Positions 1 to 43,794 of a stretch of DNA of 43,794 nt are shown piece after piece; the stretch's first letter is position 1; each line of letters begins with the position of its first letter. The stretch is from a virus, in the IMG/VR virus record IMGVR_UViG_3300020438_000077, positions 1-43,794 of that record; one strand, given 5' to 3'. A program made the position numbers and the translations under genes. The notes beneath the pieces are model-generated. The model did no database searches and was not told the origin of the DNA. It worked only from the letters and a program-made list of their open reading frames with translations.

Positions 1-520
1 TATCTTGGAATTGGTATCTTGCTAATGCAGCTACTGTACCATCAGCACCGCCATAACCAGCACCACCACCACTATCCTTACTACCTGGTGTACTTACAGT
101 AGTACTACCTGACTTACCTTTACCTAATTGGAAAACATCAGCATTTCTCATATATGATTGTGGGTTAGTTGCACCTAAATTATTTTCTAATCTAGAAATA
201 ACTTGCATCCAATCTTCAAAAGCATTTCTTATAGCAAAGTTTTCATCATTGATTACTGTAATGCTCCAGTTTTCAATTGTTCTGTCTCCAGCAACTTTAA
301 AGATTCTTCCTCTGAAAGGAACATCTATATTTGCTATATTTGAAGCAGGTAAAGATGATGCTTTACACATGAACTTAAAGTTCTCTGCACTCCAAGGTGC
401 AGCTCCTGCCATTGAAGACTCTGTAAATACAACCTCAAAGAGATTGGGTCTTGCACCGCCACCCAGTAACGAAGATTTAAAATCCGATACTGTGCGATTT
501 TCTCTGTTTGCTAGGGCCAT
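1..520 (-). CDS. 19: Tail tube protein gp19 (partial, runs off left edge)
   Basis: This is the N-terminal part, about 173 residues, of the tail tube protein whose stacked hexameric rings form the inner tube of the contractile tail. The reading starts MALANRENRTVSDFKS and includes ARPNLFEV, FKFMCKASSLPAS, KVAGDRTIENWSITVINDE and NAFEDWMQ. These match, in order, T4 gp19 segments as I remember them (ARPNLFQV, FTFQCKATALPAG, NVAGDRTFDDWTVTVMNDE). A good ribosome site, AGGAGGAT, lies upstream of the ATG. A Gly/Ser-rich stretch near residues 145-165 looks like an insertion relative to T4. The gene follows the sheath gene, as in T4, and continues beyond base 1, so its C-terminus cannot be judged. 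No NATAAATA late box precedes it, only a CTAAATA variant. Confidence 0.93.
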   Translation of the reverse strand, partial: MALANRENRTVSDFKSSLLGGGARPNLFEVVFTESSMAGAAPWSAENFKFMCKASSLPASNIANIDVPFRGRIFKVAGDRTIENWSITVINDENFAIRNAFEDWMQVISRLENNLGATNPQSYMRNADVFQLGKGKSGSTTVSTPGSKDSGGGAGYGGADGTVAALARYQFQD

Positions 521-556
521 TAGTAGGTATCCTCCTGTGTTATTTAGAAATTAGAA

Positions 557-2746
557 TTAAACTCGACCTGCTACTTCCTCGAAACTAACGCCTGTGCGTG
601 TAGCAACGAAAGTAAGAGTAACATAGTTGATTGACTTCGCAGGCTTCAGGAAGATGTCTGCTCGGAATTCATTATTATCAATAACATCAGGTGTGTTGTT
701 TGTGGTATCACAAATAACTAGGAATCCGTAGAGTCCTCTTTTTGCCTGAACATCACGAAGGTATGGTTCAACAATATTCTTAAAGTTTGCTCTTGTTAAC
801 TCGTCATTGAGTTCAAAGAGTTGTGCTTCTGCTGCACTCTGTAATGCTTGCTCGATTGTAAGGAACAAACGACGAACGTTAATTCTATCAAACGCAGATG
901 CATATCCTAGAGCAGTCTTATCACCAAAGAGTAATGTTCCAACTCCAGGTTGGGTAACAATTGAGTTAACTCTTAATGGATATAGAAGATCTCTCTGTGC
1001 CTTATTAGGATTATATGCAAGTTTAATTGCATTATTAATAACACCACGCTGTTGTCCAGCAGGAGAGAACCAAGGATATGAATTTAATGATGTGCGAGCC
1101 ATTAGACCAGCAACGTCAGCATTAGTTGGAATCCAACGGAACTTGTTGTTGAATCTATCATATGTGTACTTGTATCCACTATCAAATACTGCATAAGATG
1201 AAGATGCTAGTGAACTAAAGTAGTTGGTTAGATTTGTTGTCTGAGTATCACTATTTGAAACTCCAACAAGGTTTGATCTATGTGGTCCAACAGTTGCCAT
1301 ACAATCCTTTCTTGCATTTGCAATAGAGATTACATAGTTTGCTTTTGCTTGTGAATCACCTTCTGAATCACATCCTGGACCCATAATTAGGTAATCAACT
1401 TCTACTTCATCTTCATTAGAGAATAGTCCGTAAGTGGTAATTAAATCACCAAGTGCAGCTTTCTGTCCACCAGCAGCAGAGTAATCAACACCGCCTCCTA
1501 ATGTATATGTAATATTTCCAACTGAAGCAAAGTTAACTCCTTGAGCATTTTGACCCCAGATACCGTCTCCAGCACTAACTTGTGTCCATCCACCTAAAGC
1601 AGTGAATCCACCAGCAGCAGGAGCTGTCTTGTTATATTCATCAATACCGCTACCAGGATTACCACCAGCGTATACATTCTCAGAATATAATGATAGGTAA
1701 TCTTCGTACCAAATCTTCTGAGGTGAATTTACATCTGACTGAGCATCAAGTGCCTTAGAAAGATATGTATGCTTCTCAAGAATCGATCCTGTAACTCCTG
1801 TTACTTCTCCTAAATCATCAACAATTACTACGTGAGTAGCATCATTCTTACCACTTCTATCAAGAGAATACTTGTTAGTTGTTGGTTTTGCAGCAATAGA
1901 CTTCCAATAAACTGTTGAGTTAGTTAACCCAAGAGTTTGTGCATCGTACCAGTCAGCAGTAGCAGTTACTGCAGTTGCACCAGTACCTACAACAGCACCA
2001 CTTGCCTTATGGAATACAACATTACCAGTAGCAAATGATGCATATGAAGCACCTTCTGCATAATCGATTGCTGTGGCAGTTCCAGCAGAATCAACTCTTT
2101 CTACAACTTTAACTTGTACTGCACTTGAACCTGCAGTAGCACTTGTAGTAACACCAGTTATAATACCTTTAATGTAACCACTGAAGAGTGATGTGCTTCC
2201 TGTTCCTGGAAGTACTACATCTGTAACTGCTTGTGTTATACCGTATCCAACAGTAGCACCAAGACCTGCTAAGTTAACACTAGCAAAATTAAGTGTTTGG
2301 TCTGCTAAGTTGTCAATAGTACAAATCTTAAGACTGTTTGCCCAAGTACCAGGAGTCTTTGCAGAGAATACAAAGTTTGTTGCTTCTGTAAAATTGTTTA
2401 AATAGTCGTCGTAATTTTTAATCTTAAGTGAAGCGGATGCTTGACCAACTCCAGCATTAGCATTCTTAAGTGTAGTGCCATCTGCTCTACCTACTTTAAG
2501 AACTCCTCCATATGAAAGATAAGATGCAGCACTCATCCAGTAAGAATACTGTGCATCTGTGGAAATGGGCTTACCAAATGTATTGATAAGTTCCTGTTCA
2601 GTAGTTATATTCACCAAGTCGTCAACTGGACCTTGTGGGAATGGTCCCGCAATGCCTCCTATGTTGTCTAATACATTATCAGCTCTCCCTACTGTTAAAT
2701 CAACCTCCCTAGTCAGTACACCAGGAGATAATTGAGGAGTCGCCAT
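557..2746 (-). CDS. 18: Tail sheath protein gp18
   Basis: This is the contractile sheath protein of the myovirus tail. It polymerises around the gp19 tube and contracts at infection. The 729 residues are somewhat longer than T4 gp18 (about 659). The N-terminus, MATPQLSPGVLTREVDLT, is the typical sheath start (SPGV.TRE.D). The C-terminal third has the conserved sheath core: YPWFSPAGQQRGVINN, NSIVTQPGVGTLLFGDKT, INVRRLFLTIEQAL and FEEVAGRV at the end. The middle, roughly residues 180-300, is Ala/Thr/Val-rich and is probably a surface-exposed variable domain. The start ATG has a GGAGA ribosome site, and a late-promoter box lies 38 nt upstream. It is followed by gp19, the T4 order. Confidence 0.97.
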   Translation of the reverse strand: MATPQLSPGVLTREVDLTVGRADNVLDNIGGIAGPFPQGPVDDLVNITTEQELINTFGKPISTDAQYSYWMSAASYLSYGGVLKVGRADGTTLKNANAGVGQASASLKIKNYDDYLNNFTEATNFVFSAKTPGTWANSLKICTIDNLADQTLNFASVNLAGLGATVGYGITQAVTDVVLPGTGSTSLFSGYIKGIITGVTTSATAGSSAVQVKVVERVDSAGTATAIDYAEGASYASFATGNVVFHKASGAVVGTGATAVTATADWYDAQTLGLTNSTVYWKSIAAKPTTNKYSLDRSGKNDATHVVIVDDLGEVTGVTGSILEKHTYLSKALDAQSDVNSPQKIWYEDYLSLYSENVYAGGNPGSGIDEYNKTAPAAGGFTALGGWTQVSAGDGIWGQNAQGVNFASVGNITYTLGGGVDYSAAGGQKAALGDLITTYGLFSNEDEVEVDYLIMGPGCDSEGDSQAKANYVISIANARKDCMATVGPHRSNLVGVSNSDTQTTNLTNYFSSLASSSYAVFDSGYKYTYDRFNNKFRWIPTNADVAGLMARTSLNSYPWFSPAGQQRGVINNAIKLAYNPNKAQRDLLYPLRVNSIVTQPGVGTLLFGDKTALGYASAFDRINVRRLFLTIEQALQSAAEAQLFELNDELTRANFKNIVEPYLRDVQAKRGLYGFLVICDTTNNTPDVIDNNEFRADIFLKPAKSINYVTLTFVATRTGVSFEEVAGRV

Positions 2747-2783
2747 GTTTTCTGTCTCCGAATTTCTCAGTTTAACGTGAAAT

Positions 2784-2791
2784 TATTTATT
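2784..2791 (-). promoter_or_regulatory. T4-type late promoter box (AATAAATA) for gp18-gp19
   Basis: The minus strand reads AATAAATA, matching the NATAAATA late-promoter element of T4-like cyanophages (T4 consensus TATAAATA). That element is recognised by a phage late sigma factor with the sliding clamp. The box lies in the 95-bp gap between gp17 and gp18, 38 nt upstream of the gp18 ATG. Confidence 0.7.
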
Positions 2792-2841
2792 TAAAACTTT
2801 ATTTTCAGGGGGTAAAAATGCATGAATCATTCGTGAACACC

Positions 2842-4509
2842 TTACATATAGTCCCACATATAGTTCATTCCACCACCTTTATCTCCATATTCATCTGAAA
2901 ACCATCTATCCCCATCCTTATCCACAAACGATTCCTCACCACTTACACCATCACTAAGAAACCCAAAAGGTGCCATATCTTGCTCTATCTGATTCTTTTG
3001 CTCTTCATATAATCTCTTTCTAACATCTTGGTCAGTAAGTTCCTTAAAGTAATCTTGTGCCACTAACCATGCATATATTACCAAACACATAGCAAGGTCA
3101 TCATTACATCCTTCTTCTGCCTCAAATGAATTACTTTTCTGAATGAATGTAGTCAATTCACTCATAATATCATAATCAGTAAACAGAAGTTTATTTTCTT
3201 CTATTAATGTTTTTAAGTTAAGAGAACCTACCTTCTTAACTGTTTTAGACATCTTAACTCCTAATTGAGTCTTCTTACCAGAAAATCCTTGACCAACAAC
3301 CTGTCCTGCTCTTCCTCTCATAGAAGACATAAGTAAATTTTTATATTCCAAATCAAAGTTTAATATAGATGCTACTTGATCTCCAACATCATTCACTTCA
3401 CATAAAACAAATGCGTCATTATAACTTTTACCTACTTCTTCAATAACACTTGGAAATAGCATAGGTTTAATTTCATTATTTCTATACTTTGCTACTACAC
3501 AATGCGGAAATTCAGTTATGTCAATAACTACAAAAGCAGAATAATCTTTTGATACTCCTCTTGCTACATCAACTGTTATTACATAATCATGAGTTTTTTG
3601 AGGATCAACATATACATCCAATCCAGCACTAGTAGTTCTTGGTTGTTCATATATTAAAGTTCTTAATTTACTTGGTGCAATAAGAGTATCAACAGAACCT
3701 AAAAACTCACATTCAAACTCAATCTTAAACTGTTGTTCGGATGTGTTTGCAATAGTTTGTCTCTTCCATTCAGAATCTCTACCTGGAACTTCTGACCAAT
3801 GAACATCAGTTGGTACATATTCATTCTTACCTTTCTCTGCGTCGTGCCAATACCTATAGAAATGATTCATCCCGTGAGGGGTTGAAACCATTATTACTTT
3901 TGTGCTTTTACCAGAAGTAATAGTAGGATAAACACTAGCAAAGAAAGACTCAGCGATGTGATTGGGAACAAAAGCAAACTCATCCAAGAAAAGGATGTTG
4001 AAAGACATACCCCGAACAGCACTAGCAGAAGTTGATGCTGCCAATATTTTACTACCATTTTCTAACTCCAGTGAACCTTTATTCCATGATATGATTCCTT
4101 GTTGCATCCATTTAGGTAAATTCTCATAAGCAGTCTGCAATCTACCTAGTAAGTCTCTGGCAGTTGCTGCTTTGTTAGCAAGAATACCAATGTTTACATT
4201 ATCATTAAACACTGCATAATGTAAAAGGTATGATACCGACGTTGTAGACTTACCAGTCTGTCGAGGCATCTTACATATATTGAATCTATTATCGTGAAAG
4301 TTTTTTATTAATTTTTGCTGAAAATCATAAGGTTGAAAAGGTACAAGACCTTCATCCAAACTCACAATCTTTACATGTTGCTTTGCAAAATATACAGGGT
4401 CATTCTTACATGCCATAAACTCAAGGATTTGATCCTTGGTAAATTCTTGCTGAACATTCGCTTTTTTTAAAAGCGGATTGCCTAGATATACTTGGTCTTG
4501 TACTGGCAT
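2842..4509 (-). CDS. 17: Terminase large subunit gp17
   Basis: This is the ATP-driven DNA packaging motor and headful nuclease, which docks on the portal during head filling. Of 555 residues, the N-terminal ATPase has Walker A PRQTGKST (about 82-89), Walker B NILFLDE (about 171-177) and coupling motif MVSTPHG (about 207-213). The C-terminal RNase-H-like nuclease has the expected acidic residues: D314 in VDVARG, E371/D374 in CEVNDVGD, and D470/D471 in NDDLAM. The length is close to T4 gp17 (610). The gene starts 1 nt after the DUF192 gene ends, so the two are probably co-transcribed. Unlike in T4, it is not next to gp16, which lies about 6.6 kb away. Confidence 0.97.
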   Translation of the reverse strand: MPVQDQVYLGNPLLKKANVQQEFTKDQILEFMACKNDPVYFAKQHVKIVSLDEGLVPFQPYDFQQKLIKNFHDNRFNICKMPRQTGKSTTSVSYLLHYAVFNDNVNIGILANKAATARDLLGRLQTAYENLPKWMQQGIISWNKGSLELENGSKILAASTSASAVRGMSFNILFLDEFAFVPNHIAESFFASVYPTITSGKSTKVIMVSTPHGMNHFYRYWHDAEKGKNEYVPTDVHWSEVPGRDSEWKRQTIANTSEQQFKIEFECEFLGSVDTLIAPSKLRTLIYEQPRTTSAGLDVYVDPQKTHDYVITVDVARGVSKDYSAFVVIDITEFPHCVVAKYRNNEIKPMLFPSVIEEVGKSYNDAFVLCEVNDVGDQVASILNFDLEYKNLLMSSMRGRAGQVVGQGFSGKKTQLGVKMSKTVKKVGSLNLKTLIEENKLLFTDYDIMSELTTFIQKSNSFEAEEGCNDDLAMCLVIYAWLVAQDYFKELTDQDVRKRLYEEQKNQIEQDMAPFGFLSDGVSGEESFVDKDGDRWFSDEYGDKGGGMNYMWDYM

Positions 4510-4510
4510 A

Positions 4511-5194
4511 TCAATTCATTAATAAAGGATCACCTGGTTTATATGTAGACACTTGATAATTCCATATCTTAGCACCTGGATATACTTTATGAACTTGGTC
4601 TCTAATTTCTTTTCTTGATGGTGTTGTTACTTGAGGAAAAAATGTTTTAAGCATATAATTTGATCCTCTCCATGCCAAATACACATCAATTATATTTCCA
4701 ACTCTAGGAGCAATTCTAGTTGTTTCACTCAAATCCTCATAAGGAACATTTGATTTAGGTGAAACCATAGGTTCTGGTTTAATTATATCAACAGATTCAA
4801 TTTTTGTTGGATTAAAATCATCTCTCCAATCAGAAGTGTTATAATTATCAACTACCTGCTCAAGTATCTTATCACCCACATTTACATTATTCTCTTCAAA
4901 CCATCCTTTATTTACTTCTAAAGCATACTGAATTTCCCCATCCGAATATACTGGGATGAGGTTATGTGGTTTTAATTCTTTAATACTATCAATTGTCCCA
5001 TCTTCCTTAATGAATGCAATATCCAAAGGAATCTGAGTATCTTTCATATGAAAAGATTGTTGCTCTACACTATCAAATATAAACAACATACCACTATCTT
5101 CTTCCAGATTTTCTCTGAACATTAGTCCCAATTTAAACTCTACTGGAGAGTTGGGAACTTCTATATTAAGTGGTAGACTTATATGAATATTCAT
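4511..5194 (-). CDS. DUF192 domain protein with extra C-terminal domain
   Basis: Residues about 18-110 match the DUF192 family: LGLMFRENLEEDSGMLFIF, then SFHMKDTQIPLDIAFI, ALEVNKGWFEENN and VNVGDKI. The family has a small beta fold and its biochemical role is not established. Bacterial members often carry a signal peptide, and I see none here. Residues about 120-150 look like a linker. The last 75-80 residues (NIIDVYLAWRGSNYMLKTFF through KVYPGAKIWNYQV) form a separate short alpha/beta-looking domain that I do not recognise. The gene sits directly upstream of gp17 under its own late box, so expression during assembly is likely. Its virion or host role is unknown. A hairpin covers the region just upstream of its start. 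Confidence 0.82.
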   Translation of the reverse strand: MNIHISLPLNIEVPNSPVEFKLGLMFRENLEEDSGMLFIFDSVEQQSFHMKDTQIPLDIAFIKEDGTIDSIKELKPHNLIPVYSDGEIQYALEVNKGWFEENNVNVGDKILEQVVDNYNTSDWRDDFNPTKIESVDIIKPEPMVSPKSNVPYEDLSETTRIAPRVGNIIDVYLAWRGSNYMLKTFFPQVTTPSRKEIRDQVHKVYPGAKIWNYQVSTYKPGDPLLMN

Positions 5195-5198
5195 TATG

Positions 5199-5214
5199 GG
5201 TAAGCATCCTTACC
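5199..5214 (-). promoter_or_regulatory. Hairpin in the leader of the DUF192 gene
   Basis: There is a perfect 6-bp inverted repeat (GGTAAG / CTTACC) with a 4-nt loop, 4 nt upstream of the ATG at 5194 and just after the late box. It includes the only purine-rich stretch that could act as a ribosome site. Read on the plus strand the stem is followed by TTTTATTTAT and resembles a weak terminator. Its function is inferred only. Confidence 0.45.
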
Positions 5215-5216
5215 TT

Positions 5217-5540
5217 TTATTTATCAAATAAGTGGTGCTTAGATGTACCTGCATTGTCATTTGATATATCTCCTATTCCAGTTTCTTCAGTTTCTTCTAA
5301 CTCATAACTCCAATCTTCTATGACTGTATTAGAAAGCATTCTATCTGAAAGAAGATCCATTTCTTCTCTTGCTATCTCTTCACTCTCAGCATCAAACCAA
5401 AAATCAATTGCCTTACCAATCCTCAATAAATGTGGTTCAAGATTAGGGGCAACCATATGTATATTCTTCATAACTGCATTACCAGCAGCATCTGATACAG
5501 ACCCTCTTAGCCTAACATATACAAGTGCTTTAAATCTCAT
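5217..5540 (-). CDS. purS: PurS-like subunit of FGAM synthase
   Basis: PurS is the small subunit that joins PurL and PurQ to convert FGAR to FGAM in purine synthesis. From MRFKALVYVRLRGSVSDAAG through LLRIGKAIDFWFDA to the end of LSNTVIEDWSYELEE, the 107 residues follow the PurS pattern (K.KV.V.LK..V.DP.G, .R.GK.i......, L.N.viE.y..e.e) and its usual length of about 80-90, plus an acidic tail. I chose the ATG at 5540. It has a GGGAAAG ribosome site and gives the canonical N-terminus, whereas longer starts lack a site and overlap the upstream gene further. It overlaps the preceding 55-residue gene by 11 nt. As an auxiliary metabolic gene it could raise nucleotide supply through the host PurL/PurQ. 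Structural similarity alone does not prove the activity. Confidence 0.82.
   Translation of the reverse strand: MRFKALVYVRLRGSVSDAAGNAVMKNIHMVAPNLEPHLLRIGKAIDFWFDAESEEIAREEMDLLSDRMLSNTVIEDWSYELEETEETGIGDISNDNAGTSKHHLFDK
5218..5225 (-). promoter_or_regulatory. Late promoter box (GATAAATA) for DUF192-gp17
   Basis: GATAAATA on the minus strand overlaps the last codons and stop of purS and ends 24 nt upstream of the DUF192 start. Position and sequence fit a T4-type late promoter for the terminase unit. Confidence 0.65.
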
Positions 5541-5697
5541 TTCTTTCCCACTCCGTTGAATCATATTCAATCACAATTTTTTTATATTGACGACCTGTAC
5601 TTTCATAGACTTCTCTTCTCTCCATTGTTCCACCCAACTCAGCAGTAATAGTTAAAAGTTCTGCTATTAAATCTCCATCATTCATTTTATTTTTCAT
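5530..5697 (-). CDS. Small protein of 55 residues, unrecognised
   Basis: This reading begins MKNKMNDGDLIAEL and contains MERREVYESTGRQYKKIVIE, ending in WERNEI. It is polar and charged, with no membrane segment or signal peptide. The start ATG overlaps the stop of the preceding gene as TAATG, and its own stop overlaps the purS start. This tight packing is typical of translationally coupled phage genes and is the main support for it being real. A second possible start is the internal Met at residue 5. I do not recognise a family; the surroundings suggest only late co-expression with Ycf35 and PurS. Confidence 0.65.
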   Translation of the reverse strand: MKNKMNDGDLIAELLTITAELGGTMERREVYESTGRQYKKIVIEYDSTEWERNEI

Positions 5698-5846
5698 TAA
5701 AATTGTTTAGGATGTGTTACTACATCACCATGTATCTCACCAATATCATCTATGTGTGCATGGTCAATATCAACATGTAATCCTTTTTCATAAAAGTCTG
5801 CAATTCTCTCTAGAGCATTTGCAATACGATTCAAATCATCACTCAT
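5697..5846 (-). CDS. Small protein of 49 residues, unrecognised
   Basis: The reading MSDDLNRIANALERIADFYE is an amphipathic helix with heptad-like spacing. It is followed by a His/Asp-rich tail (HVDIDHAHIDDIGEIHGD) that could bind a metal, though this is only a compositional impression. The ATG overlaps the Ycf35 stop as ATGA, and its stop overlaps the next start as TAATG, so it sits in a chain of coupled genes. No family is recognised. Confidence 0.65.
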   Translation of the reverse strand: MSDDLNRIANALERIADFYEKGLHVDIDHAHIDDIGEIHGDVVTHPKQF

Positions 5847-6232
5847 ACCCACCTCGTTACTGTAAGTTCAATGCTATTATCATCCATCTCCCACTCTTCG
5901 TCAACCTTAAATCCTAATTCCTTAACAGTATTATGTAAAGTCATACGTGCATACTGCTGATTTACTTTATCCATCAACCTTTCTACAGGAACTGGTTGAT
6001 TCCAAGTCTCTAAATCAGCAACTAATTCATAGTTACCTGTCATTGGATTCATACGAAATCCAATATCAGTTCCAATAGCAAGTTCTGCTTCTACTGTTTC
6101 GTGCCCAATACCATGATTACCAGTTACTCTAAGTTCTTGGTCTTGTTTTACATCATACTGAAGTATCTCCAGTGCCTCCTGTAATTGTGACTTGTCCTTG
6201 AGTTTTGTTTTGATTGTGCTGAAGTGCGACAT
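5843..6232 (-). CDS. ycf35: Ycf35-like protein (DUF1257)
   Basis: The 129 residues start MSHFSTIKTKLKDKSQLQEAL and contain DIGFRMNPMTGNYELVADL. Both are hallmarks of the DUF1257/Ycf35 family found in cyanobacteria and algal plastids. The middle has the expected AELAIGTDIGF segment and the C-terminus a conserved YARMTLHNTVKELGF helix. The molecular function of the family is unknown to me. The presence of this gene is the best single clue that the host is a cyanobacterium. Its first 80 nt overlap the 3' end of the DUF2997 gene in another frame. The conserved N-terminus shows that the start is correct and the overlap real. No ribosome site is visible, so coupled translation is likely. Confidence 0.88.
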   Translation of the reverse strand: MSHFSTIKTKLKDKSQLQEALEILQYDVKQDQELRVTGNHGIGHETVEAELAIGTDIGFRMNPMTGNYELVADLETWNQPVPVERLMDKVNQQYARMTLHNTVKELGFKVDEEWEMDDNSIELTVTRWV

Positions 6233-6398
6233 TGTTAGAATAAAATTCGGGTTTAAATTGACGAGTTTCTAAAACTCCAAGTTTCTTCTCTATAGATTCA
6301 GTAAGTTCTACACACTGATGAGAAGTAAATCCAGTAGCTTCCTCAGTTACATAACCATCTTGTCTGATGGTGAACTTAAGAGTCTGTTGTTCGGGCAT
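6153..6398 (-). CDS. DUF2997 family protein, partner of Ycf35
   Basis: The 81 residues include TLKFTIRQDGYVTEEATGF, HQCVELTESIEKKLG and RQFKPEFY. This matches the small DUF2997 family, which in cyanobacteria commonly neighbours ycf35. The known family ends soon after KPEFY, so the last 20-25 residues, read through the start of the Ycf35 gene, are probably a free tail. The ATG at 6398 gives MPEQQTLKF, and an ATG two codons upstream at 6404 is equally possible. A late box lies about 30 nt upstream. Retention of the pair in one phage cluster suggests they act together, but the function is unknown. Confidence 0.78.
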   Translation of the reverse strand: MPEQQTLKFTIRQDGYVTEEATGFTSHQCVELTESIEKKLGVLETRQFKPEFYSNNVALQHNQNKTQGQVTITGGTGDTSV

Positions 6399-6427
6399 AA
6401 TCATCCACAACTAATATTATTATAGCA

Positions 6428-6435
6428 TATTTATT
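6428..6435 (-). promoter_or_regulatory. Late promoter box (AATAAATA) for the accessory cluster
   Basis: AATAAATA on the minus strand lies just after the stop of the Gly-rich gene and 30 nt before the DUF2997 start. A TATAAT at 6419-6424 is also present but has no matching -35, so the late box is the better explanation. Confidence 0.6.
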
Positions 6436-6437
6436 GC

Positions 6438-6731
6438 TCAACCGCCATTACCACCGCCACCACCATTTCCACCGCCGCCATTACCACCACCATTACCGCT
6501 AGAACCGTTACCACCATTTCCATTCCCATTAGCATGTCCGTTACCATTTCCATTCCCATTAGAACCATTCTTTTTAGAATCATCATGGTCATGTGCTAGA
6601 TGTCCACCTCTACCTACATGATAACCTAGAGGAATTTTTTTGCATTTTTTATCTTGGAAGCACCAATATTGCCCAGAAGGACAGGTCTTTGCTTCGGTTG
6701 CTTCATCCATAAATTTAGAAAAGTTTTTCAT
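6438..6731 (-). CDS. Cys-containing Gly/Asn-rich small protein
   Basis: This 97-residue protein has two parts. Residues about 1-52 include TCPSGQYWCFQDKKCKKIP, a three-cysteine CP.G..WC....KC..IP motif that I associate with small proteins of marine T4-like phages, followed by GYHVGRGGHLAHDHDD. Residues 53-97 are almost only Gly, Asn and Ser, with (GN)n giving way to (GGN)n. The Gly tail is low-complexity and could be a flexible linker or polyglycine-type surface element. The ATG overlaps the stop of the previous gene as ATGA. It follows the fibre operon, so a virion role is plausible but unproven. Confidence 0.75.
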   Translation of the reverse strand: MKNFSKFMDEATEAKTCPSGQYWCFQDKKCKKIPLGYHVGRGGHLAHDHDDSKKNGSNGNGNGNGHANGNGNGGNGSSGNGGGNGGGGNGGGGGNGG

Positions 6732-6898
6732 AGTCCTATAATGGTTAATGGATCAGAAGTAACTGTTGCTATTCCTGTACTGGTAAGTTTTACCCGATTA
6801 CTCTGAAAGTTTAGTTCTTTCATATTACCAAGGCTAGTTCCGTCACTAGCAATACCAACTTGCCCAGAACCGTTAATTTGACTGAGAAGTCTAGGCAT
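6728..6898 (-). CDS. Small protein of 56 residues, possible virion component
   Basis: I start at MPRLLSQINGSGQVGIASDG (ATG at 6898), overlapping the previous stop by 8 nt. Longer starts would run further into the upstream gene. The rest is beta-rich with short turns (NVLSQ-like strands, VKLTSTGIATVTSDP) and contains the TGIATVT pattern typical of fibre and structural proteins of this phage. It ends SDPLTIIGL. No named family is recognised. It lies in a chain of small genes after the fibre gene, overlapping both neighbours. Confidence 0.65.
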   Translation of the reverse strand: MPRLLSQINGSGQVGIASDGTSLGNMKELNFQSNRVKLTSTGIATVTSDPLTIIGL

Positions 6899-7223
6899 TT
6901 GCAGTCTCCAATACAGAAACAATAACTTTCAAAGTACTATTGTCACCTGCTTGACCCACAATATAGTCACTAGTTTCTAACACTAATTTTCCATCTAGGG
7001 GAATATAAGCATCAGCAACAGGAACAGTTGCTCCTTTAATTATTTCTGTAGTGGTAGAAGTTCTTACATGAGACATAGTAATAGTTGTAGCTGCTGAACC
7101 ATAATTGGTTACGTGAGCATACAAAACTATTCCTGTATAACCTGTAGGAGCAGTATACACTGTTTGACTACTTGTAGTAAGTTCTTTCGTAAATGTTTTA
7201 AATCTGTTTAGTGCTAATGCCAT
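6891..7223 (-). CDS. Small beta-rich structural-like protein (110 aa)
   Basis: The protein starts MALALNRFKTFTKELTTSSQ and continues with VYTAPTGYTGIVLYAHVTN, then VPVADAYIPLDGKLVLETSD and LKVIVSVLETANA. This alternating strand/turn pattern, with an N-terminal amphipathic stretch, resembles small phage head or fibre accessory proteins. The T.vYtaP.g.tg.vl.ahvtN pattern recurs in phage structural proteins of unknown role. It begins 1 nt after the long fibre gene, so the two are co-transcribed. A fibre-tip or accessory role is inference from position. Confidence 0.7.
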   Translation of the reverse strand: MALALNRFKTFTKELTTSSQTVYTAPTGYTGIVLYAHVTNYGSAATTITMSHVRTSTTTEIIKGATVPVADAYIPLDGKLVLETSDYIVGQAGDNSTLKVIVSVLETANA

Positions 7224-7224
7224 A

Positions 7225-10200
7225 TTAACTTAATGCTAGGATAAACGGTGTCATTTCAGAGAACAAACTCTTACTAAAGGATCGTCCACTAATTGTACCA
7301 GTTTCTTGGTCAATTTGTAAATCATCACCAATTCTAAAGTTACCTGCTTGGTCTGTACTGGTATAAAGAACCTTACCACCATCTAAAGTAACTACTTCAT
7401 TTAATTGATTGGTAACACCACCCCGTTTTGGAGTAGCAGTAACAATCTGATTACCAGCACCAACATATTCAAATGTATGAGAACTAGCAACAATTCTACT
7501 ACCTTGTGCAAAATATGCAGTAGCACCAGTACTTACATTATTAAGTAAATTGGTAGCAAGTGTCAATGTAGTAATTCCAGACGTAACTGGAGTTGAACTA
7601 TTTATTGTATAGTATAATGGTTGCGTTGTTGCCGTGGCAGTTGCAGTATTACTACCAGACTGTGGAGCAGAAATTGTTACATTAGGAATGCCTGTATATT
7701 GATTACCACTACTGATAATAGTAATACTGGAAACACTTTCTCCTTCAAGAGTTGCAAATGCAGTACATGTTTCACCACTAGGACCAGTAGGAGCATCAAC
7801 TGTTACACTAGGAGTGGCACTATATCCAGTACCACCAGAACCAACTGCTATAGTAGTTACTTCTTTGTAAAGTTGATCAAAGTAAACTAATTGTCCATCA
7901 TAAGGTCTGTCTACATCAATCTTTGCTGTTCCTCCAGATACCCAAGTATGAGCAACTGTTGAAATACCTAGATTAACTTGGAAGGTGGTAGTACTAGGAA
8001 TTACATCTACATCAAAGATATATGGTCTCTTATTTGGATATGTCTTTTCTCCATAAGGACAATTAAATATAATATCAGAAAGAGTAACTCCCATTCCTAC
8101 TTGGAATCCATGTGGTCCTGCAGTAGCAATAGTAGCAATACCTGATTGATGATGATATTGAACATCTGCAATATTAAGAGTAGCAGTGCTTACATTTACC
8201 TTAACATTTGCTTGAGATATAGAAGCAGTTGTAGTTGCTGAACCAGTATATTGTAAATCACTTACTCCTCTAGAGACTAAACCAAAACTACCAAAACTAC
8301 AATTACTGTTTGCAATATCTGCTTGACCACCTTTATCAGCAGTAACTGCTTCATTAGTACAGATAGTAAACAATGAAACTAATTGAGCAAATCCACCATT
8401 AGTAACAGCAACACCAACACCACCTTGATTGTATTGAGTGAATGAATCAACATTCATTGCTTTAAGAAGTCTTGCCTGGTCTCCATCAATATAAAGTCCA
8501 GTTCCTGTTGTCGTATCACTTGTACAGTTTTGAATGTATGGTCCTTTCCATTTACCACCACCTACATTTTCTGCTATCTCCGTGGTTGGGAAAGAGACCG
8601 CAGCAGCAGGGTGTAAATGCTCCTTGAAGGTCATGTTTGCTAACTTAACACCCTTTCTTACATGGAATAGATTTGAAGTCTTCTGAGAACCACTGACATT
8701 AACTGATCTTTGGTCATCTCCAACTACAGCAACAAAAGCAGGAACTTCGATAGGATTATTTTCTTCATAACTTCCAGATAAAACTTTTACTGTAGTTCCT
8801 GATTGTGCAACACCTACGGCACTTGCAATAGTTAGTTTTGCATTATCAATTGAAGTTCCGTTATTTGAATCATTACCATCTTTTGCAACATAAAGTACAT
8901 TTGGTGCAGAGTTAATACCAGTTGCTCCAGCATTAATGGTTACATTATCACCAATGGTAATTGCAGAATTGGTGATAGTAATATCTTCATCACCAACAGT
9001 AATCTTATTATTAGTACCATCTATCTCAATAGAAGATGTACCAACTGTTAAAATACCAGTTATCCTAGCATCCCCTTCTACCAGTAATGCAGTTGTAGCA
9101 GTTCCTGTTTGTACTTTTAGTCCACTTCTAAAGGTACTGAAACCATAAGCATCTAAGTTAGTTACATCTTCATAGGTGATAGTTCCACCAACAGTAATAT
9201 TACCATCAAAGTATGCTACGTCATCATTTGTATTTCCAGCACCAACATATAAGTTATATTCAGCTCTAGCAGTAGTACCAATACCAACATTCTTAAATGT
9301 ACTAACACCAACGGAATCAGATGCCCAAGTACCAGCACCACCAACATTACCTGCCTTTGCTACCCATTTACCATTATATGGAGCATCTGTACTAAACTGT
9401 AAGATATAGTTTTCTTCAGCACCACCAGTAGGAATCCAAACATCATCTAATTGGTCAATTCTAACAGCACCGCCACCACCAAAGGTTGCAAGTTGTTGCT
9501 GAACTCTATTGATGAATAGACGATAATGCTCTGCTAATTTATCAAAGGTTACATACTTTTGGTCTAAGGGTGTGAGGGGATCTTGATTATCTACATCAGG
9601 TGGGATATTTAAAAGACCTTCTGTAAGAACCTGCTTCTCATCAAATTTTTCAAGTACTTCCTCTAAATGCCTTACTTTTCCAGTAAGTTCTTTACTCTTC
9701 TCTTCAATCTTATCTACTTGAAGTTTATCTAATACTTCTTCAAATTCTCTTCTTATACCTTCAATATGCTTTTCATTTACAACAAAATCAATCTTTATTC
9801 CTTTTAATTTATTATCTAAATCTTTCTGGAATTCACCTACATTTGATTTTAAATCATCATAATACTTAGTAGTACTAGTATCTAAATTCTCTTGTAACTC
9901 ACAGATATTACCTTCTAAATTCTCTTCTAATTTTCCAATCTTTTCAGAGAAAGCATCCAAAGTACTAGAATACTCTTGAAGTTTTCTATCTTCATTTATC
10001 TCTCTATTCTTAAAATCTCTCTTGAAGATATCAGATAGTTGCTTCGATTCTTCTACCAGATTCTCAATCTTTATAATCTTTTCTGCTAGAATATTATTAA
10101 CAGAAGTATCCTTATCCTTGACCTGTTCATTAATTGAAGTAAGACCAATATCAACTACTGTTATCTTTTCATCTAGGGTAACAATATCATTTGCTAATGC

Positions 10201-11064
10201 TTTAAATAACTTGTTTATTCCTTTCTCAGTATTTGCTCTAGATTCTTCTATACCCTTGATATTCTTTTCTACTATTCTAATATCTTTCTTATAATCCTTC
10301 TTAGTAGACTTTAATCTATTATCTACTAATTCCTCACTCTCACTAATTCTATCCTCTACCTTTAACTCTGATTCAGCAAAAAACTTTTGATATTGAGGAA
10401 GTTCTTCTTCTAATAATGCTTTTACCTTTTCACCAATTCCTTTAACATCTTCCTTAATTGAAGTAAGACTTTTCTCATTTACACCTTCAATACCTTCAGT
10501 TATTGTAGCAATTTCTTTATAGATATCTTTCCCAAAATCTTTAAAAGATTCTTCTACATTCTCCTTAAAAGTTCCAAATCTATTATCAACTCTTGTTTCG
10601 GTATCAACAATTAACTTTCTATATGCAGGTACTTCTTCACCTAAGAATTTACCTACACTCTCAGATAAAGAATCAAAACCCTGATTAATTTCTAATAAAG
10701 TATTGGAATTAACTGTTTTTACTTTATCTTGAACATTTCTTATCGACTCTTCTACAAATAATAGATGTGCCATCATAGCATCATCTAAATCCTTTCTATC
10801 AATTAAATCAGTAATACTTTCTCTTATCTCTTCTACTGATGATGATAAAGTCTCTACCTTTTCAACGTTAGACTTGAATGTACCAAAGGTTTCTGTAAAA
10901 TCTTTAAGTGCTTGTAGATTGTTTAAATTACCTTTAAATGAGTCAAAAGCTTCAGAAATTCGCTCAACCTTTTCAGGCTTAGCATTTTTCAACTCTTCCT
11001 TTATATCATCAAAAGGAGAATTGGGATTCTTATCGTAAAATTCTGAAGGTTTTTTAAGTGGCAC
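7225..11064 (-). CDS. Long coiled-coil tail fibre-like protein
   Basis: The 1279 residues have clear regions. About 15-490 is heptad-rich, charged coiled coil with long helices (KLEENLEGNICELQENLD). About 520-720 has fibre-type repeats (STFKNVGIGTT, LLVEGDARITGILTVGTSS). About 725-930 starts LYVAKDGNDSNNGTSIDNA and continues VKVLSGSYEENNPIEVP, the start of a DUF1565/pectate-lyase-like beta-helix. About 968-1055 has a module with IFNCPYGEKTYPN that also occurs in the giant gp7-like protein. The end has GGKVLYTSTDQAGNFRIGDD, a common C-terminus of marine myovirus fibres. The start is GTG with GGAG upstream; no in-frame ATG exists nearby. It probably trimerises as an adhesin. It sits between gp16 and gp17, unlike in T4. 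Confidence 0.85.
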   Translation of the reverse strand: MPLKKPSEFYDKNPNSPFDDIKEELKNAKPEKVERISEAFDSFKGNLNNLQALKDFTETFGTFKSNVEKVETLSSSVEEIRESITDLIDRKDLDDAMMAHLLFVEESIRNVQDKVKTVNSNTLLEINQGFDSLSESVGKFLGEEVPAYRKLIVDTETRVDNRFGTFKENVEESFKDFGKDIYKEIATITEGIEGVNEKSLTSIKEDVKGIGEKVKALLEEELPQYQKFFAESELKVEDRISESEELVDNRLKSTKKDYKKDIRIVEKNIKGIEESRANTEKGINKLFKALANDIVTLDEKITVVDIGLTSINEQVKDKDTSVNNILAEKIIKIENLVEESKQLSDIFKRDFKNREINEDRKLQEYSSTLDAFSEKIGKLEENLEGNICELQENLDTSTTKYYDDLKSNVGEFQKDLDNKLKGIKIDFVVNEKHIEGIRREFEEVLDKLQVDKIEEKSKELTGKVRHLEEVLEKFDEKQVLTEGLLNIPPDVDNQDPLTPLDQKYVTFDKLAEHYRLFINRVQQQLATFGGGGAVRIDQLDDVWIPTGGAEENYILQFSTDAPYNGKWVAKAGNVGGAGTWASDSVGVSTFKNVGIGTTARAEYNLYVGAGNTNDDVAYFDGNITVGGTITYEDVTNLDAYGFSTFRSGLKVQTGTATTALLVEGDARITGILTVGTSSIEIDGTNNKITVGDEDITITNSAITIGDNVTINAGATGINSAPNVLYVAKDGNDSNNGTSIDNAKLTIASAVGVAQSGTTVKVLSGSYEENNPIEVPAFVAVVGDDQRSVNVSGSQKTSNLFHVRKGVKLANMTFKEHLHPAAAVSFPTTEIAENVGGGKWKGPYIQNCTSDTTTGTGLYIDGDQARLLKAMNVDSFTQYNQGGVGVAVTNGGFAQLVSLFTICTNEAVTADKGGQADIANSNCSFGSFGLVSRGVSDLQYTGSATTTASISQANVKVNVSTATLNIADVQYHHQSGIATIATAGPHGFQVGMGVTLSDIIFNCPYGEKTYPNKRPYIFDVDVIPSTTTFQVNLGISTVAHTWVSGGTAKIDVDRPYDGQLVYFDQLYKEVTTIAVGSGGTGYSATPSVTVDAPTGPSGETCTAFATLEGESVSSITIISSGNQYTGIPNVTISAPQSGSNTATATATTQPLYYTINSSTPVTSGITTLTLATNLLNNVSTGATAYFAQGSRIVASSHTFEYVGAGNQIVTATPKRGGVTNQLNEVVTLDGGKVLYTSTDQAGNFRIGDDLQIDQETGTISGRSFSKSLFSEMTPFILALS

Positions 11065-11090
11065 CTTTATTTCTACTCCATCTACAAGTA

Positions 11091-11098
11091 TATTTATT
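11091..11098 (-). promoter_or_regulatory. Late promoter box (AATAAATA) for the fibre unit
   Basis: AATAAATA on the minus strand overlaps the gp16 stop codon (TAA within the box) and ends 27 nt upstream of the GTG start of the fibre gene. Confidence 0.65.
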
Positions 11099-11528
11099 CA
11101 GACTTATTTGGTGGTATTTGACCTTTAATTAATTTGGCAAGGTCTGCTGTGGAACCAACAAAAAGTGCATTATTAACAGTTGATGGTCCTTTTGCTACTG
11201 ATTCCTCATTAACATCCTTCAGTTTTTTCTGAAGGTCTATTAATTTATCAGTAGCATCAGAGACACTCTTTATGAGTTGACCAGCAACTTCATATGCTCT
11301 AGGCATTTCACTTTCTTGAGCAATCTCAAGAATACCATTTATTGCTTCTTGTCCTTTCTCTATTATACTATAAAGATTGCCTCTTGTATACTCATAGTCT
11401 TTTGTGATATCATCCTGTGTAAGTCTAGCAGGTTTTTCTGGTTTAATAACCTCAGTCTTTTCTTCCACTACTTCTGTTTCAGGAGTAACGTTAAAAGTCT
11501 TATCTAATCTGTCAAAATTTTCAGTCAT
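11094..11528 (-). CDS. 16: Terminase small subunit gp16
   Basis: The small terminase binds DNA and stimulates the gp17 ATPase at packaging initiation. The 144 residues resemble T4 gp16 (164 residues) in architecture: an acidic, disordered N-terminus (EVVEEKTEVIKPEKP), then DYEYTRGNLYSIIEKGQEAI, SEMPRAYEVAGQLIKSVSDA and TDKLIDLQKKLKDV, predicted as the central helical hairpin of the ring. The C-terminus has NNALFVGSTADLAKLIKG, matching the T4 NATVFMGSPTELM segment. The gene begins 2 nt after gp15 ends, in the neck operon. In T4 it adjoins gp17. Here a fibre gene and an accessory cluster intervene. Confidence 0.9.
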   Translation of the reverse strand: MTENFDRLDKTFNVTPETEVVEEKTEVIKPEKPARLTQDDITKDYEYTRGNLYSIIEKGQEAINGILEIAQESEMPRAYEVAGQLIKSVSDATDKLIDLQKKLKDVNEESVAKGPSTVNNALFVGSTADLAKLIKGQIPPNKSE

Positions 11529-11530
11529 AA

Positions 11531-12535
11531 TTAAAAGGTAGTTCCATCAAAACCGAAGTTATCTCCATCCTCAATGAGTGGAGTATCTGCTGCGGTAATC
11601 TTCTTAACTTCTTCACCTTTTAAGTGAGAAGCAACTGTAGTTCCATCCTTACCTCTAGTAACTGTTACATCATTACCTGAAATAGATCTCACTAACATTT
11701 CCTCACTACCAATTACAATATAATCAGTGGCAGCAATGGTTCCCATATTATCAAGAGCAAATACTGTAGTAGTTAAATCAAGATCATTCGTCAATAATGT
11801 AGTCTCTGCACTCGGATTATAACTCTTAACTGCACGAGGTACAACAGAGTAATTAACATTTCTTGTAGTATTGCTAGTATCTGTACCTGTAAGATATCCC
11901 AAAGTAGCCTTTCTGATAACATCCTTGGTAGCAGAATGAACAGGACCAAATAGGTATGTCTTAGCAGTAAATCTTAGAGTATAAAGAAGAACTCGTCTCT
12001 GAGTGAAGTCCCCCTCATAATCATCCGACATTGTAATATTTTCTAAAATAACTGGTATATCTCTTTTTTCTTTAATACTTTCTACTAACTCTACAGTTAC
12101 ATTATATGCTGGTTGGAAATATGGTAATATTTGTTCTACAATTTGCAATGCATCATCATTCAACTTACACATAATAGCAAGTTCAAATGCCATATTATAC
12201 GGAACTGGCATAAATGCTTTCTTAGTTTCACTTCCATCAGCAGGGTCTGCTACAGTAAATTGCTGAGTAGTAGTTACCTTCCTTGTAGGATCGTAAGTAA
12301 GACCAGTAAACTCAAAAGACATTCTAGGCAAAGTAATTGCAACACCTTTATTCAAATCAGGTTGCTGCTCTAATCTTGCTAAGAATTTTTGAGTTGGTCC
12401 ATATGCAAGTGGAACTCTTATATTACTAACAGTCTGGTCACTTTCATTTTTTTGCTCAACAGAAATTCCATTAAAAAGAGTACCAAAGGAAATAATGGTA
12501 CGTCTCAAAATTTCGTTATAAAAATATTCAAACAT
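11531..12535 (-). CDS. 15: Tail sheath stabiliser / completion protein gp15
   Basis: gp15 forms the hexameric cap at the head-proximal end of tail and sheath, to which the neck binds. The 334 residues start MFEYFYNEILRRTIISFGTLF (T4: MFGYFYNSSFRRY) and contain IRVPLAYGPTQKFLARL, ITLPRMSFEFTG and, most telling, DDALQIVEQILPYFQPAYNVTV, nearly identical to the T4 segment. T4 gp15 is about 272 residues. The extra 70-80 residues at the C-terminus (about 255-334) form a module with DYIVIGSEEMLVRSISG and VTVTRGKDGTTVASHLKG, which has relatives in the gp7-like giant and the 2488-residue protein. The gene lies 24 nt after gp14. Confidence 0.95.
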   Translation of the reverse strand: MFEYFYNEILRRTIISFGTLFNGISVEQKNESDQTVSNIRVPLAYGPTQKFLARLEQQPDLNKGVAITLPRMSFEFTGLTYDPTRKVTTTQQFTVADPADGSETKKAFMPVPYNMAFELAIMCKLNDDALQIVEQILPYFQPAYNVTVELVESIKEKRDIPVILENITMSDDYEGDFTQRRVLLYTLRFTAKTYLFGPVHSATKDVIRKATLGYLTGTDTSNTTRNVNYSVVPRAVKSYNPSAETTLLTNDLDLTTTVFALDNMGTIAATDYIVIGSEEMLVRSISGNDVTVTRGKDGTTVASHLKGEEVKKITAADTPLIEDGDNFGFDGTTF

Positions 12536-12559
12536 CGTTATAATCCTATTGTATTATAT

Positions 12560-14008
12560 TTAGGGAATCCCGAACGGGTTCTGTTCACTAAAGTCTAAAA
12601 TTTTATCTGCCTCAGTCTCTATATTAAAGTTATCTGCAAATCCATCATCTGTTGGGTCAACATCTACAACTCTTAACTTACGGGATGCACCTGTAGATTG
12701 ACCTACTATTTGTTCTCCTAGTTTAAATGAACCAGTAATAGAAGCAACCTCTAAAACATTAGTTACGGCATTCCATGTTCTTACTCTACCTTCTGTATTG
12801 CTGACAGAACCTTTCACAATCTCATTGAACTTAAATGTTCCTGATGAACCTACATCTGGTGCAGACAATGTAACTCCTCCAATAGAACTATAACCCATAC
12901 CAGCATTACTTAATCCAATTTCTGTTACATTACCAGCAGCATTAATAAACGCAGTACCAGCAGCAGAAACTGTTGTAACACCTGTCTTAAATACTACATT
13001 ATCAAATGTTACACTTGGTGGGAAGACATAACCACCACCAGCATTGGTAACAGTAACAACACCAACAGTATTATCTCCAAGAACTGTTGTTGCAGCAAAT
13101 CCACTTCCACCACCACCTGTTGCAGCAATACCTGGAGCAGTGATATATCTTAAACCTGGATTAGTCAAATAAACATCTTGTATTGACCTGTTCCTAGCAT
13201 TAACATTCAAATTACATACATTGATACCACCAATCAATCCAGCAGTAGCAATACCTGTTACACCGCCTGTAGGAGCAGAAGAGAATCCAATATAGATGGG
13301 AGCATTAAATCCACCACCTCTATTAGAAATAACCACTCTACTAATAGCACCCTCTGTAGCAATACCGACTGTTGCAGTTGCTTGTAGAGCATCTCCTACA
13401 AGAGTAAGAGTTTGAGTTGGACCAATGATGATTGGAGTACCATCTTCAGTCTCACCAGTTGCACTGTCTCCTGTTAATTCATCATCAATCTCAGCAATAC
13501 CAGTATCGATAACTTCATCTTCGTAACGGAAGAGTTCACATCTAAGTTCGTAAATATATGTTTTTTGTAACTGGTAGAATGGTTTTTCGTGCTCTACATA
13601 CTTAATTTCAAATAATCTATCACCAAGAGGGAAATATATTAAATCACCTTCTTTAGGTCTAGTTGTTAACTTAACATCAGGTTCATTCTTCATCAAAGGT
13701 TCGATATACTGTTCCCATCTATCCTTTGATATAGTTAATGTTATCTCATTAGTTTGTTCTATACCAAACTTAGATAGAATACTAGGATTCTCCCCATATC
13801 CATCATAAGTGTCAACATATGCTTCTAATGGATATGCATCATCAAATTTAGATTGTACTACTTCTCTTATAACAGTATTGGTTGCCAAATACTTTCTAGG
13901 CATATAATGCACTTCGACACCATACATCCTCAACTGTTCGTTGATTAAATCCTGAACTAAACCTTGTTCAGAACGAGCACCTTGTTGAAAAAATGGATTA
14001 AGTGCCAT
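12560..14008 (-). CDS. 14: Neck protein gp14 with long C-terminal extension
   Basis: gp14 and gp13 form the neck that links the filled head to the tail. The N-terminal half, about 1-175, matches gp14: MALNPFFQQGARSEQGLVQD, RMYGVEVHYMPRKYL, VQSKFDDAYPLEAYVDTYDG, LTISKDRWEQY and FEIKYVEHEKPFYQLQKTY. T4 gp14 is about 256 residues, this one 482. The extension, about 200-450, is built of Gly-rich strand repeats (NAGGGYVFPPSVTF, NAGMGYSSIGGVTL) followed by two GE..G.S modules (NEIVKGSVSNTEGRV, LGEQIVGQSTGASRKL). These are shared with other structural proteins here and are probably surface decorations of the neck. Its ATG overlaps the gp13 stop as TAATG, so the pair is coupled. Confidence 0.93.
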   Translation of the reverse strand: MALNPFFQQGARSEQGLVQDLINEQLRMYGVEVHYMPRKYLATNTVIREVVQSKFDDAYPLEAYVDTYDGYGENPSILSKFGIEQTNEITLTISKDRWEQYIEPLMKNEPDVKLTTRPKEGDLIYFPLGDRLFEIKYVEHEKPFYQLQKTYIYELRCELFRYEDEVIDTGIAEIDDELTGDSATGETEDGTPIIIGPTQTLTLVGDALQATATVGIATEGAISRVVISNRGGGFNAPIYIGFSSAPTGGVTGIATAGLIGGINVCNLNVNARNRSIQDVYLTNPGLRYITAPGIAATGGGGSGFAATTVLGDNTVGVVTVTNAGGGYVFPPSVTFDNVVFKTGVTTVSAAGTAFINAAGNVTEIGLSNAGMGYSSIGGVTLSAPDVGSSGTFKFNEIVKGSVSNTEGRVRTWNAVTNVLEVASITGSFKLGEQIVGQSTGASRKLRVVDVDPTDDGFADNFNIETEADKILDFSEQNPFGIP

Positions 14009-14862
14009 TATCCTATCATATCAAGTGGTGGAAGTTCATAAGTATTGGACATCTGTTCTCTTATAATTTCAAGATCTAGATTGGCATCATCATAAATTTG
14101 CCGTCCATTTAACTCTATTCCACCTGGCAATTTAACTCCTTGGAATTTAAGTAAATTTTGACCCCACTGTCTTTTTAATTTGGCAGTAAAGTATCTTTTT
14201 AAGAATGAATCATTCCATACTCTAGGAAAATCTGCAGGATTCAATGCCCTAAAGCATTCCATGATAATAAAATCTCCTTCATTCACTGATTGCCAATCTA
14301 CATCCATATACAATCTATCCATTCTCTGGTTAAATCTTATCTGCTTTTCAGTTGTTAAAAGGAAATTAATGTCTTCTAAATATCTCCTTGTCATTGCATA
14401 AGTTAATATTTCAGTCGATCCCCAATAATAAATGTCATTTAGAAACAACTGATACTTAACACTGAACATGTTATTAGTAGCAGTGTTAGATCCATCATAA
14501 TGAAATATCTTATATACTCCTATAACGTCTGGTGGTACCTGTAAGTAATTACTATTTTCTGACCAGTCAAATTGAATTGCATTACCATTAATAGTTGTAG
14601 ATGCAGTCGTGGTTGTTATGCCTGATGCATTGGTTGTATTTTGACCAAGATTTGCAGTTCCTCTTTTAATATCTGCCTCAGTCAACTTATATTTTAAATA
14701 TGTGCGTTCTACACCGTCAAAATGTCTTTCTTGGAAGTATTGAATGGAATCATCTAAGATATCCTCTACTTGTTCATCAGCGACATTAATCTCCAGCACA
14801 GGAGCACCTAACTGCCTCTTAGCATAATTTATTAAGTCTGATCTACTTGCTGGTTGTGCCAT
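14008..14862 (-). CDS. 13: Neck protein gp13
   Basis: gp13 is the head-completion protein that sits on the portal below the packaged DNA. The 284 residues compare with about 309 in T4. Diagnostic segments are MAQPASRSDLINYAKRQLGA, VADEQVEDILDDSIQYFQER, HFDGVERTYLKYKLT, IIMECFRALNPADFPRVWND and FLKRYFTAKLKRQWGQNLLK, which follow the gp13 pattern throughout. The C-terminus, ELNGRQIYDDANLDLEIIRE, is also typical. It opens the 13-14-15-16 unit, with a ribosome site GAAGGGG upstream of the ATG and a late box 23 nt upstream. No insertion modules are seen, in contrast to gp14. Confidence 0.95.
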   Translation of the reverse strand: MAQPASRSDLINYAKRQLGAPVLEINVADEQVEDILDDSIQYFQERHFDGVERTYLKYKLTEADIKRGTANLGQNTTNASGITTTTASTTINGNAIQFDWSENSNYLQVPPDVIGVYKIFHYDGSNTATNNMFSVKYQLFLNDIYYWGSTEILTYAMTRRYLEDINFLLTTEKQIRFNQRMDRLYMDVDWQSVNEGDFIIMECFRALNPADFPRVWNDSFLKRYFTAKLKRQWGQNLLKFQGVKLPGGIELNGRQIYDDANLDLEIIREQMSNTYELPPLDMIG

Positions 14863-14884
14863 TGAGAATAGTACCCCTTCAATA

Positions 14885-14892
14885 TATTTATG
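14885..14892 (-). promoter_or_regulatory. Late promoter box (CATAAATA) for gp13-gp16
   Basis: CATAAATA on the minus strand overlaps the stop codon of the 129-residue gene and ends 23 nt upstream of the gp13 ATG, followed by a good ribosome site. Confidence 0.65.
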
Positions 14893-15277
14893 GTGCTGAT
14901 GATATGCCTGAATATACCAGTATATTACCGTTTACTATATTATAAACAGTACCTACTCCAGAACTTACTAAAACATTATACTCATATCTTCCTTCGGTTA
15001 TGATACCAGTGAGTGCCTTTGGTAAATTTAATGTTATTGATTTTGTAATAGTATTAATACCAGCGATAAAACTTGCTGTAGGGACAGTTGTTGCTCCTAT
15101 ACCAGCACTTTTTATCATTTGTGATGAAACACCCCAACCCGCAGTAAAACCGTATCCAGCATTAGCAACATCAACTACATTAAATGTTGTATTGAAATCC
15201 GTACCACCATAGATGGTTAAATTAGAAGCAACTGGTACTCCTGCATCTGGATCAAATGTTATTTTTCTAGTTGCCAT
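14888..15277 (-). CDS. Small beta-rich virion-associated protein (129 aa)
   Basis: This protein starts MATRKITFDPDAGVPVASNL and continues with LTIYGGTDFNTTFNVVD, IKSAGIGATTVPTASFIAG, then ITLNLPKALTGIITEGRYEY and NILVYSGISSAP. It is almost wholly predicted beta strand, with a carbohydrate-module-like or BppU-like look (small N-terminal fibre domains with ..ylGd.f...f.v.d...), but I cannot assign a family with confidence. The conserved place between the large DUF4815-type protein and the neck genes suggests a tail or fibre-attachment role. It overlaps the end of the preceding 72-residue gene by 11 nt. Confidence 0.72.
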   Translation of the reverse strand: MATRKITFDPDAGVPVASNLTIYGGTDFNTTFNVVDVANAGYGFTAGWGVSSQMIKSAGIGATTVPTASFIAGINTITKSITLNLPKALTGIITEGRYEYNVLVSSGVGTVYNIVNGNILVYSGISSAP

Positions 15278-15485
15278 TGACTAATTCCTTAAGTAGTGAT
15301 TTGATTTCGTTCATTTCATTTTTCAAATTATCAAGATCATTTTTCATACTATCAAGACTTTCATTCTTTTTTTGTTTAGCATTACGACTAGAAATATATT
15401 TGGTATATTCCATATCATTCACATTAATAATAGAATTTGTTTCAGGATCTCTTGCAAAATCCTTACTACCTTTTACATCATACAT
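15267..15485 (-). CDS. Small coiled-coil protein (72 aa)
   Basis: The N-terminal half (MYDVKGSKDFARDPETNSII, then NVNDMEYTKYISSRNAKQKK) is polar. The C-terminal half (SLDSMKNDLDNLKNEMNEIK, SLLKELVNGN) is a clear heptad-repeat helix with Leu/Met at a and d positions, likely a dimeric or trimeric coiled coil. It starts 1 nt after the 2488-residue gene ends and overlaps the 129-residue gene. An adaptor or assembly-bridge role is suggested by position only. Confidence 0.72.
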   Translation of the reverse strand: MYDVKGSKDFARDPETNSIINVNDMEYTKYISSRNAKQKKNESLDSMKNDLDNLKNEMNEIKSLLKELVNGN

Positions 15486-15486
15486 A

Positions 15487-18400
15487 TCAAGCTAATGCTA
15501 GAACCCTAAGGTCTTTAACCCTCGGAACATGAACTTGACTTGTAGAAGTCATCACTAACTTAATTCTATAAGTCTTGAATGATGGTAACTGGTCAACACT
15601 AAAGGTATATTCTTTATATGTGACATTTGGACCGAAACTATAATCATTATCCTTAATGACTTTCTTATCAGACTTACCATCATTATTCCTTTTATCAATT
15701 ATTTCACCGTTGCGATTAATATTACTATAACCAGGGAAAGGAACAAAGATAGGAGTCTTTCCTTCAATATTATTAATAGCATAGAATGCTCTAATATCAG
15801 CGTTTTCAGTAACATGAGCATCTAACATTATCTTAATTGAAGATGCAGAATTTTCTAACATCATCTCTTTAGACAAATATTGACATGCATTAGGATCTTC
15901 TGTAAGGGAATTAACTCTACTATCATTAGCATAATCTGTAATAGGATTATTAACATTATTAGAAGTAAGAATAGTAGAAACTCTACTACTATCAATCACA
16001 GGACTTACACGAGAATCTCCAGTAGATAAAATCAATCTTAAATTCATTGACTTCTTACCTTTTACTTGAGTTAAATACTCATCTGCATTAACTTTAGATG
16101 ATATCAATCTAGGAGTTTCTAAGTAATTAGTTTCATTAATAGAAACAGGTTCAAATCCATTATCCAACCACTGGTCTTCTTCACCGTCAATACTTACACC
16201 AGTAGTAGTCCTCACTTCTGCACTAAGAGAAGTTTTTGCTAATGTAATATTGTCTATCATAGGAGTAATAACTTCAAAAGGAATATTTTGAGTTGCTCTT
16301 ACGTCAAATCCACCTATAGACTTAGTTTTTCCAGCATAGAGGAGGGGATATCCTGCAACTGTTCTATTAACTCCATCATTAGCCATATCGATTTTAATAT
16401 TATATGATTCAAAATCAATATCTGGAGTAGATAATATATTATGTGTTTTGTTTATTCTATGTAAACTTACACTATCCAGTTCATACTTATAAACAGGAGT
16501 TCCGACAGGATAATTAAACTTATCAGAACCTCTGCTTCCAGTGATACTAATTACATTACCAGCAACTGCTTGATATTCTAGAACTTCATTTTCAATTTTA
16601 AGATATCCTGCATTAGTAGTACCAACACCAACATTTTCAAACTGTAAGAATTGAGAAGCATCAGTAACTGATATTGAATTTATAGAATCTACGTTAAAAG
16701 CAGCACTTAATGTTGTTGGTTTGATATCAGAAATTGCTCCTGAAATAGTAACCTTATTCTTATTAGAATACATTCCATGATTCTTATGATTTACTTTAAT
16801 ATGTAAACCATCATTTACAACATTAGTAGAAGCAACTTGAACATCACCTCCAAATGAGAGATTCATTTCACTAGTAATTCCACTATTGTTAACATAAGAT
16901 AAAGTTTGAGCAGCACCAACAGTGAAATTGCCTTGTATTTGGTCCAAAATTAGTTCATTGGTACTACCAATAGCAACTATCGACAATCTTGCATTTCTTC
17001 CGACAGAAGCAACTCCAAGAGTATTAAATCCTACAACATCACCGACCTGATATCCACCTCCACCAGCACCACTAATAACAGCACCATTAATAACACCATC
17101 ATTAACTGTAATGTTAGCAGTTGCTCCTCTTCCAGCACCAGTTACTGTAACTAGGTTAACTCCATTAAAAGTCAAATTACCACTACTAGGAGTATATCCA
17201 ATACCACTATTAATGATATTCAATCCAATAGCAGTTCCTGCAAATCCTGCAAGATTTCCTGTAGCATTTGTTCCTGCCTGTATGACTAAATTACCTACCT
17301 TAAGACCACCATCAGCAATTGTAGTTCCTATACCAACTCTTGCTTCTCTAGAAGTAAATGATAATGAATTACCCTCAAGTAATGAAACTTGACCATTTCC
17401 TGTAGATAATTCAGGATTATAAAATTCAACAGTTCCATCTGAAAGGAAATCTGCTCTATAAAGAGTAAATTTAAGGTCTTCCCACTGACTTGGTTCCCAA
17501 GTAGAAGCATTTTGTGATTTGAATAAAGAACCGCCAAATGGTTGCTGTCCTACAAAAGAATCACTGATTAAATCATTTTCTCCTACCCTAGAAATATAAA
17601 CTTCATATTTGGCAGAATTGGACATTAGAACCATAGCATATTCTTGTTTTGGTTCTAAGTAAACAGGTGATTTGAATTGGAATGTGGTAGCAAAAGAACC
17701 ATCACTTGAAATATTAACATCACTAGGATCTAGGATAATAGTAGTCTCTGGAACAATTGTCTTAGTAGGAGTTCCATTTACGACCGTTCTGATAGAGAAG
17801 TTGATAGGAATATCCATATCATCTTTAGATCTAAAGTATATGTCAGCTTTAGTTGCAAATACACCAGTCTCATCATCTACAGTAAATGTTTGAGCAAGTG
17901 GATCTCCCAAAAATCTTAAATTAGCCGTCCTTTGCCACCCATCATTAACCCATGCTGTTTCACCAGTTCTTCTTGTTGTGCCTTGCTCTCCAGTAACTGT
18001 TGCCATATCTACAGAAGCATTTCTTGTAGAAATAATAGTTTCCTGAATAACATCATGGAATCCTTCAGATCTAAATTCATCATCACCTCTAGTAGAAGCT
18101 TTTAAACCATTATCTTCATCACTGGTAAGTCTAAACAACTTATTACCAGTTTCAAATCTAGGAGCAGAAGGATTTCTAGTAGTATCAGGAATAAAGAATG
18201 ACCCCTGAAGTGTAGATGTAATATCACTAAGCAATCTTATATTACTTACTCGTGCTTGAGCACCACTACTTTGACCAACTAGAATTATTTGATTCTGTAT
18301 ATAACCAGTATATTCTGGTTGATCCATATTAGATAATGAGAATGTATCTACATTAAGTATTGTTGATGTAGAAGAATAAGTTGATGAAAGTGGTTGCAAT

Positions 18401-21400
18401 GTATAAGGATTATCTGGATATGTCTTAGTTGGAAGATTATATTCACCTTCTCTATGATTTACTTGAGCAACTCTAAAGGTAATAAGATTTGATGGTCCAG
18501 AATCACCACTCTGACTTGATTGAGATACTCCTCTTACAGTCTCACCAACTTGGAATGTACCCTCAAGCATATTCATTTCAATTAATTTAGGCACACAATA
18601 TTCAGAAACATTTTGAGCATCAAAGAAAGGATATACTCTTGTTAGTGGTTTTAATGATTTTGCAGTAAATTCAATATTTCTAGATCTCATAAATGGGATG
18701 ATACTTCTACTTACAGTTCTATCACCTTGAGATTCACGATCAAACTGCTCTCTAACTTCCATTCGGGTTCCAGTTCTCGTCTGTCTTGCATCTTCTATAA
18801 ACACATTACGCCTTTGGAATCTCTGTTCCCTGACTATCCATCTTCCTCTCTGCACAGTTCTTGTGGGATTACTAGCGGGGCGGCGAACTTCATCTCTGGT
18901 ACGTGTGTTACCTGTCCAGAATGTTTGCCAAGAACCCCATACAGTTTGTCCGAATCCATTTTGAGGGTCAAATCCTCTAGTATTGGATAATTCTGCTACT
19001 GTTTCGGCAAAATTACCTTCTCTATTAATAATACGAGCATCTAATCTAGTTTGATCAATCCATGTATCAGATTCTGGATTTAAAGATACATCAGCAGTCC
19101 AATAAGCTACAACATAAGGAGTTACACTTTCAGTTCTAGTTCCAAAAATTTGCTTAACCCATTCAATTTCAGAATAATCTAAAGTGATTATACCGTTATC
19201 TTTTCTTATATTGATACCTTCAGGAGTTTCAAAATTCTTATCTACACCACCAACAACTCCTTCTACAGGACCAGTCATTAAGTCAACTGAAGTGGTATAA
19301 TGTGATGGTCTTAATTCTCCATTTTCTGGATCTATACTATTCTTAACTCCCTCACTAAGTTCTTGAGCAAGGAATGATGCAAAATTATCAACAAAGAAAC
19401 CAGACTTAAATCTATTCAATCCGTCTGCATCAGAAACAAACATATTAGAAGTATTACTTTCCAATAATGTCAATGCAGTATAATACTCTAAATTCTTAAC
19501 TCTAGTTGCAAGATTATGAATATCTTGCATTTGATATCTCTTATAATCTAAGAATTTAATAGAAGCTTCTGAAACATTATAAAGATATGGTGGTAATGTA
19601 ATGGTTGCAAGTTCTATAGCATCATCAATTGGAAGTGGTGTATTTGGATTATCTGCAGGTGTTCCATATACAACTTGGAATATACCTTCTTTATTAGCAA
19701 AAATCCTATCTATCCTTCCTTGATAATATGAATAAGTAGTTAAAATCGAACCATCTGTCTGAAGCATAGCACCAGCAGAACTGCCAGCACCATCAAATGT
19801 TCTACCATCAAATTCTAAAGGAGAACGAGTACCTGCAGCAACTGTATAATTAGAAACTCTAGGTCTTATATCAATAATATCACTGTTCCTAATTCCATTA
19901 ACTGATTGTATTTCAGTTGAATAATTGAAATTTTTATAAGATTCTACAGTAATTACATCACCAGTATCAGTAGAATCAAATCCAGCACTCATAAAGTAAA
20001 CTTTTAACTTATGAGTTGGTGCATCAACACTTACATTCCTAGTAAGGAATCCGTAGTTATAAAAACTTCCTTCCTGTCCATTATTAAATGTAAATTCTCC
20101 ACTTATATTATAACTTGTAGATTCTAATGTAGTAACTACACCTTGTACTAAAGATTCTTTTGCTACTAAAGTTTCTCCTTCTACAAAAACTTTTTCATTT
20201 TGGTAAATGAAACTAATTTGAGATGCTGTTACTTTCTCAGCAACAATAGCAATTGCTCCACTACTTTCTCCTACTATTTCTTCACCTATTACAAATTCTT
20301 CTGTTGTTGTAGATGCACTTGTAATTGAAGCTAATACAGCAGTAGGTGCAGAAGCATCTTCAGTAGTAGATGATTCATATATACCATGAATATTAATAAT
20401 ATCTGGGGTATTTAAAGATATGACTTCATCCTGAACTCTAGTTCCCCAAGCAAAATTACCATACTCCAATCCATCATTTAAAGTAGTTGAACCAATACCA
20501 GAAACATTAGTACCAGAACCACCAATAGTTGATTTATCAACAACAATAGTATTAACTCTATTTTTAATTTTTTCCTTTGATGTGGGTTTAAGTTTTGTTA
20601 TTGATGTTAATAAAGTGGCATCAACATCATTAGAACCTAATCCATAAATTTGTATCTGAGTTCCACCAGTGAATACAAACTGGTTGGCAGTTAAGGACTC
20701 TGTAGTTCCATCAGACCTTATAAGAATATATCTTTCCTCATCAAATGGTAAGAATGTTTCATTAGTTCCTGTAGTAGGAATAGTGCTCGCTTTTAACTGA
20801 CCATTCTCAATATCAACAGTATATTTCTTTCTTATTGTTATAGTACCCTTTGTATTATCAACTGTTGCAATATTTGGTTTAGGAAGCACCGTAAACAAAG
20901 TATCGTCAGAAGACGCATCTAACTCAGTAGTTAAAACTTCTAAATCTGTAACTTGTAAAGATGAAGTTGGTAGATTACCATTAACTACTCCATTTACATC
21001 TGCAACTGCTTTTATTGTAACAGTATTAGTTCCAACTGCAGTAACTTGACCAAAAGTTGGGTCATCAGATTGAGCAGTATTACTAAATTTAAGTAAATTA
21101 TTTACTGATACAAGAGTGCCAGGAAATCTATCATTAGTGCTTGTAATAGTACTAAAACCACTTGAAGCAGCAGTAATACTACCAATACCAATAAAAGATC
21201 CAACTGACTGCATTACATCAGCAGCAAATGTATTTCCTCCACCAACTTTACCAAATATAGATTTTACATCATTAATACTTTTAACATCAACTGCAGTAAC
21301 TACTCTTGATACAGAAGTTCCATCTTCGTTTTTACCTGGAAAAAGAAGTGGTTCTTCTACAATAAACTCACCATTAACTCCATAGAGTGTTAATGAATTT

Positions 21401-22953
21401 GTAGCAGAAGCAGCAGTTCTAAGGAAACCAGTTGCACCACTCTTTGTACCTCTAACATATGCTGGTGTTGATAAAGTAATACCTTCATTTATTGTCAAAT
21501 TAACATATGTTTCAACATCATATAAGGAAATATCCCACTGATTTACATTAGGATTAGCAGCATCATAAGAACCAGATTCTAAATTGTAATCATATACTCT
21601 TGCTACTCCAATTTCTGTTCCCTGTGCTGTCGTTTGGTTTGCAGCAGTTCTTTGACTCTGTAAACTTAGAACATATGTATTACCCACTCCTACTATAGGA
21701 GCACCAAAACTTCTATTTACTTTAAGAGCAGCACCTGTATTATAAAGTATACCTTCGTCTTTAATTATTTTTGTAGTTCTTGGTTTAGCAGCATCTAACA
21801 ATGTTGGTTGATTAGATCCAACTTCATAACCTTTAACGTATGCTTTTCCACTAGAAACATTATATACCATCAACTCATCTGAAGGAGTATCTCCCATTGG
21901 AGTTATTTGTCCTTCTTGAAAAAGACCTCTATTGCCAATATTGTCATTTAAAGAATTTCTTAAAGTAACATCAAAAGGTTTTACATAATAATCTCCAGAT
22001 TCTTCATAAGTTCTTCTAGCTAAAACATCTTCTAAATCATCATAAAATACACTACCGTTTGGTCCTACACCAAAACCTTGTCTAGGAGTAGATTTTAATA
22101 TTCCCTCATTAATAGTTCCTAACTCAATAAAATTAGTGTCATTAGTATCATCTAAATTTTTCTTAAAAAGACTTACTGATATTTTTAATCTATCTGCACC
22201 AGGAGCACCATAATTATTATATCCTTGAGAATTGTCGTTTAAACTTTCATCTAAATCAGATGTAATTATCTCTTCATTTACAAAAAATCCAATTCTATAA
22301 TTAGGATTTGTTGAATACTGATCTAATATAAGTGTCTCTGCCTGACATTGAACAAATTGACCCCTAATAAAATATACACCTTCCTGAACAGAGAATGATG
22401 ATCCAGATATAGCAGCATCAGCAGCGATAGTAATACCAAAAGGACTACCTGCAGATATAGCACTATTACCCAACAAACCAGAGGTAATAGTGGTATCTGA
22501 AGATAATTGTTCACCATCAGCAAAAGTGACAGTAGAATTATTTGCAGTACTTGAAGAAAGATAATTTACATATAATGTTAAATTGCCATTTTCAGAATCT
22601 TGATCTAATAAAACTTTATTTACAACTGCAGTTACTCCTGAACTTTGCCCAGTAATTTTTGTACCTATTAACTGGTCAACATAAGCAGCTAAAGGGACTC
22701 CTTGAAAAGTATTATTTAATTGAATACCACGATAATTATTATTATATGAAGTATTGCCAGGTATAACCTTTGCACCATCCTTAAAGAAATGTTGACCAAA
22801 TTTCTCAATTTGATTCTGCAGTATAGACTGTAGAGTTGTTAACTCTCTTGCCTGTACAGGATATCCAGGTTTAAATAAAACCCGATAGAAGTCATCAGCA
22901 GGGTTATAATCGTCAAAATATGGCGATACATCTAGATTGGTTTGCTGTGGCAT
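15487..22953 (-). CDS. Very large virion structural protein (DUF4815-type N-terminus)
   Basis: The 2488 residues occupy the slot after gp8 where T4 has gp9-gp12. The N-terminus, with SPYFDDYNPADDFYRVLFKP and PVQARELTTLQSILQNQIEK, is the start I associate with DUF4815 structural proteins of marine T4-like phages. About 1345-1415 is unusually Arg-rich (RTVQRGRWIVREQRFQRRNV), followed by SIIPFMRSRNIEFTAKSLKP. About 1680-1835 has DPLAQTFTVDDETGVFATKA and YLEPKQEYAMVLMSNSAKYE, a conserved phage baseplate/fibre-attachment domain. GE..GESSGA modules occur near 885 and 925, Gly-rich GxGY repeats near 1880-1950, and an IENEVLEY...RGSDKF module near 2125. It is probably a peripheral baseplate protein that carries fibres. 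The exact T4 equivalent is unclear. Confidence 0.85.
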   Translation of the reverse strand: MPQQTNLDVSPYFDDYNPADDFYRVLFKPGYPVQARELTTLQSILQNQIEKFGQHFFKDGAKVIPGNTSYNNNYRGIQLNNTFQGVPLAAYVDQLIGTKITGQSSGVTAVVNKVLLDQDSENGNLTLYVNYLSSSTANNSTVTFADGEQLSSDTTITSGLLGNSAISAGSPFGITIAADAAISGSSFSVQEGVYFIRGQFVQCQAETLILDQYSTNPNYRIGFFVNEEIITSDLDESLNDNSQGYNNYGAPGADRLKISVSLFKKNLDDTNDTNFIELGTINEGILKSTPRQGFGVGPNGSVFYDDLEDVLARRTYEESGDYYVKPFDVTLRNSLNDNIGNRGLFQEGQITPMGDTPSDELMVYNVSSGKAYVKGYEVGSNQPTLLDAAKPRTTKIIKDEGILYNTGAALKVNRSFGAPIVGVGNTYVLSLQSQRTAANQTTAQGTEIGVARVYDYNLESGSYDAANPNVNQWDISLYDVETYVNLTINEGITLSTPAYVRGTKSGATGFLRTAASATNSLTLYGVNGEFIVEEPLLFPGKNEDGTSVSRVVTAVDVKSINDVKSIFGKVGGGNTFAADVMQSVGSFIGIGSITAASSGFSTITSTNDRFPGTLVSVNNLLKFSNTAQSDDPTFGQVTAVGTNTVTIKAVADVNGVVNGNLPTSSLQVTDLEVLTTELDASSDDTLFTVLPKPNIATVDNTKGTITIRKKYTVDIENGQLKASTIPTTGTNETFLPFDEERYILIRSDGTTESLTANQFVFTGGTQIQIYGLGSNDVDATLLTSITKLKPTSKEKIKNRVNTIVVDKSTIGGSGTNVSGIGSTTLNDGLEYGNFAWGTRVQDEVISLNTPDIINIHGIYESSTTEDASAPTAVLASITSASTTTEEFVIGEEIVGESSGAIAIVAEKVTASQISFIYQNEKVFVEGETLVAKESLVQGVVTTLESTSYNISGEFTFNNGQEGSFYNYGFLTRNVSVDAPTHKLKVYFMSAGFDSTDTGDVITVESYKNFNYSTEIQSVNGIRNSDIIDIRPRVSNYTVAAGTRSPLEFDGRTFDGAGSSAGAMLQTDGSILTTYSYYQGRIDRIFANKEGIFQVVYGTPADNPNTPLPIDDAIELATITLPPYLYNVSEASIKFLDYKRYQMQDIHNLATRVKNLEYYTALTLLESNTSNMFVSDADGLNRFKSGFFVDNFASFLAQELSEGVKNSIDPENGELRPSHYTTSVDLMTGPVEGVVGGVDKNFETPEGINIRKDNGIITLDYSEIEWVKQIFGTRTESVTPYVVAYWTADVSLNPESDTWIDQTRLDARIINREGNFAETVAELSNTRGFDPQNGFGQTVWGSWQTFWTGNTRTRDEVRRPASNPTRTVQRGRWIVREQRFQRRNVFIEDARQTRTGTRMEVREQFDRESQGDRTVSRSIIPFMRSRNIEFTAKSLKPLTRVYPFFDAQNVSEYCVPKLIEMNMLEGTFQVGETVRGVSQSSQSGDSGPSNLITFRVAQVNHREGEYNLPTKTYPDNPYTLQPLSSTYSSTSTILNVDTFSLSNMDQPEYTGYIQNQIILVGQSSGAQARVSNIRLLSDITSTLQGSFFIPDTTRNPSAPRFETGNKLFRLTSDEDNGLKASTRGDDEFRSEGFHDVIQETIISTRNASVDMATVTGEQGTTRRTGETAWVNDGWQRTANLRFLGDPLAQTFTVDDETGVFATKADIYFRSKDDMDIPINFSIRTVVNGTPTKTIVPETTIILDPSDVNISSDGSFATTFQFKSPVYLEPKQEYAMVLMSNSAKYEVYISRVGENDLISDSFVGQQPFGGSLFKSQNASTWEPSQWEDLKFTLYRADFLSDGTVEFYNPELSTGNGQVSLLEGNSLSFTSREARVGIGTTIADGGLKVGNLVIQAGTNATGNLAGFAGTAIGLNIINSGIGYTPSSGNLTFNGVNLVTVTGAGRGATANITVNDGVINGAVISGAGGGGYQVGDVVGFNTLGVASVGRNARLSIVAIGSTNELILDQIQGNFTVGAAQTLSYVNNSGITSEMNLSFGGDVQVASTNVVNDGLHIKVNHKNHGMYSNKNKVTISGAISDIKPTTLSAAFNVDSINSISVTDASQFLQFENVGVGTTNAGYLKIENEVLEYQAVAGNVISITGSRGSDKFNYPVGTPVYKYELDSVSLHRINKTHNILSTPDIDFESYNIKIDMANDGVNRTVAGYPLLYAGKTKSIGGFDVRATQNIPFEVITPMIDNITLAKTSLSAEVRTTTGVSIDGEEDQWLDNGFEPVSINETNYLETPRLISSKVNADEYLTQVKGKKSMNLRLILSTGDSRVSPVIDSSRVSTILTSNNVNNPITDYANDSRVNSLTEDPNACQYLSKEMMLENSASSIKIMLDAHVTENADIRAFYAINNIEGKTPIFVPFPGYSNINRNGEIIDKRNNDGKSDKKVIKDNDYSFGPNVTYKEYTFSVDQLPSFKTYRIKLVMTSTSQVHVPRVKDLRVLALA

Positions 22954-22959
22954 GATTAC

Positions 22960-24516
22960 TTAGAACTGCAAAATAACTTTAATATCTTCTTTTTGGTTAG
23001 CAGACCTAGTAATAGAAGGTCTGTTATCAACATATATTATATTTCCTGAATGTGGTTTAACTTCAGGAGAAGCGAGGCCATTATTAAAAAACTGACCAAG
23101 GTAATATGTCTTATTATTTATTGAGGTACTTATACCAGTAAATGTAGTATCAATACCTAAGTTTGAACCACTTGAGGGAACAATAGTAACATTTCCATTT
23201 CCAGATGGAGTACTTGTAAATTCAAGTAATTCAAATCCGTATGTAGGATTAGTTTGAGCAGTACCTACTGTATTAAATCCTGCAATAGTCCTATCTTGCC
23301 AATACTTCAAAACACCTGTAGTTTGGTCATAACTCACAACTCTTCCTGCTGCAGTCTGACCAGTACCTACTGTTTGACTAACATAAGAATCTGGAGTAAA
23401 GGTAGCGGTGCTATAACCAATACCTGTTAATCTAAGAGCATTTAAAGCACTTGCCTTATCAGCACTTAAATTCTCTGTGTTACTTCCAGGAACTTTGGGA
23501 TTTTCAACTACACCCACTCTTGCTATTTGATTGCCTGTAATAAAGTCAGGATTCTCACTATCATTTTCAATTCTTGAATATAGGAGAACATTCATTGCTC
23601 CTAATTCTCTATAAACATCAAATCCATGACCACCTGGTGGAGAAGGAATAACATCAAAGGTTGGTATTTCACTTCCTGTTGGAACACCACCAGCAATTAA
23701 ATCTACATTACCGAAAGTATATCCAGAACCTTGATTAGAAACTTCTATAGAACCAACTTTAGATTCTGCATTAATAACAATGGTACATTCTGCTCCTGTG
23801 CCATCACCCTTAATAGGAACTCTAGTATAAGTTTCTCCAGCAGTCCCTAAACCAACTCCCCTATTAGTAATAGTAACTATTTTTAAAGAACCATCAACTG
23901 CATTTCCCCTAACAGCAGCATCATCAGTATTAGTGCTCCAATTTGGTGGAGTGGGAATAAAGTCTGTTGATTCAAACTTTACAATATCACTTGGTTTAAT
24001 AGTATAAAGATATTTCCAAACGTATCCATCACCACTACTACCAGCAGACCTTGGTTCTAAATCAGTAAATGTTGGTTCGTCTAAAGATGGTTTTCCATTA
24101 GGATTTTCTGGGTCTGTGCCATTTTGAAGACATTCATAAACTCTATAATCACTATTGACAACATAATATGATGCAGAATATAAATTAGTTGCTCCTGAAA
24201 TCTTAGCAGTATTTGACCTACTATAATCATTCCTATACATGTCATAAGTATTTCCAGAAGACCACAATCTTCTTATTACAACCTGCCTAACATCACCTGC
24301 ATTGATTTTCTTCAATGCAATCATAGTATCCCAATACTCATCCTCTTCCGTAAAATTATCTTTAGGTGACGGTGGATTGCTATCCCAATCACTTTGATAA
24401 TCAGTAGGATTAGGTAAACCTATAAAAGAATAATAAGCATTAGTACCTGTAGTTACACCAGCAACAAAGTTCTTTGCATTTAATATTCTTATCTGATCAG
24501 TTATTATGGCCGCCAT
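22960..24516 (-). CDS. 8: Baseplate wedge protein gp8
   Basis: gp8 is a dimeric wedge component that binds gp7 and gp6. The T4 protein has 334 residues, this one 518. Both ends fit well: residues about 161-177 read SGDGYVWKYLYTIKPSD (T4 PGDGYVWEYLFEIPPD), YRVYECLQNG matches T4 VYRCLD, and the last 29 residues start SGNIIYVDNRPSITRSANQ (T4 SGEMIYMENRPPIIMAMDQ). The additional length lies between, about 210-470. It includes Gly-rich SNQGSGYTFGNVDL and AGRVVSYDQTTGVLKYW segments of the type shared by other tail proteins here. The gene stands in the T4 order after the gp7-like gene, with a late box 20 nt before its ATG. Confidence 0.93.
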   Translation of the reverse strand: MAAIITDQIRILNAKNFVAGVTTGTNAYYSFIGLPNPTDYQSDWDSNPPSPKDNFTEEDEYWDTMIALKKINAGDVRQVVIRRLWSSGNTYDMYRNDYSRSNTAKISGATNLYSASYYVVNSDYRVYECLQNGTDPENPNGKPSLDEPTFTDLEPRSAGSSGDGYVWKYLYTIKPSDIVKFESTDFIPTPPNWSTNTDDAAVRGNAVDGSLKIVTITNRGVGLGTAGETYTRVPIKGDGTGAECTIVINAESKVGSIEVSNQGSGYTFGNVDLIAGGVPTGSEIPTFDVIPSPPGGHGFDVYRELGAMNVLLYSRIENDSENPDFITGNQIARVGVVENPKVPGSNTENLSADKASALNALRLTGIGYSTATFTPDSYVSQTVGTGQTAAGRVVSYDQTTGVLKYWQDRTIAGFNTVGTAQTNPTYGFELLEFTSTPSGNGNVTIVPSSGSNLGIDTTFTGISTSINNKTYYLGQFFNNGLASPEVKPHSGNIIYVDNRPSITRSANQKEDIKVILQF

Positions 24517-24535
24517 TGTTAAACAGTTTTCTTTT

Positions 24536-24543
24536 TATTTATC
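24536..24543 (-). promoter_or_regulatory. Late promoter box (GATAAATA) for gp8 unit
   Basis: GATAAATA on the minus strand lies in the 31-bp gap between the giant gene and gp8, ending 20 nt upstream of the gp8 ATG. Confidence 0.68.
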
Positions 24544-24547
24544 TAGG

Positions 24548-27500
24548 TTATACTGTATAATTTTTATATTTCAAAGGAGCAGTCCTTTCAACCAGTGTAG
24601 AAGTATGAATACCAGTAGGTGTGGTAGTTCCTCCAACACCTATACCGTTCAGAGTTTGTGCGGTATAAGCATTTTCAAGTTGTCTACCATCAAGTTTAAT
24701 TCTACCCCAACTAAATGAACCGAAGTAATTGGAAGTTGAAATTCCAGAACCGTATGTAATAGGACTAGAGACATTCACAAATACTCTAGTGACATTTGTA
24801 GCAATGCCAACTATGTTCTTAGGAATAGTTTCTACACTCTTCACTTCATAAACATTATCAACATAAGATTTTCCTATTCCAACAGTATTAGAACCTGCAC
24901 TATCCTGAGAAGTTATCGAAGTTACTGCAGCACCAACACTTGAATCATAAACAACAAAACGATCATGACCTGTCAAAGTACTCAATGTTTGAGCAGTTCC
25001 AACTAAAGCAGGTTCTCTCAAATAAGAATCATATGGAATAAACAAATCAAATATAAGTTGGTCTTGAGAAGCAACCGTAGTAATACCAAATCCAACAATC
25101 ACTCCTGAATCACCTGCGTAATTAGAAACCGCATTCTTTTCATCAACCGCTATAGTTGGAGTAATAAGAACTAAAGGTGGATTAGTACTTGTATATCCAA
25201 CTCCAGGATTCGTTACTGCGATTCCAGTTACAACTCCATTGGTCAATGTTGCTTCTGCCATTGCCATTGTATTAGTAGTAATGCCTATGGTAGACGCAAT
25301 ACTCACTGTAGGGGTAGCAGAATACCCTACACCACCTGTTGAGAGTGTGATGGATGAAATGGTACCCAATCCAGAAACAACTGCTGTAGCAGCAGCAGAA
25401 ATAACAGTATCTTGAGAGAAGAATCTTATGCTATTTTGGAAAGTAAGTTCATTATCATTCTCATTTTCTGCATCAAATAATGGTCTTAAATTATCAACCC
25501 AAACAGATGTTGAACCAATTCCAACAGATTTAATAAGATATCCATAAGGATAAATGCTTGGTTCATATAATGTTCTATCTTTTCCAATTTCCTTCCCGTC
25601 TACAATCAAATCTTCAGTTTGCTTACACCATACTACAGGTCTCATGAGAGTTTCATTTGTAGTATTGCCAGGTCCAAAGTATGGATTGGTTGTAATTAAA
25701 TCAGTAGCATCAATGCTTGTGACTATTCTAGGATCTTCCTGTAAAGAAGATTCTTGCCCAACAGATGCATCATAACCAACAGTTACCTTATCACCAGTCT
25801 TAATAGTCTCTAAAATATCTCTAAACACAACATCTAAACCACCAGTTCCTTTATAGAATAAAATCTTAGACTTATCACCCATCTTAGGTGCTTCAGTAAA
25901 GGTAATTACACTACCACCACTAAATGTGTATCCTTGACCAGGAACTTGTAGAATATCATTTACAAATACTAGGAGAGCATCCTCAACATTAATGTTAGAA
26001 CCAGCAGAAGACCTAATAGAAACTAAAGTTCCACCTTTTCTAATTCTGAATGCTTGAGTACTACCATCAAACTTATTATCAAAGTTATCAAGCATATCAA
26101 GAGTTCCAATAGACCATCCTGTAAATTCATCAGTAAATTCTTCTGTAACAGTAAGTTTAAACTCTTGGAAACCAGAAGTAGTTGGAATTCCTGTTGCTCC
26201 TCCAATAGGAACTGTTAGAATATCACCAGTTCCATAACCATATCCAGTATTTCTAACCTCAAAGTCAATTACACTAGAACCTTGACCAACTTGAACATCT
26301 ACTCTTGCAGCAGTTCCAAATCCACTCTGACCATTAGCATAAACTAATGGCATATCAGCATAGGAAAGAGGGAAATCAAATACTACATCTAAAGGTTTCT
26401 GAACCTTACCAGAACGAGCATAGAAGTGTGTTCTGCTCGATACTCCAGTATTAACACTAAATGTATTGTTATCAATAATACTTAAAACAGTTGTTCTACC
26501 AGCAGCAGCGTCAGTAGGTCTTGGAGCAACAATCACTCCCTGTACTTTTCCTCCATTCTTATAGAATGTGTCAACAGTAGATATACCAACGTTAACTACG
26601 AATTCAGTTGCACTATTAACCTGAGTAACTTTTGTACCAGCATAATATGGGTCAGCTTTTCTTGGATATTTGTGTGTAGTTGCATTACTATCTTTAGAAC
26701 ATGTGAATGCTAAAGATTCAGTACCAAGTTTAATACTGGTTCCAGTTTTCAAAGTATGAGCACCAATGGTTAATACCATAACTCCTGAAGCAGCATCATA
26801 AGTTGCACCAGAAACATTATGACTGACTAGTGGAGATGTACCAACATTAATTGTAAATGTATTTGCTGTTGTAGCAGCAACTGATACCATAGTATTATGA
26901 ATAGGATCAGTAATACGTGGATATGAATGTAATGATGAATAGTCATCCATTGCACATCTAAATTCTAATGCATTCGTTGATACTCCAACAGTATCTGTAG
27001 TAAACAAACCATGATTAGCAGCAGTAAAGGTTACTAATCCAGCAGCAGCATTATAAGCAGCATCGGTTGGTGTTAATGTTTTTGTTGTATTGGCAATACT
27101 AATTGAATTTGGAGTAGAACTTGCAAATATATGTCTATAATCACCACCACTCTTCACTGCACCAGTAGTTGCTGAAACGAAGGCATGTGTATACTGGTCA
27201 TTCTTTCCAGAAACTCCAACATCAAGTGTAATACTATTAGATGTTGTTGCAGCAATTGCTACTGAATTCTTATAAGCATAATCTTCACCTCTTGGATAGA
27301 AATGATCAGTAGCACCATTATCTAAACCACAAGTAAATGCAATCCCAGTAAATATAACATCTTTTCCTGTTACATATCCATGATTACCTGAAGTTGTTAC
27401 TGTTGCAATTCCAGTTGCTGCACTATAAGCAAATCCAGCAATAGACTTAGGACCAGAGTAAGTACAAGTGAATGCAATTCCAGAAAGACTAACTTCATCA

Positions 27501-30500
27501 CCTTGAATTAAACCATGTGGTTTAAATGTCTTAATTTCAGTTATGCCTGTTATTGAACTGTATCCTACATTTGTTATATTTCTTGGTTTATAGAATACTT
27601 GAGTATTAGTAATTGCAACTCCTGTTACATGTCCATCAGATACTGAAGCAGTACCAATTGGAGTCATACTAATATCAGTAAGACTTTCTTGCTGTATTGA
27701 AACATTTACAGTTTGAATACCAGACCTATAACCAGAACCAGTATTACCAATACTAATAGAAGTAATAGTTCCAGATACGCCTACTATAGCGGTTCCTCCA
27801 GCAGCAACTAATGATTGATACCCTAAACCTTCCTCTGAACCAACTGAGACGATTACACCGCCCAATGGACGCTTAGAAGTATTAGCATCTCTGTCTAAAG
27901 TAGATACATCAACTGGGTCTCCAGTAAATGTGATAGTCGTAATACCTGATGCTTCAGAAAGTTCGTAATTATAAGCAGCACCTGGTCCTTGGAATACATC
28001 ATTAACTAAAATTATTCCATTTTCTGTAGCAATTCCCGATACATTCTGTCCTTTTGATTTTAAGGTAAAGTCTTTATTAATACCATTAAATCCAGAAGAA
28101 ATATCGTCAAAAATATAATTCTTATAATAAGTTTCGTTCGTTGTATTAGGTACTCCACGACGTAAGAATGTTCTGCCTTGGAAAGTAGAACTAGTTGAGA
28201 TTCCTACCCAATCTCTAGAATCAGGTGGATTTAATGGAGAACTTTCTGGAATATTTCCAAAAGGAGGTTCAGCAAAGTTAAGTGTATTCTCAACAATATT
28301 GTAATTACCATTTACTCTAGTAACTATAGTTCCTGTACCATATCCAGCAAGTTTAGTTCCTAACCATCCTCTTCTTACTCTTACAACATTAGTACTACCA
28401 ATACCAACACCTTCAATCTTCATTATTTCATCTTCAACCTGTACCAAATCACTTCCAAAGAATGAGGTAATACCACTAAATGGGATTAAATCATCAGTAG
28501 TAAATACTTGATCAGCAAGAACAGTAGTCTGTGCAGTAGATACAATTGGAGATTGGAAAATATTATCTAAAGCAAGAAGAACTTTTGGATTTTGATTAGT
28601 AGAAGTAAATCTATGAGAAGTACCAATACCAACACTAGTAATATCAAGAACTTCAGGAACCACCTTAAGTGCATTTGCAGCAGTAGATGCTAGTTTAATC
28701 TTATCAGCATCAATTTTAACTGCATAGACATCTTGTGGTACTAAAGTAGTGGAGAATCCTAAATCAGGGAAACTAGTACTAGCAATCTCTAATGCTTGAG
28801 TAGAACCTATTCCAGCATGAGTATACTTAAGTTTTTCACCACTAACAAAGAAGTGATTAGGAACTCTAATAGTATTTGCATCAATACTGACAATAGAACT
28901 ATCATTACCTGTGAAACTTCTATCAAAAATATCATCATTATTATGAGTTAAGTTAAATGCTCTCTTAATATCTCTATCGGTACCAGTATAATCACCAAAG
29001 TATGCTGATACAGAACCTGCCTGATCAAGAGACATATTAGTCTTAGCATCATCCTGTATTCTCAATGCATTTGAATAGATATTGACTGATGCAGCAATAT
29101 TAGGTAATGGAGTAAATACAATTTCAACATTAGTAGTTGCACCTGCATTAACATTCAATCTAGACCCAATAGTACCTAATCCAACAACTGTTTCGACATT
29201 ACCATACTCAGTATCATAAGTATCGCCTGAAGCAGTTTCTTCAATATAATCATCAACAACAACAAATTCAGACATTTGATATCTATTATTTGTTGTATCA
29301 GTAACTTGAACTATGCAATATGCAGCATCATATGCCTGGTCATTTGCTCCGACTTGAGATGGGAAAGTAGCAATTACTGTAGGGGTTGGATTTGCATTAG
29401 AAGCAATTGAAGTAGTTTTTGCTTCTAATCTTGCATGTTTCAAATCAGCAGTTCCTATACCAGTTGCAGCTGCTGCCATAGCAACATTTACCGTATTAAC
29501 TACTGCAGTTGTTCCTATTCCTGCATTTGGATGGAAATCAACCTTTACATTACCACCATCAATATAAGCACTATAAGTTCCAAAACCAGAATTTGCCCAA
29601 GGAGTTAATGTTGTAGTTAATTGCCCAAATTCAAGTAACTCTACATCAGTTCCATCATGAATAATATTTAATTCTTCAAATTCAAATTCATTACTTTGAA
29701 GACCTGTGTCTGCTGTAATATTAACAAGTGATTTGATAGAACGATATGTAGTTGCTACACTTACAATAGTAGTTGGAGTACCAGATGCTACCTGTACACT
29801 TTGAGAATCAAGAGTTACAACTCCACCAAAACTTGTAGCACCAACAGATAAGAAGTTGTCATTTAAATTATATGAAAGAGCCATGACCCAATAGTCATTG
29901 ACTGCAGACTTTGTAGGATAGAATAATAACTGTCCATTATTACCAGCAATATTGAAATCAAAAGAACCTTGGTCATATTGTGTTTCCACTCTACCATACT
30001 GGTTCATATATCCTATAGAACTATCATGAACAATATCAACAACCATTAATTGTCTTTGTCCTAAGAATCTTTTATCTTTTACATAAGTAATATATTTTTG
30101 AGAACGGACATCTGATAGTGGGAATGAAGCAGCAACACTAAATGCGGTTGCTCTAGGATGACTATTGAATTGTGGACTAATATCATCAATTGAAAGTACT
30201 CTATTACCTATAGATTCAAAATAGTCAGTAAGAACTCTACTATTAAAGACTAATTCATCAGATGCTATTTTTAAATCTAATGATAATGAATTTTCTTTTA
30301 CTAAATCAAAGTCATAATCACAATTTAAATCTCCATAACCAATTAAATCATTAACTACTTCAAATGAAGTTAAGTTAGTAGATAACCCAACTGTCATGCT
30401 ATTTTCTGCATTAGTCTCTAATTGATAATCAGAGAATTTTTTAAATCCTAAAGTATGGTTGACACTACTTACTAAATCATCCCAAGTATCAAAATCAACT

Positions 30501-33500
30501 TTAGATCTTAAAGAATATGAGAAGTTCTGATAGTAGAAACTATCCTGAATCTTTTGCATATTATAATTAAGAACACCAGAGTCAGTTTCATTTCCTTTCT
30601 CTACTTTAGAGAAGGCATTCAGTTTAAAGTGAGCATCATATGAAGTTATTGATGATGCAATACCCTGAGTATTAGAAGAAGAACCTTTAATTACTTCATC
30701 TAATACAAAATCATCTTGTGATGATATTTTTAAAATTCCATCATTTGTATCCCAAGATTCAACAAATCCAGTTGCAGAATTAGATTTAACTTCTTCTCCC
30801 ACAAAGAATTCATTAGTTGTTAATGTAGTTTCAAATACAGGGAAGTATTTTTCAGGAACAATTCTTCCAGCAGAATTAGCAGGTACAAATTCTCCAATAG
30901 TCTTACCAGCACCAACTAAGTTACCCATATTATAAGTAACTGTTGCTCCAATTCCACCTATATTTGGATGAGTTTGACTAATTGTAAATAACGTATAATC
31001 ATAATTTACAGAGTTATAACCCAATCCAGTTGAACCAACTCCAACACTTACATTCTCTACGATTACTTTATCATTTACATTAAATGGGAAGGTATCAGCA
31101 GTACTAAATCCAACATTCAATTCTACTGTTACATCTTTTGTATTTGGATTATATGAAATAGTATTAATTCCTACACCATTTGAATTTTCAGTTGGAAGAA
31201 TAGTTGGAGGCAACATAGACATGCCTGTAGTATTCCTAAGAATTTCAATCTTAGAATTACCTAAAGTATATTTTAAATCAACGTCAGGTACTTCTTTTTT
31301 AGTTTCTCCATCTAAAACAATTAATTTTGGTGCAATACCATATCCTTTTCCAACTGATGTTACTCCAACAGACTCTAAAGATGCAAGATCTCTAATAGTA
31401 ACAAATTGTGGTAAATTAACACTAGGGAATAATGTAGGATCGGAAGGATAATCAAATCCAATATCTTTAATTTTAGTTCTTGAAATTACTCCAATAGAAT
31501 CACTAGATGCTTCAACTAAAGCATTTTTACCACTCTTAGTAGTAATACTAGAAATACCAGGAAGAGAATAATAATTTTGCCCTTTATTAATAATTTCAAA
31601 CTTATTAATAGTACCAAAAGCACTCGTAGATTCGGTATTATATTTTAAATCTGAAGAAGATGATGTATAAGAGGATTGTTCAGGTGCATTTGGTATAGAA
31701 TATTTAAATGAACTTGTAGAACCAATAGTAATATTATATTGACCATTATAAAGACTATTGTTGACTTGTAATTCACTATTAGAAATTACTGGGTCAATAA
31801 TAATATTTTTAAATAAATCAGGTAAATTATTCTCAGAAATAGGTTGTAATTTATAAAATAGAATTTCAGGTATATTACCATCTACTTTTAAAGTAACTTT
31901 ACCATCTACACCAACAATACCTGTTCTCTGAACTTCAAAATTTCTAGTTGTTTTACTTGTATTCCATAATTCAGTAAAGTCTTTATCAGAATAAAGATTA
32001 AATTTAAATGCAGGATAAGATGCACCTTGATTTGTATAACCAAGAGAAGAATCAGATAAATCAAAAATAGCAGTAGAATCTTTATATAATTTTAATGGTG
32101 GATTGATAGAACTAAATGTTGCATCCTGAGCACTTGTAATATTAATAATTGCAGGTTTTAATTGTGTTGATTTATAATAAGTATTAGATAATTTAAATGT
32201 ATTATTATCAACCTTTACTATAAAGTAAATTGCATCATTAGTAAGACCACCTGATGATACACTTGCGGTATGAATAACCTTATCACCAGTTTCATATCCA
32301 TGATTTACTAATGTAAAGGAATTTTCTATTGTGCTTATATTAGCAGCAGTAACTGTTGTAGGATTAATTACAAGTCGTCTATTATACTTGTTATATTTTA
32401 CTGTAAAGGTTTTAGAAGTAATAGGATTAACAGAAACATTAACTATATCGTTATTTGTCAATCCATGTGTCTGTGCAGAAGATACAGTAACAATATGCTT
32501 GGATATTTCACCAGTTATTGGTTCATGAGTAGTTTTAAAACTGTGATATGTTCCTGTACCGATTCCAGTAAAGAATAGTGTTGTAGAATTTGTAAATCCA
32601 TTATCAATTCCTTTAAATGTACCAGTTGAACCAAGAGCAACTCTTACAGTTGCTAAACCAACTAAATCATTGCTAATTCTTGCAACATAAACAGTAGAAG
32701 GTAAAGTTGCTATTGATACGTTAGAATCATAAGCAATAGAAATACCAAGACCAGTATTAGTGGAGTATGTAAGTTTATCTCCAGTTGCTAATCCATGATT
32801 TGGAATATAAAGTGATTTTGTAGGAATAAAGATTTCAGTTATACCTGCACCTGGGTTATTAAGACCAATAACAGTTCCTATACCAACTCCAGTAAGAGTT
32901 CCTAATCCCACTGTATGAGTAGGGTTAAAATAAACTTCTTTATTTACTTTAAAGTCATAAGTTGTATTAAATCCCGCATTAACAGTAAATCTTCTGGGTT
33001 GTTCATAAAGAACTGTTGTTACTGTATGTGATACTCCAACAGTACCATCGATTTCTCTCAATACTCTAATTCTAGAATATAAAGGTTCTATGTTTAAGAC
33101 TTTTACTTTTTCTGCTCCAATTCCAATAATATCATTACTTCTAATTCTACTATTAGATAAATTACCAGCAACATTTAAGAAAGTAACTATTCCTGTTACT
33201 GATACTGATTTAACACCTATAGTAGTATCACCAACACCTGTCAATGACCAGGTATTAGTACTAACACCCACATTATAAACACCACCAATCTTAGATGAAG
33301 TTGTAGATAATCCACTAATTTTAACTAATTCAGTATTATAGAAATTATGAGGGTTGGGGGATACTATTTCATATTCTCCGTCAGCATCAGATGGATATAT
33401 TTCTACTCCAGTAATAACACTACTTGCAACACTTACATTACTTACAGTTTTTCCATCTAGATGTGATACCTTAGCAGCAGCACCTAAACCCAGAGTATTA

Positions 33501-36500
33501 GTATTATCAAATACTGCTTTATCACCAACTCTATAGAATTGTCCACCAGTCTGAATTCCAATACCATCAACAGTACCTGGAAATACTCCATTAATATCTA
33601 CAGTTTGTAATAAATTATTTGGAATGGAAAGATACTTATAATTAAGTTCTTTATCAATTAAATTATAAGGTTGAGTATTCCTAGACCACCCATCAAAATC
33701 AAATACATCTTGTGTTGATAAAATATCATTATTAAAATCGTTTGGAGTAGAATTATAATTATCTCCTATTAAATATGGGAATTTTGGTTCTTTATATCCA
33801 TCAAATGGTCCTGATGATGCAGCTTCAGAATTATCAATAGTTGCAAAATAAGCATAAGTACCATTAGGATATTCTGGAGTAACACAGAACCTTCCATTAT
33901 TTTTATCTAATACTGCATTATCATTAACTTCCTTATGAGTAAAATCTTCAATGAAAAATCCTTCTGGATAAACAGCAGTAGATGGTCTACCTTCCTTTAT
34001 ATCTAAAGAATATCCAGACCGCATTTGAGCAATTGTTCCACCTTCATTTGTAAGATAACCATATGGTCCATATATTGGATTGCCGTCATATGCCCATCCA
34101 ATAACAGGAGAATGGAATTCTGAAGCAACCTCAGTATTGTTTACTCTTCTTAAATCAGGTCTTGCATATAAACTTCTACCAGACTGGTCTACTGAATATA
34201 TTACTTCTCTAAGTTTTCTTGGTGCATACAAATGAGTATACTGCAGACCCATATTACCTTTAGTAATAAATCCATCATCTGCTGTAAAATTAGGATCTCT
34301 ATTAAATAGGTTTATTCTCCAAGTTTGTATATTAGTTTTTAATTTAACACCATTTCCAGAATTTAAAACAGTGATATTAGTAGATGCTTGTAAATATCCT
34401 ATTCCTCCAGAAATAATTTTAACATCAATTAATTTACCATTTTCAATAACTGGTGTTAATATTGCACCTATACCAACTCCATCTATTACTAAATCTGGAA
34501 GAGAAATATAATTACTGCCAGAATTTAAAATAATAACATCAATAACTTTTCCATTACTAACAATTGGTTGTAATTGTGCATCTCTTCCTGAAATAAATGC
34601 AACAAATGGTTCTCTATTAAAATTAATAACTTCTGCAGAACCATATCCAGAACCATTATTGGATAAATGTATAGAGGTAATTTCTCCTCTAAAAATTGGT
34701 TGAATTTTTGCTTTAAATGTTTCCGTTCCTACTGGAGTTATTCCAACATTTCCAACTAATGAAACATTAATATCTGGATAATTAAAAACATGAGTACCAA
34801 CACCAGTAGATTTAATATCGATATATTGTTTTGTATTATATAAATCCTGTGTTGTAGATAATTTAAAATTATCTTTATCAACTTTAGTTACATAATATTC
34901 TGTTCCACTTACAAGACCTTGAATCTGAGTTCCTTCTGTAGTGTACTTAACAACTTGTCCAGAATCATAATCATGATTATCAATATTAATATTATCAAGA
35001 ACTGTGCTAACTCCTACTGGTTGAGTAGTTCTTTTTTTAGTTTGATAATTACTTCCACTATTAAGGACATTAATAGCATCAATAACTGACTTTGTATTGA
35101 CCGACCTTAGTATTTGTTTACCAATACCATATTCGGTTAAAGATATAGCATTAGAACCAGTAATAGCAGCAGCATATGTAGAATGAATTCCTACATTATA
35201 TGCATCTATAACATTTACAAAATAACTTGACCCATCTATAAGTCCACCAATTGCCTTTTGTCCGTCTGAATTATAAATTACTTCTTCAGCATTTCTAAAT
35301 TTATGATAAACTTCCCCAAAACCAATAGTATTATTTGTAATATTAATTGAAGATGTAGAAGCAGCACCAGCAAAAGGAACACCTGAATTAAATGAAACCT
35401 TATGAATGATAGATTTCATGTTTACAGAAGCAACTGCTCCTTCTCCACCACCACCAGTAATATTAACAATAGGTGTTTCTGTATAATCAAAACCAGGGTC
35501 TATAACCTGAATTTGCTGTAGAGAACCTGAAATAGCAGGATATCCTGTTGCTCCTGTTCCAACAGTATCATTAATATTTAAAAGAGGAGGATTTATAATA
35601 TCATAATTGTTTCCATTACTAATAACATCAATAGAATTAATTTTTCCGTAAGTAAGTAAATCAGTTGACTTGTAATTTAATACTTCAACACCATTTATTA
35701 AAATACCCGTTCTTCCTGGTGTAGTTGGATATACAACTCCATCATCAGTTGGAAGTTTTATCTCTTTTACAAGTTCTTGTGATTCTAATGTACTATTTCT
35801 AAGTGCATATGGTTCGATTATATTATCAGTTACAACAGTAGTATTATCTAAGAATACAAAAACAGACTTATTAAGGTCCGACCTACTCATTGCTAGTTTA
35901 ATTGTTGTAGAATCTATCCTCTTAACAAAATACAATCCTTCATTAGGAGGTGTTCTATCAGATACATCAACACCATTATTATTACCTGTTATTATAAATT
36001 CTAAATCTGTAGTAAATAATGATGAGTTAACTCTTGTACCTTCCTTTGTCTGATAGAATGAATCGTAATAAGTGTAAGGAACTTTTTGAGGAACATAATA
36101 AATTGCATCACCAGTATAGAATCCATGCTCCTGGTCAGAAATCTTAAAGGTATCTCCTCGGAATGTACCTGAAAAAACTGCAGACCTAGTAGAAACATTT
36201 AATGGTTGATCATTATATGAAGGAATAGATGGGGATGTTACTATTAAATCAGTTCCTTTCTTATAAAGGTTTTGAATATTAGTAGAATATCTTTCTAGAT
36301 TGCTAAAAGTATTTGACCTTCCTTTAGATAAATTACGTTGAATAGTATAATTTTGAGTTACTATAAGATTTCCTTGTCCTTTAATAATAAATGAATTTGC
36401 TGCACTTAAAGAGATGACAGTAGTTAATCTATCAATTCCATCAGTTCCTTTAATAGTAGCACTATCACCTATTTTAAAAATTGTATCTACACTAGTAGTT

Positions 36501-37915
36501 ACTTGATAAGTTAAATCAATACTATCAATTAATACTACTTTAGTAACATTATAACCTGGAGATACATTATAAAACCAATTTTTACCTTTAGAAGTATTTA
36601 CATTTGTACCTAAAGTTTTTATTCTAGCAGTATTACCTTTAGAATAACCTTTAGTCTTATTAGAATATTCTAGTTTATCTAAAACATTATTAACTCTTAC
36701 TTTAATAGTTTTAGTAGAATCTGAGAATGAAGTTCCAAATGCATAAGTATTAATTCCAATATTTGCAGCATCTTCTATAATACCTGTAATATTAGTACAC
36801 CCAAAGAATTGAGTTGTAGATTTTGATGTATAAGTAACAATTCCTGTTGTAGCATCATTATAAATTACTGACAATTCACCTGAAGATGTAAAATCGATAG
36901 TTGAGTCAACATCAAGTGTAGTAGTACCAGCACTTACTTGTCCAATCAATTTAGTTTTAGGGTGTATAGAGAATGCACCATACATTGCACCATCAACCCT
37001 GGCATCTCTATTATATCCACCATCAACACTAAGTTTATATGCTGTAGTTGCAGTTCCTGTAAAAACTTTCTCTACACTAGTAATAGGAGCATATGCTTTT
37101 TCAATATCAGCACCATATTGATTTTGGAATAGTGTTGATAATTCTAAATCTACTGGATCTCCTTCAATTGCTTCAACAACTAAATCATTGGTTACTTTAT
37201 ACTGTGCATTAGATGGAGTAAATAAAAATTCTCTCGGTCTAATGATTTTTACTTCTTCATCATATAAAGCTTTAAATAAAATTTCAAAAGATTGGTCAGT
37301 ACCCTTACTTAGATAAAAGTCCTTTGCTTGCTTAATAAAAACATTCTGATTTAGGTCAGAATGCAAACTCCTATCTTCAAGTCCAGGTAATAGTTGATAT
37401 TTGGTTTTTAGAAGGAATTGTTTGAGAAAGAGGATGCTTAGATTAGTGACCTGAGACCCCTTTGTATGCGTCTCAGAGGTCGTTGAATTGAATACTAGTA
37501 CATCTGGATTAGTATCTGATTTATAAGAAGATATTCCACAAAATCCCCTAACACAACCAGTGAAAGAAATATCTGTTTTTCCAGTATATGTAATAATCTC
37601 ATCATCAATTTTTAGCAGACCATAAGTATCTGGAAATCCTTTAGTTCCTTGAGGGTATGTTGCAACATCAATTAAAATCGTTTCATCTATTTCTGTAATC
37701 GCACTACCTAATGCAACAAAGTCAACTAGGTTTGTAAGTTCATCTATTTTAGAATATTGGTCTATATTCTGAATTAAATCAGCAGGAGCACCCTGATATT
37801 CATTTCCAATATAATATGTCTTTAAAAAGTCAGAAACCAACGGAAATTCATCCCTGACATATTCAGGAAGTTGGTTTTGTACTATATTATTAAACTGAAC
37901 TCTTTTTATTGACAT
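24548..37915 (-). CDS. 7: Giant gp7-like baseplate wedge protein (4455 aa)
   Basis: This is one uninterrupted 13.4-kb gene between gp6 and gp8, exactly the gp7 slot. The first 280 residues are the likely wedge domain. LPEYVRDEFPLVSDFLKTYY and, at about 195-231, DFYLSKGTDQSFEILFKALY followed by DEEVKI match T4 gp7 DFYSTKGIEASYKFLFKVLY and NEEVEI as I recall them. T4 gp7 has 1032 residues, with this motif in its C-terminal part, so here the core is N-terminal and some 4000 residues follow. These contain IDDEIITY...RG modules, many GSGYxxxP repeats, a degenerate YHYH domain (about 1210-1340: GWAYDGNPIYGPYGYL, GRFCVTPEYPNGTYAYF), GE..G.S modules near 2370-2420 and four FTC...YPR repeats near 3465-3790. 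Its 1-nt gap to gp6 implies co-transcription. The tail is probably surface decoration or adhesin. Confidence 0.85.
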   Translation of the reverse strand: MSIKRVQFNNIVQNQLPEYVRDEFPLVSDFLKTYYIGNEYQGAPADLIQNIDQYSKIDELTNLVDFVALGSAITEIDETILIDVATYPQGTKGFPDTYGLLKIDDEIITYTGKTDISFTGCVRGFCGISSYKSDTNPDVLVFNSTTSETHTKGSQVTNLSILFLKQFLLKTKYQLLPGLEDRSLHSDLNQNVFIKQAKDFYLSKGTDQSFEILFKALYDEEVKIIRPREFLFTPSNAQYKVTNDLVVEAIEGDPVDLELSTLFQNQYGADIEKAYAPITSVEKVFTGTATTAYKLSVDGGYNRDARVDGAMYGAFSIHPKTKLIGQVSAGTTTLDVDSTIDFTSSGELSVIYNDATTGIVTYTSKSTTQFFGCTNITGIIEDAANIGINTYAFGTSFSDSTKTIKVRVNNVLDKLEYSNKTKGYSKGNTARIKTLGTNVNTSKGKNWFYNVSPGYNVTKVVLIDSIDLTYQVTTSVDTIFKIGDSATIKGTDGIDRLTTVISLSAANSFIIKGQGNLIVTQNYTIQRNLSKGRSNTFSNLERYSTNIQNLYKKGTDLIVTSPSIPSYNDQPLNVSTRSAVFSGTFRGDTFKISDQEHGFYTGDAIYYVPQKVPYTYYDSFYQTKEGTRVNSSLFTTDLEFIITGNNNGVDVSDRTPPNEGLYFVKRIDSTTIKLAMSRSDLNKSVFVFLDNTTVVTDNIIEPYALRNSTLESQELVKEIKLPTDDGVVYPTTPGRTGILINGVEVLNYKSTDLLTYGKINSIDVISNGNNYDIINPPLLNINDTVGTGATGYPAISGSLQQIQVIDPGFDYTETPIVNITGGGGEGAVASVNMKSIIHKVSFNSGVPFAGAASTSSINITNNTIGFGEVYHKFRNAEEVIYNSDGQKAIGGLIDGSSYFVNVIDAYNVGIHSTYAAAITGSNAISLTEYGIGKQILRSVNTKSVIDAINVLNSGSNYQTKKRTTQPVGVSTVLDNINIDNHDYDSGQVVKYTTEGTQIQGLVSGTEYYVTKVDKDNFKLSTTQDLYNTKQYIDIKSTGVGTHVFNYPDINVSLVGNVGITPVGTETFKAKIQPIFRGEITSIHLSNNGSGYGSAEVINFNREPFVAFISGRDAQLQPIVSNGKVIDVIILNSGSNYISLPDLVIDGVGIGAILTPVIENGKLIDVKIISGGIGYLQASTNITVLNSGNGVKLKTNIQTWRINLFNRDPNFTADDGFITKGNMGLQYTHLYAPRKLREVIYSVDQSGRSLYARPDLRRVNNTEVASEFHSPVIGWAYDGNPIYGPYGYLTNEGGTIAQMRSGYSLDIKEGRPSTAVYPEGFFIEDFTHKEVNDNAVLDKNNGRFCVTPEYPNGTYAYFATIDNSEAASSGPFDGYKEPKFPYLIGDNYNSTPNDFNNDILSTQDVFDFDGWSRNTQPYNLIDKELNYKYLSIPNNLLQTVDINGVFPGTVDGIGIQTGGQFYRVGDKAVFDNTNTLGLGAAAKVSHLDGKTVSNVSVASSVITGVEIYPSDADGEYEIVSPNPHNFYNTELVKISGLSTTSSKIGGVYNVGVSTNTWSLTGVGDTTIGVKSVSVTGIVTFLNVAGNLSNSRIRSNDIIGIGAEKVKVLNIEPLYSRIRVLREIDGTVGVSHTVTTVLYEQPRRFTVNAGFNTTYDFKVNKEVYFNPTHTVGLGTLTGVGIGTVIGLNNPGAGITEIFIPTKSLYIPNHGLATGDKLTYSTNTGLGISIAYDSNVSIATLPSTVYVARISNDLVGLATVRVALGSTGTFKGIDNGFTNSTTLFFTGIGTGTYHSFKTTHEPITGEISKHIVTVSSAQTHGLTNNDIVNVSVNPITSKTFTVKYNKYNRRLVINPTTVTAANISTIENSFTLVNHGYETGDKVIHTASVSSGGLTNDAIYFIVKVDNNTFKLSNTYYKSTQLKPAIINITSAQDATFSSINPPLKLYKDSTAIFDLSDSSLGYTNQGASYPAFKFNLYSDKDFTELWNTSKTTRNFEVQRTGIVGVDGKVTLKVDGNIPEILFYKLQPISENNLPDLFKNIIIDPVISNSELQVNNSLYNGQYNITIGSTSSFKYSIPNAPEQSSYTSSSSDLKYNTESTSAFGTINKFEIINKGQNYYSLPGISSITTKSGKNALVEASSDSIGVISRTKIKDIGFDYPSDPTLFPSVNLPQFVTIRDLASLESVGVTSVGKGYGIAPKLIVLDGETKKEVPDVDLKYTLGNSKIEILRNTTGMSMLPPTILPTENSNGVGINTISYNPNTKDVTVELNVGFSTADTFPFNVNDKVIVENVSVGVGSTGLGYNSVNYDYTLFTISQTHPNIGGIGATVTYNMGNLVGAGKTIGEFVPANSAGRIVPEKYFPVFETTLTTNEFFVGEEVKSNSATGFVESWDTNDGILKISSQDDFVLDEVIKGSSSNTQGIASSITSYDAHFKLNAFSKVEKGNETDSGVLNYNMQKIQDSFYYQNFSYSLRSKVDFDTWDDLVSSVNHTLGFKKFSDYQLETNAENSMTVGLSTNLTSFEVVNDLIGYGDLNCDYDFDLVKENSLSLDLKIASDELVFNSRVLTDYFESIGNRVLSIDDISPQFNSHPRATAFSVAASFPLSDVRSQKYITYVKDKRFLGQRQLMVVDIVHDSSIGYMNQYGRVETQYDQGSFDFNIAGNNGQLLFYPTKSAVNDYWVMALSYNLNDNFLSVGATSFGGVVTLDSQSVQVASGTPTTIVSVATTYRSIKSLVNITADTGLQSNEFEFEELNIIHDGTDVELLEFGQLTTTLTPWANSGFGTYSAYIDGGNVKVDFHPNAGIGTTAVVNTVNVAMAAAATGIGTADLKHARLEAKTTSIASNANPTPTVIATFPSQVGANDQAYDAAYCIVQVTDTTNNRYQMSEFVVVDDYIEETASGDTYDTEYGNVETVVGLGTIGSRLNVNAGATTNVEIVFTPLPNIAASVNIYSNALRIQDDAKTNMSLDQAGSVSAYFGDYTGTDRDIKRAFNLTHNNDDIFDRSFTGNDSSIVSIDANTIRVPNHFFVSGEKLKYTHAGIGSTQALEIASTSFPDLGFSTTLVPQDVYAVKIDADKIKLASTAANALKVVPEVLDITSVGIGTSHRFTSTNQNPKVLLALDNIFQSPIVSTAQTTVLADQVFTTDDLIPFSGITSFFGSDLVQVEDEIMKIEGVGIGSTNVVRVRRGWLGTKLAGYGTGTIVTRVNGNYNIVENTLNFAEPPFGNIPESSPLNPPDSRDWVGISTSSTFQGRTFLRRGVPNTTNETYYKNYIFDDISSGFNGINKDFTLKSKGQNVSGIATENGIILVNDVFQGPGAAYNYELSEASGITTITFTGDPVDVSTLDRDANTSKRPLGGVIVSVGSEEGLGYQSLVAAGGTAIVGVSGTITSISIGNTGSGYRSGIQTVNVSIQQESLTDISMTPIGTASVSDGHVTGVAITNTQVFYKPRNITNVGYSSITGITEIKTFKPHGLIQGDEVSLSGIAFTCTYSGPKSIAGFAYSAATGIATVTTSGNHGYVTGKDVIFTGIAFTCGLDNGATDHFYPRGEDYAYKNSVAIAATTSNSITLDVGVSGKNDQYTHAFVSATTGAVKSGGDYRHIFASSTPNSISIANTTKTLTPTDAAYNAAAGLVTFTAANHGLFTTDTVGVSTNALEFRCAMDDYSSLHSYPRITDPIHNTMVSVAATTANTFTINVGTSPLVSHNVSGATYDAASGVMVLTIGAHTLKTGTSIKLGTESLAFTCSKDSNATTHKYPRKADPYYAGTKVTQVNSATEFVVNVGISTVDTFYKNGGKVQGVIVAPRPTDAAAGRTTVLSIIDNNTFSVNTGVSSRTHFYARSGKVQKPLDVVFDFPLSYADMPLVYANGQSGFGTAARVDVQVGQGSSVIDFEVRNTGYGYGTGDILTVPIGGATGIPTTSGFQEFKLTVTEEFTDEFTGWSIGTLDMLDNFDNKFDGSTQAFRIRKGGTLVSIRSSAGSNINVEDALLVFVNDILQVPGQGYTFSGGSVITFTEAPKMGDKSKILFYKGTGGLDVVFRDILETIKTGDKVTVGYDASVGQESSLQEDPRIVTSIDATDLITTNPYFGPGNTTNETLMRPVVWCKQTEDLIVDGKEIGKDRTLYEPSIYPYGYLIKSVGIGSTSVWVDNLRPLFDAENENDNELTFQNSIRFFSQDTVISAAATAVVSGLGTISSITLSTGGVGYSATPTVSIASTIGITTNTMAMAEATLTNGVVTGIAVTNPGVGYTSTNPPLVLITPTIAVDEKNAVSNYAGDSGVIVGFGITTVASQDQLIFDLFIPYDSYLREPALVGTAQTLSTLTGHDRFVVYDSSVGAAVTSITSQDSAGSNTVGIGKSYVDNVYEVKSVETIPKNIVGIATNVTRVFVNVSSPITYGSGISTSNYFGSFSWGRIKLDGRQLENAYTAQTLNGIGVGGTTTPTGIHTSTLVERTAPLKYKNYTV
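26540..27520 (-). repeat. Tandem protein-level repeats in the giant gene
   Basis: Four related modules of about 80-100 residues lie in the C-terminal quarter of the gp7-like protein. Each has a strand pattern of the type 'GIATVTTSGNHGY.tG..V.f', then F(T/R)C followed by D...H.YPR..D, and a closing 'T....V.VG.S'. Copies contain IAFTCTYSG (partial), IAFTCGLDNGATDHFYPRGE, LEFRCAMDDYSSLHSYPR and LAFTCSKDSNATTHKYPRKA. A related copy is in the fibre protein near 7900-8160. Confidence 0.75.
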
Positions 37916-37916
37916 T

Positions 37917-39842
37917 TTATGATCTTACTAGTGTACCGTTATGGTAGCTGGAGGTTACAATATAGTTTGATGCTGATGGGTCTAACCCTGAAGCAATATC
38001 ATCAACAACTGTTTCAAAATTACTGTTACTTATATCTAGTTGCAAATATAAGTCCTGTAATCCAACAACATCATTAGATTTGGGACATGCAGATATTTCT
38101 ATAATAGGTTGACCATCTTTCATCTTACCAGTCAATACATTAACTGGATTAATGGTCAAAATTCCTTTCTTATAATCAATAGTTCCAACATTTCGCTTAA
38201 CGATTGATGGACTTGTTGAGTTTGGAGAAGGAAGACTAAAGAAAAAGAGTGAACCTGTTTCTTTGTCTGTATTAGGTATATCAGAAAGATATAAATCTTG
38301 TGTATATCCACTTACCCTAAAAGCAGTAGACTTAATATTGTACCCATCCATACTCTTGATATAAAATTCATTACCAAATCCAATTTGGTACTCAGCAAAG
38401 GCATTAATTACAACTCTTAAGTCCCTACGGATTTGAATTGTTGTAATATTGGAAGTAATAGCATCTGAACTATCATCAATCACCTTAAGGAATTTACTAT
38501 ATTTAAATCTTGCTCCATATCTATTTAATTCAGTTGATTCTGCGTACTTTGTGGTATTTTGAGTTGCTAAAGTAGAAACATATGCAGAATTAGGTGCTAA
38601 ATTAGTGTTATAATAAATTTTTGAGTCAACTTCAAGGTAAAGATACTTCAAATCAAGAATTTCTGGGACAATTCCAGCAACTGCATACTTTTTAAGTTTA
38701 GTTTTAATATTTTCTTTGATTAAATTAGGTAAAAAGTCACCTGTTCTTGGTTTTATGCTTATAAAGACCTTTCCATACTGAGGAGGTATCAATTCTTCAC
38801 CACCAAAGACTGAAATTGACTCAGTTTCGGGATAAATTCGTGATGGAATTAATGTTTCATAGTCATTTGAGGTTAAAGCACGATTTTGAGATGCATAAAT
38901 CTGTGGTGCATACCTTTTAACCGATTCAACACTCTCAATTTCCTCTCCTCCGCTTGAAGCAAGTCCAGTTGTAAGTAAAGAGATGCCACTTGTTACAGAA
39001 TAGTTTAAATTATTGCGATTATAACTTAATTTTCCTGAAAATGAGAATCCACTAACACCATTTGCACTATCTCCGTTGCAAACAATGTATTCTGCAGTAA
39101 TAAAATTACCTCCAGTCAAAGATTTTCCAAAAATTCCATCTCCGAAGAAGATTTCATACCTTTCATCACTAACTTCTTGTAAAAAATAGACTAATGAGTT
39201 TTTATCAAGGTCAAAAAGACTATTTTGATAAGCATATTTGGTTCCAGTCGTCGATTGCTCATTATTTTTGACTGTTATAGTAATTAAATCAGTATCAATA
39301 CCAGAATTTGGTAAAATAAACTTCTGATTTGGGTCGGCACTGCTAAAAGTAAAGTCTTTAGATAAAAGTGTACCCTGATATACGTTAATATTGCTAAATG
39401 ATGCTACTCCATTAAAAACTGGAACTGTAATATCCTCTAAAATTGAGAAAATAAAGGATTGATTACCAAAAGATGCTGTTGTTGATGCTACTGGACCTTT
39501 TCTAAGTGTTAAAGATGATGGAGCAGGTGTAACTGAAGTTAAATCTACAGTAAAACTAACCGTTGCTCTTGCTGATGTCTTTGAACGGGGTATATAACCT
39601 ATGTTTCTTGCTAACGAAACAACATTTTCTCTCAGAGTTGCACTATCAATGAACACTTCGTTCGTTACCATGTTGGCATTGTACGAAGTAATGTAAGTAT
39701 TGTATGCTAAAACATCTAAAATCGTCGATAGATTAGACCCCTCGAAGTCATAATCCGTGAAATTAGCGTTTGTCTGCAAATACTCCTTAAGAGTTGTCTT
39801 AACCTGATCGTAATCTAGGTTAGAGAAATTAACTAACGGCAT
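37917..39842 (-). CDS. 6: Baseplate wedge protein gp6
   Basis: gp6 forms the inner ring of the baseplate wedges and is conserved across contractile tails (J-like family). The 641 residues are close to T4 gp6 (660). The N-terminus has VKTTLKEYLQTNANFTDYDF, EGSNLSTILDVLAYNTYITS and VFIDSATLRENVVSLARNIG followed by YIPRSKTSARATV. These follow T4 gp6 (IEYLEQNSQYTDYNYEG, IDSAVLRKSVTSIARNMNYTPRS). The middle has YAPQIYASQNRALTSNDYET and ISVFGGEELIPPQYGKVFIS, typical of baseplate J-like proteins. It lies 1 nt after gp25 and 1 nt before the giant gene, giving a 25-6-7 unit as in other cyanophages. No unusual insertion is seen. Confidence 0.96.
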   Translation of the reverse strand: MPLVNFSNLDYDQVKTTLKEYLQTNANFTDYDFEGSNLSTILDVLAYNTYITSYNANMVTNEVFIDSATLRENVVSLARNIGYIPRSKTSARATVSFTVDLTSVTPAPSSLTLRKGPVASTTASFGNQSFIFSILEDITVPVFNGVASFSNINVYQGTLLSKDFTFSSADPNQKFILPNSGIDTDLITITVKNNEQSTTGTKYAYQNSLFDLDKNSLVYFLQEVSDERYEIFFGDGIFGKSLTGGNFITAEYIVCNGDSANGVSGFSFSGKLSYNRNNLNYSVTSGISLLTTGLASSGGEEIESVESVKRYAPQIYASQNRALTSNDYETLIPSRIYPETESISVFGGEELIPPQYGKVFISIKPRTGDFLPNLIKENIKTKLKKYAVAGIVPEILDLKYLYLEVDSKIYYNTNLAPNSAYVSTLATQNTTKYAESTELNRYGARFKYSKFLKVIDDSSDAITSNITTIQIRRDLRVVINAFAEYQIGFGNEFYIKSMDGYNIKSTAFRVSGYTQDLYLSDIPNTDKETGSLFFFSLPSPNSTSPSIVKRNVGTIDYKKGILTINPVNVLTGKMKDGQPIIEISACPKSNDVVGLQDLYLQLDISNSNFETVVDDIASGLDPSASNYIVTSSYHNGTLVRS

Positions 39843-39843
39843 T

Positions 39844-40245
39844 TTACCTAGTTGATTCTAAAGCAAATTGTAATTCTTGTGGTGGTATATCAGCACCTAT
39901 AATATCATATACGATATTTACATCATAAGAGTTGTTGTCAAAGTCAGGGAATGCTTCTACAGTCATCAATTCCACTCTTGGTTCATAATTTTGAATAGAA
40001 GTTCTTATTTCATCAACAATAAGACCCGCAGAAATGGAGTCCATGTTCTCAAATAAGAGATTTCTAACGTTAGAACCAAAGTCTGGGTTGAAAGGTTTCT
40101 CTCCAGGTATGGTCATAACAATATTCCTTACTGATCTAGAAATTGCATTCGCATTTTTTATCGCAATAAGGTCATTTGTCAATGGGTTTGCCCCAAATGA
40201 CATACTTATATCTTTAAAACTTTGACTTACCCGTTGTAGAGGCAC
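39844..40245 (-). CDS. 25: Baseplate wedge protein gp25
   Basis: gp25 is the lysozyme-like-fold wedge core protein that, with gp6, initiates sheath assembly. The 133 residues are the same size as T4 gp25 (132). Typical features are SMSFGANPLTNDLIAIKNAN, ISRSVRNIVMTIPGEKPFNP, DFGSNVRNLLFENMD and the closing DVNIVYDIIGADIPPQELQF. The start is GTG (40243-40245); no upstream in-frame ATG fits. The region ahead of it has only a weak ribosome site. A perfect T4-consensus late box lies 22 nt upstream, opening the gp25-gp6-giant unit. Confidence 0.95.
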   Translation of the reverse strand: MPLQRVSQSFKDISMSFGANPLTNDLIAIKNANAISRSVRNIVMTIPGEKPFNPDFGSNVRNLLFENMDSISAGLIVDEIRTSIQNYEPRVELMTVEAFPDFDNNSYDVNIVYDIIGADIPPQELQFALESTR

Positions 40246-40266
40246 TATAATACACCGATTATCTTT

Positions 40267-40274
40267 TATTTATA
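40267..40274 (-). promoter_or_regulatory. Late promoter box (TATAAATA) for gp25-gp6-giant
   Basis: The minus strand has TATAAATA, the exact T4 late consensus, in the short gap between the 63-residue gene and gp25, 22 nt upstream of the GTG start. It is the best-placed late box in the window. Confidence 0.75.
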
Positions 40275-40285
40275 GGGGTTTCTTA

Positions 40286-40477
40286 CTAAAATTCCTGAAG
40301 GTTAGTAAAATTCGTTCCATTGTCCATTAAATCTACTTCATAATCGAGTCCATCAGGCTCATATAGGTCATTTTCTACCCTTACATCTCTTTTTTTAGGT
40401 GTTTGGTCGTCATTTGCTATCTCTCGTAGCATCTTTTGATGTTGATGATTACCCAGATTGTCTAAAAAATCTTTCAT
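40286..40477 (-). CDS. Small charged protein (63 aa), unrecognised
   Basis: The protein reads MKDFLDNLGNHQHQKMLREI followed by a charged, probably flexible stretch (DDQTPKKRDVRVENDLYEPD) and an acidic C-terminus (LDYEVDLMDNG). The first 20 residues could form an amphipathic helix. I see no known family. It is separated from the upstream cluster by an intrinsic terminator and from gp25 by a late box. It may thus be made by read-through or from an unseen promoter. The ATG has only a weak GGA upstream. Confidence 0.65.
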   Translation of the reverse strand: MKDFLDNLGNHQHQKMLREIANDDQTPKKRDVRVENDLYEPDGLDYEVDLMDNGTNFTNLQEF

Positions 40478-40492
40478 TTGAAATATTCCAAT

Positions 40493-40515
40493 AAAAAAAG
40501 GACTCTTTCGAGTCC
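40493..40515 (-). terminator. Intrinsic terminator after the 47-residue gene
   Basis: On the minus strand the sequence is GGACTC GAAA GAGTCC followed by seven T residues. It has a perfect 6-bp stem, a GNRA-like tetraloop and a U-tract, a textbook Rho-independent terminator. It lies 8 nt after the 47-residue gene and ends the upstream small-gene unit. Confidence 0.88.
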
Positions 40516-40519
40516 CTTG

Positions 40520-40527
40520 TATTTATC
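40520..40527 (-). promoter_or_regulatory. Late-box match (GATAAATA) overlapping a stop codon
   Basis: GATAAATA on the minus strand contains the TAA stop of the 47-residue gene. A transcript from it would start close to, or inside, the terminator hairpin at 40493-40515. It may serve the 63-residue gene and gp25, or it may be a chance match created by a stop codon. Confidence 0.4.
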
Positions 40528-40666
40528 GTCCCTGACCACGATACCGTTTTTTACTCTTATTACGAGAGGTCGGTCCGTAGGTAGTGTGTTTACCTTTTCC
40601 TTGACGAGTCTTTTTTGGTTTCGATTCTATATTTTGTTCAGAATTCCAACTAACTACTTTTGACAT
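40523..40666 (-). CDS. Basic microprotein (47 aa)
   Basis: The reading is MSKVVSWNSEQNIESKPKKT then RQGKGKHTTYGPTSRNKSKK and RYRGQGR. It is strongly basic in the last 30 residues, with a KGKHT.YG.TSRNK.KK.YRGQG pattern that I associate with short proteins of marine T4-like phages. A nucleic-acid or ribosome-binding role would fit the charge but is not shown. It has no membrane segment. It starts 2 nt after the stop of the 28-codon membrane peptide and ends 8 nt before a strong terminator, so it is the last gene of its unit. Confidence 0.7.
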   Translation of the reverse strand: MSKVVSWNSEQNIESKPKKTRQGKGKHTTYGPTSRNKSKKRYRGQGR

Positions 40667-40668
40667 GT

Positions 40669-40755
40669 TTAATGTGGGTTATAAAATTTAAGGTAGCAAG
40701 CGAATCCACATATTGCGAGAATCGCTGCTAGACCGAGATACGAAAGAAATAGCAT
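40669..40755 (-). CDS. Possible 28-residue single-span membrane peptide
   Basis: The reading MLFLSYLGLAAILAICGFAC followed by YLKFYNPH is one continuous hydrophobic helix (about residues 2-22) with a short polar C-terminus. It fills the gap between two neighbouring genes with 4 nt and 2 nt spacing, which supports it despite its size. It resembles tiny membrane subunits or holin-like peptides only in general shape, and I cannot assign it. Confidence 0.5.
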   Translation of the reverse strand: MLFLSYLGLAAILAICGFACYLKFYNPH

Positions 40756-40759
40756 TAAG

Positions 40760-40927
40760 TCACAAAGATTGAAGTTTTTGTTCAACAGATTCGTCAGTTG
40801 CACGAATCCTATAACTTACTTTATCTCTCTTAGAGAGTTCTGTCAATACTTCTGATGCCAAATACCATAAATCTTCATCATTCTTATTGGGTAGATGATG
40901 CTCTACCCATTCCTTGATAGGATTCAT
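40760..40927 (-). CDS. Small protein of 55 residues, unrecognised
   Basis: The protein reads MNPIKEWVEHHLPNKNDEDL, WYLASEVLTELSKRDKVSYR, IRATDESVEQKLQSL. It is soluble, mostly helical in appearance, with an acidic centre. Its ATG overlaps the stop of the glycosyltransferase-like gene as TAATG, so it is likely translated by coupling. No family is recognised. Confidence 0.68.
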   Translation of the reverse strand: MNPIKEWVEHHLPNKNDEDLWYLASEVLTELSKRDKVSYRIRATDESVEQKLQSL

Positions 40928-41733
40928 TATATAATACGAGATTTTTCGTGCCCTACACGAATACGAGGGTCACATAAGATATCAAATCCTGCTTCGATTG
41001 CATCTAAACAGAAACTTACATCCTCTCCACACATATCTTGTACTGCACCTGATTCAAAGACTTGCATCTTTGGAGCAAACCAAGGATACTTCATTGCCTC
41101 TGCTTCAAATACGCCCTTCTTAATCATCAACCAACCGAAACCTGCGTAGTCTACTGTGAAAGGTTTCTTTCTTTTAGAGATACTTTCGACGGTTTCGTGA
41201 TTCATAACTCCACCATTCTTGCGGAAATCATCTTCCTCTAACCAGTGTGCGACAGATGTAGTCTTGCCATCCTCTGTTGCATACCATCCAGAAACAATAT
41301 CCTTAGTCTTCTCTTCGTCTACTGTACCGTCTTCATTCACTGCGTCCTCTGGAACCATCATATCACACAACTGCCAGAACTTGTTAGTGTCAAAGACAAT
41401 ATCCGAGTCAATCCATAACTGGTAGTCGTATGCTAGTTTGCCGTCCCAAGGTATCTGATCTGGACCTCTGAGTACATTTGCTCCAAGACACTTACATCTT
41501 GCAAAGTTAACCATTGAAGAATAGTCCTGTGATATCTGGATAGACATACCATTCTGAACCATATCAAAGCATAACTGCACGAAGTTCTTCAGAAAGATGT
41601 ATGATACTCCACGACCTGGAAGACAGAATACTATCTGCTTTCCTTTCATTCTTCCTTTAATCGCATCAATGTCCCACTCCTCTTGCTTCTTGGGTTTGGG
41701 TGCATTGGCTTTAACTGTAAATCCTTTTGCCAT
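40927..41733 (-). CDS. Glycosyltransferase-like protein (GT-A fold)
   Basis: The 268 residues look like a nucleotide-sugar transferase of the GT-A type. GKQIVFCLPGRGVSYIFLKN near 30-50 is the first strand and nucleotide-binding loop. LWIDSDIVFDTNKFWQL near 107-123 supplies the DxD metal motif (DSD). TVDYAGFGWLMIKKGVF and the terminal CGEDVSFCLDAIEAGFDI, then CDPRIRVGH, match the acceptor-side ED..FC....G.....D....GH pattern. It could modify phage or host glycans, or DNA. The substrate cannot be inferred. A perfect sigma-70-type promoter lies just upstream and overlaps the previous stop, so it is likely expressed before the late genes. It overlaps the 55-residue gene by 1 nt. Confidence 0.75.
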   Translation of the reverse strand: MAKGFTVKANAPKPKKQEEWDIDAIKGRMKGKQIVFCLPGRGVSYIFLKNFVQLCFDMVQNGMSIQISQDYSSMVNFARCKCLGANVLRGPDQIPWDGKLAYDYQLWIDSDIVFDTNKFWQLCDMMVPEDAVNEDGTVDEEKTKDIVSGWYATEDGKTTSVAHWLEEDDFRKNGGVMNHETVESISKRKKPFTVDYAGFGWLMIKKGVFEAEAMKYPWFAPKMQVFESGAVQDMCGEDVSFCLDAIEAGFDILCDPRIRVGHEKSRII

Positions 41734-41755
41734 AGCGTGTTGTAATTACATATAC

Positions 41756-41784
41756 ATTATACTAAGAATATATGTATATGTCAA
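41756..41784 (-). promoter_or_regulatory. Consensus sigma-70-type promoter for the glycosyltransferase gene
   Basis: The minus strand has TTGACA (41784-41779), a 17-nt spacer and TATAAT (41761-41756), a perfect match at both boxes with optimal spacing. The -35 overlaps the stop codon of the 68-residue gene. The predicted start is about 15-20 nt before the ATG at 41733. Its host-like form suggests early transcription by host polymerase. Confidence 0.88.
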
Positions 41785-41987
41785 TAAGAATCTTCTTCCC
41801 ATAACTCTTTCTGGATAACCGAACTATCTCCACTCAATTTGATATACGACAAGTCTCTGGTAGTATACTCTGTCTTCAGTAACCCTACCATTACTTGTAG
41901 TAGTTCCCACTTCTCTTTGAAATCTTTCTCTGAAATATTACAATATAATACCGTCTCTTTTGCGTAGATGTGGTAAGTAGTAGGCAT
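41781..41987 (-). CDS. Small protein (68 aa), unrecognised
   Basis: The protein reads MPTTYHIYAKETVLYCNISE then KDFKEKWELLQVMVGLLKTE, YTTRDLSYIKLSGDSSVIQK and ELWEEDSY. It has a mixed alpha/beta look with no membrane segment. The N-terminal TYHIYAK...L.CN.SE.EFK..WE.LQ.MVGL pattern is one I associate with marine T4-like phages, but no function is known to me. It follows a terminator at 42009-42042 and has a promoter about 200 nt upstream, so expression may need read-through. Confidence 0.72.
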   Translation of the reverse strand: MPTTYHIYAKETVLYCNISEKDFKEKWELLQVMVGLLKTEYTTRDLSYIKLSGDSSVIQKELWEEDSY

Positions 41988-42008
41988 ATCTCTAAGTAGG
42001 CGTATATT

Positions 42009-42042
42009 AAAAAACCCCTATGGTCTTAAAAAACTATAGAGG
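42009..42042 (-). terminator. Terminator-like hairpin, possibly bidirectional
   Basis: On the minus strand, CCTCTATAG and CCATAGGGG pair over nine positions (one G-U, one A-C mismatch) across a 10-nt loop and are followed by six T residues. On the plus strand the same stem is followed by AATTTTTTA, so it may work in both directions. It lies about 150 nt downstream of a consensus promoter and about 20 nt upstream of the 68-residue gene. Confidence 0.65.
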
Positions 42043-42184
42043 AATTTTTTATATACTGGGGAAATTTTTTTTCGTTTTTTATATACATCTCTCGCATGTA
42101 CCCACTTTTGTAGGTTAGGGACTTATCGATTTTTAACAACGCCGCCCCGCACAAAATATAAACAAACGGGAAAACACTGCTCAT
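42026..42184 (-). CDS. Questionable 52-codon reading in the promoter leader
   Basis: An open reading MSSVFPFVYILCGAALLKID ... ends inside the loop of the terminator hairpin. It starts only a few nt after the likely transcription start and has no ribosome site. It contains GC-rich codons (GGG GCG GCG) unlike its neighbours. It may be a leader peptide, but a non-coding leader RNA is equally likely. I report it as doubtful. Confidence 0.25.
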   Translation of the reverse strand: MSSVFPFVYILCGAALLKIDKSLTYKSGYMREMYIKNEKKFPQYIKNSSIVF

Positions 42185-42197
42185 TCACGGTATTATC

Positions 42198-42227
42198 ATT
42201 ATAGCATATTACACTGCTATATGTCAA
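42198..42227 (-). promoter_or_regulatory. Consensus sigma-70-type promoter with extended -10
   Basis: The minus strand has TTGACA (42227-42222), an 18-nt spacer and TGCTATAAT (-10 TATAAT at 42203-42198, with TGn extension). Both boxes match perfectly. The predicted start near 42190 would give a leader of about 180 nt to the terminator at 42009-42042 and about 200 nt to the 68-residue gene. Confidence 0.85.
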
Positions 42228-42280
42228 CAACTGTGTAAAGGGGAAAGTAACACTAACTGCCCCCTCACAGTTCTTATCAT

Positions 42281-42409
42281 TTATAACACTGTATCTGCAC
42301 CCTCTACGATATCATCTAGAACTGATAGGATTTCATTGCCATTGTTTGCATTATCTAAAAGAAATTCTGCAAAGTTCGATGATACAAACTGTGTGCTGCT
42401 GTTTGACAT
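42281..42409 (-). CDS. Small acidic protein (42 aa)
   Basis: The reading MSNSSTQFVSSNFAEFLLDN then ANNGNEILSVLDDIVEGADT and VL is acidic and helical in appearance, with no membrane segment. It lacks a clear ribosome site (only A/T-rich DNA upstream). It may nevertheless be real, because the QFVSSNFAEF..D...G...L..LD.IVE pattern looks like that of short proteins I associate with marine T4-like phages. The promoter at 42198-42227 follows shortly after its stop. Confidence 0.5.
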   Translation of the reverse strand: MSNSSTQFVSSNFAEFLLDNANNGNEILSVLDDIVEGADTVL

Positions 42410-42510
42410 AATAAAGATTGAAATTGTGTTTACTTAAGTATCACAAACCTTTTAGAGACTTGAGTGAATTGGTCTATACTTAACATACGCTTTATGCGTC
42501 CCCCTTGTTA

Positions 42511-42684
42511 TTACCAACTGACAGGATTACTCATGTCTTCGATAACACTTTCAACGGACTCATTGTCTTGCATATCTAATACTTTTCTCCAGTCAATTTG
42601 ATGTGGATTAAAGTCATCTAGTGCGTCAACTTCCAGTGTTATTCTATACTTACTCTTTGTTGCTTGATTGTAAAGAACTGACAT
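42511..42684 (-). CDS. Small protein (57 aa), unrecognised
   Basis: The protein reads MSVLYNQATKSKYRITLEVD, ALDDFNPHQIDWRKVLDMQD, NESVESVIEDMSNPVSW. The order is one or two strands then a helix, with an acidic C-terminus. The YRIT.EVD.LDDF.P..IDW.K pattern is plausible for a conserved phage gene, but no function is known to me. The ribosome site is weak. A late-box match at 42755-42762 lies 71 nt upstream. Confidence 0.6.
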   Translation of the reverse strand: MSVLYNQATKSKYRITLEVDALDDFNPHQIDWRKVLDMQDNESVESVIEDMSNPVSW

Positions 42685-42754
42685 AGGATTAGTGCCGTGT
42701 GAGTGTTACTGAGTTAGTCTAACATTAATAAGGGTTATAGTCAATTAGTGTGTA

Positions 42755-42762
42755 TATTTATA
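42755..42762 (-). promoter_or_regulatory. Late-box match (TATAAATA) upstream of the 57-residue gene
   Basis: The minus strand has TATAAATA, the full T4 late consensus, 71 nt upstream of the ATG at 42684. It overlaps the first copy of a 10-bp direct repeat. Confidence 0.5.
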
Positions 42763-42784
42763 ACGAAACCCTGATATAACGAAA
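42759..42784 (+). repeat. 10-bp direct repeat TATAACGAAA, 16-nt period
   Basis: TATAACGAAA occurs at 42759-42768 and 42775-42784. The flanks hold AACCCTGA (42767-42774) and TTAGGGTT (42791-42798), an 8-bp inverted repeat with one wobble. AGGGTT recurs at 42731, 42793 and 42814. The meaning is unknown; the repeats lie in the gene-free signal region next to the DnaA-box-like cluster. Confidence 0.6.
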
Positions 42785-42817
42785 AAACGATTAGGGTTAC
42801 AAAATATTATCGAGGGT

Positions 42818-42847
42818 TTGACAATTAAAGCGAGTTCGTGTTATACT
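42818..42847 (+). promoter_or_regulatory. Plus-strand sigma-70-type promoter with no gene ahead
   Basis: TTGACA (42818-42823), an 18-nt spacer and TATACT (42842-42847) form a strong plus-strand promoter in a window where all genes are on the minus strand. The transcript would start near 42854 and run through the TTTTCCACA cluster and antisense to the genes after 43050. I see no credible plus-strand gene downstream. Confidence 0.7.
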
Positions 42848-42857
42848 GTGCTCGCTT
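42828..42857. repeat. 7-bp inverted repeat around the plus-strand -10 box
   Basis: AAGCGAG (42828-42834) and CTCGCTT (42851-42857) are perfect arms separated by 16 nt, with the -10 box between them. The geometry suits a regulator operator. Confidence 0.55.
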
Positions 42858-42878
42858 AGATAACAACAACTCAACGCA

Positions 42879-43042
42879 TTTTCCACACATTCTTAACACC
42901 TTTTCCACAGATTAACCCTCTATTTATAACACATTGTGGAAAAGGTTTAGAGAACGCTTATACATTAATTTAACCATTAATTGTGGAAAAGTAACACATA
43001 ATAGCATAGTTTTCCACAGAAAGTAATAGAAACTGTGGAAAA
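42879..43042. promoter_or_regulatory. Cluster of six perfect DnaA-box-like 9-mers (TTTTCCACA)
   Basis: TTTTCCACA is on the plus strand at 42879-42887, 42901-42909 and 43010-43018, and on the minus strand at 42935-42943, 42982-42990 and 43034-43042. All six are exact. The 9-mer is the DnaA-box form I know from cyanobacterial origins (E. coli TTATCCACA differs by one base). Some boxes pair into longer inverted repeats: CCTTTTCCACA at 42899-42909 with 42935-42945 (11 bp), and AGTTTTCCACAG at 43008-43019 with 43033-43044 (12 bp, 13-nt loop). AT-rich DNA lies between the boxes, and no gene is present from 42685 to 43049. This may be an origin, DnaA titration site or regulator array. Confidence 0.8.
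42921..42928 (-). promoter_or_regulatory. Late-box match (TATAAATA) inside the DnaA-box-like cluster
   Basis: The minus strand has TATAAATA between the second and third TTTTCCACA boxes, inside the loop of their 11-bp inverted repeat. It lies 237 nt upstream of the nearest start in its direction (42684). Confidence 0.4.
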
Positions 43043-43049
43043 CTCCATG

Positions 43050-43202
43050 TTAGTAATTGTTTATACTACGGTAAGGTCGATAACACTTTGCATACTCAGA
43101 TTGTGTCTTCTGGTTATCAATTAAAGTGCTTAATCCTTGGGTTTGGTTTCTATCTATTAGTGCTTGTTGTGCATAATAGGATTGTAATTCATCGGTGTTC
43201 AT
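43050..43202 (-). CDS. Small protein (50 aa), unrecognised
   Basis: The protein reads MNTDELQSYYAQQALIDRNQ, TQGLSTLIDNQKTQSEYAKC and YRPYRSINNY. It is Gln/Tyr-rich, polar and predicted helical. It begins 2 nt after the stop of the 52-residue membrane protein, so it is the last gene of a three-gene chain. A 12-bp hairpin made of two TTTTCCACA boxes lies 6 nt beyond its stop. A possible promoter (TGGACA, 17 nt, TATAAT) lies upstream at 43320-43348. Confidence 0.62.
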   Translation of the reverse strand: MNTDELQSYYAQQALIDRNQTQGLSTLIDNQKTQSEYAKCYRPYRSINNY

Positions 43203-43204
43203 TG

Positions 43205-43363
43205 TTATTCAGAGAAAGGGATTACAGGTAGTTGTTTGTATATAACGGATGATTGTGTATATGTTTCTAATAACTTTGCATCTCTCTTTGCTGCCCATAC
43301 ATTAACACCAACTATAAACATTATACCACTAACTGTTAACATTGTCCATTGAATCTTTGTCAT
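43205..43363 (-). CDS. Small single-span membrane protein (52 aa)
   Basis: The protein reads MTKIQWTMLTVSGIMFIVGV, NVWAAKRDAKLLETYTQSSV, IYKQLPVIPFSE. Residues about 5-24 form one hydrophobic helix, followed by a basic AAKRD stop-transfer-like segment and a soluble tail of about 25 residues. The ATG overlaps the preceding stop as ATGA. No family is recognised; a membrane-located host-interaction role is only a guess. Confidence 0.65.
   Translation of the reverse strand: MTKIQWTMLTVSGIMFIVGVNVWAAKRDAKLLETYTQSSVIYKQLPVIPFSE
43320..43348 (-). promoter_or_regulatory. Possible sigma-70-type promoter inside the 52-residue gene
   Basis: The minus strand has TGGACA (43348-43343), a 17-nt spacer and TGGTATAAT (-10 at 43325-43320). 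It is 11 of 12 at the two hexamers with an extended -10, but lies within a coding region. It could drive the 50-residue gene. Confidence 0.4.
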
Positions 43364-43740
43364 TTGTTTACATCCTCCTCTGTATGATTAGGGTAACTGA
43401 TTTCCATAAACTTAGGGAATCTGTAGTTATAATCTTTTACCAACTCCTTATAGAATGACGGATTCCAGTTATAATTAGTCATCGTATCTTTCTCTGTAAA
43501 AGTATCAACAACTGGTGCTTCTCTATGTGTTAGACTACCTGCATGATTCATCTTATTCAATATACAGAACTTATGAATATTAAAGAGTTTATTATAATCT
43601 ACATCATCCCAATCTTCCCACTCTGAAACATAATCTTCTACATCAAAATCACCTGTACCATCTACACATAGTGGGCATGATTTGAAGTCATAATTATCAT
43701 CTACCCAGAAAAGTCTTCCGAATGTTTCACTTGCATACAT
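43360..43740 (-). CDS. Protein of 126 residues, unrecognised
   Basis: The protein starts MYASETFGRLFWVDDNYDFK, then SCPLCVDGTGDFDVEDYVSE, WEDWDDVDYNKLFNIHKFCI. It has one CPLC pair near residue 22, too few cysteines for an obvious zinc finger unless C59 and a histidine take part. The N-terminal half is strongly acidic and Trp/Asp-rich. The C-terminal part (YKELVKDYNYRFPKFMEISY) is mixed. A strong ribosome site (AGGAGGTAATTAATC before the ATG) supports the start. Neighbours are small unrecognised genes, so context gives no role. Confidence 0.7.
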   Translation of the reverse strand: MYASETFGRLFWVDDNYDFKSCPLCVDGTGDFDVEDYVSEWEDWDDVDYNKLFNIHKFCILNKMNHAGSLTHREAPVVDTFTEKDTMTNYNWNPSFYKELVKDYNYRFPKFMEISYPNHTEEDVNK

Positions 43741-43742
43741 GA

Positions 43743-43794
43743 TTAATTACCTCCTGAGTTGTTTACATTTTCAACGGCAACAATTTCACCAGTT
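43743..43794 (-). CDS. C-terminal end of an upstream gene (partial)
   Basis: Only the last 16 residues are inside the window, reading TGEIVAVENVNNSGGN before a TAA stop. The frame is open to the right edge. Its stop lies 2 nt before the ATG of the 126-residue gene, whose ribosome site is embedded in its last codons. The family cannot be judged. Confidence 0.45.
   Translation of the reverse strand, partial: TGEIVAVENVNNSGGN

Follow-up and report, generated by a model that had tools for sequence, protein, structure and literature searches.

Few viruses of the ocean are as abundant as the T4-like cyanophages. The locus described here raises the question of how their replication starts in a specific form: might these phages begin copying their DNA with the help of the DnaA protein of the host? 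T4 itself is not known to use host DnaA for starting replication.

The window, i.e. the whole stretch of DNA that was analyzed, is an entire IMG/VR contig of 43,794 bp that represents a fragment of a T4-like cyanophage. Its closest named relatives are myoviruses of Prochlorococcus and Synechococcus, such as P-SSM2, Bellamy and S-SSM7, to which it shows a nucleotide identity of just 73-82%, over short stretches only. Two very long ORFs of 4455 and 2488 aa (24548-37915 and 15487-22953) belong to a baseplate/structural module. A 365-bp gap separates the 57-aa gene from the 50-aa ORF (Table 1), and the likely genes on either side are small and both encoded on the minus strand. It is in this gap that the 9-mer TTTTCCACA occurs as six exact copies within 164 bp (42879-43042), three on each strand. 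All six copies named in the original prediction were located as exact matches, and the rest of the 43.8-kb window contains no further exact copy. The expectation of about one occurrence or less per window was borne out by dinucleotide shuffles, which gave a mean of 0.77 and a largest value of 3, and never 6. At this shuffle rate the Poisson probability of six boxes in a given 164 bp is ~8e-19, or ~4e-14 over all positions. One-mismatch forms are not in excess across the window (15, including the six exact copies, vs 20 expected). Several host-consensus 9-mers thus lie above chance in a short non-coding stretch, as befits a DnaA-box cluster. Two pairs of boxes form inverted repeats as had been noted earlier, namely 42901/42935, with the arms ACCTTTTCCACA/TGTGGAAAAGGT, and 43010/43034, with the arms AGTTTTCCACAG/CTGTGGAAAACT; read by eye, the arms are of 12 bp in both pairs rather than of 11 and 12 bp.

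Table 1. Positions of the elements discussed in the text. Coordinates are those of the window, except in the last row, where they are those of the related loci named.
Feature	Position	Strand	Remarks
DnaA box 1, TTTTCCACA	42879..42887	+	exact match
DnaA box 2, TTTTCCACA	42901..42909	+	exact match; 12-bp inverted arms with box 3
DnaA box 3, TTTTCCACA	42935..42943	-	one of three invariant box positions in the dereplicated alignment
DnaA box 4, TTTTCCACA	42982..42990	-	position shared with just the close relatives L250 and L290
DnaA box 5, TTTTCCACA	43010..43018	+	forms the best-conserved inverted pair with box 6 (15-nt spacer)
DnaA box 6, TTTTCCACA	43034..43042	-	partner of box 5 in the inverted pair
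AT-rich tract CTTATACATTAATTTAACCATTAAT, candidate unwinding element	42944..42981	.	flanked by boxes 3 and 4; corresponds to the AATAAATAGCAAATTAAATAT/TTAAAAATGTATTAAAAAATATA tract in relatives
P2, sigma-70-like promoter, TTGACA-N18-TATACT	42818..42847	+	TG before the -10 (extended -10); conserved in relatives
P1, promoter region of the 57-aa gene, TTGACT-N17-TAGACT	42716..42764	-	T4-type late-promoter-like TTATAAATA at the upstream edge
Dyad AGCGAG...CTCGCT around the P2 -10	42830..42855	.	arms vary but still pair in several marine relatives
57-aa conserved gene, phrog_12516	42511..42684	-	function unknown; flank of the locus on the P1 side
50-aa ORF	43050..43202	-	opposite flank of the locus; without a family match
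268-aa gene, phrog_1574	40927..41733	-	weakly glycosyltransferase-like; marker adjoining clusters in diverse cyanophages
Iteron-like direct repeats	L326:2227-2331; L289:1667-1779; L302:1250-1302; L142:2744-2793; L375:1449-1516 (S-CAM9)		

Conservation of the box array among cyanophages

Searching with the protein of the nearest reasonably long gene (126 aa) recovered 17 IMG/VR loci, which constitute a set of close relatives. Exact boxes are present in 17 of these 17 records, with almost all copies in one cluster at the same place; in long relatives nearly every exact box falls inside it (e.g. 5/5 in 70.8 kb, 4/4 in 77.8 kb and 4/4 in 45.4 kb). Most close relatives share a recurrent layout: two inverted boxes separated by 15 nt, a third box ~75 bp further on and often a fourth 34 bp beyond that. 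The maximum seen is eight boxes (L088). A wider set that was not chosen by boxes was obtained by alignment of the 57-aa protein (phrog_12516), which yielded 80 loci. Boxes were counted in 71 loci with enough upstream DNA, mostly phrog_12516 loci together with the window, some close-relative loci and isolates; nearly all of these IMG/VR and isolate loci were reached via an adjacent gene. The 500-bp stretches upstream of the 57-aa gene, which add up to 35.4 kb, contain 218 exact boxes, and the other 326 kb just 5; this is a density ~400-fold over the remainder, a value that describes kin loci, with a few near-identical contigs among them, and is not a p-value. At least one box was found in 57 of the 71 loci and at least four in 40, while 14 have none.

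The same upstream region is enriched in the variants TATTCCACA (31 copies), TTATCCACA (17), ATTTCCACA (17) and TTCTCCACA (10), which differ from the consensus solely at positions 1-3 and leave the CCACA core hardly changed. Words with an altered core (TTTTCCAGA, TTTTCCATA, TTTTCTACA and others) are absent or nearly so upstream, yet occur elsewhere. Such variation at positions 1-3 with retention of CCACA is the tolerance expected of DnaA boxes. In an alignment of 24 loci that are less than 85% identical, the 27 box columns are 100% conserved as against 73% in the 156 other columns; these loci were drawn from those with boxes, which makes the figure conditional on having them. Within this selection the boxes are conserved above their flanks, and the variants of the wider set are of the kind that DnaA tolerates.

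Scanning IMG/VR for tandem box pairs, without regard to genes, returned at least 120 stretches. Among the matches listed, 59 had at least three boxes within 300 bp, and T4-like cyanophage genes were recognizable in 32 of these 59. In most of those 32 listed loci, ~0.7-2 kb lie between the cluster and the downstream phrog_1574, past which come gp25 and gp6; in some the distance is several kb. In several of the listed cluster loci gp25 shares just 38-45% identity with that of the window, which implies that the association of cluster and genes is old or has been repeatedly regained. The 9-mer is not equally dense elsewhere, and the cluster is not lacking in close relatives, two outcomes that would have spoken against the original prediction; many further T4-like cyanophages keep the cluster at this place. 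Tight clusters of 6-7 exact TTTTCCACA were also seen in three GC-richer contigs without cyanomyophage genes (L099, L105 and L063), in two of which (L105 and L063) they adjoin terminase-like ORFs.

Since a nucleotide search of the locus against phage records gave no match, isolates were reached through the neighboring proteins. Five of them, S-PM2, Syn9, S-SM2, S-SCSM1 and the freshwater phage DSL-LC02, have 2-3 boxes each at the homologous place. In S-SM2 the phrog_12516 gene is preceded by TTCTCCACA and two exact boxes (58,050-58,093); S-SCSM1 has one exact box and one near match, and DSL-LC02 two exact boxes together with GTTTCCACA near TTAAAAATGTATTAAAAAATATG. Syn9 carries the inverted pair, its boxes again separated by 15 nt (52,565/52,589), and S-PM2 three boxes (19,231-19,264) adjoining TTATTAAAAATGTATTAAAAAATATA; in both, a P2-like sequence that is below the reach of our P2 sequence model can be seen by eye after the boxes. 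P-TIM68 has a box pair ~170 bp past P2 and 400 bp upstream of phrog_1574. No boxes were found in Bellamy, SynMITS9220M01, S-SRM01, S-SCSM2R and others, although these keep the promoter and the AT-rich tract, which indicates that not every lineage requires boxes at this locus. Neither a P2 match nor clustered boxes were detected in P-SSM2, ACG-2014f, S-CAM7, S-T4 and P-HM1. In the S-PM2 record (AJ630128, our L381), tRNA-Asn and tRNA-Leu are annotated at 19177-19333, where they overlie the DnaA-box/AT-rich locus. An explanation of the S-PM2 cluster as a tRNA overlap was rejected, as the conserved locus can be read directly in this segment; the annotation seems to be misplaced, the segment not appearing tRNA-like.

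Promoters, AT-rich tract and strand composition

The promoter P2 points into the boxes on the strand opposite to that of the flanking genes, the first box beginning ~25 bp past the likely start, and no evident gene lies downstream of it. Matches of this type are common by chance (11 vs 7 in shuffles), and hence the weight of P2 rests on its conservation. An alignment of 28 loci displays this conservation, 13 of the columns being invariant, among them the stretch TTAGATCAC just past the start. With the P2 sequence model, 13 of 24 isolate records (P-TIM68 being counted twice) gave a match, one per genome. With respect to the priming promoter beside an unwinding element that marks a T4-type origin, the promoter sequence here is conserved and single-copy, and its putative RNA might prime. 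The -10 element of P2 is surrounded by a dyad, whose arms in the window and in four relatives (L291, L310, L142 and L137) include GCGAG/CTCGC, GAGCGT/ACGCTC and GGGGGTTC/GAACTCCCC, and which may be an operator or a DNA hairpin. We set aside the covarying dyad as a defining part of the locus, because it was seen in the marine clade and is absent in S-SM2 and other loci. No hairpin terminator was found at the locus, and an Rfam search of it gave no match.

Of all 60-bp places, the worst of the AT-rich tract belongs to the bottom 2 in stability in the complete genome of S-SM2 and to the bottom 3 in that of Bellamy. An unstable AT-rich stretch is thus present by the boxes in S-SM2, and likewise in Bellamy, which has no boxes. 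In the window the tract is not unusually unstable by thermodynamic stability, the box region being about average and the whole window AT-rich, and the claim of an unwinding element from the window alone was therefore dropped. Neither GC nor AT skew switches at the locus in S-SM2 or Bellamy, so the skew inflection that had been suggested as a sign of an origin did not appear. Skew is a weak test in phages that replicate by recombination and have a single main coding strand, and a switch is missing from many origins as well; the result is uninformative, and we accordingly do not take it as excluding an origin.

Host DnaA as the likely binder and a candidate origin of replication

The 9-mer was originally proposed to be the cyanobacterial form of the DnaA box, and this identification holds: TTTTCCACA is the species-specific cyanobacterial box, whose binding has been studied in Cyanothece and assayed in Anabaena (PMC4674748), and it also occurs upstream of host dnaN. 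In the Prochlorococcus genomes tried, 0-3 exact copies are found among one-mismatch forms within ~200 bp upstream of dnaN, and tandem pairs are rare. The DNA-binding partner is unlikely to be encoded by the phages, since domain IV of DnaA (PF08299) was not detected in 18 phage records, some of them fragments; of the 4 host genomes searched, which include drafts, 3 have it. That TTTTCCACA is the host box, together with this absence of a phage domain IV, points to host DnaA, which likely binds the boxes. Taken with the positional conservation and the DnaA-like variants, these observations strongly support the prediction of a conserved DnaA-binding locus in T4-like cyanophages. Of the earlier proposal of a DnaA-binding hub or origin, the former part stands on these grounds; the latter is argued from anatomy, with skew giving no sign of it.

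This anatomy comprises an array of consensus and degenerate boxes at a fixed place upstream of phrog_12516, phrog_1574, gp25 and gp6, with a conserved inverted pair, P2 pointing into the boxes and the AT-rich tract beside or between them. The usual parts of a replication origin are DnaA boxes, a readily melting tract next to them and a promoter that reads in, and on this basis we propose an origin that recruits host DnaA for the first round of replication. The cluster belongs to a cis-acting locus that is conserved in T4-like cyanophages and whose role is probably that of such an origin. In the mechanism that we envisage, host DnaA would occupy the boxes early in infection and help to open the AT-rich tract; transcription from P2 would aid this opening, and its RNA may act as a primer. 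The phage replisome (gp41/gp59/gp61) would then start the first theta round, after which recombination-dependent replication would take over. We put at about even the chances of the fuller version, in which a dedicated single origin, dependent on host DnaA and coupled to a host-type promoter, serves the first theta round, the cellular initiator having been taken over in a departure from T4.

The origin activity that we infer has to be weighed against other uses of the same sites. In E. coli, DnaA also acts as a transcription factor. Host DnaA, or a host protein recognizing the same sites, might control P2 or the adjacent early genes, as a repressor or an activator, and have no part in initiation; the closeness of the first box to the P2 start and the situation of the locus beside two divergent promoters would agree with such control. 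We nonetheless hold it to be unlikely, for P2 reads against the flanking genes and is kept where the boxes are missing, and the conserved inverted pairs and the AT-rich tract, extreme in two genomes, exceed the needs of an operator. There is also little likelihood that the 9-mer is bound by a phage-encoded regulator instead of DnaA, or that the inverted pair is an RNA hairpin. Its near-constant spacing and the 12-bp arms in the window could be so understood, but box 3, which lies outside this pair, is equally conserved, the orientations are mixed, and the word is exactly the host DnaA box with a DnaA-like tolerance; the locus also lacks both an Rfam match and a terminator-like site.

Multiplying phage genomes could also titrate or inactivate host DnaA and thereby stop host replication. 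A precedent is the E. coli datA locus, which like the phage locus has a compact DnaA-box cluster away from oriC (PMC5835720). The climb in box copy number during infection, and the fact that the phage boxes are closer to consensus than those upstream of host dnaN, would suit such a sink. However, datA promotes hydrolysis of DnaA-ATP on the chromosome, and what the phage locus shares with it is the box cluster. Moreover, a sink has no need for a promoter or an AT-rich tract, nor for the conserved position, order and spacing of the boxes, which make sequestration less likely, and most genomes seen hold just 2-6 exact boxes in a single cluster. We consider it rather improbable.

In comparison with known systems, the candidate origin resembles the cyanobacterial oriC beside dnaN in the use of the same TTTTCCACA in mixed orientation, in the presence of one-mismatch forms and in an intergenic extent of ~200 bp. 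It differs from it in lying by baseplate genes of a lytic-type phage without dnaN or dnaA, in having more exact boxes than the Prochlorococcus loci seen and in the promoter directed into the array. The T4 origins (oriE, oriF/uvsY and oriG) are like it in the promoter adjoining an easily melted stretch and in their proximity to baseplate genes: oriE lies near gene 5 and oriF near genes 25/26, and both oriF and oriG consist of a promoter and an unwinding element. The T4 origins work through R-loops from middle promoters (or through RepE proteins) and contain no DnaA boxes, while the cyanophage locus combines a host-type sigma-70-like promoter with host DnaA boxes. Cyanophages have been reported to differ from T4 in middle transcription, and a single theta origin has been predicted for Syn9, of which a review states that it is not known whether others share it (PMC2984593). 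The present locus is found in the same phage group, and Syn9 has the inverted pair and a P2-like sequence at 52.5-52.7 kb. The text of a comparison of 26 T4-like genomes mentions neither DnaA nor a replication origin (PMC3037559), and we found no published description of a cyanophage DnaA-box locus in the literature searched, most subscription papers being outside it. Origins with DnaA boxes are known already; one as a conserved element of T4-like phages would be new.

As far as can be judged from sequence, the locus suggests that T4-like cyanophages of oceans and lakes start DNA copying with help from host DnaA. If so, a cellular initiator is able to start a T4-type replisome, and phage replication would be tied to the level of host DnaA and perhaps to the diel cell cycle of Prochlorococcus. 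The coordinates of the locus in the model isolates Syn9, S-PM2 and S-SM2 make the question accessible to laboratory tests.

Iteron-like repeats and palindromes in box-poor relatives

In certain boxless relatives, iteron-like direct repeats, mostly with a spacing of 33-35 bp, lie between the AT-rich tract and P2 (Table 1). Such repeats replace the boxes in 4 of 10 loci with 0-1 boxes (L326, L289, L302 and L142); a general swap of boxes for 34-bp iterons was not retained, as it is not significant over the 10 loci (p=0.2). Their presence in place of boxes would fit a change of initiator site, though this is statistically not firm. Plasmid and plasmid-prophage origins such as P1 oriR, pSC101 and RK2 have host DnaA boxes adjoining an AT-rich stretch, as at the phage locus, and the iteron-like repeats of the boxless relatives add to this likeness. 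They differ from it in that the phage locus belongs to T4-like phages and has no recognized Rep gene alongside. Upstream of P2, three loci with 0-1 box (L303, L326 and L142) display GATA...TATC palindromes, e.g. GATAATGATTCGTATCA, that resemble Fur-type sites.
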